From NCBI GenBank assembly GCA_027493525.1, contig JAOSKN010000002.1, positions 248,001 through 312,000 on the forward strand: a stretch of DNA of 64,000 bases, given 5' to 3'. Of the stretch, positions 1 through 64,000 are shown in pieces (position 1 is the stretch's first letter; every line of letters begins with the position of its first letter). The notes beneath the pieces were generated by a model. The model saw nothing but the letters and a program-made list of their open reading frames with translations. It was not told the origin of the DNA and made no database searches. Position numbers and translations under genes: made by a program. The stretch comes from Planctomycetota bacterium. GTDB taxonomy: Bacteria; Planctomycetota; SZUA-567; H5-PLA8.

Positions 1-1
1 G

Positions 2-79
2 GTCTGTGGCTGGATCATGATCGGCAGCCTGATTATCGCCGTCATTGTCTTCTTCTTCGCATTCTTCTTCGGTTCGTAA
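2..79 (+). CDS. C-terminal end of a membrane protein (partial)
   Basis: Frame 2 is open from the window edge to a TAA at 77-79 and gives 25 residues. They are almost all I, V, F, A and G, ending FFFAFFFGS, which reads as one transmembrane helix at the very C-terminus. The rest of the gene lies outside the window, so no function can be assigned. It ends 81 bases before the next gene. Confidence 0.45.
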   Translation, partial: VCGWIMIGSLIIAVIVFFFAFFFGS

Positions 80-160
80 ACCGTTTCCCTCTGATAGCAA
101 GCTTCACCCGTTAGGGTTCTGCACGCCCCCACCTCTATCTGAGGAAACGGAGACGAACCC

Positions 161-622
161 ATGATCAAGGTGAACGCCGCATTGTCCAAGAAGCTCCCCA
201 TCCCCGGCGTGCAGTACAGCTCGCAGGAATTCAGCGCGGGGATCGAGGCCGAGATCGGCCACCAGGAGTCGTCGGAGCAGATCAAAGCGACGATCCGGCG
301 GCTCTACGCGCTGGTCGGTGAGGCCATTGACGAACAGGTCAAGCAGGCCGGCGCGGATTCGCAGGCACCCGCCAAGGCCCCGGAGCCCGGACGCCGCAGC
401 TACCCGCGCAACCGCGCCTACCGCAACGCCAGCGGCAACGGGCGCCACGTCCCCGCGACCGAGGCCCAGAAGAAGTGCATCTTTGCCATCTGTGAAACCC
501 TTGGCCTCAACGCAGACGAAGCGCTCGCCAGCCGCGGTCTGCCGGAGTTGGACAAGCTGGGGATCAAGGAAGCGTCGGCTCTGATCGACGAACTCAAGCG
601 GCTGGAGACCGCGGGCAACTGA
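161..622 (+). CDS. Hypothetical protein of the integrated element
   Basis: A 153-residue protein with a clear ribosome site (GAGGAAACGGAG) just before the ATG. I do not recognise the family. The N-terminal third is mixed helix/strand, and residues 70-95 form a basic, Pro/Arg-rich linker. The last 50 residues (from ATEAQKKCIFAICETLGL) look like a small helical domain, with the segment LDKLGIKEASALIDELKR resembling the C-terminal helices of phage recombination proteins. It sits directly before a RecB-like nuclease gene, so a role in phage-type DNA processing is possible, but this is context only. Confidence 0.6.
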   Translation: MIKVNAALSKKLPIPGVQYSSQEFSAGIEAEIGHQESSEQIKATIRRLYALVGEAIDEQVKQAGADSQAPAKAPEPGRRSYPRNRAYRNASGNGRHVPATEAQKKCIFAICETLGLNADEALASRGLPELDKLGIKEASALIDELKRLETAGN

Positions 623-667
623 GCGACCGTCGAGAAGTCAGGATTGGATCACGGGGGAAGGTGAATC

Positions 668-1465
668 ATGGACGCGGTGGCGGCGATTCCGGTCGAGAAG
701 CTGTCCTGGTCGCGCATTTCGATCTACCGCGACTGCCCGCGCCGCTTCCGTTACCGCTACGTGGAGCGCGTCCCTGAGGAGCGCGTCAGCGCGGCGCTGC
801 CGTTCGGCGGGGCCTTCCACCAGGCCGCCGAGCGCATCGCCGAAGCCCGCATGGCTGGCTGGTCCATCCCCTCTGTCGAAGTCCTGGCCGGGGAGTACGA
901 GCGCGCCTGGCGGGAATCGGTGAAGCGCGCGCCCGCCCTGCAGTACGCGAAAGGCGAGGACGAGGCAACCCTGCGCGCTACGGCCCACCGGATGCTCGAG
1001 GCCTACCTCGAGTTTGCGCTGACCGAGAGCGGGCAGGTGCTCGCGATCGAGCAGGAAGCACGCTTTGCGGTGGGCGGGGTACCCATGGTCGCCCGCTTGG
1101 ATCTTGTGGAACTGCGCGGCGACGAACTGGTCGTCACGGACCTGAAGACGGCCAAGTCCATCTGGAACGCGAACAAAATTCGTGAAGCGATGCCCCAACT
1201 GGTCGCCTACGCCTACGCGGTCGTTCCCTTCGTCGAAGCCTTGGGCGTGAAGCGCATCAAGCCTCGCTTCATCGTGATCACCAAAGCCAAGCAGCCCAAA
1301 GTCCAGGTTCTCGAACCCGTGGCCACGGCCGACGACGCCAAACGCCTCAAGGAACTGGTTCAGGAGACGGCCAAAGGCGTCTGCGCCGAAGTATTTCCGC
1401 GCCACGAAGGCTGGCAATGCGCGCAGTGCGCGTTTCGCGAGGAATGCCTCGGGAAGGACCTTTGA
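668..1465 (+). CDS. PD-(D/E)XK nuclease, RecB/Cas4-like
   Basis: A 265-residue protein of the PDDEXK_1 (RecB/AddB/Cas4-like) nuclease family. Visible features are Y20-x-x-C23-P-R-R-F at the N-terminus, H51 in the GGAFHQAAE helix, D145 in ARLDLVEL, the metal/catalytic pair D158 and K160 in VVTDLKTAKS, and a downstream QLVAYAYA helix. With C23, the C-terminal cysteines (GWQCAQCAFREEC) match the pattern of an Fe-S cluster that staples such nucleases. It probably cuts DNA ends during recombination of the mobile element. It lies 45 bases after the previous gene and belongs to the same transcription unit. This is not evidence of CRISPR: no cas1, cas2 or array is nearby. Confidence 0.85.
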   Translation: MDAVAAIPVEKLSWSRISIYRDCPRRFRYRYVERVPEERVSAALPFGGAFHQAAERIAEARMAGWSIPSVEVLAGEYERAWRESVKRAPALQYAKGEDEATLRATAHRMLEAYLEFALTESGQVLAIEQEARFAVGGVPMVARLDLVELRGDELVVTDLKTAKSIWNANKIREAMPQLVAYAYAVVPFVEALGVKRIKPRFIVITKAKQPKVQVLEPVATADDAKRLKELVQETAKGVCAEVFPRHEGWQCAQCAFREECLGKDL

Positions 1466-1503
1466 GTCGCTTCTATCGAGCGCGTAGTCAATGGAGGTCT
1501 CGA

Positions 1504-1725
1504 ATGGTTGCGCCACGGAATCCGACGCGCGATGAGCAGGACAAGCACCGGCGAAAGTGCTGGCATACCGCGCTCCTGCGGGTCCTGGCGGCGGCGAACC
1601 TCCTCGCCGAGGCCATCGAGGGCCTTGAGGGTACGGATGCCGAGCACCAGGTCGTCCGGGCGCAGGACGCGGCCGACTTCCTGGAGGAGGCAACCGGTTG
1701 GATTGAGCGGGGAAAGGGTTGCTGA
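1504..1725 (+). CDS. Small hypothetical protein
   Basis: A 73-residue protein starting at an ATG that follows TGGAGGTCTCGA, a good ribosome site. It is rich in Ala, Glu and Leu and is likely one or two amphipathic helices (LLRVLAAANLLAEAIEGLEG). I recognise no domain. Its TGA overlaps the next gene's ATG by one base, so the two are probably translationally coupled. The longer upstream reading of the same frame overlaps the nuclease gene and has no better start. Confidence 0.5.
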   Translation: MVAPRNPTRDEQDKHRRKCWHTALLRVLAAANLLAEAIEGLEGTDAEHQVVRAQDAADFLEEATGWIERGKGC

Positions 1726-2309
1726 TGGCGCGCTCCTCAAATCAGGGCGGACGATTCCCCCGGCGCAAACCGGACGGCGACGCGGCGCCGCAACCTGTGC
1801 AGACGGGAGCCGAGCCGTGCTCGTCGGATGGCGAAGCGTGGTCGGAGTCTCTGCGCCTGCTCGACGAGTTGCGCAAACTGCGCGGCATCATGCGCGTTCG
1901 CGTGGACGAGGAGTACGCAGAGAGCCTCGTCGCACATCACCTGCGCCGCGTGCGAGCGTCCCGCTGGAATGTCGGGCTATACCGCGTCATGCGCCTAGGA
2001 CGCCTGGACGGCGAACGCTTCGTCCTGGTGCTGTACGTGCTGGCGGCCTACTACGGGCATCTGTTCATCCCCTCTTTGCGCGATGCGCTGGCACTGGCCG
2101 CTGGGTTTCACCCCGTCCGCGTCCGCACTCTGGGCATCTGGGCAACCCAAGAAGGCAGGCTCTTCCGGTTTGATGAGCAAGGAAAAATCCATCCGTCGCA
2201 AACGCTGGTCGAGATGGCCAGCGGTGCGGCGCCGATCAGCGACCAGGAAGCGGAATGGTTCCATGAAGTACTGGCGAAATGGCCGACCAAGGAGCGGCAC
2301 AATGAATAG
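1725..2309 (+). CDS. Hypothetical protein of the integrated element
   Basis: A 194-residue protein of unknown function whose ATG overlaps the stop of the preceding small gene. Residues 1-40 are basic and probably disordered. Residues 45-130 are helical (SLRLLDELRKLRGIMRVRVD, then FVLVLYVLAAYYGHLF), and the C-terminus contains an acidic helix before PTKERHNE. The segment around VRVRTLGIWATQEGRLFRFD could be a small strand-rich domain. The position between a RecB-like nuclease and an integrase suggests an accessory phage or integrative-element gene. Confidence 0.55.
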   Translation: MARSSNQGGRFPRRKPDGDAAPQPVQTGAEPCSSDGEAWSESLRLLDELRKLRGIMRVRVDEEYAESLVAHHLRRVRASRWNVGLYRVMRLGRLDGERFVLVLYVLAAYYGHLFIPSLRDALALAAGFHPVRVRTLGIWATQEGRLFRFDEQGKIHPSQTLVEMASGAAPISDQEAEWFHEVLAKWPTKERHNE

Positions 2310-2411
2310 GATGCCACGCTCTGCGGCAATGGGCGGCTGGAGCGCCCCTACAAAGCCCCTCTCGTCTTCACGTCGCGCGGGAAGAGATCGCCAACGCGTG
2401 ACCCTTTGCAG

Positions 2412-2496
2412 TGCCCCCCGGGGAGTAGGGGGGGCATTCATTTTCGGAGTCCCGTTTCCTTGCGGCCGATGGGACCCATGGGTTCCCCATACGCAG
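2412..2496. repeat. GC-run hairpin followed by CCCATGGGTTCCCC box (copy A)
   Basis: In the 203-base gap before the next gene, TGCCCCCC at about 2412 pairs with GGGGGGCA across an 8-base loop, giving a very strong hairpin. Further on, GTCCC and GGGAC can pair around 2450-2475, followed by CCCATGGGTTCCCC. A similarly built sequence lies at 4410-4489, also between element genes. Function unknown; it could be a terminator, an attachment-type site or a dispersed repeat. Confidence 0.45.
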
Positions 2497-2512
2497 GATA
2501 GGAGGTCATTCG

Positions 2513-2839
2513 ATGCAGAAAGGTAATCTCGCAAGCCCATTTCGCAAGGACTCTGCGCTCCATGCGCTCTTCGAGGCCTTTCGGCGCAGCAGCAGGCCGC
2601 TCAAGGCCAACGAAGCGGCAACCCGTGCGTGTCTGCCGGTGGCACGCGCCCAGACGCTCATCGCGGCCATGCGCAACCCCTACCACAACGCCACGATGCG
2701 CCGGGCAGGCGTGGAATTGGTTAAGGAGGGGGAGGGCTATCTGTTGCGGGGCTGCAAGGTTGAGAAGCTGGCCAGACGACCGGGGCACGGCATGGCGAAA
2801 AAGCAAAAGAAGCGTGCGAAATCCAACAAGGCGGCATAG
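2513..2839 (+). CDS. Small basic hypothetical protein
   Basis: A 108-residue protein with an excellent ribosome site (ATAGGAGGTCATTCG) before the ATG. Residues 5-75 look like a compact helical domain (SALHALFEAFRRSS, ARAQTLIAAMRNPYHN) with a winged-helix feel around GVELVKEGEGYLLRG. The C-terminal tail is strongly basic (MAKKQKKRAKSNKAA), consistent with binding nucleic acid. It ends three bases before the recombinase start, so they are probably one operon. No family recognised. Confidence 0.6.
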   Translation: MQKGNLASPFRKDSALHALFEAFRRSSRPLKANEAATRACLPVARAQTLIAAMRNPYHNATMRRAGVELVKEGEGYLLRGCKVEKLARRPGHGMAKKQKKRAKSNKAA

Positions 2840-2841
2840 CC

Positions 2842-3462
2842 ATGACCAGCAACACCTGGCGCATCGATGAAAACCGGATCCCGTCTCGCGAGGAGATCAA
2901 GCGGCTGGCCAAGGCGTGTCGAGAACGCGCCGAGGCCGCGCTGGCATCAGGGCGCAGGCAGCCCGTCGTCGACTGGATGATGCTTCACCTGCTGATCGGA
3001 TCAGGACTGCGATCGCACGAAGTCGCGGCGCTGCACGTCAAGGATCTACAGATCGGGCACGGGCAGGCGGCCGTCCATATCCGTGAAGGCAAGGGCGGTA
3101 AGCCTCGTCTTGTCGCGATCTCCTGGCGCTTGAAGAACCACCTGCGTAGATACCTGGGCTGGAAGGAGCGTCACGGCGAGCCCGTAACCCAGGAGGCCCC
3201 GGTCTTTGTTTCGGAGCAGGGAACGGAGTTCACGACACGCGGCATCCGGCATCTGTTCAAGCGCTGTCTTCGCCAAGGCGGCCTGAGCGACAAGTATGGC
3301 GTTCACGCTATCCGCCACTTTCATCTCTCGGCGCTCTATGAGAGCACGAAGGATCTTCGGCTGACTCAGGAGCAAGCCGGGCACGCGTCGGTCTCGACGA
3401 CCCAGGTCTACACGCATGTCAGTCTTGGGCGGCGCCAGGAGGCGGTCGACAAGCTGTTCTAA
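2842..3462 (+). CDS. Tyrosine recombinase, catalytic domain only
   Basis: A 206-residue phage-integrase-family protein with the complete catalytic set: Arg in GSGLRSHEVAALHV, Lys in REGKGGKPR, HAIRH (His-x-x-Arg-His), GHASVSTTQ and the nucleophile Tyr in VYTHVS. At 206 residues it lacks the N-terminal core-binding and arm-binding domains of a full integrase. That resembles short XerD-like or plasmid-resolution recombinases rather than the element integrase at 4993. It probably acts on DNA architecture within the element (dimer resolution or cassette inversion). A hairpin (GTCCGC 3467-3472 with GCGGAC 3485-3490) follows the stop. Confidence 0.85.
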   Translation: MTSNTWRIDENRIPSREEIKRLAKACRERAEAALASGRRQPVVDWMMLHLLIGSGLRSHEVAALHVKDLQIGHGQAAVHIREGKGGKPRLVAISWRLKNHLRRYLGWKERHGEPVTQEAPVFVSEQGTEFTTRGIRHLFKRCLRQGGLSDKYGVHAIRHFHLSALYESTKDLRLTQEQAGHASVSTTQVYTHVSLGRRQEAVDKLF

Positions 3463-3607
3463 ACTTGTCCGCAAAGGGCCGAAAGCGGACGAATTCGGGA
3501 AAGAACGGCACGGCGCTAAAGGGTTTGAGCCGCCTGATATCCCGAAGAAACTCGTCCGCTTTCTGGCGGTCAGGCTGTGCCAAGGCAGCTTCTTTCACAT
3601 TGCGGCA

Positions 3608-3636
3608 TTGACTTGGTATGCCAATATGAGCATAAT
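3608..3636 (+). promoter_or_regulatory. Consensus promoter with internal inverted repeat for the toxin-antitoxin pair
   Basis: TTGACT (3608-3613) and CATAAT (3631-3636) are separated by exactly 17 bases, a near-consensus sigma-70 promoter. The spacer and -10 contain TATGC (3617-3621) and GCATA (3630-3634) as an inverted repeat with an 8-base gap, a plausible operator for the XRE antitoxin. Transcription would start at about the toxin ATG (3643), so the message may be leaderless. Confidence 0.6.
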
Positions 3637-3642
3637 TATCCC

Positions 3643-4032
3643 ATGAACGAGGATGAGCCCTTGCGTCCCGTACACTGGGTGGGTTCGTCCCTTGCGGACT
3701 TGAGAGCCTGTCCCGAGGACGTCAAGGATGACGTCGGCTTCGCCCTGCGCATTGCCCAGGAAGGCGGAAAGCATGAATCGGCGAAACCGCTGAAAGGATT
3801 CGGCGGCGCGGGCGCCCTGGAAGTCGTGACGAACGAGGCCGGGAACGCATACCGCGCCGTCTACACCGTCAGGTTCACCGAAGCGGTATACGTGCTGCAT
3901 GTCTTCCAGAAGAAGTCGAAGCGGGGCATCAAGACCCCGAAGGGAGAAATTGATCTGGTCAAGCGGCGCCTACGGGACGCGACCGAGGATCACGAGCGAA
4001 GGTACGGAGGAAAGAGCCATGGCCACTCATAA
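3643..4032 (+). CDS. HigB/RelE-type toxin (phage Gp49-like family)
   Basis: A 129-residue protein of the phage-derived Gp49-like / HigB group of ribosome-dependent RNases (DUF891). Diagnostic segments are VKDDVGFALRIAQEGG, AKPLKGFGGAGALEVV, YRAVYTVRFTEAVYVLHVF and the basic tail FQKKSKRGIKTPKGEID. The protein would cut mRNA on the ribosome when its antitoxin is lost. The antitoxin gene overlaps its 3' end by 14 bases (toxin first, the HigBA order). No ribosome site precedes the ATG, in keeping with a promoter that starts transcription at the start codon. Confidence 0.85.
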   Translation: MNEDEPLRPVHWVGSSLADLRACPEDVKDDVGFALRIAQEGGKHESAKPLKGFGGAGALEVVTNEAGNAYRAVYTVRFTEAVYVLHVFQKKSKRGIKTPKGEIDLVKRRLRDATEDHERRYGGKSHGHS

Positions 4033-4360
4033 CCGCGTCGTCAAGGGTACCGGGAACGTCTTCGCCGACCTCGGCTACGCCGACGCGGAGGAGCACCAGA
4101 CCAAGGCGAGGCTTGCCAGCCGGATCGCAAAGCAGATCAAGAAGCGAAACCTCACCCAAGCGGAGGCCGCCAAGGCGCTGGGCATCGACCAGCCCAAGGT
4201 CTCCGCCATGCTCAGAGGCCGCTTTCGGGGCTTCTCCGTCTACAGGCTCATGCGCTTTGTCGCCGATTTGGGGTGCAAGGTGGAGATCGTCGCGAAGGAA
4301 GGCGGCAAGAGATCGAGAAAGATCGTCGATGAGATCCCGGTGCATGCGGGAACGGACTGA
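4019..4360 (+). CDS. HigA-like XRE-family antitoxin
   Basis: A 113-residue helix-turn-helix protein. The XRE domain runs from about residue 35 to 85 (NLTQAEAAKALGIDQPKVSA is the HTH), and the tail FSVYRLMRFVADLGCKVEIV is typical of antitoxins paired with Gp49-like toxins. The ribosome site GGAGGAAAGAGCC lies inside the toxin gene. It should bind and neutralise the upstream toxin and repress the shared promoter at 3608-3636. Confidence 0.88.
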   Translation: MATHNRVVKGTGNVFADLGYADAEEHQTKARLASRIAKQIKKRNLTQAEAAKALGIDQPKVSAMLRGRFRGFSVYRLMRFVADLGCKVEIVAKEGGKRSRKIVDEIPVHAGTD

Positions 4361-4672
4361 ACAGATCATCCTGCCGGATGTCCGACAGCTTTCCACCACG
4401 CTTGAGACGGCAGGGGGGTACCCCCTATCCCCCCGTTCTTTATCCGCGAAATGGGACCCGGCCACAGGAGTCCCATGGGTTCCCCCGGTCGTCATTCTTA
4501 TGACTCGCCATTGAGCCCTAAAGGGGAACCCACCTCTTTTTCTTCCAGCCTCGCTCTGAATGCAATCCCAAGCTGATCCTGTGTCCTTCCTGCCAAATTT
4601 CGCATCCAACCGCAACTGTATGATCCTCATTGCAGGGCCCTGAACACATGCCCTGCGAAAGCGAGGATCGTC
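4361..4672. repeat. Gene-free region with palindromes (copy B of the GC hairpin repeat)
   Basis: No gene is supported in this 312-base stretch. It holds a perfect 12-base palindrome GGGGGTACCCCC near 4413 and a 7-base inverted repeat ATGGGAC/GTCCCAT followed by CCCATGGGTTCCCC near 4450-4489 (compare 2412-2496). Just before the next start, GCAGGG and CCCTGC form an inverted repeat at about 4633-4657. These could be recombinase- or excisionase-binding or termination sites. None could be matched to a known motif. Confidence 0.4.
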
Positions 4673-4987
4673 GTGCCAGAAGCAATCAACTCCGTCGACC
4701 CCCTCTGGTCCGTGGATCAGGTTTCTGAATACCTCGGCAAGTCCCCCCGCTGGATCTACGCCGCGCTCGCCCGTCCCGACGACCAGCCCGGCTCCATCCC
4801 CCATTTCCGCGTCGGTCGTTCACCCCGCTTCGACGCGCAGGAGATCGCCGCCTGGGCTCGCGCGTCCTGTCCTCCTCTTGTCGACTGGCGGGCTTGGCAG
4901 GCGCGCGCGGATAAGGCCAGTCCTATCGTGGACATGGCGGCGAAGCACGACACGTTGATTGAGCAACCGGACGGGCCGTCGGAGTAG
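4673..4987 (+). CDS. Excisionase-like helix-turn-helix protein
   Basis: A 104-residue protein with a GTG start after GCGAGGATCG. Residues 10-65 match the MerR/excisionase HTH_17 fold: LWSVDQVSEYLGKSPRWIYA is the recognition HTH, and RVGRSPRFDAQEIAAWARA is the strand-turn-helix wing. It ends five bases before the integrase start, the usual xis-int arrangement. It would bind attachment-site DNA and bias the integrase toward excision, or repress it. Confidence 0.8.
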   Translation: MPEAINSVDPLWSVDQVSEYLGKSPRWIYAALARPDDQPGSIPHFRVGRSPRFDAQEIAAWARASCPPLVDWRAWQARADKASPIVDMAAKHDTLIEQPDGPSE

Positions 4988-4992
4988 GCGCC

Positions 4993-6177
4993 ATGGGCAT
5001 GGTCTTCAGACCGAAGAGGAAGAAGAAGGACGGCTCGACTGCGACCGCCAGCCGCTGGTACATCCAGTTTCGTGACCATTCGGGCAAACAGGTCCGCCGC
5101 GTCGGCGGCACGACCAAGGCGCAGGCCCAGGAGGCCCTTGCCGAGGCCGAGCGCCAGGCCGTGGCCCGCCGGAACGGGCTCCCGGCGGGGACGCCGGCGA
5201 CTTTGAGGTGCCGGAAGCTCCTGGAGCAGTTCCTGAAAGCCAAGGCTGCCGAGGTCGAGGACACGCAACTCGACATTCTCAAGGTCCGGATCGAATTCAT
5301 CCTCGACACGACGAGGGCCGTGGTTGTCTCCGACCTCAGCCCATCGAAAGTGCGTGCGGCCGTACAGACCCTCGAGGTCGGCGGCAACACCCGCAACAAG
5401 TACGTGGGCGCTCTGAAGGGGATGCTCAACTGGGCCGTGAAGGAGGGCCTGCTCGCGGAGCACCCGCTCAAGCACGTGAAGAACGGTTCCACCACGGAGT
5501 CGGAGACCAAGCGCCGGCCCCTGACCATCGACGAATGCCGGCGGCTGCTCAGGGCTGGGAAGGTGGGGCCCCTCCGGAGAGCGAAGAAGATGCGAGTCAG
5601 CAAGTGCCTCGATCCAGAGGCTTGGAAGGCAGTGGAACTGAAGCCTGAGGTCGAGACCCGGCTGACCCTGGAGGGACAGCGCCTGCACCTGCTCTACCTG
5701 CTGATGCTGGACACGGGGTTAAGGACCAACGAGGCGCGTTGCATACGGTGGGCGGATTTGGACCTCGAAGTCGGGGAACTGTTCTGCAGGGAGTCTTGGA
5801 CGAAAAATGGCGAGGCCGCGACGTTGCCCCTTTCACCTACGCTCCATGAAGCCCTACTGGCGTGGCGCGATATGAACCCAGGGGCCAAGCCTGCCGAAAG
5901 AGTGATCCCCAAGATCACGCGCCGGACGCTCCACCAGTTCGACGACGACCTTGGGGCGGCGGGGATCGAGAAGGTAAATCCGAGGGGCGAGGTCGTCTGC
6001 ATGCACAGCCTCCGGCACACGTTTGCCACGAGGCTGGTCGCCGCGGGCGTGGACATAAAAACCGCGCAGGTACTGCTGCGCCACAGATCCCCCGAGATCA
6101 CGCTGAAGATCTACACGCATACCGACGACCAACGGAAGCGGCGGGCGGTGGAGGGGATGGAGCAGGTGGGGGAGTGA
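4993..6177 (+). CDS. Site-specific tyrosine integrase of the element
   Basis: A full-length 394-residue phage-type integrase. The basic N-terminal arm (FRPKRKKKDGSTATASRWYI) is followed by a SAM-like core-binding domain at about residues 70-155. The catalytic domain starts at about 175, with Arg in TGLRTNEARCIRW, Lys in SWTKNGEA, HSLRHTFATRL, LLRHRSPEIT and the nucleophile Tyr in KIYTHTDD. It should integrate and excise the element carrying the genes from before position 1 to about 6.2 kb. The flanking attachment site was not identified; the 170 bases after the stop contain no tRNA. Confidence 0.92.
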   Translation: MGMVFRPKRKKKDGSTATASRWYIQFRDHSGKQVRRVGGTTKAQAQEALAEAERQAVARRNGLPAGTPATLRCRKLLEQFLKAKAAEVEDTQLDILKVRIEFILDTTRAVVVSDLSPSKVRAAVQTLEVGGNTRNKYVGALKGMLNWAVKEGLLAEHPLKHVKNGSTTESETKRRPLTIDECRRLLRAGKVGPLRRAKKMRVSKCLDPEAWKAVELKPEVETRLTLEGQRLHLLYLLMLDTGLRTNEARCIRWADLDLEVGELFCRESWTKNGEAATLPLSPTLHEALLAWRDMNPGAKPAERVIPKITRRTLHQFDDDLGAAGIEKVNPRGEVVCMHSLRHTFATRLVAAGVDIKTAQVLLRHRSPEITLKIYTHTDDQRKRRAVEGMEQVGE

Positions 6178-6347
6178 CTGGATGCTCCCGAGTCTTGCGC
6201 TTGCTCATTGGCGCCGGCCAGTAGAGCGGACTGTCTGGGAGTTCCCTCCTTTTATAGGGGGCGAAGAAGAGATCGCCCGGTTTCTCAGAGCCCTTCCGCC
6301 CTGCCAAGCCAGCGGGTATAATGACCATTGGCGTAAGGGGTTGACCC

Positions 6348-6638
6348 ATGAACATCCGAGATCTCCTGAAGGCCAAACGCGAGGCCATCCTGGCCGTCGC
6401 CGCCAAACACGGGGCGAGGAACGTGCGGATATTCGGGTCAGTGGCCCGGGGGGAAGCTGACGAGCAGAGCGACATCGACTTCCTGGTGGACGTCGGCCCC
6501 CTTCATTCGCCGTTCTTTCCTGGGGGCCTGGCGATAGACTTGGAGGAACTGCTTGGCCGCGAAGTGGACATCGTCGTCGAGGGTGGCGAGAGCCCCTATC
6601 TGCGCGCCCGCATCCATGCCGAGGCAATCCCGGTATGA
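6348..6638 (+). CDS. mntA: MNT-type nucleotidyltransferase (antitoxin-like)
   Basis: A 96-residue minimal nucleotidyltransferase. The signature is GSVARGEADEQSDIDFLVD, that is GSx10DxD with the two metal-binding Asp residues, followed by the third acidic strand EVDIVVE. MNT proteins of this size are antitoxins that AMPylate and silence a HEPN RNase encoded immediately downstream. Here the partner is reduced to a 14-codon stub starting within the MNT stop region, so this copy is an orphan. Its ATG lies 11 bases after GTAAGGGG. Confidence 0.85.
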   Translation: MNIRDLLKAKREAILAVAAKHGARNVRIFGSVARGEADEQSDIDFLVDVGPLHSPFFPGGLAIDLEELLGREVDIVVEGGESPYLRARIHAEAIPV

Positions 6639-6679
6639 CGAAGGAAGGCAAGGACGACAAGGTCTACCTCACACAATAA
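6635..6679 (+). pseudogene. Truncated HEPN (DUF86) partner of MNT
   Basis: An ATG overlapping the MNT stop codon (ATGA) opens a 14-codon frame, MTKEGKDDKVYLTQ, followed by TAA. The start resembles the DUF86/HEPN toxin N-terminus (short lead, then DDKVYLxH). Nothing after the stop continues the family in any frame. The toxin is therefore lost or disrupted right after its start. Confidence 0.5.
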
Positions 6680-6916
6680 ATGTTCGCATGGCAAAATCGT
6701 TGTGATCAAATTCTTCTGTATCTTCCAATAGGAAGGTGATTCGGCTGAAGGACCCTGTAATGGATATGGGGATCGTCGTGACGGGTCTTAGAGGCTTCCT
6801 GCTGCCCGTAGCGAATGCAGCTCTGGCCGGGCACGACATTGCGAACTATTGGAAGCTAGAGGGGCCATCGGAGTTAATGGGTGTATGAATGCAGCGTAGG
6901 CAACTACGAGATTGAA

Positions 6917-9109
6917 TTACCACTTGAATGTCGCGCCCGCGCCGAAGGTCTGCGGAGGGCCGTGGGTGCCGATATACCCCGGCGCGCCAACGGCGGGTAC
7001 GGCGAAGTGGTGGTACTGCCGGTTCAGGAGATTCTGCCCGTAGACGAAGAACGACCAATGCTCCTTTTCGATGCCCAGCCTGGCGTTGAGCAGTTCGTAC
7101 GCGCCCTGCTCTTTCAGGTTGTCCTCAAGGAAGCACATGTCGCCCCGCCCCTGCCACTCGGCCCAGGCAAAGAAACCCGCGGGGTGCCGATACCGCGCGG
7201 CAAGCGTGAAGGTATAGAGTGGCGTCAGCGGCAGCCGGTTGCCGCCGAAGTCCACGCCGGTGAACGGATCGACGAACTCTCGAAAGCGCGCGTCGTTCCA
7301 GCCTCCGTTGGCCTGCAGTTCCAGCCCCTTGAGGGGTTCCGCCCGGGCTTCCAGTTCCACGCCCTGCGAGACCGCGCGGGTGGCGTTGACCAGCGAAAAG
7401 GAAGGCGGCGTGACCGTGCGGCGCACGAGAAAATCTCGAACGTCGATGATGAATCCAGTCAGCGCCAGGTGGACTTTCCCGTCGCAGCAGGCGTGGCGGA
7501 GTCCGGCCTCGAACTGCCAGAGGAACTCCGGATCCCACGGCGCTTCCGCCGGGAGGCTGGCGGCGCGGCTGAAGCCGCCCGGACGCCAGCCGCGCGTGGC
7601 GCTGGCGAAGAATTCCGGCCCTCCTGCCGGGCTGAATTCGAGCGCGACGCGGGGAAGCACGGCGTAGTCGGCCAAGGCTTCGTCGATGGGCGGGGCGATG
7701 GCCAGGGCCGCGTTCTCGATGGGCGCCTGGAAGACCAGGGTGCGATGAATCTCGCGCTGGACGCGTTCCAGCCGCAGGCCGGACTCGAAGGTCCAGGCCT
7801 GCGCCGGGCGGTAGCGCACTTCGCCGAACGCCGCGCCGGTCCGGTAGTACTGGTTGGAATCCTGGGACTGGGTAACGGGGGCAGTAAACGGGAGGCCCAG
7901 GCCGCCGGGCGGCGGGCTCTGGATAAATGCCTGATCGATGAAGCGCAGGCCGACCCGGGTGCGCGTGTGCCGGTCCTCGAAGAAGGCGCCGGCCCGCCAG
8001 CGCAGCGCGGCGCCATCTTCGTTCGATTCGAGGCGGAATTCCTGCGTCCACTGCGTGTTCTCGTACTCGTCGAGAAGCACCAGGAACGGCCGGGGCGTGA
8101 GGTCGAGTTCGGTATTCACGTCGTCCAGTTCGTGCCGCTGGCGCGCGGTGACCGAGAGCACGTCGAATCCCGGCGCGCGGTACTGGATCCGCAGCGCGCC
8201 CAGCAACTGGTTCACGCGCTGCTTGCCAGGCACGTCATGCTGGACCTTGAAGGGATCCGACTGGAGTAGAGAGACGTAATCCTCGGAGCCGTTGTCGTCG
8301 GCGCGGATTTGACCCAGCGCCATGATGTCGAGGTTGTCGAGCGGGCGGGCGTACAACTGGAGCCGGCTCTCCAGGCTCTCGCGGTCGTCGGGATGCGTAC
8401 CTTTGAGCGTGTTCTTGCGGTAGCCGCCGCGCTTATCGTGCACGCCGCTCAAGCGCAGGTGCAGGGCCTCCTTGAGCAGCGGGCCCGCGACGGAGCCTTC
8501 GGCGTACTGCGCGTTGTAGTTGCCGTAGCGTCCCTCGCCATGGCCCTGCCATTCGTTCGCCGGGCGGACTGTGCGCACCTCCAGCACCCCGATCTCGGCG
8601 TTGCGGCCGAAATGCGTGCCCTGCGGGCCGCGGTAAAAGCGCGCCTCGTCCACGTCGAGCAGGCGATAACTCAAGGAGCGCAGCTCGCCCAGGGGCACGT
8701 CGTCGAGGTAGAGCGCCACCGTGGGATCGCCGATCCCCGCGCCGTTCCCTATCCCGCGCACGATATAGAAGGGCGAATGCGGCTCCGGCGCCGCGGGCGT
8801 CGTGGCGTTGGGCACGCGCGCGGCCAGCGCTTCGGCCGAATCGATCGTGCTCGATTCGAGGTACGAGCCGGAGAGTACGGATTGCGGACGAGAAACGGCG
8901 CCCGGCGCGGGCTTGCCGATCACGTCAATGGTGAACTCTTTAGGCTCGGGCGCGGGCTCGGGAGCCGTGGATTTGCCGCCTAAAGCGGAGGGCTCGGACG
9001 GAGGGCCTGGGGGGGCCTCTTCGGCTCCCGCAGAGACGGCAAGGAGCGCGCCAAGCAGCAGCCAAGCGCGCAGGAGACCACGGGATGAGCTTTGGCGCTG
9101 GAGCATCAT
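6917..9109 (-). CDS. TonB-dependent outer-membrane receptor
   Basis: A 730-residue receptor. Residues 1-29 are a signal peptide (LLRAWLLLGALLAVSAGAEE), followed by a Pro/Glu-rich spacer. The plug domain runs from about 55 to 190, with VRGIGNG, DDVPLGE and RGPQGTHFGRNAEIGVLEV, the conserved plug-barrel junction. The rest is a 22-strand barrel ending TFGAGATFKW with a C-terminal aromatic residue. No obvious TonB box appears after the signal peptide. It would import a siderophore, cobalamin or glycan ligand; no linked transporter genes indicate which. It is encoded alone, facing the mobile element. Corrinoid import would fit the cobalamin-heavy core at 35-57 kb, but this is only a suggestion. 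Confidence 0.9.
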   Translation of the reverse strand: MMLQRQSSSRGLLRAWLLLGALLAVSAGAEEAPPGPPSEPSALGGKSTAPEPAPEPKEFTIDVIGKPAPGAVSRPQSVLSGSYLESSTIDSAEALAARVPNATTPAAPEPHSPFYIVRGIGNGAGIGDPTVALYLDDVPLGELRSLSYRLLDVDEARFYRGPQGTHFGRNAEIGVLEVRTVRPANEWQGHGEGRYGNYNAQYAEGSVAGPLLKEALHLRLSGVHDKRGGYRKNTLKGTHPDDRESLESRLQLYARPLDNLDIMALGQIRADDNGSEDYVSLLQSDPFKVQHDVPGKQRVNQLLGALRIQYRAPGFDVLSVTARQRHELDDVNTELDLTPRPFLVLLDEYENTQWTQEFRLESNEDGAALRWRAGAFFEDRHTRTRVGLRFIDQAFIQSPPPGGLGLPFTAPVTQSQDSNQYYRTGAAFGEVRYRPAQAWTFESGLRLERVQREIHRTLVFQAPIENAALAIAPPIDEALADYAVLPRVALEFSPAGGPEFFASATRGWRPGGFSRAASLPAEAPWDPEFLWQFEAGLRHACCDGKVHLALTGFIIDVRDFLVRRTVTPPSFSLVNATRAVSQGVELEARAEPLKGLELQANGGWNDARFREFVDPFTGVDFGGNRLPLTPLYTFTLAARYRHPAGFFAWAEWQGRGDMCFLEDNLKEQGAYELLNARLGIEKEHWSFFVYGQNLLNRQYHHFAVPAVGAPGYIGTHGPPQTFGAGATFKW

Positions 9110-9268
9110 GAAAGGCTGGCGGCCTCGAGATTGGTTCCCACAAGCATAGGCGTTCAGCGCCGGTTTTCATAGCCATGCTCATAGGCACCCCGCAAGCGTT
9201 GCCCTTGGGTTGTATTCAGTTGGAGCAGTTGAGGCCAAAAAAGAGAAGATAGAAAATCAATCGGCATT

Positions 9269-9280
9269 GGTATAGATACC
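9269..9280. promoter_or_regulatory. Inverted repeat GGTATAGATACC upstream of a small regulator
   Basis: A 12-base imperfect palindrome, GGTAT-AG-ATACC, lies 20 bases before the start of the HTH gene at 9301 in an AT-rich gap. It is a candidate autoregulatory operator. No independent support is visible. Confidence 0.35.
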
Positions 9281-9300
9281 TACATTCACTCCAGGGGGAT

Positions 9301-9573
9301 ATGGCTTTGCGGAAGAAGAAATCCAAGCGTCCTAAGCTCGACCCGACCAATAGCCGATTTGTCGTGCGGCCGAAGGGCTGTCTCTCGCCTAACGAGGCCG
9401 GGGCCAAGATCGGATGTACGGGCGAGAATATAAAGCGCTACATCCACTTAGGACGCCTGAAGGCGGCCAAGGCCAACAATGGCTATTGGTGGATTCGCGA
9501 ATGCGACTTGGACGAATTAGTCAAGGCCGAGGAGCAACTTGAATTCAAGTACCATGGGAACAGCTCACCTTGA
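9301..9573 (+). CDS. Small HTH (MerR/excisionase-like) DNA-binding protein
   Basis: A 90-residue protein with a basic N-terminal tail (ALRKKKSKRPKLD). It then has a HTH_17-like unit, GCLSPNEAGAKIGCTGENIK, with the wing RLKAAKANNGYWWIRECDLDEL. A purine-rich CCAGGGGGAT precedes the ATG. Likely a DNA-binding regulator or a degenerate excisionase. Its codon use is less GC-rich than that of the flanking receptor, and it converges with an XRE regulator ten bases on, suggesting acquired DNA. Confidence 0.65.
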   Translation: MALRKKKSKRPKLDPTNSRFVVRPKGCLSPNEAGAKIGCTGENIKRYIHLGRLKAAKANNGYWWIRECDLDELVKAEEQLEFKYHGNSSP

Positions 9574-9583
9574 TATACGGGGA

Positions 9584-9856
9584 TCAGCCCGCAGTTCCTT
9601 GAGCACGGCGTTGGGCGTGGTTAGGGACGCGACCACCATTGGTGTTTGAATGTAACAACCGATCGAGCACTTCCGGCTGAAGGCCTAAGCCTAGTTGCAA
9701 CAGAATTCTCGATCTTGGGGTTATGGAGACTTTATGGCTCTCCAGGCGATGTAAGGTAGCGGGACTCAATCCCGTTCGAGCGCTCATCTCTCGAAGCGTC
9801 AGGCCCAATCGAATGCGATAGGTAATGAGATCGGTACAGTCACCCGGATTGACCAT
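9584..9856 (-). CDS. XRE-family transcriptional regulator
   Basis: The start at 9856 is preferred because GAGGAGGGCGAC lies nine bases before it; the frame extends upstream to 9949 without a ribosome site. The 90-residue product has a Cro/C1-type HTH at about residues 10-60 (LREMSARTGLSPATLHRLES). The tail holds short helices (ILLQLGLGLQPEVLDRLL) and a basic C-terminus. It could regulate the small HTH gene or the cluster starting at 10211. Confidence 0.7.
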   Translation of the reverse strand: MVNPGDCTDLITYRIRLGLTLREMSARTGLSPATLHRLESHKVSITPRSRILLQLGLGLQPEVLDRLLHSNTNGGRVPNHAQRRAQGTAG

Positions 9857-10182
9857 GCGCGTCGCCCTCCTCAAATCCTGAGCGGTATCAAATCCCGGGC
9901 CAGCTACTCCCTCGACGCCATAACCCACGACTGGATAGGCGCTTGCCATCCATATTAGTACCTGAAAGCAGATGCAATGAGCCCAGGACTACACCATTAT
10001 GCGGCTGCATAGCACAAATATGGTGCTGCAAAGGGTGTTCACCGGCCATACTTGCTACATTTCAGCTGTTGCACCGATTTCGAACGGCCAAGCCATGAAA
10101 TGAGGCTGATGAGCGTTACAGAGAATTGGGCCAGCTACTTCTAACTACTCACCACTTCTTGTGATTCACGAATCTGACTGAC

Positions 10183-10198
10183 TGGCACGATTATTTCG
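10183..10198 (+). promoter_or_regulatory. Sigma-54 (-24/-12) promoter candidate
   Basis: TGGCACG (10183-10189), four bases, then TTTCG (10194-10198) matches the sigma-54 consensus TGGCACG-N4-TTGCW with one G-to-T change in the -12 element and correct spacing. It lies just upstream of the ketosynthase ATG at 10211, and the same cluster encodes an NtrC-type activator with an intact GAFTGA motif. The predicted transcript start is within a few bases of the ATG, and no ribosome site precedes it. Confidence 0.6.
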
Positions 10199-10210
10199 AA
10201 TGCTGTTTGC

Positions 10211-11434
10211 ATGCACAAGAGAGCGGTCATTACAGGCATCGGCATTCGTAGTCCTTTGGGCAACACCCCTGAGGAGTTCTTCCGGAATGCCCTGAAGGGC
10301 GCATCGCGAGTTGCACCCATAACCAAGTTCGACGCTTCCCCATTTGCCTCGCGAATTGCTGGACAGATCTGCGAGGCTGAGCCCCCATCCGTACTTCATG
10401 CAGGACGTCGTATTCCCAATGCCGCACGATGGGGCCTGGAAGCGGCACGCGAGGCCATGCGCGATGCCGGGCTTTCGGCAGTCGAGGGGTTACCCATCGA
10501 TGTCATCGTGGGCGTCAGCATCTCAGCGCTTGAGTACGTCGACGCCGGGTTGTTCTCTGATGGCAAGGCCAGCCTGGCGCGGATTCAACCGCATGAACTC
10601 GTCACGCTGAATCCTGCTTACGCGGCCGCGCTGATCAGTCAGGAGCTGGGGCTGAACGGCGAGATCATTAACATCACGACAGCCTGCTCATCAAGTACTT
10701 CTGCCATCGGTTACGCACTGCGCCTGATTCAAATGGGAGAGAGCTCTTGCGTCTTGACCGGTGGCGCGGATGAAGGCGTTTCCCCTCTCTTCCTGGGCGC
10801 GTTTGCCAATGGAAGCTGCCTGAGCACTCGTAACGACGACCCTCAACACGCCTCACGGCCATTTGAGCGCAATCGAGACGGCAACGTTCAAGCGGATGCC
10901 GCCTGCATCCTGGTGCTGGAGGAATACGAGCGTGCCTGCGCCAGGGGCGCAGAAGTTTATGCCGAGATCACCGGATTCGGGAGCGCAGGGGATTCGTGCT
11001 GCGCGCTGAAGTTTCCGAAATCCGAATGGCCGGGCGCACAGGCGATCAAGAAAGCGCTGTACCAAGCCGGTCGAGAAGCGTCCGAGGTTTCGTACTACAG
11101 CGCCTTGGGGGTTGCGCACCCTTGGATTGACGTGCTCGAAACTAAGACCATCAAGCTGGCCTTTCAGGACGCGGCGCGAAGACTCCTTGTAAGCTCCGTG
11201 CGATCCATGATGGGACATCCCATGGGGGCTTCAGGTGGAATCCAGACTGTCGTTGCCGCGCAGGCCATTCGACATCGCGCCGTTCCGCCTACCATCAATT
11301 ACGACGATCCCGATCCTGCGTGCGACCTCGACTACGTGCCCAACGAGGCCCGTTCGGCATGCGTGAAGGATGCCTTGGTCTACACCTTTGGAAACGGCGG
11401 CAATCATTCGGCCCTGGTGCTCTCTGCCTGCTAA
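10211..11434 (+). CDS. Beta-ketoacyl synthase, non-canonical active site
   Basis: A 407-residue FabF-like condensing enzyme with the usual N-terminus (AVITGIGIRSPLG). The nucleophile C159 is present in TTACSSSTSA, and the second His, H336, in SMMGHPMGASGG. Aligned to FabF (C163, H303, K335, H340) with a constant offset of four, the first His is replaced by L299 (YSALGVAHPWID) and the Lys by R331. Loss of that His should impair normal malonyl-ACP condensation. It may decarboxylate, transfer acyl groups or act with another subunit. No acyl carrier protein or acyltransferase gene is adjacent. First gene of a co-directional group with a methyltransferase and IorAB, 22 bases before the next start. 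Confidence 0.85.
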   Translation: MHKRAVITGIGIRSPLGNTPEEFFRNALKGASRVAPITKFDASPFASRIAGQICEAEPPSVLHAGRRIPNAARWGLEAAREAMRDAGLSAVEGLPIDVIVGVSISALEYVDAGLFSDGKASLARIQPHELVTLNPAYAAALISQELGLNGEIINITTACSSSTSAIGYALRLIQMGESSCVLTGGADEGVSPLFLGAFANGSCLSTRNDDPQHASRPFERNRDGNVQADAACILVLEEYERACARGAEVYAEITGFGSAGDSCCALKFPKSEWPGAQAIKKALYQAGREASEVSYYSALGVAHPWIDVLETKTIKLAFQDAARRLLVSSVRSMMGHPMGASGGIQTVVAAQAIRHRAVPPTINYDDPDPACDLDYVPNEARSACVKDALVYTFGNGGNHSALVLSAC

Positions 11435-11456
11435 CCCTTTTGGGAGGAGCGTGCGC

Positions 11457-12275
11457 ATGAAGATCGAGTTTGATCATCCGACCCGCGGCAAACACTATCG
11501 ACAAGCCAATGTAGAGTGCCCAAGCGCTCGACACCGCGAGATCGAATTTATGGTCAATCTGCTGCATCCACAACCTGGCGAAACCATCGTGGACTTCGGT
11601 TGCGGGAATGGTGTCCTGACCGTGCCGATTTCACGCAGCGTGGGCACTTCAGGTAAAGTCTACGCGATAGACAATTCACGGCAGTCGATGTTGAACCTGA
11701 CCAGTCGGATGGGTCATGGCAACATCGCAGGCGTGGTCATAGTCGAGGCCGAGCTGCCACTGCAAAGCAGGTCCGTTGACGCGGTGGTGACCTTGGCGAA
11801 TTTCCACCATGTCCCTGACAAGTTCGCCATGTTCAAGGAGTTCGAGCGAGTCCTTAAGCCAGGCGGACGGCTCGTCATCGGGGACGTGGCCGAAGGAACA
11901 CCGGTCCAACGGTACTTCGATGGTCCCGTAGACCGGTTCTGCAGCACCGGCCATAATCACCAGTTTCTGAATCCTAACCTGGCTTGGCGCTTGTGCGAGG
12001 ACAGCGGTCTCGGTTTCCGAAGTTGGGACCTGCAGGAAGTGCCATGGGAATTCCGGGATGAGGCCGAGGCAAGGCGCTTCCTTCATCTTATTCACGATGC
12101 CACCTGTACTCCTGAAGAGTGCATTTCAGAAGCCAAGCAATACCTTGGCTTTGAGCTTACCGGAAGATTCCTGCTCAATTGGCAACTCTTTTTCATGATC
12201 GCTCGAAAGCCCATTCAGGCCGAGCTGGCCAAGCATGCGGTTGGTGCTGGTCAGACCTCATTAGTAGCAGACTAG
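11457..12275 (+). CDS. SAM-dependent class I methyltransferase
   Basis: A 272-residue Methyltransf_11/UbiE-like enzyme. Motif I is VDFGCGNGVLTVPI (about residues 45-58), the acidic end of strand 2 is YAIDNSRQS, and motif IV/post-I is VDAVVTLANFHHV, followed by FERVLKPGGRLVIGDV. The C-terminal 100 residues (GHNHQFLNPN, then WEFRDEAEARRFLHLIHDAT) form a substrate cap I do not recognise. GGGAGGAGC precedes the ATG. The position between a ketosynthase and IorAB suggests it methylates an intermediate of the same pathway. The substrate is unknown. Confidence 0.85.
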   Translation: MKIEFDHPTRGKHYRQANVECPSARHREIEFMVNLLHPQPGETIVDFGCGNGVLTVPISRSVGTSGKVYAIDNSRQSMLNLTSRMGHGNIAGVVIVEAELPLQSRSVDAVVTLANFHHVPDKFAMFKEFERVLKPGGRLVIGDVAEGTPVQRYFDGPVDRFCSTGHNHQFLNPNLAWRLCEDSGLGFRSWDLQEVPWEFRDEAEARRFLHLIHDATCTPEECISEAKQYLGFELTGRFLLNWQLFFMIARKPIQAELAKHAVGAGQTSLVAD

Positions 12276-12322
12276 GTTTTTCCCTTGAATGCAAGATTTG
12301 GCTGAGTCCGGCGGGAGGCTTC

Positions 12323-14023
12323 ATGGAAGCACTACAGCGACAAGCACAATGCCGCGAGCAAGCTCAATCTTCAACCGCGTGCTCTGAGATACTGAGCGGT
12401 GACCAGGCGGTGGCCTTGGGTGCCTTGGATGCGGGGATCGCCTTTGCGAGTTCATACCCAGGAACGCCAGCGACTGACATTCTCGAGCATTTGTTTCGTG
12501 TCATCGATCCGGCACGTACGAAGGTCGTTTGGTCCATCAACGAAAAAGTCGCCTACGAATCCGCTTTGGCCGTTTCAATCGGCGGCCTTCGCGCTCTCGT
12601 CGCGATGAAGCAGGTAGGACTGAACGTCGCATCCGACGCATTCATGAATAGCTGTCCGGCAGGCGTTAACGGCGGGTTGGTCTTGGCTGTAGGCGATGAG
12701 CCCGAATGCCATAGTTCACAGAACAAGCAGGATACGAGGTGGTATCGGGAGTTGGCAGGGGTCGCCTTGCTTGAGCCTGCTGATTCACAAGAGGCCTACG
12801 AGATGACCCGCGCGGCCTTCGAGTGGTCCGAAGAGTTCCGAATCCCCATCATCCTCCGTTTAACGACGAGAACTGCATACGGATGCTCGCCAGTTCGCAG
12901 AACGGCGCCTTGGACGGGTACAACCAGGTTCGCATGGCCCAAGATGCCCAACCGATTCTTCATCGTTCCGACGGTGTCTCGTCGGCTATTCAAATCGCTC
13001 TTGGAGCGCCAGGAGCGGATGGCTCAGGAAATGGAATCTTCGAAGTTCACGATATGGCAGGAATGCCAACAGGAATCTCATCGGAAACGCGCCATTCTGT
13101 GCTCCGGTGTTGGATTCGCCCTGGCGCGTGAGATGGCTCCACAAGAATGGGGCATCATGAAGGTGCCGGGGGAACCCTTCCCGGAGGCAGCCCTTGCGCG
13201 ATTTGTTCAAGCGCACTCGGAAATCCTGGTCCTGGAAGAAGGCGATGCCTTTCTCGAACGTAAGGCTCGCTTGGCTGCACCGAAGGGTTGTCGAATTAGG
13301 GGAAGGCTCTCGGGAGACCTGAAGCTGTTTGGGGAATTGCAGAAGGTCGAAGTCCGGGCAGTACTTGAGGGAGCCAAGCAGCCCACCATAAAGCTGGACC
13401 AGCAAGAATTGCCTCCTCGACTGCCTGAGATTTGCAAGCCCTGTGGGTATCACAAAGTGTTCGCGGCCATAAAGCAGCTTCAAAACCTAGCCACGCCATC
13501 CGATATCGGATGCAATTCATTGGGTGGCTTGCCTCCCTATGAAGTTATGGATGGCGTCTGGGCCATGGGCTCGAGTATCGGGGTGGCTTGTGGATTAGCG
13601 GCACTAGGCCAAGAGCGCATTCTAGCCATAATCGGTGATTCGACCTTCTACCATTCCGGCATCCCGCCGACGCTGGAGGCTGTCCAGAATGGTTACCGAA
13701 TGACCATTCTGCTCCTGGACAATGGCACGGCAGCCATGACGGGTGGGCAACCCGTACCTCACCATACATGCGGCGCAGCTTCCTCGCCGGTTCGGTTGAC
13801 CCGACTCATACGCGCGCTCGGAGTGGCGACCTGCAAAGCATTCGATCCCCATCGTCTTGGGATAGAAGGTATCCGCAAGCTGATCGAAGACTCGTTTTCA
13901 TTACCTGGCGCCAAAGTGCTTCTATATCGCTCGCAGTGCGGCCTCTATTCCCCCGGGTATTTTACGGGTCATGGGCAGTCTCTAAAGAAGCTTGAGGAGC
14001 AAGTGCATGCGGCTGCCCTATAG
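12323..14023 (+). CDS. iorA: IorA-like 2-oxoacid:ferredoxin oxidoreductase alpha subunit, no ferredoxin domain
   Basis: A 566-residue thiamine-diphosphate enzyme subunit resembling indolepyruvate:ferredoxin oxidoreductase alpha. The N-terminal pyrimidine-binding domain (GDQAVALGALDAGIAFASSY, then YPGTPATDILEH and WSINEKVAYE) is followed by a middle domain. The ThDP-binding domain holds GDSTFYHSG and LLDNGTAAMTGG. Classical IorA ends with two 4Fe-4S clusters. Here the protein stops at LYRSQCGLYSPGYF and a short helix, with no CxxCxxCxxxCP motif. Electrons must leave by another route, or the activity differs. Its start follows GGGAGG, and it overlaps iorB by 17 bases. Confidence 0.85.
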   Translation: MEALQRQAQCREQAQSSTACSEILSGDQAVALGALDAGIAFASSYPGTPATDILEHLFRVIDPARTKVVWSINEKVAYESALAVSIGGLRALVAMKQVGLNVASDAFMNSCPAGVNGGLVLAVGDEPECHSSQNKQDTRWYRELAGVALLEPADSQEAYEMTRAAFEWSEEFRIPIILRLTTRTAYGCSPVRRTAPWTGTTRFAWPKMPNRFFIVPTVSRRLFKSLLERQERMAQEMESSKFTIWQECQQESHRKRAILCSGVGFALAREMAPQEWGIMKVPGEPFPEAALARFVQAHSEILVLEEGDAFLERKARLAAPKGCRIRGRLSGDLKLFGELQKVEVRAVLEGAKQPTIKLDQQELPPRLPEICKPCGYHKVFAAIKQLQNLATPSDIGCNSLGGLPPYEVMDGVWAMGSSIGVACGLAALGQERILAIIGDSTFYHSGIPPTLEAVQNGYRMTILLLDNGTAAMTGGQPVPHHTCGAASSPVRLTRLIRALGVATCKAFDPHRLGIEGIRKLIEDSFSLPGAKVLLYRSQCGLYSPGYFTGHGQSLKKLEEQVHAAAL

Positions 14024-14661
14024 GTGTAATGGTGGGCTAACCATCGTCTTGGCGGGACTTGGCGGTCAGGGGATTCTCCTGATGGCAAAGGCCATTGCCT
14101 CGGCCGCCAGGAAGCGCTTCGAATTCGTATGCCGGTCGGAATTCCGTGGTCTTAGCCAGCGTGGAGGTGCGGTGCAATCCTGCGTTCGATTCGCCTCAAA
14201 CCCGGTGACCTCCGTTGTTGATGTAGAGGAAGCTGACCTTATTCTAGCGCTGGATGCCCTAGAGGCAGCTAGAGCACTGCCCTACCTAAAGCAAGGCGGC
14301 TTAGTAGTTGCCCATGTTGGCGTCGTCCCTCCGCTGCATATCTCGCGCACTTGGCAGGAGGCAGGATGTCCTAAGCGCGAAGCTCAGCTGTTTAGTACCT
14401 ATGTTTTGGAGCGATTCGAAGGCATTGAGAATGTCCAGATGCTTGATCTGGACACCTTGGCGAAAAAAAGTCGGGTCTACTCGCGTGCAAAACTCTGTCC
14501 TACTGGGTGCGGCGAGTTCATTGCTTGATGTCCCCTGCGATACGCTATTGGCTTCTCTCCTTGAAGGCATGAAGCCCGAATTCATGGAGATCAACAGGAG
14601 GGCGTTTGAGATCGGCCGGCGGGCCCAATGCGAAGCACAATCCGTTTCTACGGGTGGATAA
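14007..14661 (+). CDS. iorB: IorB-like oxidoreductase beta subunit (single-base frameshift)
   Basis: The gamma-type catalytic-domain subunit that pairs with IorA. The N-terminal motif AGLGGQGILLMAKAI is followed by SEFRGLSQRGGAVQSCVRF and VDVEEADLILALDALEA, all typical. The first frame runs only to 14528. The family C-terminus (NSVLLGAASSLLDVP, then EINRRAFEIGRRA) continues in another frame to 14661. The shift maps to the seven-A run at 14463-14469: with six A, the reading continues LAKKVGSTRVQNS. This is most simply an extra A from sequencing or a very recent mutation. The restored length is about 217 residues, normal for IorB. Confidence 0.78.
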
Positions 14662-14680
14662 GGCCGCGACAAACCTATCC

Positions 14681-14695
14681 ACTTCAAACTGAAGT
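14681..14695. promoter_or_regulatory. Inverted repeat ACTTCA-AAC-TGAAGT before the kinase gene
   Basis: A perfect six-base inverted repeat with a three-base loop lies in the 96-base gap between iorB and the histidine kinase. It could be a small operator or part of a termination structure; no T-run follows it. Confidence 0.3.
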
Positions 14696-14757
14696 CGATT
14701 CATAAAGCCTCCTCCCGGTCGTTGTAGTACGAACCAGTTCAGATAGATTCAGAGATC

Positions 14758-17373
14758 ATGGAATCAACTCGTGATGCCTATCACCCTGCGTTCAGGTACT
14801 CAGCGCTAACGCTATTATTGATGGCAGCCATCGCCTCAGTTGCATTAAGCTTCTTGACGAATCCAATTTCCGCCACTTGGCTGATCGGACTTTTTATAAC
14901 GGGCGCCTTGTTGTTCGTTTCCTTGCGACAATGGCGCGACTCCGCTCTCTTCAAGTCCTATACGCTTTACCTGGTCATGTTCTTGTTTTATCAGTTCGTG
15001 ATCTGGGTGGTCTACGTATCGATTCCCGACAAAGATCAAACGTTAGCCAAGCAGAAAGTCCTGTTGGCTACCCGATACTTGGGCTTTGGCGGCGTCTACA
15101 TGGGCGTCGCGATCTATCATCTAACGCTTCACTTCGCAGAGGTGAAGACCAGGATCTGGCATTGGCTTGACGTAATCGGGTGGATCGTGGGTTTTGGTTT
15201 TCATTGCAGCCAATTGCGTGGCGACTTCTTTGGCGATTTCCACTGGAACAATGAGAAGTGGGTCCCCACCATGACGGCTCATTATCCGTACTTCTTTGGA
15301 TATATCACCTTCTATGTTAGCTTGGGGCTCGGCATACCGCTCGTCGTGGCCATTCGGCATCCGGATCGACAGCGCCGCAACCAACTTATTTTCTATTTGG
15401 CGGGAGCATTACCGCTTTGGCTATCCTGTTGGAGCCACTTTCTACTGAGCATGGGGATTTTTGTTCCAACGGGAGGGGGGCTGTTCCTGATCGTACACGC
15501 CCTGATCCTGGGATATGCGGTTTTCCGGCGCCGCTTGTTTGACCTGACCCTGGTAGTACGTCGCGGCCTTCCATACGCCTTGGTTTCGGCAGGATTAGGC
15601 CTCAGCTTTGGTTTCTTGATCTATTTATCCTGGAAAAGTGCGGAGGCCTTGGGTTTGAATTCAACCTTTGGGGGCGCCGTGGTGCTCGCCATGGTTGCAG
15701 GTGTCATCTATGCGCCGCTATTTGCGGTACTGCAGTCCTTCATTGACAAAGCCTTTCTCCGATCCAGGAGAAATCGGGAAGCTCTCTTGGCCGACTACAC
15801 CAAGGAGGTCTCTTCGACCCTGGACCTTGACCGCGTCATGCTGCAATTTGGCCGAATCCTCTATCAGGTGCTTGGCCCCACTCGCGTTCGGCTTTTCATC
15901 AGCAGCAATGCGCATGGAGACCTAGTGCCATTTGGACGTTATGAAGAGGGCCTGAATGTAGAATCGTACAGTCCAAAGGATTCTGTCTCGGAGGCATGGA
16001 GAGCCTGGCTTCAGGAGCATGCCCCCAAGAGGGCAGCAAAACTAGAACGACTGGCTTGTGAGATCCCCGTTCCTGCGCCTGGACTTGTCATTGACGAAGG
16101 CCCAGAGCGAATGGTCGTGCCCATTATGGGCCACGGCACGATCCAAGGCTATGCAGTGCTTGGAGCCAAGCGGTCTGACGACCCCTACTGGGCTGAAGAC
16201 CTGCAGTTCGCCGAAACCGTTGCTGCCAGTTCGGCTGCGGCACTTCAGAATGCCCGCTCCTATCATGAGGTCCGTCAGATGCATTTGCTCCTCCGAGATA
16301 CTCTCGAGAGTTTATCGGCAGGTGTGATCCTGGTGCGGCAGGACGGTACAGTCGAGTTGACAAATGCTTCGTTCAGGCGTCTGCTTGCCACATCGCCAGA
16401 TTTGCAAGGGGACAGCCCAACATCATTGAACGCCTTGCATCTGCAGGACCCTGAATTGATTAAGGTCTTGGCCTCGCGAATCAAATCTTCAGACCAGGTT
16501 GACAACCTCCCCTTGAATCAAGTGTTGCCCGTCGAACGCTTCTTGATGCTGAGTATGAGGATGCTGCAGAGCGGTACTGAAATACCTTTGTACTTGTTTC
16601 TTATTCATGACCTTACGGCGTTCAAGCGCATGGAGGACGAATTAAAGCGCCAGGAAGCCTTGGCGCGCGTAGGGGAACTGGTCTCGGCCATCAATCACGA
16701 AATCCGAAACATGATCAACCCGATTCGAGGCACCTTGACCAGGCTTCAGAGCCTTGAAATCGAGCATCCCATATTTCGACGATCCATGCAGCTGCTTCCG
16801 GATCGGATTGCCCTTATGGATTTGATGCTTGAGAATCTGCGCAACTATACGAGACCCATCGAATTGAGACGTCGAGCGGTATCTATCGCACGGCTGTTGA
16901 CGGCCGCCATGAGGGACCTCGAAAGTCTTTGCAGCGAAGCGGGCGTAGAAGTCAAGCTGCACTCCTCAGCCGATAGCGACCTTTGTCATGGCGACGGGAA
17001 TTGGCTCGCTCAGGTTTTTTACAATCTCATTAAGAACTCTGTCGAGGCCGTGACAGGTTGCGAAGAGCGTCACATAGAACTGCGCATTACGAACTCATCT
17101 GGATATCTACAGGTGAGTGTTTGGGATTCGGGAGTTGGCATTCGCCCAGAGCATCAGCGCCGACTTTTCCAGCCCTTTTTTTCAACCAAAGGAAGACAAG
17201 GCACCGGCTTGGGGCTATGCCTTTGCCAGAAACTGATAGAATTGCACGAAGGTAGAATCGAAATAAGCAGCGAACCTGATCGAGGGACGATGGTGACGAT
17301 TTACCTGCCGGTTGCACATGGCGAGAGTGAGCCGATCTCAGAATCGAGCGAGACTGGCCTTCTCGAGGGATGA
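14758..17373 (+). CDS. Membrane sensor histidine kinase (7TM-GAF-PAS-HisKA-HATPase)
   Basis: An 871-residue kinase. About nine hydrophobic segments fill residues 1-290 (N-terminal 7TM-HisK-type sensor). A GAF-like domain spans about 340-500 (LDLDRVMLQFGRILYQVLG to AALQNARSYHE), and a PAS fold about 510-620 (SLSAGVILVRQDGTVELTN). The dimerisation helix carries phospho-acceptor H647 in INHEIRNMINP. The ATPase domain contains the N-box FYNLIKNSVEA, the G1 box VWDSGVGI and the G2 box GRQGTGLGLCLCQK. It converges with an NtrC-type regulator gene and follows iorB on the same strand, so it probably senses a membrane-soluble or envelope signal for the 10-14.7 kb cluster. Confidence 0.9.
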   Translation: MESTRDAYHPAFRYSALTLLLMAAIASVALSFLTNPISATWLIGLFITGALLFVSLRQWRDSALFKSYTLYLVMFLFYQFVIWVVYVSIPDKDQTLAKQKVLLATRYLGFGGVYMGVAIYHLTLHFAEVKTRIWHWLDVIGWIVGFGFHCSQLRGDFFGDFHWNNEKWVPTMTAHYPYFFGYITFYVSLGLGIPLVVAIRHPDRQRRNQLIFYLAGALPLWLSCWSHFLLSMGIFVPTGGGLFLIVHALILGYAVFRRRLFDLTLVVRRGLPYALVSAGLGLSFGFLIYLSWKSAEALGLNSTFGGAVVLAMVAGVIYAPLFAVLQSFIDKAFLRSRRNREALLADYTKEVSSTLDLDRVMLQFGRILYQVLGPTRVRLFISSNAHGDLVPFGRYEEGLNVESYSPKDSVSEAWRAWLQEHAPKRAAKLERLACEIPVPAPGLVIDEGPERMVVPIMGHGTIQGYAVLGAKRSDDPYWAEDLQFAETVAASSAAALQNARSYHEVRQMHLLLRDTLESLSAGVILVRQDGTVELTNASFRRLLATSPDLQGDSPTSLNALHLQDPELIKVLASRIKSSDQVDNLPLNQVLPVERFLMLSMRMLQSGTEIPLYLFLIHDLTAFKRMEDELKRQEALARVGELVSAINHEIRNMINPIRGTLTRLQSLEIEHPIFRRSMQLLPDRIALMDLMLENLRNYTRPIELRRRAVSIARLLTAAMRDLESLCSEAGVEVKLHSSADSDLCHGDGNWLAQVFYNLIKNSVEAVTGCEERHIELRITNSSGYLQVSVWDSGVGIRPEHQRRLFQPFFSTKGRQGTGLGLCLCQKLIELHEGRIEISSEPDRGTMVTIYLPVAHGESEPISESSETGLLEG

Positions 17374-17570
17374 ATAAACAGTAGGCCACGCCATTGAAGT
17401 CGGCTTAAGTAGCGATACCGAAAGCCCTCCTGCACGATATTCAGTTGCATCCAAATGCTGCCTCGATTGGGGTGCAGTAAGATTTGTTCGAGTACATGTT
17501 CTGTTACTACAAACTCCAATTCGCCGCATCTCGAATGCAGGTCGAGGGCCAATTTGAGATCTTGGATCAT
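17301..17570 (-). CDS. Small protein coupled to the response regulator
   Basis: An 89-residue frame whose ATG overlaps the regulator's stop (ATGA), suggesting translational coupling. Residues 5-60 have a protein-like pattern (LALDLHSRCGELEFVVTEHV, then EQILLHPNRGSIWMQL), but I recognise no family. Its last 24 codons run antisense through the end of the kinase gene, which argues for caution: the true 3' end or the whole gene may be spurious. It would be the only occupant of the 193-base space between the two convergent genes. Confidence 0.35.
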   Translation of the reverse strand: MIQDLKLALDLHSRCGELEFVVTEHVLEQILLHPNRGSIWMQLNIVQEGFRYRYLSRLQWRGLLFIHPSRRPVSLDSEIGSLSPCATGR

Positions 17571-18946
17571 CCCTGGCCTCCTTTTTCACCGATGGAAATG
17601 CTGTAATAGCGAATCTTGCGTCCCAGGGTGTTGCGATGAAATCCTAGAGCCTCCGCTGCTTTCGTCTGGTTGCCACGATGTTTACACAGGACTTCCACGA
17701 TCAACTCTTTTTCGTTACGTTCGATCTGCGTGTATTGTGGCTCATCACTGCTTTGAACCACAAGAATATCCGCGGGCAGGTGTTCCGGCGTTAGCTCCTG
17801 ATCGCTCTTCTCCATGAGCATGATGGCTGCCTCAAGCACGTTGCGAAGCTCGCGCACGTTCCCAGGCCAGTCGTAGTGAGCAAAAACCTTAAGGACCGTC
17901 TTGCTTACCAGCACGGGCGAGCGCCCCATTTCTGAGCATAGTCTTGCTGAATAGTGCTCTACCAGCTCGGGAATATCTTCTGGCCGCGTACTCAAGGATG
18001 GCAAGAGTATGTTCGAAACGTTGATCCGGTGGTAGAGGTCCTCGCGGAAGGCCCCTTCGCGGACGGCCTGCTTCAAGTCGCGGTTCGTCGCGAATACAAA
18101 GCGGGCAAGACATTCTCTTTCGCGAGTGTCGCCCACCGGCGTGAAATGCCGGTATTCAAGGACGCGCAGGAGCGCCGCCTGCTGGCGCAAGGGCATGTCT
18201 CCGATTTCATCGAGGAACACGGTACCATCAGCGGCGAGTTCAAACTTGCCTTGGGCTGAGTCCACTGCGCCCGTGAATGCTCCTTTGCGATGTCCAAACA
18301 GGATAGACTCGGTCAGGGTCTCTGGTATGGCTGCGCAATTAACGACCACGAAAGGCTTGTTGGCCCTCTTGCTCGCATAATGTAGCGTTCGCGCGGCAAG
18401 CTCTTTACCCGTACCGCTGTCGCCTCGAATCAGCACGCATCCTTCAAAATCGGCCAGCCGCTGCAGCGTACCTCGTACTTGCTTCATCGCAGGGCTCTCG
18501 CCCAGAAGACCATCAAGTCCAAAGTGGCTGCGCAACTCACGCACCAATTGCGATTGACTGACCTTCAAACTTCGCAAGTGGAGTGCCTTCTCCACACGAT
18601 TGAGCAATTCCTGAAGCGAGTAAGGCTTTCTTACGTAATCGAACGCGCCCAGCTTGATCGCCTCTACGATCAGGCCGTACTCGTCGGTGTTGCCACTGAC
18701 CATGACGACTTCGGGAGCATTAGGCAGGGCTTTCACTTGTCTCAAGAGCGCCAGGTCGTCGCAATCCGGGAATACCAAGTCCAAAATCACCAGGTCAGGA
18801 CTTTCCATGCGTGTCTTTTCAAGTGCCTCTTGGGCAGTCTTGGCAAAGGCGAGCCGATAGGATTGAAGGGCGAGAGCATCGCCGATATCCTCTCTCGCGA
18901 AGTCGTCGTCGTCAGCAACCAGGATCAACGGCCTTGGTGCGGGCAA
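17567..18946 (-). CDS. NtrC-family sigma-54 response regulator
   Basis: A 459-residue regulator with a TTG start eight bases after GGGAGG. The receiver domain (about residues 5-120) has the acidic pocket ADDDD and phospho-acceptor D56 in VILDLVFPD. The AAA+ domain (about 140-375) has Walker A GDSGTGKE, the sigma-54 contact loop GAFTGA, Walker B GTVFLDEIGDMP and the arginine-finger region TRPEDIPELVEHY. The C-terminal Fis-type HTH is NQTKAAEALGFHRNTLGRKI. With the GAFTGA loop intact it should open sigma-54 promoters, such as the candidate at 10183. Convergent with the histidine kinase. Confidence 0.93.
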   Translation of the reverse strand: MPAPRPLILVADDDDFAREDIGDALALQSYRLAFAKTAQEALEKTRMESPDLVILDLVFPDCDDLALLRQVKALPNAPEVVMVSGNTDEYGLIVEAIKLGAFDYVRKPYSLQELLNRVEKALHLRSLKVSQSQLVRELRSHFGLDGLLGESPAMKQVRGTLQRLADFEGCVLIRGDSGTGKELAARTLHYASKRANKPFVVVNCAAIPETLTESILFGHRKGAFTGAVDSAQGKFELAADGTVFLDEIGDMPLRQQAALLRVLEYRHFTPVGDTRERECLARFVFATNRDLKQAVREGAFREDLYHRINVSNILLPSLSTRPEDIPELVEHYSARLCSEMGRSPVLVSKTVLKVFAHYDWPGNVRELRNVLEAAIMLMEKSDQELTPEHLPADILVVQSSDEPQYTQIERNEKELIVEVLCKHRGNQTKAAEALGFHRNTLGRKIRYYSISIGEKGGQG

Positions 18947-19279
18947 GGTGGAGTCCTCCCTTCGGTGTAGTTTAGTACACTCAGACTATCACAGCACATG
19001 ATTACATCAGTTAGCACCGAATCGGTGCGCATGTGCCCCCTTCCGCCTGAGGGCCATTGCCAGCTCGTTGGTTGCAACTCGTTGCCGAACAATATGATAT
19101 GTGCGCTGCTGAAAACATGGGTGGAGGGGACATAGCTTTCTCTCCCGGTCCTATTCCGGGTATGGCAAGTTTCATGCCGTAGACTTGCTCCTCCCGTGTT
19201 TCATTGTGAACTCTCACCCAGCCCTGTCATGCAGTACCTTCCTTTGCAGAAGGTGCGCGCAATTGTTGCAAGTTGGGCT
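18947..19279. other. Gene-free region between the regulator and the gsp block
   Basis: No gene is supported here. It contains a perfect inverted repeat, GCACCGA (19014-19020), one A, TCGGTGC (19022-19028), possibly an operator for the regulator gene or a termination hairpin. TGGCAAG-N4-ATGCC at 19163-19178 resembles a sigma-54 site but drives nothing visible on the plus strand. GC content is lower than in the gsp block that follows, so a junction of different DNA lies near 19.28 kb. Confidence 0.4.
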
Positions 19280-19867
19280 TCACAGTTCCCAGATACAGGT
19301 TCGACTCACTAAGTGTAGTCGGAGTGCCCTAGGTTTATTCGGTCTTTGCCACCGCTCCACCCAATTCTTCCCGTCGTAGAACTCCAACGTCGGCTTGTGT
19401 GGCGCAGTCAGGAGCGTGATGTCGCCGGGCGAGGCATCCTCTCGCCGGACCAGGTCGAATCCGGAACCGCGGGGTTGGACGAGGTAGGACACGCGCGCGA
19501 TGCTGCGGGTCACGCTGGACGTGGACTCCCGCCCCGAATCCACCGCGAGGCTGTCCGCCAGCGTCGCGAAGCTCAGGAGGAGTTCTCCGCTCTCGGGCCA
19601 TGCGGATGGGCGGCTGGCCGGGTCAGGTGGGTTCGCCTGGGGCTGGTACCAGCCCTGGAGGTCGCGTTTCAGGATGTTCAGGGCCGTCGCGACGCGCATG
19701 TCGGTGGCCGAGGCCTGCTTGACCGTCCGCGCCGTCGAAAGGCTGGACTGGGTGACTCGGGCCACGGCGAAGACGATCAGGACCGAGAGCGCGATGGCCA
19801 GAATGACTTCGATCAGGGTGAAGCCGTGGCTTGCGCCCGGAAGCATTTTTCTTCTAACGGGGCGCAT
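19280..19867 (-). CDS. gspJ: Type II secretion minor pseudopilin GspJ (probably 3'-truncated)
   Basis: The start at 19867 (MRPVRRK) is chosen because the prepilin leader must precede the cleavage site. The sequence GASHGFTLIEVILAIALSVL is a classical G|FTLIE type-IV prepilin peptidase site plus N-terminal helix. The remaining 150 residues have the GspJ pattern (ATALNILKRDLQGW, then GSGFDLVRREDAS). The end, RALRLHLVSRTCIWEL, departs from the expected C-terminal strand, and the gene block stops there. It probably ends at a recombination junction. It overlaps gspI by 14 bases. Confidence 0.8.
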   Translation of the reverse strand: MRPVRRKMLPGASHGFTLIEVILAIALSVLIVFAVARVTQSSLSTARTVKQASATDMRVATALNILKRDLQGWYQPQANPPDPASRPSAWPESGELLLSFATLADSLAVDSGRESTSSVTRSIARVSYLVQPRGSGFDLVRREDASPGDITLLTAPHKPTLEFYDGKNWVERWQRPNKPRALRLHLVSRTCIWEL

Positions 19868-20252
19868 CGCGAGGCTCCTCCGTCGTTGGCGCCGGCGGGG
19901 TCCAGACGAGCGTCTCCAGGGACATAAGAGTTCGATCCTGCCGGTCCAGCGCCGCAAGGGTCAGGCGTTCCAGGCCCTTGAGCGCGACTGAGGTCTCGCG
20001 GCGACGTTCCAGCCGCCAGGAGTACCCCGGCAGCCCCTCGAATGGTCCCGTTCCTGACTGCTCCAGCCCCAGTCGGATCTCGTCGAGCTTGGATTCCAGG
20101 GCGAGGCCCAGGCGCAGTCCCTCGCCGGCGCGCAGGCTGCGGCGCAGGGATTCATGGTTGGCCGAGACGAGCAGGATCAGCGCCGTGGCCGCGATGCCCA
20201 GGGCGACGATGACTTCGACCAGCGTGAAGCCCGGGAAGCGTCTCTTATTCAT
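19854..20252 (-). CDS. gspI: Type II secretion minor pseudopilin GspI
   Basis: A 132-residue pseudopilin: short leader MNKRRFPG, cleavage before FTLVEVIVALGIAATAL with the required Glu at +5, then ESLRRSLRAGEGLRLGLALE, typical of GspI. It forms the tip complex of the pseudopilus with GspJ and GspH-like subunits after cleavage by the prepilin peptidase, which is not encoded here. It overlaps gspH by eight bases and gspJ by 14, showing tight operon packing. Pro/Thr-rich at the end. Confidence 0.85.
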   Translation of the reverse strand: MNKRRFPGFTLVEVIVALGIAATALILLVSANHESLRRSLRAGEGLRLGLALESKLDEIRLGLEQSGTGPFEGLPGYSWRLERRRETSVALKGLERLTLAALDRQDRTLMSLETLVWTPPAPTTEEPRDAPR

Positions 20253-20722
20253 CGAGGGCGACCTCGGTATCGAGCGGGTCGAGGCGCAGGCGGACGCGGT
20301 GTCCTTCCCGGTGTTCGAGGTCCACGACGGTCGGCGGCACGATGCCGCGCGCGTCGAAGTAGAGCACCGCGAGCCTGGGGCTGTCGTTGCCGGTTTGAAT
20401 GGACCGGAAGCGCAGCGGGCCGGGCAAGGCGTGGGTGTAGATTGGCGCGGGTGAGCGATCGGGATCCAGGCGCTTCTCGGTCAGGCGGTAGACGGTGCAG
20501 CGCCCCCTCGACTTCCAGGCGCAAGGCGTAGATACCGTCTTCGACCTTGGCGCGCTCACGATAGTTCCCGATCAGGTTTGCCAGGGCGCGGGCCTCCCTG
20601 ACCGTCTGCTGCCGCGTGCTGCCGAGGTCGAAGCGCACGATCACCAGGCCCATGGCCACGACGACGAGGGCCAGGACGACGACCAGTTCGATCAGCGTGA
20701 AGCCGCGGCGAACGGGCCTCAT
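20245..20722 (-). CDS. gspH: Type II secretion pseudopilin GspH (single-base frameshift)
   Basis: The start ATG (20722) overlaps the gspG stop. The N-terminus RRGFTLIELVVVLALVVVAM is a prepilin signal. Reading continues to DGIYALRLEVEG, after which the family-like sequence (RCTVYRLTEKRLDP, LPGPLRFRS) continues only in another frame to the TAA at 20245. The five-C run at 20503-20507 (plus strand) accounts for the shift: with four C the frame reads EGRCTVY. Either an insertion error or a recent mutation. The restored product is about 158 residues, normal for GspH. Confidence 0.78.
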
Positions 20723-21159
20723 TCGCGGTCGTCCAGATTCAGGTTGGTTAGGTCGCGCGCGACGCCGGCGCCGCCCTCGTGCCCGTCGGCGCCCAGGCAG
20801 GTGATGACGAACTCCGCGCCTTCGACGCGGTAAAGGTAATCGTGGCCCCAAGGATCCTTGGGGACTTTCTTGCCCTTCAGGAACCCACCCTCCGGCCAGT
20901 CGCTGTTTCCGGAGGGCCGGTCCACCAGTTCGTTCAACGATTCCGGGAGCCGGCTCTGGTGGGCCTGGAACTCGATGACGGCGCCTTCCAACTGCGCGAT
21001 CTGGGCCTTGGCGGCGGCGACCTTGGCCTGGTCGGTCTTGCCGCTGTAACGCACGATCACGACCGTCGAGAGCACGCCGATGATGGCCACGACGACGATC
21101 AATTCCACCAGCGTAAAGCCTTGGCACCGGCGCTTCTTAGGGCGTTGTGGGGGTCTCAC
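20719..21159 (-). CDS. gspG: Type II secretion major pseudopilin GspG
   Basis: A 146-residue major pseudopilin with a GTG start after AAGGAGGG. The leader RPPQRPKKRRCQG is cleaved before FTLVELIVVVAIIGVLSTVV (Glu at +5). The downstream GspG signature includes AAAKAQIAQLEGAV, a YxLHxxxLP-like SRLPESLNELV, and KDPWGHDYLYRVEG, where the DPWG calcium-loop segment is diagnostic. It polymerises into the periplasmic pseudopilus that pushes substrates through the secretin. The secretin gene gspD and genes gspC, K, L and M are absent from this block. Confidence 0.92.
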   Translation of the reverse strand: MRPPQRPKKRRCQGFTLVELIVVVAIIGVLSTVVIVRYSGKTDQAKVAAAKAQIAQLEGAVIEFQAHQSRLPESLNELVDRPSGNSDWPEGGFLKGKKVPKDPWGHDYLYRVEGAEFVITCLGADGHEGGAGVARDLTNLNLDDRE

Positions 21160-21189
21160 GGATGAAATCCCTCCTTCTATATAGGCTCG

Positions 21190-22410
21190 CTACTGCACCT
21201 GGCTGAAGTCCGTGATGGGCAGCAGGATCGCGGCTACGATGAAGCCGACCAGCAGACCCAGGACCACGATCAGGATCGGGTTGACCAGGTCGGTGAGCCG
21301 GCCGGCCACGAGGCCGACCTCCTCGTGATAGCCCTCGGCGATCTCGCGCAGCACGCCGGCCAAGTCGCCCGATTCCTCGCCGACGCCAGCGGCGAAGCCT
21401 ACGGCAGGAGGCAGGAAGGCGCTGGCTTTGAGCGCTTCCGATAAGCTCTGGCCTTCGAGGATGCGCTGCTGGAGCTGCGCCAGGTCGGCGACCAGGACGC
21501 GGTTGCCCAAGGCTTCATGCGCAATGGACAGAGCCTGTGCGGCCGGCAGGCCGCTGGCGAGCAGATGGCTCATCGTGTCGGCCCAGTGCGCGATCGCCTG
21601 CTTGCGCAGCAGTTCGCCGATCACCGGCACGGCCAACAGGATGCGGTCCAGTCCGCGCCGGCCCCGCTCGGAGCGCAGCAGCACGCTGAAAATCCAACCC
21701 AGCCATCCCATGCCCAGCAGGAGCGCCCACCAGTAGTCCTGGATCAGGCCGCTCAGGGCCAGCAGGACCTCCGTGGGCCAGGGCAGGACGCGTTGCTGTT
21801 CCAGCAGCACGGCGGTGACCTTGGGGACGACGAAGGCCATCAGGAAGGCCAGGACCAGGAAGCCGATGCCGCACATCAGGGCCGGATAGGTCAGGGCCGA
21901 GACGACCTTGTCGCGCAGGCGTTTCTTGCGGGTGTAGAAGGCGGCCATGGTGGCCAGGACCGGCCCCAGTTGGCCCGAGGCCGCGCCGGCCCGGGCCACG
22001 GCGACGAAGAGCTTGGGGAAGGCGCGCGGGTGCGCGGCCAGGGCCGCATCCAGCGAGTCGCCTTCGCGGACGCGCACGGCCAGGTCCTGGGCCAGTTCGC
22101 GCAGGCAGCGCTCCTCGAGTTGGCGGCCCAGCACATCCAGTGCTTGCGCCAGCGGTAGTCCCGCCTTGAGCAACATGGCCAGTTGCCGGGAGAAGGCCGC
22201 CAGCCGGTCGAGTTGTCTGCCGCCCGAGGCCAGCCAGCCCGGCAGGTGAACCGGACCTCTGGAAGTCGTGCGAACGAACGGTTCCAGGCGCGTCGTATGC
22301 AGGCCCTGGGAGCGGAGCGCGGCCCGGATCTCGGCGGGCGTTCCAGCGTCGGCGGTGCCCTTGACCGTGCGGCCGTGGGCGTCCAGGGCGACGTAGCGGA
22401 AGAGCGCCAT
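21190..22410 (-). CDS. gspF: Type II secretion inner-membrane platform protein GspF
   Basis: A 406-residue GspF/PilC-family protein. The N-terminal MALFRYVALDAHGRTVKGT is standard, two cytoplasmic T2SSF helical domains follow (LAAFSRQLAMLLKAGLPLAQ and ADTMSHLLASGLPAAQALSI), and three transmembrane helices are visible (ALMCGIGFLVLAFLMAFVVP, the WWALLLGMGWLGWIF segment, and ILIVVLGLLVGFIVAAILLP). It couples the GspE ATPase to pseudopilus assembly. Its ATG begins directly after the stop of the gspE remnant. Confidence 0.94.
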   Translation of the reverse strand: MALFRYVALDAHGRTVKGTADAGTPAEIRAALRSQGLHTTRLEPFVRTTSRGPVHLPGWLASGGRQLDRLAAFSRQLAMLLKAGLPLAQALDVLGRQLEERCLRELAQDLAVRVREGDSLDAALAAHPRAFPKLFVAVARAGAASGQLGPVLATMAAFYTRKKRLRDKVVSALTYPALMCGIGFLVLAFLMAFVVPKVTAVLLEQQRVLPWPTEVLLALSGLIQDYWWALLLGMGWLGWIFSVLLRSERGRRGLDRILLAVPVIGELLRKQAIAHWADTMSHLLASGLPAAQALSIAHEALGNRVLVADLAQLQQRILEGQSLSEALKASAFLPPAVGFAAGVGEESGDLAGVLREIAEGYHEEVGLVAGRLTDLVNPILIVVLGLLVGFIVAAILLPITDFSQVQ

Positions 22411-22540
22411 TCAGACGCCCTCCCGGACGGCTTGCGTGACGGCGCGGACTTCGGGGAGCGTGGTGATCCCCGCCGCGGCCTTGCGCAGCCCGTCCTGCCG
22501 AAGGGTCAGCATGCCCTGTTCGATGGCGGCCTTCCTGGCA
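22411..22540 (-). pseudogene. gspE: 3' remnant of gspE (secretion ATPase)
   Basis: Minus-strand reading into the gspF start gives the C-terminal end of a GspE/PilB ATPase: KAAIEQGMLTLRQDGLRK, then AAAGITTLPEVRAVTQ and VREGV followed by TGA. The GITTLxEVxxVT motif is diagnostic. Upstream of about 22540 the similarity stops abruptly and plus-strand RHS sequence begins. About 90 percent of gspE, including Walker A/B, is missing, so the block cannot encode its own ATPase. Confidence 0.75.
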
Positions 22541-24265
22541 GTATTTGGTGGGAAGTAGCAGCGGCAGCTCTTTGCTCACGCTTGAGTATTGCACCGTCAA
22601 GTTTGGAGGATCCGTAACCAACGATTACGAAATGAACCGGTATTCGTCCGTGGGCGGAACGGGCCAGGTCCACGATGACAACGGGAACCTGACCGACGAC
22701 GGGACGAACCTGTACGCCTACGATTTCTACAATCGCCTGGTGAAGGTGACGCGAAAGGGGGACTCGGCGGTGCTCGCGGTCTACGTGTACGACCCTCATG
22801 GTCGCCGCGTGCGCCGGACGGTTACGAACAGCGGCGCGCTTAATGGCGTGACGCATTACGTTTACGACGGGCCGATGGTCATCGAGGAGCACGCGGTCAC
22901 CGACCCAGGCGCGGAGGAGACCCTTACTCAAATCGCCCGCTACATCAACGGCCGCGGGATCGACGAACGGATCGTGATGGAACGGCAGGACGTCGCGGAC
23001 GTGGACGACGACGCGAACACCACGGAGCTGCAGCGCTTTTACTACCACACCGATGTCTTGAATTCCGTTCGTGCGGTCACCTGGTGGGACGGCACGACCG
23101 AGCACCTGGTCGAACGCGTCGAGTACGACATCTACGGCAAGCAGACGATCGTGAATTGGGGCGCGGACCGTACCTTTGGCACGGGGGACGACGCGACGTC
23201 GAGCACGTCGCTGGTGGGCAATCCGTACCTCTTTACCGGCCGGGAATTCGACCCGGAATCGGGCCTCTACAATTACCGGCTGCGCTACTACCAGCCGGCC
23301 ACCGGCCGCTTCATCTCGCAGGACCCCGCCGGGTACATCGACGGGGCGAACATGTACGACTACGTCGGGGGAATCCGGTCGGGTATACGGACCCTTGGGG
23401 GTTGAGTTGGTGGGATGTGGTAATGGACGGGAAGCGCTTACTGAAAGTAATTCAAAAGGTCAAGGTTGTTGGTGGAAGATTACCCAAAAATTGGCGTTAT
23501 GCAGGAATGAGCTATGTCTTTGACATGTCCACCAAGCCTAAAAAGCAGTGCGCTAAATTGTGGAATCGATTGAAAAACAAATATCCCAATGGAGTACGGT
23601 TTACCGAAGCGGGCTTCCCAGATTTTTCTCCATATAAGCATAAGAAGGTCAGAGAAATCAAGTTCAAGGCTGGCGAATTGACAGGATACTATCATGACGA
23701 TAAGAACATGGCAGAAGCCATATTACGTAAGGAAGGTAAACCGACGGAAATGATTTCCGACTATGACGACTACGTTTGGCATCACCATGAAGATGGCCAG
23801 ACCCTTATACTGGTGCCGAAGGAATTGCATAATAATATTGCTCACACAGGTGGGGCCGCTATAATTCGAGCCGAGAGAGATGCCCAGGCAGCGGGAGCTA
23901 TGGCAGTTGTGGGTGTTAGCTGCAAGAGTGTTATAAAGGAGTTGGTGGCTCCCCACTCTTCTGAAGTATCAGATCGCATGGATAACGGGGAAGAAGTATC
24001 GGAGGACGAAGTTGTACGGGCCGCGCTGCTGGATGCTCAAGAAAACTTCGAGCCCGTACCGACTGAATGGCTGCACGACACAGGCAAGCAAGTTATAAAG
24101 TCTGGTGTGAAAGAGGCTGGTGAAGTTCTTAAAACCACGGAAGTTGGCTCGGCGGCGGAGGGTGTTGTTGATACAGTTGAGGAAGGGACAAAGGGATGGG
24201 TAGATGCCGTTATAGATCCCCATTCAAATCTTCGGATGCAGCGTGAAATGCTTAAAAAGGAGTAA
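22541..24265 (+). pseudogene. RHS-repeat polymorphic toxin, 5'-truncated and frameshifted, with WHH nuclease tip
   Basis: Sequence from about 22545 encodes YD/RHS repeats (YDFYNRLVKVTR, YVYDPHGRRVRRT, FYYHTDVLNSVRAVT). It then has the RHS core end (NPYLFTGREFDPESGLYNYR, then LRYYQPATGRFISQDPAGYI). The frame breaks at the five-G run 23367-23371; with six G it continues YVGGNPVGYTDPWGLSWWD into the frame that ends at 24265. The variable tip (about 290 residues) contains VWHHHEDGQTLILVP and HNNIAHTGG, the WHH pattern of HNH/ENDO VII-superfamily toxins, so a DNase is likely. The 5' half, export signal and most repeats are missing, replaced by the gspE remnant. Confidence 0.8.
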
Positions 24266-24301
24266 CGCTCCTTGAGAGTCTAGTGGGTGCGAGGATCGGA
24301 G

Positions 24302-25306
24302 ATGTCGACAATCGGCCAAGCGGTGGTCTTAGGCATATGCTTTCTTGCCGTCGTTCCATGTGCAGGTGAGGAAATGGCCGTGAAGCCGAAGATCACGAAG
24401 TCGGGAAAACCCATCGACGAGCACGAGCTTGTCGCCTTTGAAAAGCGGCTCGGAGTGGAGTTGCCTCAGGGCTATAGAAAATTCCTGTTGAAGCACAACG
24501 GTGGCTGTCCCAAACCAAGCAAGTTCGACTATTTGGACCATGGTAAAAAACGCGCCAGCGATGTGAAATGCTTCATACCGCTGGTTGGAGGCGAGTACAA
24601 CCTGGCTTACTACTTAGATTGGAGAGCAGGTCGTCTTCCCGAAGACTACCTTCCCATTGGGGAGGATTACTTTGGGAATCTGGTGTGCCTTGGTCTGTCG
24701 GGTAAGGAGCGAGGAAAGCTATATTTTTGGGACCATGATCAGGAAGAGGATCCTGATGATGGTGGAGACCCGAGCGCCAACCTCTTTCCGATTCCTGCTC
24801 GGGACTTTGATGAGTTTGTAGGTTCGCTTCAGGAATTTAAGGAGAAGCTTGATCCCTTAGAAATCTTTATAAGAGATTGTACAGTTCAAGATCTCCTTGG
24901 GAGATTGGATAAGGATCTTCAGGTAAATTCAGAGACCTCTTTGGGATTTAGTCTTGCGAAGATTGCAATGTATTTTAACCGGAAGGATCTCTTAAAAGTC
25001 TTGCTAGAGAAGGGTGCTTCGCGCCAAGATTTACTTCATATAGCTGCGAATGGAGGCAAAATTGATGTTATGCAAATGTTATTGGATGCAGGTGAAAGTG
25101 TAGATGCGCTGTCGAGTTGGAATCCCATGCAATCACCTTTGCATTGTGCCGTTTTGATGCGGCGCGAGAGTGCCGTGGAGTTTCTACTGAAGAAGGGTGC
25201 GAACCCAAACCTGAAGCCTAGTTATGGGGAGACCATTCTTGAGTCGGCGCTTAGTGAGGGTGATAAGGATATAATTGAACTCCTGAGAAAGTCAGGTGCA
25301 AAGTAG
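24302..25306 (+). CDS. SUKH (SMI1/KNR4)-ankyrin immunity candidate
   Basis: A 334-residue protein directly downstream of the RHS toxin tip, where immunity genes lie. Residues 30-165 are a SMI1/KNR4 (SUKH) domain (ELVAFEKRLGVELPQGYRKF, LLKHNGG, then YLPIGEDYFGN and GKLYFWDHDQE). Residues 200-330 hold three to four ankyrin-like units (LLHIAANGGKIDVMQMLLDA, SPLHCAVLMRRESAVEFLLK, KGANPNLK). From 24302 the N-terminus is a plausible signal peptide (AVVLGICFLAVVPCAGEE). An internal ATG at 24374 would give a cytoplasmic form, which is the usual place for immunity to a nuclease. The GC content is low compared with the chromosome, indicating transfer with the toxin tip. Confidence 0.8.
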   Translation: MSTIGQAVVLGICFLAVVPCAGEEMAVKPKITKSGKPIDEHELVAFEKRLGVELPQGYRKFLLKHNGGCPKPSKFDYLDHGKKRASDVKCFIPLVGGEYNLAYYLDWRAGRLPEDYLPIGEDYFGNLVCLGLSGKERGKLYFWDHDQEEDPDDGGDPSANLFPIPARDFDEFVGSLQEFKEKLDPLEIFIRDCTVQDLLGRLDKDLQVNSETSLGFSLAKIAMYFNRKDLLKVLLEKGASRQDLLHIAANGGKIDVMQMLLDAGESVDALSSWNPMQSPLHCAVLMRRESAVEFLLKKGANPNLKPSYGETILESALSEGDKDIIELLRKSGAK

Positions 25307-25346
25307 CCGTGTGTGCGTGTCAAAAGGGGCCAGTGTGGGGGCCCGG

Positions 25347-25610
25347 GAGACCGTGAAGGACGAAAGGGGATCTGATCCGTGAAACGTGTGCAACAGGTGA
25401 AATAATCTCGACTGCACTTCTCGCTCGTGGATGTGTCAGCGCTTTTTGTTTTCAAAGAGCCACCTCAAATGGAGAGTTTGTAGGCTCAAGAGACTGTGAA
25501 GGATAGAAAGGAGCCGAAAGCGTGAAAGAAGTGCAACGAACGAAACGCCTACGGTTGCACTTCTCGCGCGCGGATATGGCGAACGATTTTCGTTTTTGCC
25601 AAAGAGCCAC
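25347..25610. repeat. Two tandem ~120-base imperfect repeats, each with a hairpin
   Basis: Unit 1 (25347-25463) and unit 2 (25490-25610) share GAGACyGTGAAGGA near the start, a central GTGCAAC...TGCACTTCTCG, and CAAAGAGCCAC at the end. In unit 2, GAAGTGCAAC and GTTGCACTTC form a perfect ten-base stem around an 18-base loop; unit 1 keeps a weaker version. This fills the 344-base gap between the immunity candidate and a transposase. No coding sequence is supported. A structured RNA, a transposon end or a recombination site are all possible. Confidence 0.6.
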
Positions 25611-25650
25611 GACACGCGCAAAGACCACGCGATGCGCTTAACGGAGCGCA

Positions 25651-26880
25651 TTACGCTAAGGTCGGTTGGATCAGATGGGGATCTCCGCCGTAATGGACGC
25701 GCCGCACGGAGACGGCCGGCTGTTCTTCGCGCGCCAGAATCGGCACGGCGTGCGGCTTCTTAGCCCCAACGAACATTTCATCCGGTGTACGACCGCCCAG
25801 CACGAACATCGGCCGCTCCGTGTTGTACCAAGCTCGAAACACGTCGAGCTTGCGCTGGATGCCGGTACGCGTTCGCGGCAGGAGCGTCCAGCGCCGCCAG
25901 CCCTTGAGCGTGCGGAAGAAGCGTTCAACCTTCCCATTGAAGCGCTTGGCATCCTTGCCCTTAATGAGTTCGATGTCCTTCAAGCCGCGCCTGAACCGGT
26001 GTCGGAATTGAGGCCCGCCGTCCGTGATCAGGAATCTAGGACGACCGAACTCCTTCGCGCACGAGCGGACCAGCTTCAGCATGTCGGCGGTCGTGGGGGT
26101 GTCGCGGTAGATGCGCAGCGCCAGGAGCTTGCGCGAAAAGCCGTCTTCGAGCGCGGCGACGTAGTAGCGAAAGAGCGGCAGCCACGGCGCGGGCAGTTCG
26201 AAGGTGGTCAGGTCGAGATGCCAGACGCGGTTGGGTTCGCGCGGGCGCAGGAGGTCGTGAGCCCTGACCTTTGGGCCTGGCTTGACCTCCACGGCGGCCG
26301 GCCCCACTGGCCCCTTGGGTTTGTGCTCCCGCAGAATGCGCTGGACCGAGGCCCGGCTGATCTGGATGCCGGCGCGTACCAGTTGCATGGCGATGCTGCG
26401 CGTGCCGAACTCCGCCTCGACGCACAGGCTGCGGATTTCGTGGACCAACCAGCGCGCGGCGTCACCGAGTTTGTTGAAGGGCGCGCGGCCCAGGAGCCGC
26501 TCAGGATGGCCGGAGTCGACGGCGCGCTTCCAGGCCCGAATCGTATGGGGATAAAGGACGAAGCGCTGCGAGGCCTCCTTGACCGAAAGCCCTGCCAGCC
26601 GCATGAACTGCAGGATGGCGAAGCGGTCCTCGGGAGCGTAGTTCGGCCTCGCATGAGGGTTCATCCCTTCGATGCGGTGCCGCAGGATCTCGATCTCGCG
26701 ATCGGCCATGCGCGCCTTCCAGACGGCCTCGTCCCGGTCCGCCAACGTGTTCAGGTCAGGACAAGGTCGATCGGAAATCCGTTCGCGAGCGGCTTGGTAG
26801 ACGGCCGAGAAGGCGCCGATGGTTTCGAGGATGATCCGGAGGGCGGACCTGGGCGCGGAAGCAGGGATTCGGGCGGGCAT
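25651..26880 (-). CDS. DDE integrase-core (rve) transposase
   Basis: A 409-residue transposase. An N-terminal helical segment (residues 1-85) is followed by a helix-turn-helix region (GLSVKEASQRFVLYPHTIRA) and a second HTH (IQISRASVQRILREHKPKGP). The rve/RNase H-like catalytic core has Asp in VWHLDLTTFEL, Asp in FLITDGGPQF and Glu in NGKVERFFRTLKG, the DDE triad. The tail RRVHYGGDPHLIQPTLA is intact. The architecture recalls IS481/IS3-like elements encoded by one frame. Terminal inverted repeats and target duplications were looked for and not recognised, so element ends are undefined. Confidence 0.85.
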   Translation of the reverse strand: MPARIPASAPRSALRIILETIGAFSAVYQAARERISDRPCPDLNTLADRDEAVWKARMADREIEILRHRIEGMNPHARPNYAPEDRFAILQFMRLAGLSVKEASQRFVLYPHTIRAWKRAVDSGHPERLLGRAPFNKLGDAARWLVHEIRSLCVEAEFGTRSIAMQLVRAGIQISRASVQRILREHKPKGPVGPAAVEVKPGPKVRAHDLLRPREPNRVWHLDLTTFELPAPWLPLFRYYVAALEDGFSRKLLALRIYRDTPTTADMLKLVRSCAKEFGRPRFLITDGGPQFRHRFRRGLKDIELIKGKDAKRFNGKVERFFRTLKGWRRWTLLPRTRTGIQRKLDVFRAWYNTERPMFVLGGRTPDEMFVGAKKPHAVPILAREEQPAVSVRRVHYGGDPHLIQPTLA

Positions 26881-27000
26881 GGGACTCTCCTTTAAGTAGG
26901 CTGAGCACCGCAGGAGAGGATAATTGCCCAGAATCCTGGTGTTCTATTGGTGTTCGCTCGAAATTAAGTTGATGAGGGAAGGGGACTTACAAGAAACGGC

Positions 27001-27051
27001 GTTGGCTTCCCAAGCCGAAGGTCGTGGGTTCGAGCCCCATCGCCCGCTCCA
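27001..27051 (+). tRNA. 3' fragment of tRNA-Gly(CCC), attachment-site remnant
   Basis: The anticodon arm TTGGC-TTCCCAA-GCCGA (anticodon CCC), variable loop, T-arm GTGGG-TTCGAGC-CCCAT and acceptor 3' strand CGCCCGC-TCCA with encoded CCA end are all readable. The 5' acceptor strand GCGGGCG and the D-arm are absent from the preceding 120 bases. A 3' tRNA piece is what a tRNA-targeting integrase leaves at the far end of an island. It is not a functional tRNA. Confidence 0.75.
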
Positions 27052-27164
27052 ACTTGCCTTTTATGCCGTTCGTTGCAGATTTCCGAAATCCGCCGCATCC
27101 CCTACCGGATCTTGAAGCTATTGATTCTTGAATGCACAAAGCCAGTTCTGTCTAGAGGCTGAGT

Positions 27165-28163
27165 TTGGCATGCTTGAAGAATGAGCGTTAGAGGCCCTGC
27201 TGGGTTTGGGTTCGTTTGAGTGACCGCCGTAGGGCGCGGTTGCGATGGTGGACATTCTCGGGAATGAAGTTGGCCAGATTGGTGTACTTCGCCCTGTTTC
27301 AGACCTGCTCGTCAGGGTTCAGGTCCGGGGCGTAGGCCGGCAACCATTCGACGTGAAGGCGCTTAGGAAGCGAGTTAGCAGCCGGCGCGCCGCAGCACGA
27401 TGAACGCTGTAACGGTCCTGCACGAGGAGGAGTCCACGAGAAAAACGCTGGAGCAGTCGAACGACGAATCGTTCGAAGTCTGGAGCACGGATGTTGTGCG
27501 CATGAAGCTCGAAATACAGGCCCAGCCGTCGCCGCTGGGGCGAGACCGTCACGGCCGAAACCGCCGAGAGCCGCTCTCGGCGGTCCCACGCGCAATAGAC
27601 GGGGGTCTGTCCACGTAGCGCCCACGTTTGCCGGCAGACCGGCGCAACATGAAACCGCTCTCGTCGGCAAAGTCGATGTGCCGCCCGGTCCTACGCGCGT
27701 TTCTTTAGGCGCGGCCAATCGCGGGAACGCCAGTGGGCGACGGCGTTCTCGTCGCGTTCCCTCGCGCGGCGCTCGGGCTTCTGGCAACTCCACCCCATGC
27801 GCTTCAACATATGCCAGACCCCGAAAGGATCGTACGAGACGTCGAAAGTCCGCTGGATCAATTCGACCACTCGGGGCAAGGTCCACAGTTCGGTGGCAAT
27901 CCGTGCGTCCGTGGTCCCTGCAAGAGCATGCGCTCAAGTCGCTTCACGTGCGTTGGGGTCAGCTTGGGGGGACCGCCCGGGCGAGGGATGGCGTGCAGGC
28001 CTTTGGCCCCATGGCTCCGGAAACGCTTCCACCACTTGCACACGGTGCTCGGGTCATGGCCGACCTTACGAGCCACATCTGTTGGTGTGGTTCCGGCCTT
28101 CAGCAATTCGAGCGCTTGGAACCGACAGCGTTCAAGCACCTGGGCAGATCCTGGAGTTCTCAT
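27165..28163 (-). pseudogene. Decayed IS630-family transposase
   Basis: Pieces of one IS630 transposase are readable in order on the minus strand but in different frames: the HTH part (ALELLKAGTTPTDVARKVGH, then DPSTVCKWWKRFRSHGAKGL), a middle piece (VVELIQRTFDVSYDPFGVWH), a core piece (LYFELHAHNIRAPDFERFVV, then LVQDRYSVHRAAARRLL) and the end LPAYAPDLNPDEQV. There the expected Trp is a TGA, followed by NRAKYTNLANFIPENV. Several frameshifts and a nonsense codon make it a relic. The stop at Trp and at least three shifts cannot all be sequencing error. Confidence 0.8.
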
Positions 28164-28214
28164 GCTCCGAGGTTTTGGCTTCAGGAATGCGTTGGCTTTG
28201 GTGTTTCAAGGGTC

Positions 28215-29687
28215 GTAACCGTTCAGTTCCCTACCGCTGCAAGGAATGCCGGAGCCTTTGCGCCGGTGCGGTGAGCAGCCAAGGCCCTGCGCAGATAGTC
28301 AAGGATGGGACGCTTTTGCAAACGCAAGGTCTGCACGGTGGTCAAGATCCGTTCGGTGAAACGGCAGCCTGCGGTACTGTGATTGCCGAAGCTCCCTTTG
28401 CGCCACAGCACCGCCGGACGCAACATCCGTTCGGCGTGGTTGTTGGTCGGTTCGATGCCTTCGACGGCCGCGAAGGTCCACAGCGCGTCGTAGACTTTCA
28501 GCACGCGTCTGCAAAAGCGCTTGGTTTTGGGGTCCGCGCCCCTGCTTCCGAGCCGGAGCGTTCTCTGGAAACGCAGGCGTATCGGTTGCAACCGCACGTG
28601 TAGCGCGGCACGGTCGCAACGCCGGTCTTTGAAATCCTTCCAGGCCGCAAAGACCGCTCGGGCGGTCTTGCGGCCCGCTCGGCCGAGCGGTTGTGTCGCG
28701 GATCCCAGGTCGATCAACTTCTGAAAATCGCGCTTGAGGTGCGCCCAGCAAATTTGCCGCTGCCGCGGCGGCAGGTGCGCGTAGGCGCCCCAGCGGTCGG
28801 AGCCGAGGATGCCGCAACACGCCCCCAGCAACGCCTTCAGGCCGTCCTTACCCCGGTGGGCGTGAATTTGAAAGGCTGCGACGCTCCGCGTGGCTGCCAC
28901 CCACAGCCAACACAGCTTGCCACCCTTCGCCCAGCCGGTTTCATCCACGTTTTTGAAAGCCGCCCCACGCACGGCCGCCAGCGCCTGCGCGTGAGGCCCT
29001 TCCAGCGCGCCGCTCATCTCGTGTTCGAGCTTGATCACCGTGCCCAGGGATAGCGGGACCCCAAAGACGGTCTCGGCGAGTTCCTGGACGTTGCGCTTGC
29101 TGGCGTGGCCACGCCCACTCAGATACGACAACGCCGCCGCCAGGTTGGGACCCAGCGCATGGGCTTGAATCTCCGGCGGAATCTCCGCGCGGGTGCGGCA
29201 GCCGCAGCACGGACAGGTGCGTGCGTGCCCCTGGTATTCGGTGATTTCGGCCGGCTGCGGCGGCAACTCCGCGACTTGATGCCAAGTCGGAGGCGGATCG
29301 TGTGGCCCTGGCCGCTTAGACAAGGGGGCTTGGCATTCCGCACATACGTGCGGCACGTAATGGACCACGTGCGTGACCCGTTCGGGCGGCAAACGTACAC
29401 GGTGATGGCCCGGATGTCCGGGTTGTCCGCCGGGTTTGCGGCCGCTCGGCTTCTTGGCGGCTGGAGGCTTCTGCCAGGGCGCATCGGACGACGGTGGTTT
29501 GGAAGAGTTAGAGGAATTCTGGTTCAAGCGCTCGGAAAGCCGCTCCAGCTTGGCTTCCAATTCTTCGATCCGCGCCAGGAGCACCGCGCAATTCGGACAA
29601 GCCGGGTTGGGTTTAAGCTCGCGCACACATACAGTATCGGATGGCGTGACGTAAAAAATGAGCCTTCATAGGGGACTGAACGGTTAC
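28215..29687 (-). mobile_element. Complete IS66-family insertion sequence with 8-bp target duplication
   Basis: Left end GTAACCGTTCAGTTCCCTA (from 28215) and right end, read inward on the other strand, GTAACCGTTCAGTCCCCTA (to 29687) are 19-base terminal inverted repeats with one mismatch. CAAGGGTC lies immediately outside both ends (28207-28214 and 29688-29695), a perfect eight-base target duplication as IS66 makes. The 1473-bp element carries only tnpC; tnpA and tnpB accessory genes are absent. The intact duplication points to a recent insertion beside the IS630 relic. Confidence 0.92.
28223..29626 (-). CDS. tnpC: IS66 transposase TnpC
   Basis: A 467-residue IS66-family transposase. The N-terminal leucine-rich coiled coil (LLARIEELEAKLERLSERLN) is followed by the linker NQNSSNSSKPPSSDAPW. 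A zinc-finger-like segment comes next (CAECQAPLSK and RTCPCCGCRTRAE). The DDE core has NVDETGW, GSDRWGAYAH and the Glu of TNNHAERMLRPAVLWRKGSF. The C-terminus (RILTTVQTLRLQKRPILDYL) is intact. The whole frame is uninterrupted and fills the element, so it is likely active. Confidence 0.95.
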   Translation of the reverse strand: MRELKPNPACPNCAVLLARIEELEAKLERLSERLNQNSSNSSKPPSSDAPWQKPPAAKKPSGRKPGGQPGHPGHHRVRLPPERVTHVVHYVPHVCAECQAPLSKRPGPHDPPPTWHQVAELPPQPAEITEYQGHARTCPCCGCRTRAEIPPEIQAHALGPNLAAALSYLSGRGHASKRNVQELAETVFGVPLSLGTVIKLEHEMSGALEGPHAQALAAVRGAAFKNVDETGWAKGGKLCWLWVAATRSVAAFQIHAHRGKDGLKALLGACCGILGSDRWGAYAHLPPRQRQICWAHLKRDFQKLIDLGSATQPLGRAGRKTARAVFAAWKDFKDRRCDRAALHVRLQPIRLRFQRTLRLGSRGADPKTKRFCRRVLKVYDALWTFAAVEGIEPTNNHAERMLRPAVLWRKGSFGNHSTAGCRFTERILTTVQTLRLQKRPILDYLRRALAAHRTGAKAPAFLAAVGN

Positions 29688-29751
29688 CAAGGGTCAATAA
29701 ACTAAGGGCAGGTCATGACCGGATTGAGTGGTTGGCTTTGATGCGCCTTCG

Positions 29752-30954
29752 TTATCGATCGTAGCGGCCGAAACGCTGGATCGTCGCCATGATCAGGCGC
29801 ATGCCGGTGAGGCGTGAGCCGTTGTTGATGGAGCCGGCGGTCGTGAGGACCAGGCCGCGTGAAGCTCGGGCCTGCTCGATGTCCCTGAGGCATTCCAGCA
29901 CGATGGCTTCTTCCCGGTTGCGGCTGAAGGTGAACGGCGCCAGTTGGCCTTGGATCACCGCGCGGGGACAGTGCGCACGAATCTCGGAGACGCTCAGTGT
30001 CGGCCCAAAATTGACACCGCTCAGGTTCAGGCCCATGGGCCCGAAGTAGGGCAACAGGTGCGCCATCGGCGAGTCCGAGTGTTGGTAGCGCCGATCGCCG
30101 GGGTTGGGTGCGTAGCGCTCGAAGATACCCTTCAGGATCGGATACCCAAAAAACTCGTAGAGTTTCGGATTCAGCAGGCAGCAGTTGTCATCGAGGAACG
30201 AGAAGCCGCGCGGCGCCTGGCCGGCCGCGTAGCCGGCTTCCTCGTCCAGCACGCGGGCGATCCCCAGCATGACGTGGAGGATGGCGTCGCGCAGGCGCGC
30301 GGCCAGGTCTGGATTGTCGAGACAGAGAAAGATCAGTTCCTCCGCGCCGTAAATCGAGGTCGCGAAGGTAACTGGGCCGCGTTGGCCTCGGTAGAGCGGC
30401 GGCTTCATGCCGAGCGCGAGCAGGCGCGCCTTTTCCTCGGCCCAATTCGTCGGCAGGATGAAGCTGCGGATATCGCGTGCCATCACCCGATCCAGCAACG
30501 CTTCCAGCTCCGCTTCGTTCTTCGCGACCTGGCGTAGCCAGTACGATTGTCCATGCCACTCGTTGCGAGCCTCGAAGACATCGTGCAATCCTTTCACGGC
30601 GGGATATCGATCCTCGGGCCTCGTCGTCCGGATGGGCACCAGGCTCTTACCCACGATGCGCTCGGCCTTTGCGTTGTACGCGCGAGCGACTTCGTTGGCC
30701 CAAGCCTGATCGTGATGCAGGCGGTAATGGTCCTCGGGGAGGCCCAGCTCGTCGAAGACGCACTCACCGCCCATGCGGATTCCCAGCGCCACCTGGGGTA
30801 TGCCGGCGCCGAAGGGGTCCAGGTGGGCCTGCGCGTCGTCGCGCCAAAACCGATCCACGTCCATCGGAATCAAGCCGTCGTGCGCATGCAGGTCGGCGAC
30901 GAGTTCGCGGGCCGCGGCGGCATGCCCGGTCAGGTCCTGGAGGATGGCGGGCAT
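29752..30954 (-). CDS. URO-D-family methyltransferase-like protein (outlying paralogue)
   Basis: The start at 30954 is set by AAGGAG six bases before the ATG; the frame extends upstream without such a site. The 400-residue product has the URO-D/MtaA-like TIM-barrel pattern: LIPMDVDRFWRDDAQAHLDP, a helix-rich middle, then YQHSDSPMAHLLPYFGPMGL, where H-S-D matches the metal/substrate motif of the array at 44-57 kb. After it come GVNFGPTLSVSEIRAHCPRA and VLTTAGSINNGSRLTG. It is probably a corrinoid-dependent methyltransferase rather than a heme-pathway enzyme. It is the last gene of a minus-strand group behind a sugar-isomerase-like and a GH42-like gene, 193 bases after the latter. Confidence 0.75.
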   Translation of the reverse strand: MPAILQDLTGHAAAARELVADLHAHDGLIPMDVDRFWRDDAQAHLDPFGAGIPQVALGIRMGGECVFDELGLPEDHYRLHHDQAWANEVARAYNAKAERIVGKSLVPIRTTRPEDRYPAVKGLHDVFEARNEWHGQSYWLRQVAKNEAELEALLDRVMARDIRSFILPTNWAEEKARLLALGMKPPLYRGQRGPVTFATSIYGAEELIFLCLDNPDLAARLRDAILHVMLGIARVLDEEAGYAAGQAPRGFSFLDDNCCLLNPKLYEFFGYPILKGIFERYAPNPGDRRYQHSDSPMAHLLPYFGPMGLNLSGVNFGPTLSVSEIRAHCPRAVIQGQLAPFTFSRNREEAIVLECLRDIEQARASRGLVLTTAGSINNGSRLTGMRLIMATIQRFGRYDR

Positions 30955-31147
30955 CGTAAACTCCTTCGCGAAGGCCGTTCGGTCTCTTGTTCCCATCCAT
31001 AGCGTACCCAGCGCCGCCGCGAGATCGTTGGCTGACGATGCAAAGTTGTTGTCCATTCCTGCACGCGGCAACGCCGCGCGAAATCCCGGCAAAGGATGCC
31101 TGGATTGGCCACTATTCAATTGGAGACGGGAAGACGTACCGCACGCA

Positions 31148-33748
31148 TTACCACGCGAAGGTTGCCATGCCGGAGACGCCGCGCATTTCCCAGTACCTGC
31201 CGTAAGGCGAATCGACCCACCCGCCCTCGTATTTTTCGCCCGTGGTGTAGTAGTACACGCACGGGTTGAGCAAAACGTTGGAGTACTCTTCCAGCCCCGC
31301 GACGGGGAAGAAGCGCACCGTCGCGTGTTTCAGCCCCGTCAGCATCCAGCGAAATCGATAGCGGAAGTGCTTGGGGCTGGTGGGCTTCAGGATCAGCGTG
31401 CCGGCGTCCTGTTTGACAAAGACGCGGCATTCGCGGTGGAACCAGCGGTCGAAGCCGAACCAACCCGCGTCGTCTTCGATGCGCGTCTCGCCGCTGGTCA
31501 GCACCGGGATGCCAAGCGGGCTGGAGAGGCCGTACTCGACGCTAGGGTCCAGCGAATAGCCCGTGTAGACAAACCCGTTCCGGTGGCGCGCGACCATGAC
31601 ATGCGTCGCGCGCGGATCGACCCGTTGGCGCCGCACGCGGAAGCCCCAGCCCAGACGGTTCAACACCTGCCGCAGCAGGTTTTCGCCGGGGTAGGCCAGG
31701 CTGGGATCGCGCGCGCGCAGGCTGCGGCCGTGCAGGGCCTCGGACAGCACCGACGGCGTGCCGCGCACCCAACCCAGTTTGCCGCCGCCGGTGGAGCCGA
31801 TCACCGCCGCCGCGCGCGTGACGCCCGACGCGTCGCGGGCCGAGGCCACCACTTCGCAGCCGGCCAGTGCCTTTTCGCGCAGGCTGCCGGCGGCGAAGAC
31901 CGGGTCGTGCATCAGCCGCGGCGGCGGGCCTTTGCGGCAGGTGTCGTCACGCAGCACCGCATCGGCGATTTTGTACGCGTGGTCGATGCCGGCGGGGTCG
32001 ACGAACGGCGCGTCGTTGCGGCCCGGCAGCAGGTAGGCGTCGCCGTCTTCGTGCAACAAATCCAGCGTGCCGTCGATGCCGTCGTCCAGCGCCACGCCCA
32101 GGGCCTCGCGGAAGCGCGCCGAGGCGCGGTGGGTGGGGCCGTAGGCCAGCACGCGGCCGCCGGCGGCCAGGTGATCGAAGAGCGCCCGTTCCCATGCGCT
32201 GTTCGCTTCGGGCACGGGCGTGAGCAGCACGCTGGCGGCGTAGCGCCCCGCCTGTTCGCCCACGCCCCTCACGAGATCGTCGGCGTCCACCACGCCGGCC
32301 AGCGGCAGCCCGCGGTTGACGGCCTCCTGCACGAACAGGTCGCCGAAGAACACTTCATCCAGGCGGTTCTGCGCGAAGGTGTAGCGGTGGTACGCGTCGG
32401 TGGGGTAGACCCACAAGAGGGGCGGCGCGCCGTCGGGTCGCTTGGCCAGGCCGCGCTTGAGGTGCGGGACGGTCTCTTCGGCGAAGGTCTCTGGAATTTC
32501 GCCCCAGGCCGTATCGACGGAGAGAATCTTGACGTCGTTGATCGCGCGCGCCTTGCCGTCGGCGCCGACGCGGCACATGGACATGGACAGATAAATGTCG
32601 TGCGGCGAGCGGTCAAAGCGATCAACCCATGGCGAATTGCACCACCACGGGTCGGACAGGTAGAAGCGCAGCGGGAAGCTTTCGCCGTTGTAGCCCGCGA
32701 TCTGGCTCAGCCAGCCGGCCAGCGCGATGCCGTGGTTGCCGGTGATGGCCGGCCACGGCGTGTTGGGCTGGGGCGTGGTTTCGCCGGCCACTTTATAGAT
32801 GGCCTGATAATCGGTGGCGTGGTTGACCAGGTTCATGCCGGCGCTGAAGTCGGTGCCGCGGTTTTCGATGCGGGCCGTCGGGCATTCGGCGCGGAAGCGC
32901 TTCCAGAAATCGACCACCGCGTCGGCCAGCGCGCGGTTGCCTTCGGCATTGAACTTTTCGCCGTCGAAGAATTGGCCCTTGGCGCCCCACGCGTAGGGGC
33001 TGCGGCCGAAGCCGAACGAGTTCGAGAACCAGATGTAATCGAAGCCCAGGTCGTTGAGGTAATGCCGCGTCTGTCGGCCCAGGAAGGCGCCGAAGGGCAG
33101 GTCCTGCGGCAGGCCTTCGGGGAACCCGGCAAAGGCCTGCGGGTCGGCGTTCATGTGGCCGGTGCAGTCGATCATGCGCATGGCGCCGCCGCCGGTGATG
33201 AGGATCTCGGTGTGCTTTTCGTATCGGAACGGCGCGACGGAAAATTCGCTGCCAGGATCGAAGGGAATGCCGACTTCCACCGGCACGCCGCAGACGCGGC
33301 GTACCGCGCGCTTCATCGCCGCGACGATGCGTTTGACGTCGCCGTAGGTCATCTCGGGCGCGTCGGGCCGGTACAGGTAACCGCGCGTGACGATGGATTC
33401 CTTCAGCGGGTCGTCCTTTTCGCTCACCTTATAGGGCGTTTCTGCGTAGCCCATCCACTTGGCCCATTCCACGCGGTCGTCCAGCCGTCCGCGGTATTCC
33501 AGGATGTCGGTGCCGTCGCCCAGCCAGAAGAGAACCGACACGCGACGGGCGTGCTTCAGCAGCGGCCACCACTGCCGCGCCGCGTCTTCCATCACCCGTT
33601 CGACGTTCGCGTCGTCGTGCGGGACGAACGGCTTGGGGCTGATCTCCATCGTCACGTTTTGCAAAGGCTGGATGCGGTCGCGCGCGCCGCCGGGCGGCAG
33701 CGGCGCCACGGCGGGCTGGATGCCTGGCGTAGTCATGGCCGTACTCAT
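31148..33748 (-). CDS. Large GH42-like (TIM barrel plus GATase-like) protein
   Basis: The ATG at 33748 overlaps the isomerase stop (ATGA), giving an 866-residue protein. I do not recognise a named family. The first 450 residues read as a glycosidase-like TIM barrel (VTMEISPKPF, LGFDYIWFSNSFGFGRSPYA, WLSQIAGYNGESFPLRFYLS). Residues 460-620 look like the GATase-like trimerisation domain of GH42 beta-galactosidases (GLPLAGVVDADDLV, then LFDHLAAGGRVLAYGP). The C-terminal 200 residues are strand-rich (GFVYTGYSLDPSVEYGL, then FVKQDAGTLILKPTS). No signal peptide, so it should act on imported sugars in the cytoplasm. Catalytic acids could not be assigned. Confidence 0.7.
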   Translation of the reverse strand: MSTAMTTPGIQPAVAPLPPGGARDRIQPLQNVTMEISPKPFVPHDDANVERVMEDAARQWWPLLKHARRVSVLFWLGDGTDILEYRGRLDDRVEWAKWMGYAETPYKVSEKDDPLKESIVTRGYLYRPDAPEMTYGDVKRIVAAMKRAVRRVCGVPVEVGIPFDPGSEFSVAPFRYEKHTEILITGGGAMRMIDCTGHMNADPQAFAGFPEGLPQDLPFGAFLGRQTRHYLNDLGFDYIWFSNSFGFGRSPYAWGAKGQFFDGEKFNAEGNRALADAVVDFWKRFRAECPTARIENRGTDFSAGMNLVNHATDYQAIYKVAGETTPQPNTPWPAITGNHGIALAGWLSQIAGYNGESFPLRFYLSDPWWCNSPWVDRFDRSPHDIYLSMSMCRVGADGKARAINDVKILSVDTAWGEIPETFAEETVPHLKRGLAKRPDGAPPLLWVYPTDAYHRYTFAQNRLDEVFFGDLFVQEAVNRGLPLAGVVDADDLVRGVGEQAGRYAASVLLTPVPEANSAWERALFDHLAAGGRVLAYGPTHRASARFREALGVALDDGIDGTLDLLHEDGDAYLLPGRNDAPFVDPAGIDHAYKIADAVLRDDTCRKGPPPRLMHDPVFAAGSLREKALAGCEVVASARDASGVTRAAAVIGSTGGGKLGWVRGTPSVLSEALHGRSLRARDPSLAYPGENLLRQVLNRLGWGFRVRRQRVDPRATHVMVARHRNGFVYTGYSLDPSVEYGLSSPLGIPVLTSGETRIEDDAGWFGFDRWFHRECRVFVKQDAGTLILKPTSPKHFRYRFRWMLTGLKHATVRFFPVAGLEEYSNVLLNPCVYYYTTGEKYEGGWVDSPYGRYWEMRGVSGMATFAW

Positions 33749-35193
33749 CGAATCACCTCGCAGTCGACGTCCAGCAGCCGCGCGATGGCGGCCAGCGTGC
33801 CGGCTTCGTGGCCGATGCCCAGCGCGAAGTGGTGCGTGGGGCCGGCGGCCACCCATTTCTTCAGGAAGGTGCGCACGTCCGGGGGGAATTTGCCGTGGGT
33901 GTTGGTGTTGCCCGTGGGCGGGATGGGCCCGGGCAGGCTCTCGCCTTCGGCGATCACGAAGCGGAAGCGCCCGCCCCTGCCGACGCCGATGGACAGCATG
34001 GTGATGGGCCCCGTCTTGAGGCTGAATTCGACCGATGCGCCCGAGCCCGGCTTGCCGTGGTACTTCTTGAGCGACCGGATGACGGGTTTGCCTTCGGCGA
34101 TGCCGATGTGGTGCGGTCCGTCGTGGCCCACCAACACCGTGTCGCGTTCGAAGTCGACGGGGTGGAATTCGGCGAAGCTGCCGCCCATGCCCAGGCGGTC
34201 CATGATGAACATTGCCACGCAGGTTTTGATGTCGAATTCGCCGCACATGGGGAAGCCCGCGCCGGTCAGCAGCGAGTTGCCGACGATCAGGTTCGTTACC
34301 AGCGTGCGCATTTCGCCGCCGGGCTCGGCTTCGTAGTAGTACGCCAGCCCGTCCAGCTTTTTCTCGGCGATGAAACGGTCCAGCGCCACGGCCGCGCGCG
34401 CGGCGGTGTGCAGGTCCTTTTCGGTCAGTTTGGTCGTGACCGGGTCGCTGACCGGGTCGGGCGTGTCGAAGAAGTCCAGGATCGCCTGCTTCTTGGCTTC
34501 GACAGCCTTTGCGTCAGGCTCCAGGTAATGCCGCATGATGTCGTCGGGTTCGCACTGCGCGACGTGGCAGCCGAACGTGGCGGCCAGGGCCGTCGGGTCG
34601 GTGTGCATGTCGTACATCGCTTCCAGTACGTGGCCCATGTGGCCGATGCGCGCGCGGCGCAGCCCGCCCACGGCCTTGGCGATGCCGCACCAGCGGGTGA
34701 TTTCGCGGTCGGCGACCGGGTCGTTTTCCAGCGTGCCCAGGATCACCTCGGGGATGCGCTTGCCCATGCGCATCGCCACGCCGGTAAATTCCGGAACCGA
34801 ACAGAAATCGTCGTTGCATAACTGCATGTAGGTCGACGCTCGCGCGTAGTTCATCGCCTTCAGCGGCTGCAGCGCAGCGAGTACGATCGGCACGTCCAGG
34901 TTGCGGATGATGGGCGCGAATGTCGAGCTGGTGGCGTAGGTCACCATGTCGACGAACAGCACGTCCACGTCGGCGGCGCGGATCTTCGGCACCGCGCCCC
35001 AGCCGCTTTGGGGGTCGTCGATCAGCCCGAAGTCGGCGACTTCGACGCCTTCGCGCTGAAGGCGCTTGATCAGCACCGCGGTCTTGCGATGCATCTCGTC
35101 CAGCAGGCCCTCGAACTGGCTCCAGTAAGTATGGTGACCGACGGAGATCAAGCCGACCCTTGCATGCAGGGGTTTCAGACGTTTGAGTCGCAC
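33745..35193 (-). CDS. L-arabinose/L-fucose isomerase-family protein
   Basis: A 482-residue sugar-isomerase-fold protein with a GTG start after AAAGGACGAGAAAT. The N-terminal FucI/AraA-like domain opens VGLISVGHHTYWSQFEGLLD with the central strand DVDVLFVDMVTYATSS. The middle and C-terminal part contains YYYEAEPGGEMRTLVTN, the candidate metal-ligand regions GFPMCGEFDIKTC and FAEFHPVDFERDTVLVGHDGP, and THHFALGIGHEAGTLA. Family members interconvert aldoses and ketoses with Mn2+. The exact sugar cannot be told. First gene of the minus-strand group, divergent from the RACo gene across a shared promoter region. Confidence 0.85.
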   Translation of the reverse strand: MRLKRLKPLHARVGLISVGHHTYWSQFEGLLDEMHRKTAVLIKRLQREGVEVADFGLIDDPQSGWGAVPKIRAADVDVLFVDMVTYATSSTFAPIIRNLDVPIVLAALQPLKAMNYARASTYMQLCNDDFCSVPEFTGVAMRMGKRIPEVILGTLENDPVADREITRWCGIAKAVGGLRRARIGHMGHVLEAMYDMHTDPTALAATFGCHVAQCEPDDIMRHYLEPDAKAVEAKKQAILDFFDTPDPVSDPVTTKLTEKDLHTAARAAVALDRFIAEKKLDGLAYYYEAEPGGEMRTLVTNLIVGNSLLTGAGFPMCGEFDIKTCVAMFIMDRLGMGGSFAEFHPVDFERDTVLVGHDGPHHIGIAEGKPVIRSLKKYHGKPGSGASVEFSLKTGPITMLSIGVGRGGRFRFVIAEGESLPGPIPPTGNTNTHGKFPPDVRTFLKKWVAAGPTHHFALGIGHEAGTLAAIARLLDVDCEVIR

Positions 35194-35460
35194 TATTTCT
35201 CGTCCTTTCTCGTAAGGTCTTTCGCAGAGGGCGCATCAACTGGGATAAGCTTGGTAGCCACGCATGGCAACGGACGACTTTTGCCAATTCCTGCCCCAAA
35301 ATCCTCCTTGGGCGCACAATGGGCGCACAATCTCAGTTGACACGACGCTAATATGGGATAAGTATATATGGAAGTACATTAAATGGCCATGGACCGCTTG
35401 GTCTCAGCCGGACTAGGCTGTCTGTGTTCAAAAGTCGGGTTCGTTCTGGGTGCCCAACCC
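35194..35460. promoter_or_regulatory. Divergent promoter region with an 11-base tandem direct repeat
   Basis: Between the isomerase-like and RACo genes, GGGCGCACAAT occurs twice head to tail (35310-35320 and 35321-35331), right before a perfect -35 box TTGACA (35337-35342). AT-rich sequence follows (ATAAGTATATATGG) and can supply a -10, though the best match is only approximate (AAGTAT at spacing 17). The tandem boxes abutting the -35 look like an activator or repressor site for the plus-strand operon. Confidence 0.5.
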
Positions 35461-37368
35461 ATGTCGACACTGCGTATCCAACCCGACGAGCGGAGCATCA
35501 GGGTCTCTTCTGGGCAGACCGTTTATGAGGCCTGCCGGAATGCGGGTATCTTCATTCGATCTGCCTGTGGCGGCATGGGCACGTGCAATAAGTGCTTAGT
35601 GCGTGTGGTTCAAGGAGTTGCCGAGATTTCGACTCTGGATCGGCGTAATTTGCCACCTCGCGATTTGGAAGAGGGATACCGGCACTCCTGCATGTTTCGG
35701 ATTGTTGAAGACACCACCGTTGAAATCCCACAGGCCACACGCCCATACGGCGAGCGTATCCTGGCCGAGGGCAAGGGTTTCGCGGCCTTCTCGGGCTCGG
35801 CACTGGTGCGGCAGCACTACCGGAAGTTCGATCCGCCTTCGCGCGAAGACGGGGTAGGGGACTTCGAACGTCTCAAGCTGGCGCTTGGCTCCGCAGGCCG
35901 GGGCTTGACAGCCGATTTACTTGTCCTGCGCGCGTTGCCCGGCGTGCTACGCGAATCCGGTTTCGAGATCACCGCCACCTGCGCGGGCTCGCGCCTGCTG
36001 GCGGTTGAAGGCGGCGACCGCCGCGGTACGGCCTACGGATTGGCCTTCGACCTTGGCACGACCACCGTGGTCGGTTACTTGGTGGACCTCGTGCGCGGCC
36101 GGACGCTCGCCGTAGCCAGCCGTTCGAACCCGCAGGCGGTTCTGGGCCAGGACGTGATCGCGCGCGCGCAGCACGCGGGCCAAGGCGAGGCGGAGCGCCG
36201 CGAACTGCGGACGCCAATCGTGGACTGCCTACAAGCCATCGCGGCGGAGTGTGCGGCCCAGGCCGACGTGCCCCTCGAACGCTGCTTCGACGTCGCCATC
36301 GGCGGCAACACGATCATGCTGCACCTGCTGCTCGGCGTGAATCCGCATCCGATCACGGTCGTTCCGTTCGCCCCGGCCTGGACGGGCGCGCGCGAACTCG
36401 CCGCCGCCGACCTGGGGCTGGCCATACATCCGCTGGCGCGGGCGTACCTGCTGCCTTGCGTGGCCGGGTACGTGGGCGGCGACATCACGGCGGGCCTGCT
36501 GGCCACCGGGCTATGCGAGGGCGAGGAACTGACGCTCTTCGTCGATATCGGCACCAACGGCGAAGTGGTCCTGGGTAATCGCGAAGGCTGGCTGGCCTGC
36601 GCCGCGCCCGCCGGCCCGGCCTTCGAAGGGGCCCGGATTTCCTGCGGCATGACTGCGATGAGCGGCGCCATCGACGCCGTGACCTACGTGCCGGATGCGG
36701 CGGACCTGGAGCTTCACGTCCTTGGCGACGCGCCGCCGCGCGGCATGTGCGGCACCGGCCTGATCGACGGCGTAGCCGCGTTCCTCGAGACCGGCATGAT
36801 CGATGAACTGGGCCGGATCGTTTCTCTCGCCGAAGCCCGCTCTCGCCTGCCGCCCAAGCTGGCCGCGCGGATTCAGTTCGGCGAGAAGGGTGCGCGGATC
36901 GTACTGGTTCCCGCGGAGCGGACGTCCGATCGGCGCCGGGATCTGTGCCTTACGCAACGCGACATTCGCGAACTGCAACTGGCCAAGGGGGCGATTCGCG
37001 CGGCGGTGGACATGGTCCTGAAGTTGCGCGGCGTCGCGCCCGACGCCGTTAAACGCGTGCTGATCGCCGGAGGCTTCGGGAGTTTTGTCCGGCCGGCTTC
37101 CGCGCGCGCGATCGGACTGTTCCCGGCGAGCTTCACCGAGGGCCGGATGGAGTTTGTCGGCAATACAGCCGGGCTGGGGGCGTGCTTCTGTCTAGCGCAC
37201 CTCGAAGCGCGTTCGCGGATTGAAAAGCTTGCCCGGCAAACGGACTACGTGGAACTGTCGGCTCAACCGGACTTCACGACCGTATTCTCTGAGGCCATGG
37301 TCTTCCCGGAGCCGGAAGACCTCATTCAGAAATCCGAGCGTATCAGGTCGGACACGACCGGATCTTGA
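35461..37368 (+). CDS. RACo-type reductive activator of corrinoid proteins (2Fe-2S / DUF4445)
   Basis: A 635-residue activator. From the ATG at 35461 an N-terminal 2Fe-2S ferredoxin domain has cysteines C36, C42, C45 and C77 (SACGGMGTCNKC, then HSCMF). A linker and the ASKHA-type DUF4445 ATPase follow, with phosphate loops AFDLGTTTVVGYLVD and VDIGTNGEVVLGN plus AGGFGSFVRPASARAIG. The enzyme spends ATP to push an electron onto inactive Co(II) corrinoid proteins, restoring Co(I). An upstream ATG at 35383 would add 26 residues and has a somewhat better ribosome site, but family members begin at the ferredoxin. It is the only activator in the window. Confidence 0.92.
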   Translation: MSTLRIQPDERSIRVSSGQTVYEACRNAGIFIRSACGGMGTCNKCLVRVVQGVAEISTLDRRNLPPRDLEEGYRHSCMFRIVEDTTVEIPQATRPYGERILAEGKGFAAFSGSALVRQHYRKFDPPSREDGVGDFERLKLALGSAGRGLTADLLVLRALPGVLRESGFEITATCAGSRLLAVEGGDRRGTAYGLAFDLGTTTVVGYLVDLVRGRTLAVASRSNPQAVLGQDVIARAQHAGQGEAERRELRTPIVDCLQAIAAECAAQADVPLERCFDVAIGGNTIMLHLLLGVNPHPITVVPFAPAWTGARELAAADLGLAIHPLARAYLLPCVAGYVGGDITAGLLATGLCEGEELTLFVDIGTNGEVVLGNREGWLACAAPAGPAFEGARISCGMTAMSGAIDAVTYVPDAADLELHVLGDAPPRGMCGTGLIDGVAAFLETGMIDELGRIVSLAEARSRLPPKLAARIQFGEKGARIVLVPAERTSDRRRDLCLTQRDIRELQLAKGAIRAAVDMVLKLRGVAPDAVKRVLIAGGFGSFVRPASARAIGLFPASFTEGRMEFVGNTAGLGACFCLAHLEARSRIEKLARQTDYVELSAQPDFTTVFSEAMVFPEPEDLIQKSERIRSDTTGS

Positions 37369-37543
37369 ACACGAAAGTCCCGTATGGGGCTTCGGGGCGG
37401 GTTTTTCGTCGGTGCACGATGCGCGCTATGAGGGGCGGTGATCGAAATATAGTATATTTACATCGAATTATCCTATTGCGGCGGCTATCGGATGGGAGTT
37501 GAATATTCAGAGATTCAATCCAGGGCCAACGAGGGACCGATTC
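37369..37543. promoter_or_regulatory. Intergenic promoter region of the methyltransferase operon
   Basis: After the RACo stop, CCCG and CGGG can pair around 37390-37412, with TTTTT following: a weak terminator candidate. An AT-rich stretch at 37446-37476 (AATATAGTATATTTACATCG) is the best place for a promoter of the corrinoid-protein operon, in an otherwise GC-rich region. No sharper operator is visible. Confidence 0.4.
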
Positions 37544-38185
37544 ATGTCCAGTGAGGCGATTTTCGAGCAGCTTCGGGATGCCGTCCTTAACGGTAAGCGC
37601 AAGGACGCCGTCAAGCTGTGCGAAGACGGCTTGAAGGCCGGGGTGGCTGGCAAGGATCTGCTGACGCGGGGCCTGTTGGTGGGCATGGAAGAAGTGGGCC
37701 GGCGTATGCGCAGCGAAGAGTACTTCATTCCCGAAGTCCTGGTCGGCGCACGGGCCATGCAGTCGGCGTTGGAGGTCATTCGCGAGGACTTGGCGCAAAA
37801 CCCCGCCGCGCAGGTGGGCAGGGTGGTCATCGGCACCGTATCGGGCGACTTGCACGACATTGGCAAGAACTTGGTCGCGATCATGCTCACCGGCGCCGGC
37901 TTCGAAGTCATCGATCTGGGAATCGACGTGACCCCCGCGCGCTTCGTCAGCACCGCGCTGGAACGCAAGGCCGACGCGGTGGCCATGTCCGCGTTGCTGA
38001 CCACCACCATGGTGAACATGAAAGAGGTGGTGGATGAACTCCGGAAGGCGCACTTTGAGGGCAAGGTTGTCATTGGCGGCGCGCCGGTGACGCAAGAGTT
38101 CGCCGACAAAATCGGCGCGGATCTCTATGCCGGGGACGCCTCCGAAGGCGCGGAGAAGTTGAAGGCCCTGCTGCAAGCGGCCTGA
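37544..38185 (+). CDS. Corrinoid (B12-binding) methyltransfer protein, MtaC/MtbC/MtgC type
   Basis: A 213-residue protein. The B12-binding-2 helical cap spans about residues 1-88 (AIFEQLRDAVLNGKRKDAVK, GLLVGMEEVGRRMRSEEYFI). The Rossmann B12-binding domain carries the base-off/His-on motif D102-L-H104-D-I-G107 in GTVSGDLHDIGKN, then SALLTTTM and VIGGAPVTQEFADKIGAD. H104 should ligate cobalt from below. It would accept methyl groups from the many methyltransferases downstream and hand them to the MeTr. The start at 37544 is preferred over a TTG 45 bases upstream because the family begins here. It is the only corrinoid protein gene in the window and heads the long operon. Confidence 0.94.
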   Translation: MSSEAIFEQLRDAVLNGKRKDAVKLCEDGLKAGVAGKDLLTRGLLVGMEEVGRRMRSEEYFIPEVLVGARAMQSALEVIREDLAQNPAAQVGRVVIGTVSGDLHDIGKNLVAIMLTGAGFEVIDLGIDVTPARFVSTALERKADAVAMSALLTTTMVNMKEVVDELRKAHFEGKVVIGGAPVTQEFADKIGADLYAGDASEGAEKLKALLQAA

Positions 38186-38232
38186 GGCGGGCCGTGGCGT
38201 TGGGTTCGTGCATCTCGTAGGAAGGGTGTGCC

Positions 38233-39588
38233 GTGAAGCAGGCAGGGCCGTCGACGGTCTGGGACCGTCTCATGCTGGCCGCCGAATGGCCCTTCAAGCG
38301 ATACTTTTTTAATTGCCAGAAGTGCGGGCAGTGCCTGCTCAGCCAGACGGCCATGGTCTGCCCGATGAATTGTCCGAAGGGTCTGCGCAACGGCCCCTGC
38401 GGCGGCACCATCGAGGGACGTTGCGAGGTCTATACGGATCGGCCTTGCGTATGGGTGCGCATTCACGATAAGTCGGCCGGCGGCGCGGACGATCCCTGCC
38501 AGGTACGCGCGCCCTTCGACGAGCATCTGCTCAACACATCGAGTTACTGGAACCTCCTGACAGGCGCCGACCAAGCCACGCGCAAGCCGCGCGCGCTCGC
38601 GCAGGAACTCCGCACGTTCCGAGCCTCGCCCCAACGTACCGGCAGCCGTTTCGAACGACGGTTGCGCGGAGGACAACCGATCTTGACCGGCGAACTGCGC
38701 TGCCCGCGCAGCGCGCGCGGCATGCGCCGGGTCCGAGAGGAGATCGAAGCCCTCCTGCCGCTTGTCGATGCGCTGACGACCACGAGTAACCAAGGCGGCG
38801 TTCCGACGCGCTCGACGCTGGACGTCTCGCGCGAGGTTCACAAGCAGGGCGGTTGTGCGATCCCGACGCTCTGCGGGCGCGATATGAACCCCGCCGCGTT
38901 CGTCAGGAATCTCGTCGAGATCCGGGACGCCGGCCTGCAGGACGTCTTCTGCGTTACCGGCGATTGGCCGGCGCACGAGCCGCGGCAGCCGGTCTCCGTG
39001 CCGGAGACCCAGCGGCGCGCGTTCCGCATGGACGGCGCGCAGATGATCCACGAGGCGCGCAGCCTGGGGACGCTGGGCCGGGCGGCGTTCAGCCCGTTGC
39101 CCGCGGGAGCGGCCGCGCCCAGCCTCTTCGTCGGCGGCGCGATCAATCCCAATTCGGCGCCCCGCGAGGCGGTCATCCGGAGACTGGCGCAGAAGGCGGC
39201 CTGCGGCGTCGATTACATTTTCACCCAGGCCGTCTGCGACGTCGGGGTTTTCACGGACTTCCTGCGCGGATTTGAGACGTCCGGACTGCGGCCGCGACTC
39301 TTCGTCGTGGCTTCGGTGCCGGTCGTGGGGAGCCTGCGCGGAGCCGAGATTTTGAACGCGTTGCCGGGCGTGCGCCTGCCGGCGGCGGTGCTCGAACGTT
39401 TCGCGCAGGCCTCGGACATCGCGGCGGAAGGGAGTACCTGGACGCTCGAGGTGCTGGACGCCTTGGCCGGGTCCGTGGACGGCTTCCACCTGATGAATTT
39501 CGGGATGGCTTTGCCGCGGATGTGCGAAGTCCTGGAGCGCGCGCGCGGAAAGCTGACGCGCACGCCGAGCGCGCGGCAGGTCGCATAG
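38233..39588 (+). CDS. metF: MetV-MetF fusion: methylenetetrahydrofolate reductase with zinc/Fe-S-type N-terminal domain
   Basis: A 451-residue fusion with a GTG start. Residues 1-100 are a MetV-like MTHFR_C domain with the cysteine cluster NCQKCGQC, then CPMNCPKGLRNGPCGG and CEVY. Residues 130-435 are a MetF TIM barrel (TGELRCPRSARGMRRV, TLCGRDMNPAAF, VFCVTGDWPAHEP, GAAAPSLFVGGAINPNSAPR, DYIFTQAVCDVGVF). In acetogens MetV and MetF are separate subunits of the reductase that interconverts methyl- and methylene-THF. A fusion next to a corrinoid protein suggests it oxidises the methyl-THF formed by the next gene product, or in reverse supplies methyl groups. Confidence 0.88.
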   Translation: MKQAGPSTVWDRLMLAAEWPFKRYFFNCQKCGQCLLSQTAMVCPMNCPKGLRNGPCGGTIEGRCEVYTDRPCVWVRIHDKSAGGADDPCQVRAPFDEHLLNTSSYWNLLTGADQATRKPRALAQELRTFRASPQRTGSRFERRLRGGQPILTGELRCPRSARGMRRVREEIEALLPLVDALTTTSNQGGVPTRSTLDVSREVHKQGGCAIPTLCGRDMNPAAFVRNLVEIRDAGLQDVFCVTGDWPAHEPRQPVSVPETQRRAFRMDGAQMIHEARSLGTLGRAAFSPLPAGAAAPSLFVGGAINPNSAPREAVIRRLAQKAACGVDYIFTQAVCDVGVFTDFLRGFETSGLRPRLFVVASVPVVGSLRGAEILNALPGVRLPAAVLERFAQASDIAAEGSTWTLEVLDALAGSVDGFHLMNFGMALPRMCEVLERARGKLTRTPSARQVA

Positions 39589-39609
39589 CGGGAACGAAGG
39601 AGCCAACGC

Positions 39610-40494
39610 ATGGCCACCGTGATTCTGAAGGGCAGGAACCGGGAAGTTTCGATCTCGTCGGACGACCCCACGCGAATCATTGGCGAGCGCTGCAACGCGC
39701 TGGGCTACAAGGCGGTCAAGCGCGCCGCGGAGGAAGGGCGCCTGGACGAAGTCGCGCGCCGCGCGCGCCAGCAGGTCCAGGCCGGCGCGGACGCCGTAAA
39801 CGTCAACATGGTGGGCACTTCGATTCCGGAAGAGAACCTGCTTCCTCGCGCCGTCGAAAGGATCGCGGTCGCGGTCGACGTGCCGCTCTCCATCGATTTC
39901 GGTTCGCTCGCCGCGCTGGAGGCCGCTCTCAAGGTCGCGCCCGGCCGCGCGCTGATCAATTCCACCAACGGCGAGATCCGCAAGCTGGATCCGGTGCTCG
40001 AACTGGCCGCCAAGTACCGCGCGGCGGCGATCGCTCTGGCCTGCGACGAGAACGGCATCCCGCCCGACGCCGCAGCGCGGGTGCGAATCGTGGAGCGCAT
40101 CCTCAAGCGCGCGGAGACCTTCGGCCTGGGCGCGGCCGACCTGCTGGCCGACACCGTATGCCTGGGGGTGGGCACGGATCCCTCCGCGGGCCCGGTCACC
40201 TTTGAGGCCTGCCGAAGGATCAGCGGCGAATTGGGGCTCAACGTGGTCCTGGGCGCCAGCAACGCGGCCTATGGCCTGCCGCTGCGCAAATACCTGAACG
40301 CCTCCTACCTGGCGCTGGCGATCGGCTCGGGCATGAACGTGGCGCTGACCGACCCCACGCTGCCCGAACTGCGCTGGGCGATCCTCGGCGCCGACGCCTG
40401 CATCGGCCGCGACGAATTCTGCGCGAACTTCATCCGCCAGTTCCGCCTGGAGGAAAAAGCCCAGGCGGCCAAGGAGGTCACGGCCAACGCATGA
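39610..40494 (+). CDS. Methyltetrahydrofolate:corrinoid methyltransferase (AcsE/MtgA-like)
   Basis: A 294-residue pterin-binding TIM barrel. Diagnostic segments are RIIGERCNALGYKAVK, QVQAGADAVNVNMVG, VPLSIDFGSLAALEAAL, LINSTNGE, LACDENGIPP, ADTVCLGVGTDPSAG and VVLGASNAAYGLP, which follow the AcsE/MeTr/MtgA plan. It transfers a methyl group between the corrinoid protein and tetrahydrofolate. Here the direction is probably methyl-corrinoid to THF, as in MtgA of glycine-betaine users. It overlaps the amidohydrolase start (ATGA) and lies 21 bases after MetV-MetF, so the C1 acceptor steps are translated together. Confidence 0.92.
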   Translation: MATVILKGRNREVSISSDDPTRIIGERCNALGYKAVKRAAEEGRLDEVARRARQQVQAGADAVNVNMVGTSIPEENLLPRAVERIAVAVDVPLSIDFGSLAALEAALKVAPGRALINSTNGEIRKLDPVLELAAKYRAAAIALACDENGIPPDAAARVRIVERILKRAETFGLGAADLLADTVCLGVGTDPSAGPVTFEACRRISGELGLNVVLGASNAAYGLPLRKYLNASYLALAIGSGMNVALTDPTLPELRWAILGADACIGRDEFCANFIRQFRLEEKAQAAKEVTANA

Positions 40495-41774
40495 CCCCTC
40501 CATGCCAGCCCACCTTCGTCGTACACGCGGACCGGGTTCTTGATCCGGATAGCGGGCGATTCGTGCCGCGGCGCATCGAGGTCCGGGACGGCACGATCGT
40601 CTCGGTCGCTCCGCTCGAGGCCGGCGCCGAAGAGCGCGCGGAGGTCTGGGACCTGCGCGGGATGCGCATCCTGCCGCCGCTGGCCGATTCGCACGTCCAT
40701 CTGTATTTCGAGCCTTGGCCGCTGGATCCCAAGGCGCGCGACCTGCCCGCAGCCAGCGCCACGGAAACCGACTTCGCGCATGCACGGGAACGACTGGGCG
40801 AGGCCTTTCATGCCGGGGTGGGCGTGCTGCGCGATCTGGGCGATCCGCTGGGCATTAGCCTGACCGCGTTGGAGTGGACGGCGAACGCGCACGACTTGCC
40901 GCGGCTCATCGCATCGGGGCCGGGCCTGTTCCGGGAAGGACGCTACGGACGCTTCATCGGCTGCCCCTGCGCCGACCGCGCGTCGCTGCTGGAGCAGGTT
41001 CGCGCGCTGCTGGCCGACCCGCGCGTGCAGCTCATCAAGCTGGTCGCGACGGGGATCATCAACTTCAAGAAGGGCGGCGTGAGCGCCGCGCCGCCGTGGG
41101 AGACCGACGACCTCAAGGCCGCCGTGGACATGGCCCACGCCGCCGGCAAGGCCGTCGCGGCACACGGCAGCGGCGAGGCGGGCATTCGCCGGGCCGTGGA
41201 CGCCGGAGTGGACTTCATCGAACACGGCTACTTCATCAGCAAGGCGACGATGGAGGAACTGGCGCGCCGCGATCTGGTTTGGACGCCAACCTTCGCGCCC
41301 GTGCATGCGCAATGGAGTCACGCCGAGCGCTGCGGATGGGACGCAGAGACCCAGATGAGGCTGCGCGGGATCTTGGACGGGCACGCCGAGATGCTGCGTT
41401 TTGCACGCGGCCTGGGTGCGCGCATTCTGGCTGGCTCGGACGCGGGCAGCCCCGGCGTCGGGCACGGCGGCGGGCTCTGGCAGGAACTCTGGCTGCTGCA
41501 AGAAGCCGGAAGCGAACCGGCCGCGTTGCTGCGCATGGCGACTTTGCAGGCGGCGGCGTGGATGGGTCTTGGCGCGTCCTGCGGACAGTTGCGCCACGGC
41601 CGGCCGGCGGACTTCATCGCGGTTGACGGCCCGGTGGAACAGGACTTGCGTGCGCTGGAGCGCATCCGCTGGGTGGTGCGCGACGGCCGGGTGTCGGCCG
41701 CACGCAAGCCGTGGCTCGAATCGGACCCCGAAGCCGAGACCTACGGCCTGCAGCCGGCGCACAAGGAATTCTAA
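40491..41774 (+). CDS. Amidohydrolase (imidazolonepropionase/prolidase-like)
   Basis: A 427-residue metal-dependent amidohydrolase. It has the composite beta-sandwich plus barrel layout and metal ligands in order: DSHVHL (HxH), the likely carboxylated Lys in LIKLVATG, His in AAHGSGEAGI, His in IEHGYFIS and Asp in LAGSDAGSPG, with RHGRPADFIAVDG at the end. It hydrolyses a cyclic or linear amide or ester; the substrate is unknown. Placed between the MeTr and DUF1638 genes, it may release a methylated substrate such as a betaine or methylamine from an amide. No signal peptide, so it is cytoplasmic. Confidence 0.85.
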   Translation: MTPPCQPTFVVHADRVLDPDSGRFVPRRIEVRDGTIVSVAPLEAGAEERAEVWDLRGMRILPPLADSHVHLYFEPWPLDPKARDLPAASATETDFAHARERLGEAFHAGVGVLRDLGDPLGISLTALEWTANAHDLPRLIASGPGLFREGRYGRFIGCPCADRASLLEQVRALLADPRVQLIKLVATGIINFKKGGVSAAPPWETDDLKAAVDMAHAAGKAVAAHGSGEAGIRRAVDAGVDFIEHGYFISKATMEELARRDLVWTPTFAPVHAQWSHAERCGWDAETQMRLRGILDGHAEMLRFARGLGARILAGSDAGSPGVGHGGGLWQELWLLQEAGSEPAALLRMATLQAAAWMGLGASCGQLRHGRPADFIAVDGPVEQDLRALERIRWVVRDGRVSAARKPWLESDPEAETYGLQPAHKEF

Positions 41775-41793
41775 AGCGCCAAGGAGGCGCACC

Positions 41794-42573
41794 GTGGCTC
41801 GTCACCGGCTCATCGCCTGCGAGGTGTTCCACCGCGAGTTCTGCGCGGCGATCGCGCGCACGCCCAATACCGTGGACGTTACTTTTGTTCCGCAAGGCCT
41901 TCACGATAAACGCGCGGCTTCCATGGCCGAATCGCTGCAGAAGCACATCGATGCCGTGGACGAGTCGGGCTACGACGCGCTGCTGCTGGGCTATGGGCTC
42001 TGCAACAACGGCATCGTGGGGCTGCGTACCGGCCGCACGCCCTTGATCGTGCCCCGCGCTCACGACTGCATCACCATGTTCCTGGGCTCCAAGGAACGCT
42101 ACGCAAAAATCTTCAGGGACAATCCGGGCAGTTACTACCTGACCAGCGGCTGGATCGAGCGCGCCCGGCGCTCCATCGAAACCCTTCCGACACGCGTGAA
42201 GGGCGCCGAGGCCAGCGATACGACGTATCGGAAATACGTCGAACGCTTTGGCGAAGAGAACGCGCAGTATCTGATGGAGATGCTCGGGCACTGGAAGGAC
42301 AAGTACGAACGCATGGTCTTCATCGACCTGGGCTTGGGCGACGTCGAACTCCTGCGGGCCCATACGCGCCGCGAGGCGGAGCGCCGAGCTCTCAGTTTCG
42401 AGGAACTACCCGGCGACCTGAGCCTGTTCCAGGGCCTCCTGGACGGCCCCGCATGGCCCAAGGACAGATATCTTGTCGTGCCGCCTGGATACGCCATTCA
42501 ACCTAGCTACGACGATGGTGTCGTCTCGGCCGAACGGATGGGCGCGGCGCTTGAAGGAAAGCGGCAGCAATGA
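41794..42573 (+). CDS. DUF1638 protein
   Basis: A 259-residue DUF1638 family member with a GTG start after AAGGAGG. Typical features are IACEVFHREFC at the N-terminus, VTFVPQGLHDKRAASMAESL, LLGYGLCNNGIVGLR, VPRAHDCITMFLGSKERY and GSYYLTSGWIER. The Cys residues (C9, and those in YGLCNNG and HDCIT) recur in the family and could bind a metal. DUF1638 genes are commonly found beside methylamine/corrinoid methyltransferase genes; the function is not established. Its TGA overlaps the mttB ATG. Confidence 0.88.
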   Translation: MARHRLIACEVFHREFCAAIARTPNTVDVTFVPQGLHDKRAASMAESLQKHIDAVDESGYDALLLGYGLCNNGIVGLRTGRTPLIVPRAHDCITMFLGSKERYAKIFRDNPGSYYLTSGWIERARRSIETLPTRVKGAEASDTTYRKYVERFGEENAQYLMEMLGHWKDKYERMVFIDLGLGDVELLRAHTRREAERRALSFEELPGDLSLFQGLLDGPAWPKDRYLVVPPGYAIQPSYDDGVVSAERMGAALEGKRQQ

Positions 42574-44006
42574 ACGACCATGCAGGGGGCGCGTGGTGCG
42601 AAGTGCTGCCCGGCGAGCAGCGCGAACGCATTCACCGGCTCGGTCTCAGGATCTTGGAAGAGGCAGGCGTGAAGGTGGACGATGCCGCCGTCCAGGAGAC
42701 GTTGCGCAAGGCCGGCGCGCGTATGGGCGAAGGGGCCGGCCGCTTCAGACTGCCCGCGGGTTTGATCGCGGATGCGTTAGCCTCCGCTCCGAAGACGGCC
42801 CCAATCGCCAACCGCCTGGGCGAGGTCGTGGAAGTCAGCGCCGGGGGGCCTTCGACCTTCTGGAGCGGCGCCGCCCTGCGCCGGGTCGATGGGCGCGAGG
42901 GCCGGGCGGAACGGATCGACAGCGCTTGGCTGGCGCGATTCACGCGTCTCGTCAGCCGCCTGCCCAACACGACGGCGGTCGTGGGCACCGCGCTGTGCGA
43001 CATTCCCCCGCGGTGCAACGACTTCGCCGGTTTCCGCGTGATGGCGCGCCATACGCGCAAGCACCTGCGACCCCTGATGTTCTCGGAACATGGCGGCTCG
43101 GCCATCGTCGAAATGGGCCGGGTGCTGGCCGGCGGTACGGCGCTAAAGGACCACCCCCTTTTCAGCGTGGGCTACTCGGTCCTCACTCCACTGCACTGGG
43201 AAGCGACCGCGCTGGCGTTGTTTCGGCTCACGGCCGGGGACGGCATTCCCGTGATGATCAACAGCGAGCCGATGGCCGGCGCTTCGGCTCCGGTCACGCT
43301 GGCGGGCGCCGTGGCGCTGGGCCATGCCGAGATCCTATCGGGCATCGCGATCAACCAGTTGCTCGAGCCGGGAAGGCCCTGCATCTACAACCTCGGCTTC
43401 GCGCACGTCATGGACATGCGTTCGGCGCTGGCCTTGACCGGCGCCGCCGAAAACGGCTTACTCGGCGCGGCCGGCGCCGAGATGGCGGCGTTTCTGAAGC
43501 TGCCGTCGGCGTCCTGGATGTGCACCGACGCGCTGACGGCCGATCACCAAGCCGCATATGAAAAAACCCTTACGGCCTGGGCGCACGCCGCGGCGGGCGT
43601 GAATGTCATCTGGGGCATAGGTCAACTGGAGAGCGAGGCGTCTCTGAGCCTTTTACAGGCCGTCGTCGACGACGAGATCGCCGGAGCCGTTTTGCGTTTC
43701 AAGCGAGGCATCCCCGTCAACGACGAGCATCTGGCGGCGGATCCAATCCTCCGCCGTGCCGCGGGCGGGTCTTATCTGCACGAGGAACATACGGTGAACC
43801 ACTTTCGGACCGAGATACGCCCTTCAACCCTCTCGTTCCGCAACCGCCGCGAGGCTTGGGAACGAGACGGCCGTCACGACGCATACACGCGAGCCGAGGC
43901 GCGCGTCAAGACGCTGTTGGCGGAAGAGGACGAACCTTGCGTCACCACGGAGCAGGATCGAGAGATGGAGCGCATCGAGCGGCGATTCCGCGAACGGCTG
44001 GGCTGA
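42570..44006 (+). CDS. MttB-family methyltransferase (non-pyrrolysine, MtgB/MtpB-like)
   Basis: A 478-residue MttB-superfamily (PF06253) TIM barrel. Features are LRILEEAGVKVDDAAVQETL near the N-terminus, FRVMARHTRKHLRPLMF, MINSEPMAGASAPVTLAGAV, NQLLEPGRPCIYNLGFAHVM and the C-terminal HEEHTVNHFRTEI, followed by a WERDGRHDAY helix. The reading frame has no internal TAG, so unlike trimethylamine MttB it contains no pyrrolysine. Non-Pyl members demethylate quaternary amines (glycine betaine, proline betaine, carnitine) onto a corrinoid protein. It is the only MttB here, at the head of the URO-D series. Confidence 0.92.
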   Translation: MNDHAGGAWCEVLPGEQRERIHRLGLRILEEAGVKVDDAAVQETLRKAGARMGEGAGRFRLPAGLIADALASAPKTAPIANRLGEVVEVSAGGPSTFWSGAALRRVDGREGRAERIDSAWLARFTRLVSRLPNTTAVVGTALCDIPPRCNDFAGFRVMARHTRKHLRPLMFSEHGGSAIVEMGRVLAGGTALKDHPLFSVGYSVLTPLHWEATALALFRLTAGDGIPVMINSEPMAGASAPVTLAGAVALGHAEILSGIAINQLLEPGRPCIYNLGFAHVMDMRSALALTGAAENGLLGAAGAEMAAFLKLPSASWMCTDALTADHQAAYEKTLTAWAHAAAGVNVIWGIGQLESEASLSLLQAVVDDEIAGAVLRFKRGIPVNDEHLAADPILRRAAGGSYLHEEHTVNHFRTEIRPSTLSFRNRREAWERDGRHDAYTRAEARVKTLLAEEDEPCVTTEQDREMERIERRFRERLG

Positions 44007-44032
44007 CGTCAGACGGCGAAGGAGTCCATGGC

Positions 44033-45151
44033 ATGACGCGTCGGGAGCGTTTGCTCATAGCGTATCGAGGCGGGATGCCGGATCGCACGCCCGTGGCCAT
44101 TCGAGGCGTGTATCCGTTCAATCCCGAATGGGTCGCGCGCAAACACGAGAGTTACGCGCCCTTGATCGACTACGTGCGCGAAAACACGGACATCGTCGAG
44201 TTATTCGGCCTGCCGCGAGGATTCCTGCTGAACGACATTTCCGGCCTTCCCCAAGGCCGGGAAGAACACGTCCTCGACGGCGACCGAATCGCCTACAGTC
44301 GCTGGATCGAGACGCCCAGAGGCCGGATCGACCAAGTTGTCGATTATTCGCGAGCACAACGCCTGTCCATGGTCCGCAAGCCGTGGGTCGAAACCAGGGA
44401 TGACCTGGAAAAGGTGCTCTCCATCCCCGAGCGGTCGGTGCGCCCCGACTTGTCCGCATACCGTGAACGGCGCGCGTCCATAGGCGAACGGGGCATTTGC
44501 CTTCCCGAGATTCCCTGCGCGGCCTCGTTCGTGCACGAACTGTTGGATACCGAGGGGCTGGCCCTGTGGAGCCGCGAGGAGCGCGGAACCGTCCTCGAAC
44601 TGCTCGATCGCTTCAACGCGCGCCTGATGGCCTACGTGCGTTATCTCTTGGAACACGGCGTGGGCCCGGTGCTGGCGCTTTTGGGTGAGGAGTACATTAC
44701 ACCGCCCCTGCATTCGCCGCTGGACTTTCAGGAGTTCGTCGTGGCGTACGACAAGCCAATCGTGGAGGCGATTCATGAGTACGGCGTCATCTGCCGTATC
44801 CATTGCCACGGCCGCATCGGCAGGCTCCTCGACGGCTTCCTGGACATCGGCGTGGACGCACTTCATCCGGTCGAGGAGCCGCCCATGGGGGACCTGACGC
44901 TCCAATCCTTTCGCAAAAGAGCGGGCAACCGCATCTGCATCAAAGGCGGCGTGCAGATTGGGGACCTGTACGAAAAAAACGCGGCGGAGGTCGCCGCCCA
45001 TTGCCGCGGCGTGATCGAACGCGCGGGACGCTGCGGCGCGTTGATCCTGGCGCCGTCGGCATCGCCGTATTGGCCCGAACTGACGCCGGCCATGTTCGAC
45101 AACTACCGAGCGATGATCGATTCCGTGCACGAATGCGAGGTCTCGCGATGA
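44033..45151 (+). CDS. URO-D-family corrinoid methyltransferase paralogue 1
   Basis: This 372-residue protein opens a run of eleven URO-D-fold genes. The family shares an N-terminal RERxLxAxxGxxPDRxPV helix-turn (here RERLLIAYRGGMPDRTPV) and a TIM barrel with metal-ligand loops late in the sequence. Fold relatives include uroporphyrinogen decarboxylase and the corrinoid methyltransferases MtaA and MtbA. Eleven diverged copies next to a corrinoid protein point to methyl transfer. In this copy the central metal loop is RIHCHGRIGRLLDG (H-C-H rather than H-x-C-G) and the C-terminal loop is ILAPSASPYWPELTP with no Cys. The ATG at 44033 follows GAAGGAGTCC. It overlaps the next gene by four bases. 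Confidence 0.85.
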   Translation: MTRRERLLIAYRGGMPDRTPVAIRGVYPFNPEWVARKHESYAPLIDYVRENTDIVELFGLPRGFLLNDISGLPQGREEHVLDGDRIAYSRWIETPRGRIDQVVDYSRAQRLSMVRKPWVETRDDLEKVLSIPERSVRPDLSAYRERRASIGERGICLPEIPCAASFVHELLDTEGLALWSREERGTVLELLDRFNARLMAYVRYLLEHGVGPVLALLGEEYITPPLHSPLDFQEFVVAYDKPIVEAIHEYGVICRIHCHGRIGRLLDGFLDIGVDALHPVEEPPMGDLTLQSFRKRAGNRICIKGGVQIGDLYEKNAAEVAAHCRGVIERAGRCGALILAPSASPYWPELTPAMFDNYRAMIDSVHECEVSR

Positions 45152-46227
45152 ACGCCGTCTTGAACTCCCGCGACCGGGTCCGCCGCGCCTTGCGCCGCGA
45201 ACAACCCGACCGCGTTCCGCGTTTCGATCATTTCTGGCAGGACGCCGCTCGAGCCCTGCGTTCCCAGGCCGGCGCGCCGCCCGGAGCCGATCTCAACGAC
45301 CTCTTCGATTTCGATATCCGTGCGCTCTCTTTCGATTGGACCGCGCGCCTGCCCCGGACCGTGCTCCGCGAGGACGAGGTTTCGCGGGTCTACCGGGATG
45401 CCAACGGCGCGACGATTCGCGAGTTCAAGAACAGCCAGACCACCGGCGAGCACATCGATTTCGCAGTGAAAGATCCGGACGTCTGGCGCCAGTCGTTTCG
45501 CGCGCGCTACGCTTTCGACCGCACCCGCGTCGACTGGGAAGCGTCCCTGCGCGCCTACCGGCGCTGGCGCGAAGAGGGCCGTTACATCGTGCTGAGCTGC
45601 CGCGAACCGTTCGAGGCCGCGTGGCCGCTTGTCGGACCGGTGGCCCACATGCTGGGTTACGCCGAAGAGCCCGAGTGGATTCAGGATATCTACGAAGTGC
45701 AGACGAAGCAGGTCGAGGACGCCTGGGTGGCCTTTCGCGAGGCGGGCATCGAATTCGACGGCGCATGGTTCTGGGGCGACATCGCATACAAGAACACCAG
45801 CATGGTCTCGCCGAGACAGTACGTCGAGCTTCTCATGCCCTTCCACAAACGGCTGTGCGGCTTGGTCCATGGCTCAGGGGGCGAAACGATTCATCACAGC
45901 GACGGCAACTTAAAGGGGCTCATTCCCAAGCTGATCGATGCCGGATTCGACTGCCTGCAGCCGTTGGAAGTCAAGGCGGGGATGGACGTGCGCGAGTTGA
46001 AGTCCGAGTACGGCGCGCGCCTGTCCTTCATGGGCAACATCGACGCCCGGCTGTTCCAGGCCAACGACGGGGAGGGGCTGGAACGCGAGATTCGCGAGAA
46101 GATCACGGCGGCCAAGGAGAGCGGAGGATACGTATACCACTCCGATCACTCCGTCCCGCCTGGCGTCACGCTGGACACCTACCGTCATGCCCTGTCCTGC
46201 GTGGACAAGTATGGCCGCTACGACTGA
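45148..46227 (+). CDS. URO-D-family corrinoid methyltransferase paralogue 2
   Basis: 359 residues; starts MNAVLNSRDRVRRALRREQP at an ATGA overlap. The metal loop is of the HHSDGN type (ETIHHSDGNLKGLIPKLI), the helix after it reads DAGFDCLQPLEVKAGMD, and the C-terminal loop YHSDHSVPPGVTLDTY carries a second His/Asp set. No Cys occurs at either ligand position, so any metal would be held by His and Asp. The DGAWFWGDIAYKN segment in the centre marks the substrate side of the barrel. The mid-sequence differs strongly from paralogue 1, suggesting a different methyl donor. Confidence 0.85.
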   Translation: MNAVLNSRDRVRRALRREQPDRVPRFDHFWQDAARALRSQAGAPPGADLNDLFDFDIRALSFDWTARLPRTVLREDEVSRVYRDANGATIREFKNSQTTGEHIDFAVKDPDVWRQSFRARYAFDRTRVDWEASLRAYRRWREEGRYIVLSCREPFEAAWPLVGPVAHMLGYAEEPEWIQDIYEVQTKQVEDAWVAFREAGIEFDGAWFWGDIAYKNTSMVSPRQYVELLMPFHKRLCGLVHGSGGETIHHSDGNLKGLIPKLIDAGFDCLQPLEVKAGMDVRELKSEYGARLSFMGNIDARLFQANDGEGLEREIREKITAAKESGGYVYHSDHSVPPGVTLDTYRHALSCVDKYGRYD

Positions 46228-46242
46228 GAGAGGAAGGGAGCG

Positions 46243-47337
46243 ATGACGAGCGCCCCGGGAGCCGCGTTGGCGTCCGAGTTGAAGCCGGACGCCGAGCAAG
46301 CCGTTGCGCGAATGGCGGCGTGGTGGGAGGGAGAAATCCTGGACCGCCCAACGCTCATGGTCACCGCGCCGCGCGCTCGGCGAGCGGCGTTGCCCGAAAA
46401 ATCCCACGCCACTTGGCGGGAGCGGTGGCTTGACGTCGAGTTCGTGGTCGAGCGCGCCTGGGAAGCCGCGCGAAACACCTACTATGGCGGGGAATGCTTG
46501 CCCATTTACCATCCCAATCTCGGGCCCGATGTCATGGCCGCCAGCTTGGGCAGCGGCTTGACTTTCGCCGAACATACCTCCTGGTCCGAGCCGTTCTTGG
46601 ATGACTGGGACGGCCTCAACATGCTCGAATTCGAGCCCGATCATGAATATGTGCGCGCCATCGTGGCCATGACCCGGCATGCCTGCGAGTTGGGCCGCGG
46701 CAAATGGCTTGTGGGTATCACCGATCTGCACCCCGGCGGCGACCAATGCGCGGCGTTGCGTGGCGCGCAACAGTTGTGCCTGGACTTGGTCGACGATCCG
46801 GAGCGTGTTCGCGCCTTGATGAAGCGCTTGCGCCCGACGTTCTATCGTTGGTACGAAACACAGCGCGAAATCCTGCTCGCTGCTGGCCAAAAACTCACCA
46901 CCAGCTGGCTGCGCTTATTCGCGGAGGGGCGCTACTACATCCCCTCCAACGATTTTTCCTGCATGATCGCCCCCGCCGTTTTCGAGGAGTTCTTCCTGGA
47001 CGAGATCCGCGAGGAAGTCGCCTGGCTGGATCGCTCCATCTATCACCTCGACGGCCCCATGGCGCTGAGGCATCTGGATGCCATCCTGTCGATCGAAGAG
47101 TTGGACGCAGTGCAATTCGTCTACGGAGCTGGAAACGGCCCCGCGACCCGTTGGATTCCCGTTTTTCAGAGAATCCAGGTGGCCGGGAAGAACCTCCATA
47201 TCAGCGCCGAGGGCGGCGAATTGGACGCATTGATGGCCGCGTTGCGTCCGGAAGGCGTCATGATCCAGATTCACGCCCGCACGCCGGAAGAGGCGGAGTC
47301 GTTGATCGGAAAGGCGCGCCAATGGCCGAAGCCCTGA
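46243..47337 (+). CDS. URO-D-like methyltransferase paralogue 3 (divergent subtype)
   Basis: 364 residues. It lacks the usual RERxLxA opening; instead it starts with a helical segment and AWWEGEILDRPTLMVTAPRA, the hallmark of a separate URO-D-like subtype with links to the cobalamin-independent methionine synthase fold. The central motif is SIYHLDGPMALRHLDAIL, then VQFVYGAGNGPATRWIPVF and LHISAEGGELDALMAAL. No HxC or terminal Cys is present. It reads through the start of paralogue 4 by 16 bases. Possibly a structural or substrate-binding variant rather than a zinc methyltransferase. Confidence 0.75.
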   Translation: MTSAPGAALASELKPDAEQAVARMAAWWEGEILDRPTLMVTAPRARRAALPEKSHATWRERWLDVEFVVERAWEAARNTYYGGECLPIYHPNLGPDVMAASLGSGLTFAEHTSWSEPFLDDWDGLNMLEFEPDHEYVRAIVAMTRHACELGRGKWLVGITDLHPGGDQCAALRGAQQLCLDLVDDPERVRALMKRLRPTFYRWYETQREILLAAGQKLTTSWLRLFAEGRYYIPSNDFSCMIAPAVFEEFFLDEIREEVAWLDRSIYHLDGPMALRHLDAILSIEELDAVQFVYGAGNGPATRWIPVFQRIQVAGKNLHISAEGGELDALMAALRPEGVMIQIHARTPEEAESLIGKARQWPKP

Positions 47338-48350
47338 AGCCGGCGCTCCCCGCCGCCTGCGCATCCCGGCTTACGCCGCGGGAGCGGTTTATCGCCGCGC
47401 TGGAACGCCGTCCGTTGCCGGGACGCGTGCCGCATTTCGAGTTGGTCTTCTACCTGACCGTGGAGGCTTTTGGGAAGCTGCACTTCTCGCAGCGCCATTA
47501 CGGTCAGTGGCTGCAGATGACCGAGACGGAGCGCGATCTGCACCGCCGCGAGATGGCCGATCTGTACCTGCTCACCGCCGAGCGCTACGAACACGATGCC
47601 ATCCTGCTGCACCCAAATCCCGGCTCGGAGGATGAGATCTTCCGGCTCATCGACGGCTTGCGCGAACGAAGCGGGCCGCGGTACGCGCTGCTGCTGCACG
47701 GCGACGCGACCAGCAGCGTGCCCCACGGCAACCGCATGACGGACTACGCATGCCGTCTGTTCGAAGAACCGGACGCGGTGAAGGACGAGTCGGAGCGGCG
47801 TGTGGACGATGCTCTCGCACGCGCGAAGCGCCTGCGCGCGCACGGCGGGCTGGATGGCTTCGCCCTGTGCAGCGACTACTGCTTCAACTCGGGCCCCTTC
47901 CTGAAGCCGGAGATGTTCGGCGAGTTCATCACGCCGTACCTCAAGCGGCTCGTAGCCGGTTACCGTGAGTTGGGCTTCTACACGATCAAACACACCGACG
48001 GCAACATCATGCCGATTCTGGACGACCTGCTGGATGCCAAACCGCACGCGCTGCACTCCCTCGATCCGCAGGGCGGGGTGGACATGGCCGAGATGGTCCG
48101 CCTGGCTGCCGACCGCGTGTGCCTGATCGGGAATGTGAACTGCGGGCTGCTGGATACCGGCACCGAGGACGCATGCCGCGAATCGGCGCGTTACGCCCTC
48201 CGACACGGCCTGCGCGCGCCGGGATACGTCTTCTCCACGAGCAATTGCATCTACACCGGTATGCGGCTCGAGCGCTACGAGTTGATTCTGGACGTCTGGC
48301 GCCGCGAGGGCATCCGGACGGCGGCGAAACGTCAGGAGGACGCGGCATGA
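47322..48350 (+). CDS. URO-D-family corrinoid methyltransferase paralogue 4
   Basis: 342 residues, the shortest of the series. The ATG at 47322 lies inside the end of paralogue 3 (16-base overlap). After RERFIAALERRPLPGRVPHF the middle part contains GFALCSDYCFNSGPFLKPEM. The metal loop is TIKHTDGNIMPILDDLLDAK, with HTDG, and the C-terminal loop FSTSNCIYTGMRLERY has one Cys where canonical MtaA has its third zinc ligand. This mix of HTDG and a late Cys is unique in the array. Confidence 0.82.
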   Translation: MAEALKPALPAACASRLTPRERFIAALERRPLPGRVPHFELVFYLTVEAFGKLHFSQRHYGQWLQMTETERDLHRREMADLYLLTAERYEHDAILLHPNPGSEDEIFRLIDGLRERSGPRYALLLHGDATSSVPHGNRMTDYACRLFEEPDAVKDESERRVDDALARAKRLRAHGGLDGFALCSDYCFNSGPFLKPEMFGEFITPYLKRLVAGYRELGFYTIKHTDGNIMPILDDLLDAKPHALHSLDPQGGVDMAEMVRLAADRVCLIGNVNCGLLDTGTEDACRESARYALRHGLRAPGYVFSTSNCIYTGMRLERYELILDVWRREGIRTAAKRQEDAA

Positions 48351-49441
48351 CCCCGCGAGAACGCTGGCTGGCGGTGCTGTGCGGCGAACGTCCGGACCGG
48401 GTGCCGACGGACTACTGGGCCACCGGCGAGGTGACCGAGCGTTTGCTGCGCGAACTGGAATGCGCGGACCAACGCGCGTTGTGGAAAAAGCTCGGCGTAG
48501 ACAAATCGGTTCACGTAGGCGCCGCGCTGCGCGACCCGCGTCCCCACCGCGCGCACAAGACCGTCTGGGGCGTCGAGAAGACGAGCATCGCTTATGGCGG
48601 CGGAATCGGCGTCTATCAGGAAACCGCATCGCATCCGCTCGCCAAGGCCGAGAGCGCCGAGGACGTGCTGGCCCACGAATGGCCGGACCCCGCGTGGTGG
48701 GATACGAGCGGAGTCCGTAAGGCCTGTGAATCCTGGCGGGACAATCCGCGCATCGGCGGCACATACGAACCGTTTCTTCTTTATTGCAGCCTGCGCGGGA
48801 TGGAACGGGCTTTCGAGGACTTGGTCGTCAATCCCGAAGTGGCCGAGACCGCGCTGCGGAAGATCTACGAGATTCACGAGGACATCATCCGCCGCACGCT
48901 CGAGGCGGCTGGCGACCTGATCGATTTCATCTACGTGGCCGAGGACCTGGGCAGTCAAGATTCGTTGCTAATGAGCCCCGCGTCCTTCCGGCGCTTCATC
49001 AAGCCCCGTATGGCAAAGATGATCCAGCTCGTTCACGGCTACGGCGTCAAAGCCTTCCACCACGACGACGGCGCGATCCGCGCGCTGTTGCCCGAACTGA
49101 TCGAGATCGGAATCGACGTGCTCAATCCGATCCAGTGGCGCTGCAAGGGCATGGAACGCGAAGGCCTGGCGCGCGACTTCGGCGACCGGGTCGCGTTCCA
49201 TGGCGCGGTGGACAACCAGGAGACGCTGCCCTTCGGCACGGAGGCCGACGTGGCGCGGGAGGTGGTCGAGAACATCGAACTGTTCGCGCCGCGCCGGGGG
49301 TACATCTGCGCGCCCTGCCACAACCTGCAGCCCAATACGCCCACGGCGAACATCCTCGCGTTGTACCGCACTGTCCACGAGTACGGCGCGCCCCCGGCGA
49401 AACGCACGGTTCGCCCCAGCCCCGCGGGGAGGGCCTCATGA
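48347..49441 (+). CDS. URO-D-family corrinoid methyltransferase paralogue 5
   Basis: 364 residues; an ATGA overlap joins it to paralogue 4. RERWLAVLCGERPDRVPTDY opens the protein. The metal loop is AFHHDDGAIRALLPELIEIG (HHDDG). The C-terminal loop is ICAPCHNLQPNTPTANIL, which contains two Cys around the expected ligand site and the PxNIL helix start usual for the family. FIYVAEDLGSQDSLLMSPAS in mid-protein is the family's substrate-site strand. It resembles the common bacterial URO-D-like group found in large methyl-metabolism clusters. Confidence 0.85.
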   Translation: MTPRERWLAVLCGERPDRVPTDYWATGEVTERLLRELECADQRALWKKLGVDKSVHVGAALRDPRPHRAHKTVWGVEKTSIAYGGGIGVYQETASHPLAKAESAEDVLAHEWPDPAWWDTSGVRKACESWRDNPRIGGTYEPFLLYCSLRGMERAFEDLVVNPEVAETALRKIYEIHEDIIRRTLEAAGDLIDFIYVAEDLGSQDSLLMSPASFRRFIKPRMAKMIQLVHGYGVKAFHHDDGAIRALLPELIEIGIDVLNPIQWRCKGMEREGLARDFGDRVAFHGAVDNQETLPFGTEADVAREVVENIELFAPRRGYICAPCHNLQPNTPTANILALYRTVHEYGAPPAKRTVRPSPAGRAS

Positions 49442-50487
49442 ACGGGCGCGAGCGCATCCTGGCGCTGCTGGAGGGGCGGCGTCCCGATCGGCTGCCGTTC
49501 ATGCCGATTACCATGATGTTTGCCGCCAAGCTGGCTGGCATTCCGTATCTGAAGTATGCGACCGATTTCCGCTGCCTGGTCGAGGGGCAACTGCGCCTGG
49601 CCGAGGTCTTCGATGTGGACTACGTCAACACGATGTCGGATCCGGCGGGCGAGGCGGCAGACTGCGGCGCGCCCGTCAAATTTTTTAGCGACCAGCCGCC
49701 CGCGCTCGACGAGACACGCGCGCTGCTTGCCGATAAGACCAAACTGAAGGGCCTGCGCGTGCCCGATCCGAGCACGGGTCCGCGCATGCACAACCGGCTC
49801 CAGGCGCTGGAATTGTACCGGCGCAAGGTGGGCCGGGATAAGCTGATCGAGGGCTGGATCGAGGGTCCCATCGCGCAGGCGGCCGATCTGCGCGGTATCA
49901 ACGCCGTGATGCTGGACTTCTACGACGATCCGGATTTCATCCGGGAACTCTTCGAATTCGTACTGGAACTCGAAATACGCTTCGCGAAGGCGCAGGTCGA
50001 GGCCGGCGCCGACATGATCGGGATCGGCGACGCGGCGGCTTCGCTCGTCGGGCCGCGCATTTACGAGGAGTTCGTTTGGCCCTGCGAGAAGCGTATGGTC
50101 GACGGACTCAAGGCGCTCGGCACGCGCGTGCGCCTGCACGTCTGCGGCGCCACGCGCCCGCTGCTCAAGCGCTTCGGCGAACTGGGCTGCGACGTCGTCG
50201 ACCTGGATTCGCAGGCGCCGCTGTCGGACGGCCGCCTTCATATGGGCGACGATCAGGTGCTCTTGGGTAACATCGATCCGGTTCGCGTGCTCTGCAACGG
50301 CGACCCAGACTCGATCTACGAGGCGGTGGCGGAATGCCACCAGGCCGCGGGTCCCCGGTTCATCGTGAGCGCCGGTTGCGAAGTGCCTCGCGACACGCCG
50401 CACGAGAACCTGCATGCCATGCGGCGCTACACGCGGGAGCATGCCGCTTCCCATGCACCGGCCACCGGTGGCCGGGCGGAAGCCTGA
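49438..50487 (+). CDS. MtaA/MtbA-type methylcobamide methyltransferase (canonical zinc site), paralogue 6
   Basis: 349 residues, starting in an ATGA overlap. This is the only copy with a full MtaA-style zinc site: H234 and C236 in LHVCGATRPLLKRF and C314 in SAGCEVPRDTPHEN. These positions and spacing are nearly those of Methanosarcina MtaA (H237, C239, C316). GADMIGIGDAAASLVGPRIY precedes the site as in MtaA/MtbA. In methanogens such enzymes move methyl groups from corrinoid to coenzyme M; a bacterium would use another thiol or run the chemistry on a methylthio substrate. After it the array has its only long gap. Confidence 0.88.
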   Translation: MNGRERILALLEGRRPDRLPFMPITMMFAAKLAGIPYLKYATDFRCLVEGQLRLAEVFDVDYVNTMSDPAGEAADCGAPVKFFSDQPPALDETRALLADKTKLKGLRVPDPSTGPRMHNRLQALELYRRKVGRDKLIEGWIEGPIAQAADLRGINAVMLDFYDDPDFIRELFEFVLELEIRFAKAQVEAGADMIGIGDAAASLVGPRIYEEFVWPCEKRMVDGLKALGTRVRLHVCGATRPLLKRFGELGCDVVDLDSQAPLSDGRLHMGDDQVLLGNIDPVRVLCNGDPDSIYEAVAECHQAAGPRFIVSAGCEVPRDTPHENLHAMRRYTREHAASHAPATGGRAEA

Positions 50488-50727
50488 GTTGAGGGCCAGT
50501 CTGTGAATTAATTGGAGCGAGATGCGCCGCGCCGGCTAAGCGGGACGAAGAAGGCGAGCAAGCCCTATCCGGAGGAGATAAGGCGCGCGAGCCTGATGAA
50601 GTCCGGCGCAGGTCGCCGCCAGCAGATCGTCCCAAGTAATTCATCGACTGGTCCTGAGCGCTCAGAACGAGCGCAACGACAACGGGTGCGCCGACAAGCA
50701 CGCGCCTTGAATGGAGCAGAAAGCGAA
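50488..50727. promoter_or_regulatory. The only long gap inside the methyltransferase array
   Basis: 240 bases with no supported gene, whereas neighbouring array genes overlap or sit within about 125 bases. It contains a perfect 12-base palindrome CTGAGCGCTCAG at 50654-50665. The AT content is not raised and no clear promoter hexamers are seen. It may hold an internal promoter or processing site that separates paralogues 1-6 from 7-11. Confidence 0.35.
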
Positions 50728-51816
50728 ATGGATTCGCGCGAACGGCTTTGGACCAGCTTGAGGGGCGGCATGCCCGATCGCGTGCCGGTCGGTCCCTTTG
50801 GTCTCGGGCGCCTCGACCCAGAGAGCCTTCTGGCTCAGGAACTCATCGAACGCGCCGACCCATTGATTTGTGTGGGTTCCGGCGGCTCGCCGTTTCTCGG
50901 CAAGAATATCCACGTGGAAGGCCTCGATATAGGAGACGAACGCCAGCATACGTATCATTTTCCGGGAGTCGCTTTGACACGGCGCACGCGGCGGAATCCG
51001 ATCACCTCCGCTTGCGTGGATTTTCCCTTTAAGAACTACGCGGACGTCGAGATGTATCTCAATGCTCCGTTCGAGCTGCCGGATCCCGATCCTAAAGAAT
51101 ACCGACGCTGGTGTGAACGGGTGGGAGAGCAGGCGCTCGTGCTGGTTGGCATACCCAACGCCGTATGCCTGCCCGCGGATTGGTTCTCGCCGGAGCGCTT
51201 CTGCATGGCTTGGGCGGAGCGGTCCGACTTGGTAACCGAGTTGGTCCGCGTGGCAGGCGAGCGCGTCAACGCCTACGCCGAGAAACTCTGCAAAGCAGGC
51301 GTGCGCGCCTTTCGGATCGTCGGCGGCGAGTACGCCAGCGTGCAATTGGGTCCCGGTGCCTTCCGCCGGCTATGCGTGCCGTTTGACCGTGAATTGATAC
51401 GGACCATGCACCGGCATGGGGCGCTCGCCTACTACCACAACCACGGCAAGGTGCGGAGGTATCTCGACGATTTCATTCAGATAGGCATGGATGCGCTGGA
51501 CCCGCTGGAAGCGCCGCCTTGGGGCGATATCGACGACCTGGGCGCCGCGCGCCGTGCCCTGGGAGGGCGAATCGGCGTGGTGGGAAACCTGGACGACATG
51601 GAGGTGCTGGAGTCGTTGGAACTGGACGAGATCGAAAACATCGCGCGCCAGCGGTTGTGGCAAGCCGGTCCTGGGGGGTTCGTGCTGGGCGGAACCGCAT
51701 CAGGAACCTACAGGGAACGCGGCGCGCGCGCGTTTCTGGCGATGTGCGATGTCGTGGACAAAGAAATGCCTCGATTACGCGAACTCCACGAATCGGGAAA
51801 AAGCCATGGCGAATAA
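50728..51816 (+). CDS. URO-D-family corrinoid methyltransferase paralogue 7
   Basis: 362 residues from the ATG at 50728; the frame is open further upstream but the family opening RERLWTSLRGGMPDRVPVGP fixes the start. The metal loop is LAYYHNHGKVRRYLDDFIQI (HNHG), and the next strand reads GMDALDPLEAPPWGDIDD. The C-terminal loop FVLGGTASGTYRERGARAF lacks His and Cys. The sequence around RIVGGEYASVQLGPGAFRRL marks the barrel interior. It resembles paralogue 1 more than the others (H-x-H-G, PLEAPPWGD versus PVEEPPMGD), so these two probably duplicated from a common copy. It overlaps paralogue 8 by 11 bases. Confidence 0.84.
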   Translation: MDSRERLWTSLRGGMPDRVPVGPFGLGRLDPESLLAQELIERADPLICVGSGGSPFLGKNIHVEGLDIGDERQHTYHFPGVALTRRTRRNPITSACVDFPFKNYADVEMYLNAPFELPDPDPKEYRRWCERVGEQALVLVGIPNAVCLPADWFSPERFCMAWAERSDLVTELVRVAGERVNAYAEKLCKAGVRAFRIVGGEYASVQLGPGAFRRLCVPFDRELIRTMHRHGALAYYHNHGKVRRYLDDFIQIGMDALDPLEAPPWGDIDDLGAARRALGGRIGVVGNLDDMEVLESLELDEIENIARQRLWQAGPGGFVLGGTASGTYRERGARAFLAMCDVVDKEMPRLRELHESGKSHGE

Positions 51817-52995
51817 GGCGAAAACGGTTTCTGCGCCCGCGGGTGCCATGTGCCCGGCCGAACGGATCGCGAATGCCTTTGCGGGGCGGCCGACCGACCG
51901 CGTGCCGGTGCATCATATCGGGTTCTCTTCCAGGGCGGCGTCCGTGATTCTCGGGCGCGAAGCCTTCGTAGGCGGTGGTATTCAATGGTACCGCGAGGCC
52001 TGCGCCCTTTTTGAGGGCCCCGAAGCGCACCAGGCATTCCTCGAACGTTCCTTTCGAGATGCATTGGATCTGGCCAGGGAAACCGGACAGGACTTGGTGC
52101 GACCTACTTACTGGCGGCAACACCACGGCAAACCGGATCGCCGTCTGGACGAACGCACCTTTCTTTACGGCGATCCTGACGGCGCTTACCGCGTCATGCG
52201 CTACGATCCGGAAACCGAATTGTATCAGGAAATCGACCGGCATCCTCGGCGCGAGATGCTTCTCGAAGATCTCGAACGAAAGGCCGAACGGGCCATGGCC
52301 GACGCCGCGGCGTTTGTGCCAACGGAAGGCGCATTTGCCGCTGAATTGCGGGCGCGCGACGAGCTAGGCGGTTCATACGCTATTCGGTGCAGTGCCGTAC
52401 ATTGCGCCATTCCCTACGACCCCTGTCTGTGGCTGGAAGCCACGATTGAACGGCCGGAATGGGTGGCCCGTTACTTGGACGCGCAGGCCATGCGCGCCGT
52501 CAAACTCGTGAAGATCGCCGGGCGGCTTGGACTTCCTTATCTGTTCGGGGGCGGGGACTGCGCCACCAACCAAGGTCCGATGTACGCCCCCGCGTCTTCA
52601 GCCGGCTTCTCGCGCCGCGCTTGCGGGCCATCTCCGAGGCTTGCCGCACGCACGGCTGCAAGCATCTGTTCGGCTCCGACGGCAACCTGTGGCCGCTGGC
52701 GGACGCATTGTTCGACGGTTGCGGCATGGACGGGTACTACGAGATCGACCGCGGGGCGGGGATGGATTTGCGCCAGCTGCGCGAGCGTTTCCCCCGTTTG
52801 ACGCTGATGGGCAACATCTCGTCTCGCACACTCCATTTGGGAACCGTGGAAGAGGTGGCCGCGGAAACGCGCAACGTCCTTGAGGAGGCCCGTGAGTTGG
52901 GCGGTGTCATCGTCGGCGTCTCGAACCAAGTGGTGCCGCAGTCGCCCCCGGAAAACCTTCTGGCCATGCTGGAAACGCTGCACGCGAATTGTTGA
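51806..52995 (+). CDS. URO-D-family corrinoid methyltransferase paralogue 8 (single-base frameshift)
   Basis: The first frame runs from the ATG at 51806 (ANAFAGRPTDRVPVHH, typical opening) to YLFGGGDCATNQGPMY. Family sequence then continues in another frame, RVFSRLLAPRLRAISEACRT and on to 52995. The break is the five-C run at 52587-52591; six C would restore PMYAPRVFSR. The metal loop is KHLFGSDGNLWPLADALFDG (G-S-D-G, with the usual His replaced by Phe/Gly) and the late loop GVSNQVVPQSPPENLLAML. The restored length is about 396 residues. Either an assembly error or the only broken copy of the array. Confidence 0.78.
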
Positions 52996-53116
52996 AAAGG
53001 CGGCGCCGTGCATGAACGCAGGTTGGATTCCCATGACCGCCACGCGCATGGATACGGGTAGGATGCGGAACGTCGCTGGTCGCATTCCCTTTCTTCCACG
53101 CCGCGGAGGAACGTCC

Positions 53117-54316
53117 ATGAACGCGCAGGATCACGAAAGGCACAACGAGGAAGTTCGAGAGGTCTGGAATGCCTACAGGGAACGCAAGCCGCTCCGTACG
53201 CCCTGCGTGATCGGAACCAATACACGGTTCTTCTTGCTGGGACGCGCGGCGCCTTTTCCCCACGTCGACTTCCGGACATACACTGAAGACCCGGACGTCA
53301 TGTTTGAAACCCAGGTGCGCTGCGACGAGTGGAAGCGCATGCACATTCTTCAGGACGCGCCCATGGGACTGCCCGGAGAGGAAACCGGGTGGACGGTCAA
53401 CGTGGATTTTCAGAATTTCTACGAGGCGGCTTGGTTCGGATGTCCGGTCGTATTTTTCGAGGGGCAGGTGCCGGCCGCCGAACCGCGTTGGCGCGACAAG
53501 GGGCTTAAGCACGAGATTCTGAATCGCGGCTTACCCGATCCCTTCGAAGGGTTGATGGGCAAGGCCAGGGAGTATTATGAGTTCTTCCTCGAAAAGTCCA
53601 GGAACTATGCCCACCGCGGATTGCCCGTTCGGCGCGTCCAGCCCAAAGGCTTGGGCACGGACGGCCCTCTGACCGTCGCCGTGAACCTTCGTGGCGCGAC
53701 CGAACTGTTCGAAGATTTCGTGGAGGATCCGGAATACGTCCGTGAACTGCTTGCCCTGGTCACCGATGCGATCGTCGCACGGATTCGAGCTTGGAGGCGC
53801 TACCTGGGCCAACCTGAGACGCAGGAGCGTTTCGGATTCGCTGACGACGCGGTGCAGATGCTTTCAAAGGACATGTACAAGGAGTTCATCCTGCCGTGCC
53901 ATAAGCGTTTGAGGGCTGGCCTGTGTTCGACCGAACGTGGTGGCAGCGTTCATATGTGCGGCAACGCGTCGAGACATTTTCCGGCCCTGCATCGGGAATT
54001 GGGCATCGATAGCTTCGACACCGGATTTCCCGTGAACTTCACGGGCCTCAGGCGGGAACTGGGGCCGGAAGTGGAAATCTACGGGGGGCCGCACGTCGAG
54101 TTGATGCGCTCGGGCACGCCTCGGCAGGTATTTGCCAGGGCGCGGGAAATCCTCGAGTCGGGCATTCTCGAAGGCGGGCGATTCGTGCTGCGCGAGGGCA
54201 ACAATCTTGCGCCCGATACGCCGTTGGAGAATATCTCCGCGCTTTACCAAGCCGCGAAGGAACATGGCCGCTACGACCGCGGGCAGGTGAAGAGCCCGGC
54301 TGCCGCTTGCGGCTGA
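53117..54316 (+). CDS. URO-D-family corrinoid methyltransferase paralogue 9 (HxCG type)
   Basis: 399 residues; the start at 53117 follows GCGGAGGAACGTCC. The opening differs from the other copies (NEEVREVWNAYRERKPLRTP, then NTRFFLLGR). The zinc pair H279 and C281 is in SVHMCGNASRHFPALHREL, and the third ligand position in the late loop REGNNLAPDTPLEN has Asn instead of Cys. GFADDAVQMLSKDMYKEFIL is a family strand-helix. With half of the MtaA site kept, it is intermediate between paralogue 6 and the HxDG copies. Confidence 0.84.
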   Translation: MNAQDHERHNEEVREVWNAYRERKPLRTPCVIGTNTRFFLLGRAAPFPHVDFRTYTEDPDVMFETQVRCDEWKRMHILQDAPMGLPGEETGWTVNVDFQNFYEAAWFGCPVVFFEGQVPAAEPRWRDKGLKHEILNRGLPDPFEGLMGKAREYYEFFLEKSRNYAHRGLPVRRVQPKGLGTDGPLTVAVNLRGATELFEDFVEDPEYVRELLALVTDAIVARIRAWRRYLGQPETQERFGFADDAVQMLSKDMYKEFILPCHKRLRAGLCSTERGGSVHMCGNASRHFPALHRELGIDSFDTGFPVNFTGLRRELGPEVEIYGGPHVELMRSGTPRQVFARAREILESGILEGGRFVLREGNNLAPDTPLENISALYQAAKEHGRYDRGQVKSPAAACG

Positions 54317-54355
54317 AGGAGCGGCCGGCCGCATTGGGAGTAGGAAGGAAACGGC

Positions 54356-55519
54356 ATGAATTCAAAAGAGCGAGTCGCTCGAACCCTACGGGGCGAAGAA
54401 ACGGACCGCGTGCCCATCGGTTTCTTCGCCATCGATTCCGACACCGTCGAAAAGATTCTCGGGCGGCCGACGTATCTGCGCGCCAAGGCCAAGGTCCAAG
54501 TGGCCTTTTGGGAAGGCAGGCGCGACGAGGTGGTTGAAAGCTGGAAGCGCGACACAATCGACCTGTACCGCAAGCTCGACTTCCTCGACATCGTGCCCGT
54601 GTGTTGCATGGCCTCCAGCGTGGCGCCTCCCAAAGGGTATCGCCCCGAAGCGCCTCGGCGCGTAGATGACGTGACTTGGGAGTTCAAGGACGGCCGTGTT
54701 TACAAGTACTCAGAACTCACGCAGGATCTCACGATGGTCCACGATCCGCGACAGTGGACTCGATCTTTTTCTGAAGAAGATTTTGACACGGAAAAGGCAA
54801 CCGAAAAACAACCGCCCCCCGACCCATCGATCTTCGAGGTCGTGGACGCGGTCATAGGGGAATTCGGAGAAGACCGGTACATCCTAGGTCCCGCCGGCGG
54901 AGAAGTCGGAATGGTGCTGCTGGGCGGGATGGAACGCGGCTTGATGGAGTTCGCGGAGCATCCGGATTGGGTCAGGCGCGCCACGGAATGCGCATTGCTG
55001 CGCGCCGAGAGCATGGACCCGCATTACGTGCGGCCTGGAACCGACGGCGTGCTGTGGGGGCAGGATTTTGCGCACCAGACTGGTCCCCTGCTATCGCCCC
55101 GAACCTTCCGCGAATTGTGCCTGCCGTCCATTCAGCGCCGCGTCCAGCGCATGCACGAAGACTTCGAGTTGTCCGTGTTCAAGCATGCTTGCGGAAACAA
55201 CTGGAAACTCCTGGGGATGTTTGTTGAGGCGGGCTACGACGCCTATCAATCCATTCAGATCTCCGCGGGCATGGAACTCGCGAAGGTAAAAGCTGCCGTT
55301 GGCGATCGCTTGGCCCTCTGGGCGGGGGCGCAGGTTGAAACGCTGGTGGGCGGCGCGCCGGAGGATATTCGCTGCGAAGTGGGCGAGGCTTTTCGGGCGC
55401 TTGCGCCGGGCGGGCGCTTCATCTTCTCCACAAGCCATTCGGTGGCTGTTGGAACGAAGTACGAAAACTTCATGGCCATGCTGGACCGTTACCTGGAGCT
55501 TTGCGAAATCGGCGCATGA
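54356..55519 (+). CDS. URO-D-family corrinoid methyltransferase paralogue 10 (HxCG type)
   Basis: 387 residues; ATG after GGAAGGAAACGGC. SKERVARTLRGEETDRVPIG opens the protein, and a long insert at 95-160 (KDGRVYKYSELTQDLTMVHD) is absent from shorter copies. The zinc pair H277 and C279 is in VFKHACGNNWKLLGMF. The strand QSIQISAGMELAKVKAAVGD follows, and the late loop FSTSHSVAVGTKYENFMAML offers His but no Cys. GTDGVLWGQDFAHQTGPLLS sits in the barrel mouth. Belongs with paralogue 9 to an HxCG subgroup. Confidence 0.85.
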   Translation: MNSKERVARTLRGEETDRVPIGFFAIDSDTVEKILGRPTYLRAKAKVQVAFWEGRRDEVVESWKRDTIDLYRKLDFLDIVPVCCMASSVAPPKGYRPEAPRRVDDVTWEFKDGRVYKYSELTQDLTMVHDPRQWTRSFSEEDFDTEKATEKQPPPDPSIFEVVDAVIGEFGEDRYILGPAGGEVGMVLLGGMERGLMEFAEHPDWVRRATECALLRAESMDPHYVRPGTDGVLWGQDFAHQTGPLLSPRTFRELCLPSIQRRVQRMHEDFELSVFKHACGNNWKLLGMFVEAGYDAYQSIQISAGMELAKVKAAVGDRLALWAGAQVETLVGGAPEDIRCEVGEAFRALAPGGRFIFSTSHSVAVGTKYENFMAMLDRYLELCEIGA

Positions 55520-55617
55520 GCACCTGGAGAAAGGGCATTCTCATGACAAAAGTAACGACGCCATCCACTGCAGCCGTTGAGTTGCAAGGTCCGCATGGCA
55601 TCCCCAGAAAGGGGACC

Positions 55618-56703
55618 ATGAATTCACGGGAACGCTGGCAGCGCTTCTGGAAAGGGCAGTCCGTCGATTTCCTTCCGGACTACGAGTTCGGCTGGTGGGA
55701 AGAGAACTTCGACGTCTGGCAGGAGCAGGGCCTGCCGTGCTGGGTGGATTCCATCGGTAAGGGTGAGCTCTACTTCGGCCTGGAACAGCGGCATTGTTTT
55801 CCCGCAAACGTTGGCTTACGGCCTGGGTTTCAGTCGCGCGTCGTCGAAGAGAAAGAGAAGACCCGGATCGTGGTCGATAGCGGCGGCGTGCTCTGCGAGA
55901 TCCCCAAGGACGGGCACTCCACCATACCGCACTATCTCAAGTTTCCCGTCGAAACTCGCGAGGACTGGGAGCACTTCAAGGTCCAACTCAATCCCGATGA
56001 CCCCTTTCGCCTCCCCGACCGGCTCGACGAGAAGGTCCGGCGTTTCAAGCGGCGCGACTACGCGCTGGGCGTCAACGTCGGGAGCCTCTTTGGCTGGGTG
56101 CGCAACTGGATGGGCTTCGAGAACGCCTGTATGGCGGTGAAAGACGAGCCCGAACTCGTGGAAGAGATGATGGAGCACATCACCGTCCTCGTGTGCAGCG
56201 TCATGGAAAAGGTGCTGCCGATGATGGAATTCGACTTCGCGCACTTTTGGGAGGACATGTGCTTCAACGAAGGGCCGATGATCTCGCCGCGGGACTTCAA
56301 GCGGATGATGGCGCCTCGCTATCGGCGCATCACGGACTTGCTGCACAAGCACGGTATCGACGTCATCCTGGTCGACTGCGACGGCGACATCAACCTGCTC
56401 ACTCCGCTCTGGCTGGAGGTGGGCGTGAACGTGATGTTCCCGCTGGAAGTGCACGCGGGGAGCGATCCGGTCGCGCTTCGCCAGCGCTTCGGCAAGAATC
56501 TCCTGCTGTGCGGCGGCGTGGACAAGATGCAATTGATCAAGGGGAAGCGCGCCATTGACGCGGAACTCGACCGCTTGGCGCCGCTCGTGGAAGAGGGCGG
56601 TTTCCTGCCCCATGTGGACCACCGTTGTCCTCCCGACGTGTCGCTTGAGAATTATGTCTATTACCTCAACGAAAAGCGCAGGCGATTTGGCATTCCGTCC
56701 TGA
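55618..56703 (+). CDS. URO-D-family corrinoid methyltransferase paralogue 11
   Basis: 361 residues from the ATG at 55618 (after GAAAGGGGACC); a second possible start at 55543 would add 25 residues and also has a ribosome-like site. SRERWQRFWKGQSVDFLPDY opens the protein. The metal loop is VILVDCDGDINLLTPLWLEV (D-C-D-G, no His). The strand MFPLEVHAGSDPVALRQRFG and the late loop PHVDHRCPPDVSLENYVYYL follow, the latter with His, Asp and Cys. FAHFWEDMCFNEGPMISPRD matches paralogue 2 in this region. Last of the array; the next gene follows after 46 bases. Confidence 0.85.
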   Translation: MNSRERWQRFWKGQSVDFLPDYEFGWWEENFDVWQEQGLPCWVDSIGKGELYFGLEQRHCFPANVGLRPGFQSRVVEEKEKTRIVVDSGGVLCEIPKDGHSTIPHYLKFPVETREDWEHFKVQLNPDDPFRLPDRLDEKVRRFKRRDYALGVNVGSLFGWVRNWMGFENACMAVKDEPELVEEMMEHITVLVCSVMEKVLPMMEFDFAHFWEDMCFNEGPMISPRDFKRMMAPRYRRITDLLHKHGIDVILVDCDGDINLLTPLWLEVGVNVMFPLEVHAGSDPVALRQRFGKNLLLCGGVDKMQLIKGKRAIDAELDRLAPLVEEGGFLPHVDHRCPPDVSLENYVYYLNEKRRRFGIPS

Positions 56704-56749
56704 AGAAGGTCAGTCCATTTCGGGCGTGCGTCGATCGAAAGGTGCCGTG

Positions 56750-57301
56750 ATGGAAGAGATGACTCGCGCGGAGATCGAAGCGTTGCTTCAGCATGAGCCG
56801 CTAGGGCGGTTGGCCATGGCCGCCGGCGACGGGACGCCGTACGTGATCCCCATGCCCTTTTGCTGGCTCGATGAGGCCCTGTATCTGCGCTTGCCGATGA
56901 AGGGCCGGAAAGGCCGAGTGCTCGCGGAAAACGACCGGGTTTGTTTTGAAGTGGACTGGTCTTTGCCAGACCTGAGCAATTACGCCTCGATTCTGGTCGA
57001 GGGCCGGTTGGTCTCCGTCCACGATCTTGCCGAAAAAAGATGCGTCCAGCTTGCCAATGAGCGCAAATACTGCGGGTTGCGAGGCGCTGCGCGCAAAGGC
57101 CATGGCCGAAAAACGCCGTTGGAGCAATTGCCGCTCTCCAAGATCGTCATCGCGAGCTTGAGCGGCCGCAAGAAGGAGAGCGTTGCCGGAGACGACTCCT
57201 TGCCTGGCTGTCCATATAGGGCTTGCTCCGTTTGCGATGCGGGTGGCCGAGTTCGGCAGGCGCAGGAGACCCTTCGAGCTGGGTTCCACTCGAGCGAGTG
57301 A
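56750..57301 (+). CDS. PNPOx-like flavin split-barrel protein with Cys-rich tail
   Basis: A 183-residue FMN-binding split-barrel protein (pyridoxamine-5'-phosphate oxidase-like, NimA-like subgroup). MTRAEIEALLQHEPLGRLAM opens the barrel, then TPYVIPMPFCWLDEALYLRL and RVLAENDRVCFEVDW, with the dimer strand SILVEGRLVSVHD. Family members bind FMN, F420 or heme and carry out two-electron reductions. An unusual tail, LPGCPYRACSVC, extends beyond the fold. It lies in the operon just after the methyltransferases. A flavin reductase supplying electrons to RACo or to the halogenase-like protein is possible but unproven. Confidence 0.82.
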   Translation: MEEMTRAEIEALLQHEPLGRLAMAAGDGTPYVIPMPFCWLDEALYLRLPMKGRKGRVLAENDRVCFEVDWSLPDLSNYASILVEGRLVSVHDLAEKRCVQLANERKYCGLRGAARKGHGRKTPLEQLPLSKIVIASLSGRKKESVAGDDSLPGCPYRACSVCDAGGRVRQAQETLRAGFHSSE

Positions 57302-57342
57302 AATCGGCGGGAAGCGGATGTTCGAAGCAGAGGAGAAAATGT

Positions 57343-58602
57343 ATGAATTTCACATCCCAATCAAGCCGGTCCATTGACGTGGCGATCGTTGGAGGCGGTC
57401 CGGCGGGGGCGGCGCTGGCGACGCTGTTGGAGCGTGCGGGGTATCATTGCGCGATATTCGAGGCGGGCGTGTTTCCCCGTTATCACATTGGCGAGTCCTT
57501 GATTCCGCACACTTTTGGCATACTGGATCGCCTGGGACTGCTCCCCAAGCTTCGGATATCCCCATATCCAGAAAAGTACAGCGTGCGATTTGTATCGCCT
57601 ACCGGAAAGGAATCCACTCCGTTCTATTTCTCGGAGACCATCGACGGCGAGGGAGCGCGCACGTGGCAAGTGGAACGCTCCTCGTTCGACCAGCTTTGCC
57701 TTAGCCATGCACGGGAGCAAGGCGCTGATGTCCGTATGTGCGCCGCAGTGGAGCAAGTGCTCTTTGATGGCGCCAGGGCAACGGGGGTGCGCGTGCGTCC
57801 GTCGGAAGGCGACGCGTACGATATGGCCGCGCGCGTGGTGGTGGACGCCTCCGGCCGTTCCACGGTCTTAGGCGAACAACTGGGTTTGAAATCGTCCGTT
57901 CCAGGGCTGAGAAAGGCGTCCCTTTGGTCCTATTACAAAGGCGGCCGGCGCCTTGACGGGATAGACGCTGGCGAGACCACCATCTTCATGATTCGAAATC
58001 GCGGATGGTTCTGGTACATCCCACTGCCCGACGACGTGGTCAGTGTGGGCGTGGTCGCAAGCCCAGACGAACTATTTTCGGGCACTCAGGAAAAGGAAAC
58101 CATATACGCGCGCGAAGTATATGCCTGCGGGCCGCTCATGGATCGCCTACGCACGGCCAAGCGCTGCGCGGGCGTCTATGGCGGTCCGAGGGAATTGGCC
58201 TATTTCAATCGCCAGACCTCCGGAGACGGCTGGGTCATGGTCGGGGATGCCCGTGCGTTCCTGGATCCTATCTACTCCTCGGGTTTGTATCTCGCGCTGG
58301 CTTCGGCGGAACTGGCTGCGGACTCGATCCGTCAGGCCCTTGAAGCCAACGATTTGAGCGCCGCAAAGCTTGGGGCCTTTGAAGCGCGGCTGATGGCTGG
58401 TGTGGATGTAATCAGGCGCTTGATTCACGCTTTCTACGATCCTCATTTCAGCTTCGGCGAATTCGTGACACGTTTTCCGGCGCAACGCCGCGCACTTGTC
58501 GATTGCCTCGTAGGCGACGTGCTCAAGGACATGAGTGCCTTCACGGCCGCCCTGGAACAAGCGACGCCTCCGCCGCCCTCCTTGGCTGTGGCAAGCGGTT
58601 GA
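57343..58602 (+). CDS. Flavin-dependent halogenase-like FAD oxidoreductase
   Basis: A 419-residue FAD enzyme with AGGAGAAAAT before the ATG. The dinucleotide-binding motif is VAIVGGGPAGAALATLL (about residues 13-29). Halogenase markers are present: GESLIPHTFGILDRLG, a Lys (K78) in PEKYSVRF at the place of the catalytic Lys of PrnA/PltA, the W-x-W-x-I-P motif in GWFWYIPL, and GDARAFLDPIYSSGL near the C-terminal side. In known halogenases these make HOCl and hold the lysine chloramine. Related non-halogenating oxidoreductases share parts of this set, so activity is uncertain. Its position inside a demethylation operon is unexpected. Confidence 0.8.
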   Translation: MNFTSQSSRSIDVAIVGGGPAGAALATLLERAGYHCAIFEAGVFPRYHIGESLIPHTFGILDRLGLLPKLRISPYPEKYSVRFVSPTGKESTPFYFSETIDGEGARTWQVERSSFDQLCLSHAREQGADVRMCAAVEQVLFDGARATGVRVRPSEGDAYDMAARVVVDASGRSTVLGEQLGLKSSVPGLRKASLWSYYKGGRRLDGIDAGETTIFMIRNRGWFWYIPLPDDVVSVGVVASPDELFSGTQEKETIYAREVYACGPLMDRLRTAKRCAGVYGGPRELAYFNRQTSGDGWVMVGDARAFLDPIYSSGLYLALASAELAADSIRQALEANDLSAAKLGAFEARLMAGVDVIRRLIHAFYDPHFSFGEFVTRFPAQRRALVDCLVGDVLKDMSAFTAALEQATPPPPSLAVASG

Positions 58603-58617
58603 AGAGGAAAGGAAGGA

Positions 58618-59367
58618 ATGAGAATGGACATCAAGGTTTCCGACACAGTAGGTGGGATCGTGGCGCGCCATCCGTCGCTCGCGCGGCAATTTGAGGAAGC
58701 AGGAATCGACTATTGCTGCGGCGGAGGATTACCCTTGGAGGAAGCGTGCAGAAAGCATGGCGTCGACGTTACCATATTTCTCCAAGCTTTGCGCGAGCCC
58801 GCGTCGCGCTCCGTGGGAGAGGAGTTGGTCGATGCGGCGGCCATGTCATTAACCGAATTGGCGGACCATGTCGAACAAACGCACCATGCCTATCTGAAGG
58901 CGGAACTCCCGCGCCTTAGGGCCATGACGGCGAAGGTAGCTGCCGTGCACGGCCACCAGGATGGAAGGCTTATGCAGGTCAAAGAAGTCTTGTTTGCGCT
59001 AAGCATGGAGATGGCTTGTCACATGGCGAAGGAAGAGTCGGTCCTTTTCCCTCTGATCCGCCAGCTCGATGCCGGCATGGGCGCACTGCCGCTTCCGTGC
59101 GGTTCGGTCGACGGAATGGTCCGTCAAATGGAGCACGAGCATAGGCTTGCTGGCGGGGCGCTTGAGCAGTTGCGTAAGCTAACGGACGGCCATAAACCTC
59201 CCGTGTGGGCCTGCAACACTTATCGCGTCATGTTGGAAGCCTTGGCTTGCCTCGAACGCGATATGCATCAGCACGTGCATAAGGAGAACAATGTGCTCTT
59301 TCCGCGCGCGATTGAAGCGGACTCGGCGAACCAATCTAGCCGCGACGTAGCAAGGGGCAGACCTTGA
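58618..59367 (+). CDS. ric: RIC / YtfE / ScdA di-iron repair protein
   Basis: A 249-residue repair-of-iron-centres protein. The N-terminal ScdA_N domain carries the family mark GIDYCCGGGLPLEEACR. The hemerythrin-like four-helix domain has the iron-ligand His/Glu pattern DHVEQTHHAYLKAELPRL, AKVAAVHGHQD, ACHMAKEESVLFPL, MEHEHRLAGGALEQL and DMHQHVHKENNVLFPRA. RIC proteins repair Fe-S clusters damaged by NO or oxygen, or reduce NO. Two starts (58618 and 58624) are possible. Its stop overlaps the next start, so the pair is coupled and should be made together with the corrinoid system. Confidence 0.95.
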   Translation: MRMDIKVSDTVGGIVARHPSLARQFEEAGIDYCCGGGLPLEEACRKHGVDVTIFLQALREPASRSVGEELVDAAAMSLTELADHVEQTHHAYLKAELPRLRAMTAKVAAVHGHQDGRLMQVKEVLFALSMEMACHMAKEESVLFPLIRQLDAGMGALPLPCGSVDGMVRQMEHEHRLAGGALEQLRKLTDGHKPPVWACNTYRVMLEALACLERDMHQHVHKENNVLFPRAIEADSANQSSRDVARGRP

Positions 59368-60257
59368 GAGTGGGCGCTGCGCATGCCCTGCGCGTTCGGC
59401 GCGTTTACGAGGTCCCGTCGGCCGGAGATGGAATACGCGTTCTCGTGGATCGCCTCTGGCCACGTGGACTGAACAGGAAGGCCGCGCGCATTGACGCTTG
59501 GTTCAGGGATGCCGCGCCGAGCGACCTGCTGCGCCGTTGGTATGGGCACGAGCCTTCTCGATGGCAAGAGTTTCGAAGGCGCTACATGGCCGAGCTTGAT
59601 GCCAAGCCGGAGCGGTGGAGAGGACTCTTTCGCTTCGTGCGGCATGGGACGGCCACTTTTCTTTACGGGGCTCGCGACGCCAAGCGTAATAATGCCATCG
59701 TGCTTCGCGAGTACATGACAAGGATCGCGCGCGCCGAGAGATTGCCGGGCAAGGGAGGATGCGCGCGCGATTTTTTGGAACTTGATCTCGTCCACGAGAA
59801 GCTGGAGGAAGATTTTCAGCGTCATCAGGAGGCTTTGGTAACGCATAGATATTCGGATGCGAGGTCATGGCTGAAGAAATTCAAGGACGGCTTGCGAATT
59901 CATATGCGGCATGAAGAGCAGTTACTTCTCCCCCTTTATGAGTCCCGGTGTGGCCGGATGGCCAAGATTAAGGGATTCAAAACCAACGTGTTCGTGCTCG
60001 AACACTCCAAAATCATGGAGTGGCTTTCCAGAATTCAGACCGGGACGCGCGGTCTTCGGATCGGCCGGGCGGCAACGCCCCGTGCGGTCATTTCAATCCT
60101 TGACTTGGAATGCACCTTTAAGCACCTTATTCAGCATCATAACCAGCGCGAGCATAATATCCTGTATCCGGCGTTGAACCGGCTTACCACAAAGGAGGAG
60201 CGTGCCGACCTATTGCGCTCTTGCATGCTCGGCAGTGCGGTTTCGCGGCGTGTATAG
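59364..60257 (+). CDS. DUF488 (YeaO-like)-hemerythrin fusion
   Basis: A 297-residue two-domain protein with a TTG start overlapping the ric stop, after AAGGGG (a GTG two codons on is an alternative). Residues 10-125 are a DUF488/YeaO domain (VRRVYEVPSAGDGIRVLVDR, LWPRGLNRKAARIDAWFRDA, ATFLYGARDAKRNNAIVLRE). Residues 140-290 are a hemerythrin domain with DLVHEKLEEDFQRHQEAL, HMRHEEQLLLPLYES, VFVLEHSKIMEWL and HLIQHHNQREHNILYPAL. It should bind oxygen or NO at a di-iron site. YeaO-like proteins often neighbour ric; the fusion is unusual. Last gene of the long plus-strand run, convergent with the next gene 49 bases away. Confidence 0.85.
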   Translation: MRVGAAHALRVRRVYEVPSAGDGIRVLVDRLWPRGLNRKAARIDAWFRDAAPSDLLRRWYGHEPSRWQEFRRRYMAELDAKPERWRGLFRFVRHGTATFLYGARDAKRNNAIVLREYMTRIARAERLPGKGGCARDFLELDLVHEKLEEDFQRHQEALVTHRYSDARSWLKKFKDGLRIHMRHEEQLLLPLYESRCGRMAKIKGFKTNVFVLEHSKIMEWLSRIQTGTRGLRIGRAATPRAVISILDLECTFKHLIQHHNQREHNILYPALNRLTTKEERADLLRSCMLGSAVSRRV

Positions 60258-60306
60258 TCCGCCAAGTTGCTGGCGCCACGCGATCCGTGGGTCGACTCGC
60301 AGTCCA

Positions 60307-62121
60307 TCAGCGCGAAGACGCAACGTTTTCGGGGTATGAGCCGCGGAGCAATTGACCGCATAAATTGGACAAGCCCTCCAAAAACTCATCCGGCACGAGT
60401 TCGCGATTACGCTCCGCGAAACATCGATAATACTCGATGCCACTTAGTAGGTTTTCCCTGAAGCCGGTAAGATATTCTCGCGTGTGGCTGGACAAGCCCA
60501 AGGCCACGCTTTTTAACTCGGAAGCCAGGTAATCCATGTACAACTGCAACTCGTTAAGGAACATGTGTGGCCGGCGGTCATCGTCGAACAGCGAGATTCT
60601 CCCATAAATATGGTCAACTATTTCTTTTAGGCTATAAGGACGAGTGAAAAAGGCGATATTGGGACCTGGACAAATCGCCGCAGGCTGCCGTTCGTCGATC
60701 CCATACTTATTGCGAGCGCTGCCGCTCAATTCGTGGCAAATACATGCCTTTTCGAGAATGCGCCGCTTCATTTCCTCCATAATCGCCGGCGACTGACTAC
60801 TTATATTGAGAGCCTTCAATTTTCGTGATTGATAGCCCTGAGAGGCGGTGCACAACGGGGTTCCAAATTCCTGGTTGAAGGCGAGAAATCCCTTGGGGCA
60901 CCTGCTGCCTGGGCGTTTCGCTTCGATTCGATCTTGTCTTTGCGCTTCGCTGGAGGAGGTAACGAGGTTCCAATAGGGCAGGCCCAATGGCGAGCTGTTA
61001 CTTAATTTCACGTCCCGTTGCTCGGCATTCGACAACTTCTGCAGCAACTCTTCATCTACATTGGTGGCTTCAGGGACGAGTAAGAACGGCGTGCCCCAGC
61101 CCGTGCCTTGAACGCCATACGCATGTCGCAACATCCAGTCTTCCTTGAACGTCCCAATTCCACCTTGGACGCTCAGTCGAATAGGAGGCGGAGTCTCAAA
61201 ACGAACGCCCCTTTCGCTCCCGCTCCAGGACTTGGCGCAAATGTCGAACTGCCGCATTCGAAAACTTTCAAGTCGTGACTTAAATTCTTCGAGAATCGGT
61301 CCAAGCAGGAGCCCCTGGGTTGGAAAGGCGTGGCCGCCGCAGTTTAACCCGGATTCCACGCGGAATTCACTGACCCAAAGCCCATGCTTGGCCAGAAACC
61401 GGCTTTGGACTTCAGCGGAGCGAAAATCGCTTACTTTCAGGACTATTTGTTTACGGAACAATCCATCCGCGTCGGGGAAAAAGTCTGGGAAGGTGCCCAT
61501 GTAGGCGAACAGGCGCGTGTTGATTCCGGCGGAAAGGACCAGGGCTCCGGTTAGCGAAGAGCGGGCGAATCCGCGCAATGCCGCCAAGGCGTCGGACATT
61601 TCAGGATGTGTTGAATCGGTTCGATTACGATCCAACTTGGTCATGATATTGGCCTCGATGCGGCCGGGCCTAATCTGTTGACGAAGGACCTCCTCTAGCG
61701 CACGGGCCTCTTCCGCAGGCGCCACCTTGAGTCGCTCATAGTCGCGCCTGGGCGGACAATCCGGAAGCATCTCGTAGTATTGAGACAGCTTGCTTCCAGA
61801 CGCGAAAGAATCGTTGCGCAGTTCGTTGACCTGCCTCATAACGAGTTTCGCAAGCAGGTCGAGGTACGCCGTGATTCTTCTTGCGCGCGCGTCCCATTCG
61901 CCGCCATCAATGGGAATAAAGCATTCGCCAATTCGCTTGGTGTGAAATTCACGCATCTGCTCGATTAGGGTATCGTCCACGAGCGAGACGACCGAAGCGA
62001 TTCCCCAGCGAGCCACCTTAAGCGGCGTATCAATGGTGAACCCTGTTCCCATGACGGGAATGTGGAATGTGTGCGGCGGCTCATAGGGAACGGCGAGCTC
62101 CGGGTCCGGATGGGTTGGCAT
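60307..62121 (-). CDS. Nitronate-monooxygenase-like TIM-barrel protein
   Basis: 604 residues from the ATG at 62121 (a TTG at 62154 would add 11). The N-terminal HIPVMGTGFTIDTPLKVARW and GIASVVSLVDD match the start of 2-nitropropane dioxygenase-like flavin barrels. FRVESGLNCGGHAFPTQGLL and LSVQGGIGTFKEDWMLRHAY, then GVQGTGWGTPFLLVPEAT, match their phosphate-binding end (GHxG, then GGIG and GTxFLxxPE). The C-terminal 200 residues (CICHELSGSARNKYG, CPGPNIAFFTRPYSLKEIVD) are an extension with several Cys, possibly for a metal. It probably binds FMN; the reaction is unknown. The family seems conserved, but I cannot name it. Confidence 0.65.
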   Translation of the reverse strand: MPTHPDPELAVPYEPPHTFHIPVMGTGFTIDTPLKVARWGIASVVSLVDDTLIEQMREFHTKRIGECFIPIDGGEWDARARRITAYLDLLAKLVMRQVNELRNDSFASGSKLSQYYEMLPDCPPRRDYERLKVAPAEEARALEEVLRQQIRPGRIEANIMTKLDRNRTDSTHPEMSDALAALRGFARSSLTGALVLSAGINTRLFAYMGTFPDFFPDADGLFRKQIVLKVSDFRSAEVQSRFLAKHGLWVSEFRVESGLNCGGHAFPTQGLLLGPILEEFKSRLESFRMRQFDICAKSWSGSERGVRFETPPPIRLSVQGGIGTFKEDWMLRHAYGVQGTGWGTPFLLVPEATNVDEELLQKLSNAEQRDVKLSNSSPLGLPYWNLVTSSSEAQRQDRIEAKRPGSRCPKGFLAFNQEFGTPLCTASQGYQSRKLKALNISSQSPAIMEEMKRRILEKACICHELSGSARNKYGIDERQPAAICPGPNIAFFTRPYSLKEIVDHIYGRISLFDDDRRPHMFLNELQLYMDYLASELKSVALGLSSHTREYLTGFRENLLSGIEYYRCFAERNRELVPDEFLEGLSNLCGQLLRGSYPENVASSR

Positions 62122-62154
62122 TGGCTGGGTGCCCTCACAGGTGTCTGGAAGCAA

Positions 62155-62464
62155 TTCTGAATACCAGTATGCCTAGCAATATAAAAATATCAAGATGCAT
62201 TTATCTCGTGACGGGCTCGATCTGGCGATACTGTGGGCGCCTTTAGAAGAATGCTTGGCGTTTCGACACTTAAAATTCAGAATTTCAGTTCCCCCTGCGC
62301 CCAGAAGAAACGGCTCGTTTTCCGTTGTCCGTCGCGCACTTCCTGCACGAACCGCGCTCTCGGGATCCCTAGGAGCGCGTAGTCTCGGTACTAATGCTTG
62401 GCGCATTGGGTTAGGTCTCCTGTCGCGCGGTATTAAGAATCGCCAAGCGCCCCCTCAAAAAAAG
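62155..62464. other. Gene-free region
   Basis: 310 bases between the nitronate-monooxygenase-like gene and the AhpD-like gene on the minus strand. The AT-rich stretch near 62175-62200 (AATATAAAAATATC) could carry the promoter of the former. Short open frames here have no ribosome site or recognisable content. I see nothing else. Confidence 0.4.
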
Positions 62465-62794
62465 TCATTGCTCGCGTTGGATTACATCTTCAATCCACCC
62501 CAGGAACATCACGCCAAAGGAAAACCCCATGGTACTCATGGCCAAGAAAGCCACATGCTGCATGTCCTCAACGGATAATTCCGCGTCAAGTCCCTTGCGT
62601 ACGGCCGAGTGAGATGCGCCCTCCATTCTTGCGGCAAAGGCCAAGCTCAGTTTTACGAGCCTCCGCTCACGCAGGCTTAACGGTCCGGAGCGCTCGCAAG
62701 CTTTCCCAAATTCCTCGTAGGCTTTGACCAGCTTGGGATTTCCTAGCTTCAAGGCCTCGTATTTCCGGGGAAGCGGGCGTTTCTTCGTTGCCAT
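62465..62794 (-). CDS. Carboxymuconolactone decarboxylase / AhpD-like protein
   Basis: 109 residues from the ATG at 62794 (MATKKRPL); the upstream extension to 62869 has no support. The CMD fold pattern is clear: YEEFGKACERSGPLSLRERR, LVKLSLAFAARMEGASHSAV and the QHVAFLAMSTMGF helix. AhpD-type peroxidase members need a CxxC pair before the conserved His; here the site is E-G-A-S-H with no Cys, so peroxidase or disulfide chemistry is not expected. It follows the radical SAM gene in the same direction after 71 bases. Confidence 0.85.
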   Translation of the reverse strand: MATKKRPLPRKYEALKLGNPKLVKAYEEFGKACERSGPLSLRERRLVKLSLAFAARMEGASHSAVRKGLDAELSVEDMQHVAFLAMSTMGFSFGVMFLGWIEDVIQREQ

Positions 62795-62865
62795 GGGTGC
62801 ATCTCTCCACGCCATTCGAAAACCAATTTCAAGTAGAAGCCAACTTGTTCGTATCGGATTCCCCA

Positions 62866-64000
62866 TCAAGGGTCAAAGAACGTCTCTTCCGAACGCATGT
62901 AACATCCCGGATCCATAGCCAACCAGTCGCCCGTACTGCTTTCGGCCCGCGTCCGAAGATTTCCGTTGCAGACTTCCAGGAAGCGGCACGCCTGACAGCG
63001 AGTCGGAAGATGCCGGCGCCGGTTACGCAAAGCAGCCAAACGCGGATCGCGCGCATGCGTCCAGACCCAACTGAAGGGCCTTTCCCGAACGTGGCCGACC
63101 GTGTAATGCCAGCTGAACTGATCGTAGTGAACCGTTCCGCGCGGTCCAATGGATGCGATATTGCAGCCTGAACGGTTGCCGCCGGTGCCTCGCAGCAGTT
63201 GCCATGCCGCCGCCGCGGAATTCCGGAAGATGCCGCTCGAACCAGAGCAGTAACAGGGCCGCGTCGGCATGATTGGCCACGGTCAACACTTCCATTCGGC
63301 TGCCGGCCTCATGTGCCTCGATGGTGCGCCGCATAAGACGCTCAACCATGGCGCGCGTGCATTCGGACGACAAATCGGAGCGCCTTAGGCTTCTTCCTCG
63401 ACCTGCGTAGGCCAAGTGGTATACGCAGAGCCTCTGAATCCCAAGATCCAGGCACAAGTCGAAGACGGCGTCCAGTTGGTCTAAATTAAGGGCATGAACC
63501 GTATACCGCAGGCCTACTTTTATGCCCCTTTCACGACAGCGCCGGATGGCAGCCAGGGTTTCCTCGTAGGCCCCAGGTTGCCCACGCAACTTGTCGTGAA
63601 TGGGCTTTAGTCCGTCCAGACTGATGCCCACGTACTTTAGTTCCAGATCCGCCAGCTTGTCGGCCATCGCGTCGTCGATCAGTAGCCCGTTGGTCGAGAG
63701 CGTTGCATTAAGGCCAAGGCCTCGGGCATAATCCAACAAGTCCAGGGCATCGTGCCGCACGAGCGGTTCCCCGCCGCTGAAGAGCACCGCGGGAACGCCG
63801 AAGTCCCGCAGGTCCTCCAATAGGGCTCGGCCTTCCGCATGGGTCAGTTCGCTGGACGCCGGCTTGCTGCTGGCCGCCGCATAGCAGTGTACGCAGCGAA
63901 GGTTGCAGGCCCTGGTTAAGGCCCATACGACGACCGGCTTGGGAGCCGCGTCATTAGCGGCGCCATGAGATCCCTGGCGCGCATGGCCATACCTCAGTGG
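62866..64000 (-). CDS. AhbC/NirJ-like radical SAM/SPASM protein (partial, single-base frameshift)
   Basis: Reading from the window edge on the minus strand gives LRYGHARQGSHGAA, then KPVVVWALTRACNLRCVHCY with the radical SAM CxxxCxxC cluster, then VLFSGGEPLVRHDALDLLDY and YVGISLDGLKPIHDKLRGQP. The C-terminal SPASM part (GGNRSGCNIASIGPRGTVHY, RCQACRFLEVCNGNLRTRA, TGDWLAMDPGCYMRSEE) lies in another frame; the switch falls in the GCC repeat at 63206-63217 and needs one base. LRYG before the cluster and the CNGN-TGD-DPxCY tail match the AhbC/NirJ group, which removes propionate side chains or their parts from siroheme-derived porphyrins. The 5' end is outside the window. Confidence 0.8.

Follow-up and report, generated by a model that had tools for sequence, protein, structure and literature searches.

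A planctomycete locus in which three minus-strand genes stand back to back with a corrinoid activase gene appears to combine two modules: a widespread pair of sugar-use genes, C and B, and an accessory methyltransferase gene of the uroporphyrinogen decarboxylase (URO-D) superfamily, A, placed together beside a corrinoid array in a single genus. We give this reading, drawn from sequence comparison, about an even chance.

Organization of the locus

The stretch of DNA analysed (the window, 64,000 nucleotides) spans positions 248001-312000 of contig C2 in a 7.46-Mb planctomycete genome. The relevant features, in window coordinates, are as follows.

29752-30954, minus strand: A, URO-D superfamily protein of 400 residues, planctomycete subfamily (Pfam URO-D, orthologue alignment)
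30955-31147, minus strand: spacer between B and A, containing a block that the sister species shares (comparison with that species)
31148-33748, minus strand: B, 866 residues, GH42-type clan GH-A fold (AlphaFold model and Foldseek)
33745-35193, minus strand: C, AraA/FucI-superfamily sugar isomerase of 482 residues (Pfam Arabinose_Iso_C, aligned AraA residues)
35194-35382, no strand assigned: divergent promoter region between C and RACo (TTGACA box conserved in the sister species)
35383-37368, plus strand: RACo-type corrinoid reductive activase, probable start at 35461 (Pfam RACo_C_ter, 2.5e-74)
37499-38185, plus strand: methyltransferase-type corrinoid protein (Pfam B12-binding and B12-binding_2; NCBIfam MtgC-like)
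38233-39588, plus strand: methylenetetrahydrofolate reductase-like protein (MTHFR) with a zinc-finger-like N-terminal region (Pfam MTHFR and DUF5981)
39610-40494, plus strand: methyltetrahydrofolate:corrinoid methyltransferase-like protein (MTR; Pfam Pterin_bind, 1.1e-17; NCBIfam PRK07535 domain)

Downstream from MTR lie an amidohydrolase gene, an MttB homologue and the array itself, about ten URO-D genes. C, B and A are all open reading frames with a strong codon-position bias in GC content. The stop codon of C overlaps the start codon of B in the sequence ATGA. C and the RACo gene diverge from a gap of 189 bp, and the TTGACA box upstream of RACo is common to the window genome and the sister species. 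Thus, the arrangement reported in the preliminary description, a minus-strand trio divergent from RACo, is confirmed: all three reading frames are real, and the sister species has the same layout.

Translation of A most likely begins at the ATG at position 30954, which is preceded by a Shine-Dalgarno sequence (AAGGAG) and lies near the point where the orthologues begin; on both counts the TTG at 31119 is too early. This start leaves a spacer of 193 nucleotides between B and A. The spacer contains a non-coding block shared with the sister species, GCGTGCAG.A.TGGACAA.AA.TTTGCA, which may serve to regulate A. We also considered a sigma-54-like site within this spacer and rejected it, its spacing being one base too long. 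The gene that follows A (28223-29626) is transposase-like and, judged by eye, resembles IS66.

Families and folds of the three proteins

The assignment of C to the AraA/FucI-like isomerases holds. The protein matches Pfam Arabinose_Iso_C (1.6e-9, 38.1 bits against a cut-off of 25), and its matches in the PDB are L-arabinose isomerases. Residues E319, E342 and H357, together with the HH pair near 449-450, align with the catalytic and metal-binding residues of E. coli AraA (E306, E333, H350 and H450); they are invariant in the complete homologues. C therefore has in common with AraA both the C-terminal domain and the catalytic and metal residues. It scores far too low for the NCBIfam equivalog of L-arabinose isomerase proper (58.7 bits, where 622 are required) and likewise for that of the sulfoquinovose isomerase SftI (47.3 bits; equivalog cut-off 700).

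B matched no family in Pfam or NCBIfam. Its AlphaFold model (pLDDT 87.7) finds GH42 beta-galactosidases as top Foldseek matches (E 1e-15, with TM-scores of only about 0.4-0.5), and GH164 is also among the structural matches. In GH42 an acid/base glutamate ends strand 4 and a nucleophilic glutamate ends strand 7. With strands assigned by DSSP order, without superposition, the 31 homologues of B have an invariant Ser242-Asn243 in place of Asn-Glu where strand 4 ends, and an invariant Asp412 in place of Glu where strand 7 does; Asp164, Glu168 and Asp366 are also invariant in this set. The overall fold thus matches that of the GH42 enzymes and clan GH-A, but the sequence family match and the canonical glutamates are missing. 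Of the earlier designation "866-residue GH42-like", the length and the fold stand; because the catalytic glutamates of clan GH-A are absent, membership in GH42 fails, and on sequence and model B is predicted to be GH42-like in fold only.

A exceeds the Pfam URO-D cut-off (9.5e-8, 31.9 bits against 23.9), which bears out the family call, and carries the motifs QRGPVT, DDN, QHSDSxM and TAGSINxGSR. The N-terminal RQAGR motif that marks uroporphyrinogen decarboxylase proper (HemE) is missing. We also reject A as one more paralogue of the array: in an alignment with ten array members it shares 12-20% identity with them. Its AlphaFold model matches UROD and a methyltransferase of M. mazei; since the model is weak (pLDDT 66.5, built from 12 mostly distant sequences), the Foldseek ranking says only that A has the URO-D fold. 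A profile search with the A subfamily against PDB sequences gave no match. The H-x-C...C zinc motif of the MtaA/MtbA type is absent from A, which has QHSDS and TAGSIN at the corresponding places.

In the array, which extends from 43991 to 56703, about ten URO-D proteins follow one another in a row and are very unlike each other. The metal-site column of ten members reads HCHG, HSDG, HLDG, HTDG, HDDG, HVCG, HNHG, HMCG, HACG and DCDG, as if the proteins served many methyl donors. A was said to keep the HSD motif of the array. It does have H-S-D-S, but H-S-D-G occurs in only one of the ten aligned array proteins, the rest having H-x-[C/D/H]-G or D-C-D-G. One array gene (51900-53000) appears split over two frames, with open reading frames at 51491-52801 and 52459-52995 and a URO-D match at 52585-52986; a frameshift, decay or an assembly error would each account for this.

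Distribution of the sugar pair and of the URO-D gene

A single scan of GTDB genome contigs with C yielded 265 relatives, and the best 80 loci were analysed by tblastn. These 80 come from Verrucomicrobia, Lentisphaerae, Kiritimatiellae, Planctomycetes, Armatimonadetes, Omnitrophota, Firestonebacteria, Latescibacterota and Propionibacteriaceae. In 34 of them B is found no more than 10 kb from C, and in 29 it is on the same strand. A, RACo, the corrinoid protein, MTHFR and MTR turned up at a single one of the 80 loci, L024 of the sister species; the 79 loci from other genera had none of the five within 10 kb of C. Of the 80 loci, 52 are at least 15 kb long, and not all span 10 kb on both sides. 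RACo was not found in 17 of 50 genomes that carry C, including three of Tessaracoccus and two of Cerasicoccus. With corrinoid genes absent nearby and RACo missing from these genomes, C-B is best described, from its distribution, as a general sugar unit that would not require corrinoid methyl transfer. The preliminary description had reckoned that occurrence of the trio in many genomes lacking corrinoid methyltransferases would speak against it; this is what we find for the B-C pair. All three genes together were seen in one genus only.

Recurrent neighbours of C include IclR, AraC and LacI regulators, GH106 rhamnosidases, GH2 enzymes, WbsX-like proteins, MFS transporters, sulfatases and SGNH hydrolases. 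Among these, the GH106, GH2 and sulfatase genes hint at the substrate of C and B, and no more narrowly than that. At three C loci outside the genus (L053, L087 and L073) a URO-D protein of another subfamily is encoded within 10 kb, its identity to array members being 47%, 46% and 38% respectively, with no corrinoid genes nearby.

The two members of the pair have evolved differently in the genus. C is not a divergent branch (66% mean identity to the other homologues, against 69% among those others), and its substrate is probably an ordinary sugar, since this identity is kept to homologues at loci without A. B does branch off: its mean identity to the others is 34%, against 40% among them. Glu342, found in 28 of 31 B homologues, is Ala in this genus, as if the specificity had changed.

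Among 392 genomes of the phylum, orthologues of A (about 50-74% identity) occur in eleven besides the window genome, and the stretches read around those outside the genus contain neither B nor a close relative of C. A and C co-occur above chance (four genomes, hypergeometric p 6e-5, three of the genomes being from one family). Elsewhere the subfamily of A is encoded either by itself or together with a PhyH dioxygenase and an AraC regulator. In genomes G351 and G203 the genes for these two partners lie immediately before A, G165 has a comparable arrangement, and a 34%-identical clade in G205 and G288 also has PhyH next to it. RACo was not found in two A-bearing genomes, G203 (98% complete) and G087, whose only strong B12-binding_2 domains lie in frames of MetH length; a stand-alone methyltransferase-type corrinoid protein was not found in either.

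These modules raise the possibility that A is a URO-D-family enzyme that uses no corrinoid protein, for instance a partner of PhyH in another reaction, and that its adjacency to RACo is incidental. The two RACo-less genomes and the missing zinc motif agree with such an enzyme. The zinc argument is offset by the existence of URO-D methyltransferases without zinc, such as CdmB (PMC13222342). Moreover, 10 of the 12 genomes with A have RACo, compared with 132 of all 392 (hypergeometric p 5e-4), and outside the class 6 of 8 have it (p 0.009), both values ignoring relatedness and genome size; PhyH/URO-D pairs at a separate locus of G351 also adjoin a corrinoid protein and RACo. We regard a corrinoid-independent A as unlikely, if well worth keeping in mind. 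The enrichment of RACo, the setting of the G351 pairs and the URO-D family itself make a methyl-transfer role for A plausible on genomic grounds, one that may not be strictly tied to the RACo system.

This separate G351 locus (L192, G351:C1:5362000-5381999) combines several PhyH/URO-D gene pairs with AraC regulators and with genes for a RACo homologue and a corrinoid protein. The repeated pairing of an oxygen-dependent enzyme with corrinoid-type methyltransferases there is odd. PhyH-family matches number 63 in the window genome and 76 in the sister species, and one PhyH gene of the window genome immediately precedes a URO-D gene that is not part of the array (L007:1483-3508).

Proposed joining of the modules and the case for methylated sugars

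A search for the trio with RACo in other genomes, as the preliminary description suggested, found C-B-A and divergent RACo in just one, the sister species of the same genus (L024), and nowhere outside the genus. Order and orientation are the same in both species, at 69-82% protein identity. In the same family, one genome (G003) lacks B and carries A and C on separate contigs; another (G004) has the corrinoid array and lacks orthologues of A, B and C. As the full arrangement occurs in one genus only and these two relatives lack it, the genomic evidence fits a recent joining of modules, whether or not these work in a single pathway.

The activities and substrates proposed here for A, B and C we infer from families, folds, neighbourhoods and distributions. 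C and B, translationally coupled, would form the first module, a widespread sugar-use pair in which B, an enzyme of the GH-A clan, probably acts on a small glycoside, releasing or modifying a sugar, and C would isomerize the aldose to a ketose. The second module would be A, most likely a methyltransferase acting on some methylated compound. It may hand the methyl group to the corrinoid protein encoded next door, which RACo would keep reduced; from there the methyl may travel onward through MTR and MTHFR. The juxtaposition of both modules beside the corrinoid array would be specific to the genus.

The surroundings recall known methyl-transfer systems. A URO-D-type protein, a corrinoid protein, a methyltetrahydrofolate:corrinoid transferase and RACo adjoin here as do their counterparts in the corrinoid O-demethylases of acetogens (methyltransferase I, corrinoid protein, methyltransferase II and activase) and in CdmBCA (PMC13222342). 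Unlike in those systems, A lies on the opposite strand, where it forms a unit of its own with the sugar genes, and some genomes that lack RACo have an orthologue of A as well. Type 1 mlp gene clusters likewise contain several URO-D proteins, a corrinoid protein and an activase, but have no tetrahydrofolate methylase within 20 kb (Kountz and Balskus, PMC10418091). Such an enzyme, absent there by definition, is encoded here by the MTR-like gene at 39610-40494, and the array was rejected as a cluster of that type.

The connection between the modules could be a pathway for O-methylated sugars, as first proposed for this locus: B would cleave a methylated glycoside, A would transfer the ether-bound methyl to the corrinoid protein, and the sugar set free would be isomerized by C. 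The family calls for this pathway hold, its adjacency is conserved in the genus, and a full methyl-disposal set adjoins. A is commoner in RACo-bearing genomes, B has diverged in the genus where C has not, and different URO-D proteins lie within 10 kb of C at the three loci mentioned above. The conservation of the C-B-A/RACo order in two species at 18-27% protein divergence is also a counterpoint to two separate modules and argues for joint use in the genus; the above-chance co-occurrence of A and C and the divergence of B count on the same side. Against the pathway, B-C occurs elsewhere with no corrinoid genes nearby, also in RACo-less genomes; A occurs elsewhere with neither B nor C nearby, and two A genomes lack RACo; C remains 66% identical to homologues at A-less loci; and the sequences carry no feature of a methylated-sugar substrate. 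Its support comes from adjacency within a single genus and a trend in co-occurrence, and we consider the pathway, though coherent, improbable. A narrower version, in which this genus has re-tuned the sugar pair to methylated glycosides (hence the divergence of B and the loss of Glu342) and A is a corrinoid-dependent sugar O-demethylase feeding the array, strikes us as quite improbable. Literature searches on planctomycete URO-D arrays, on URO-D/PhyH pairs and on corrinoid demethylation of sugars returned nothing on point among the papers covered.

Whether or not methylated sugars are involved, C-B is an uncharacterised sugar unit of two genes that is common in Verrucomicrobia, Lentisphaerae, Planctomycetes and Tessaracoccus. 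A marks a URO-D subfamily repeatedly paired with PhyH dioxygenases. A corrinoid route for methyl-ether sugars, if true, would amount to an oxygen-independent removal of methyl groups from algal or plant glycans.
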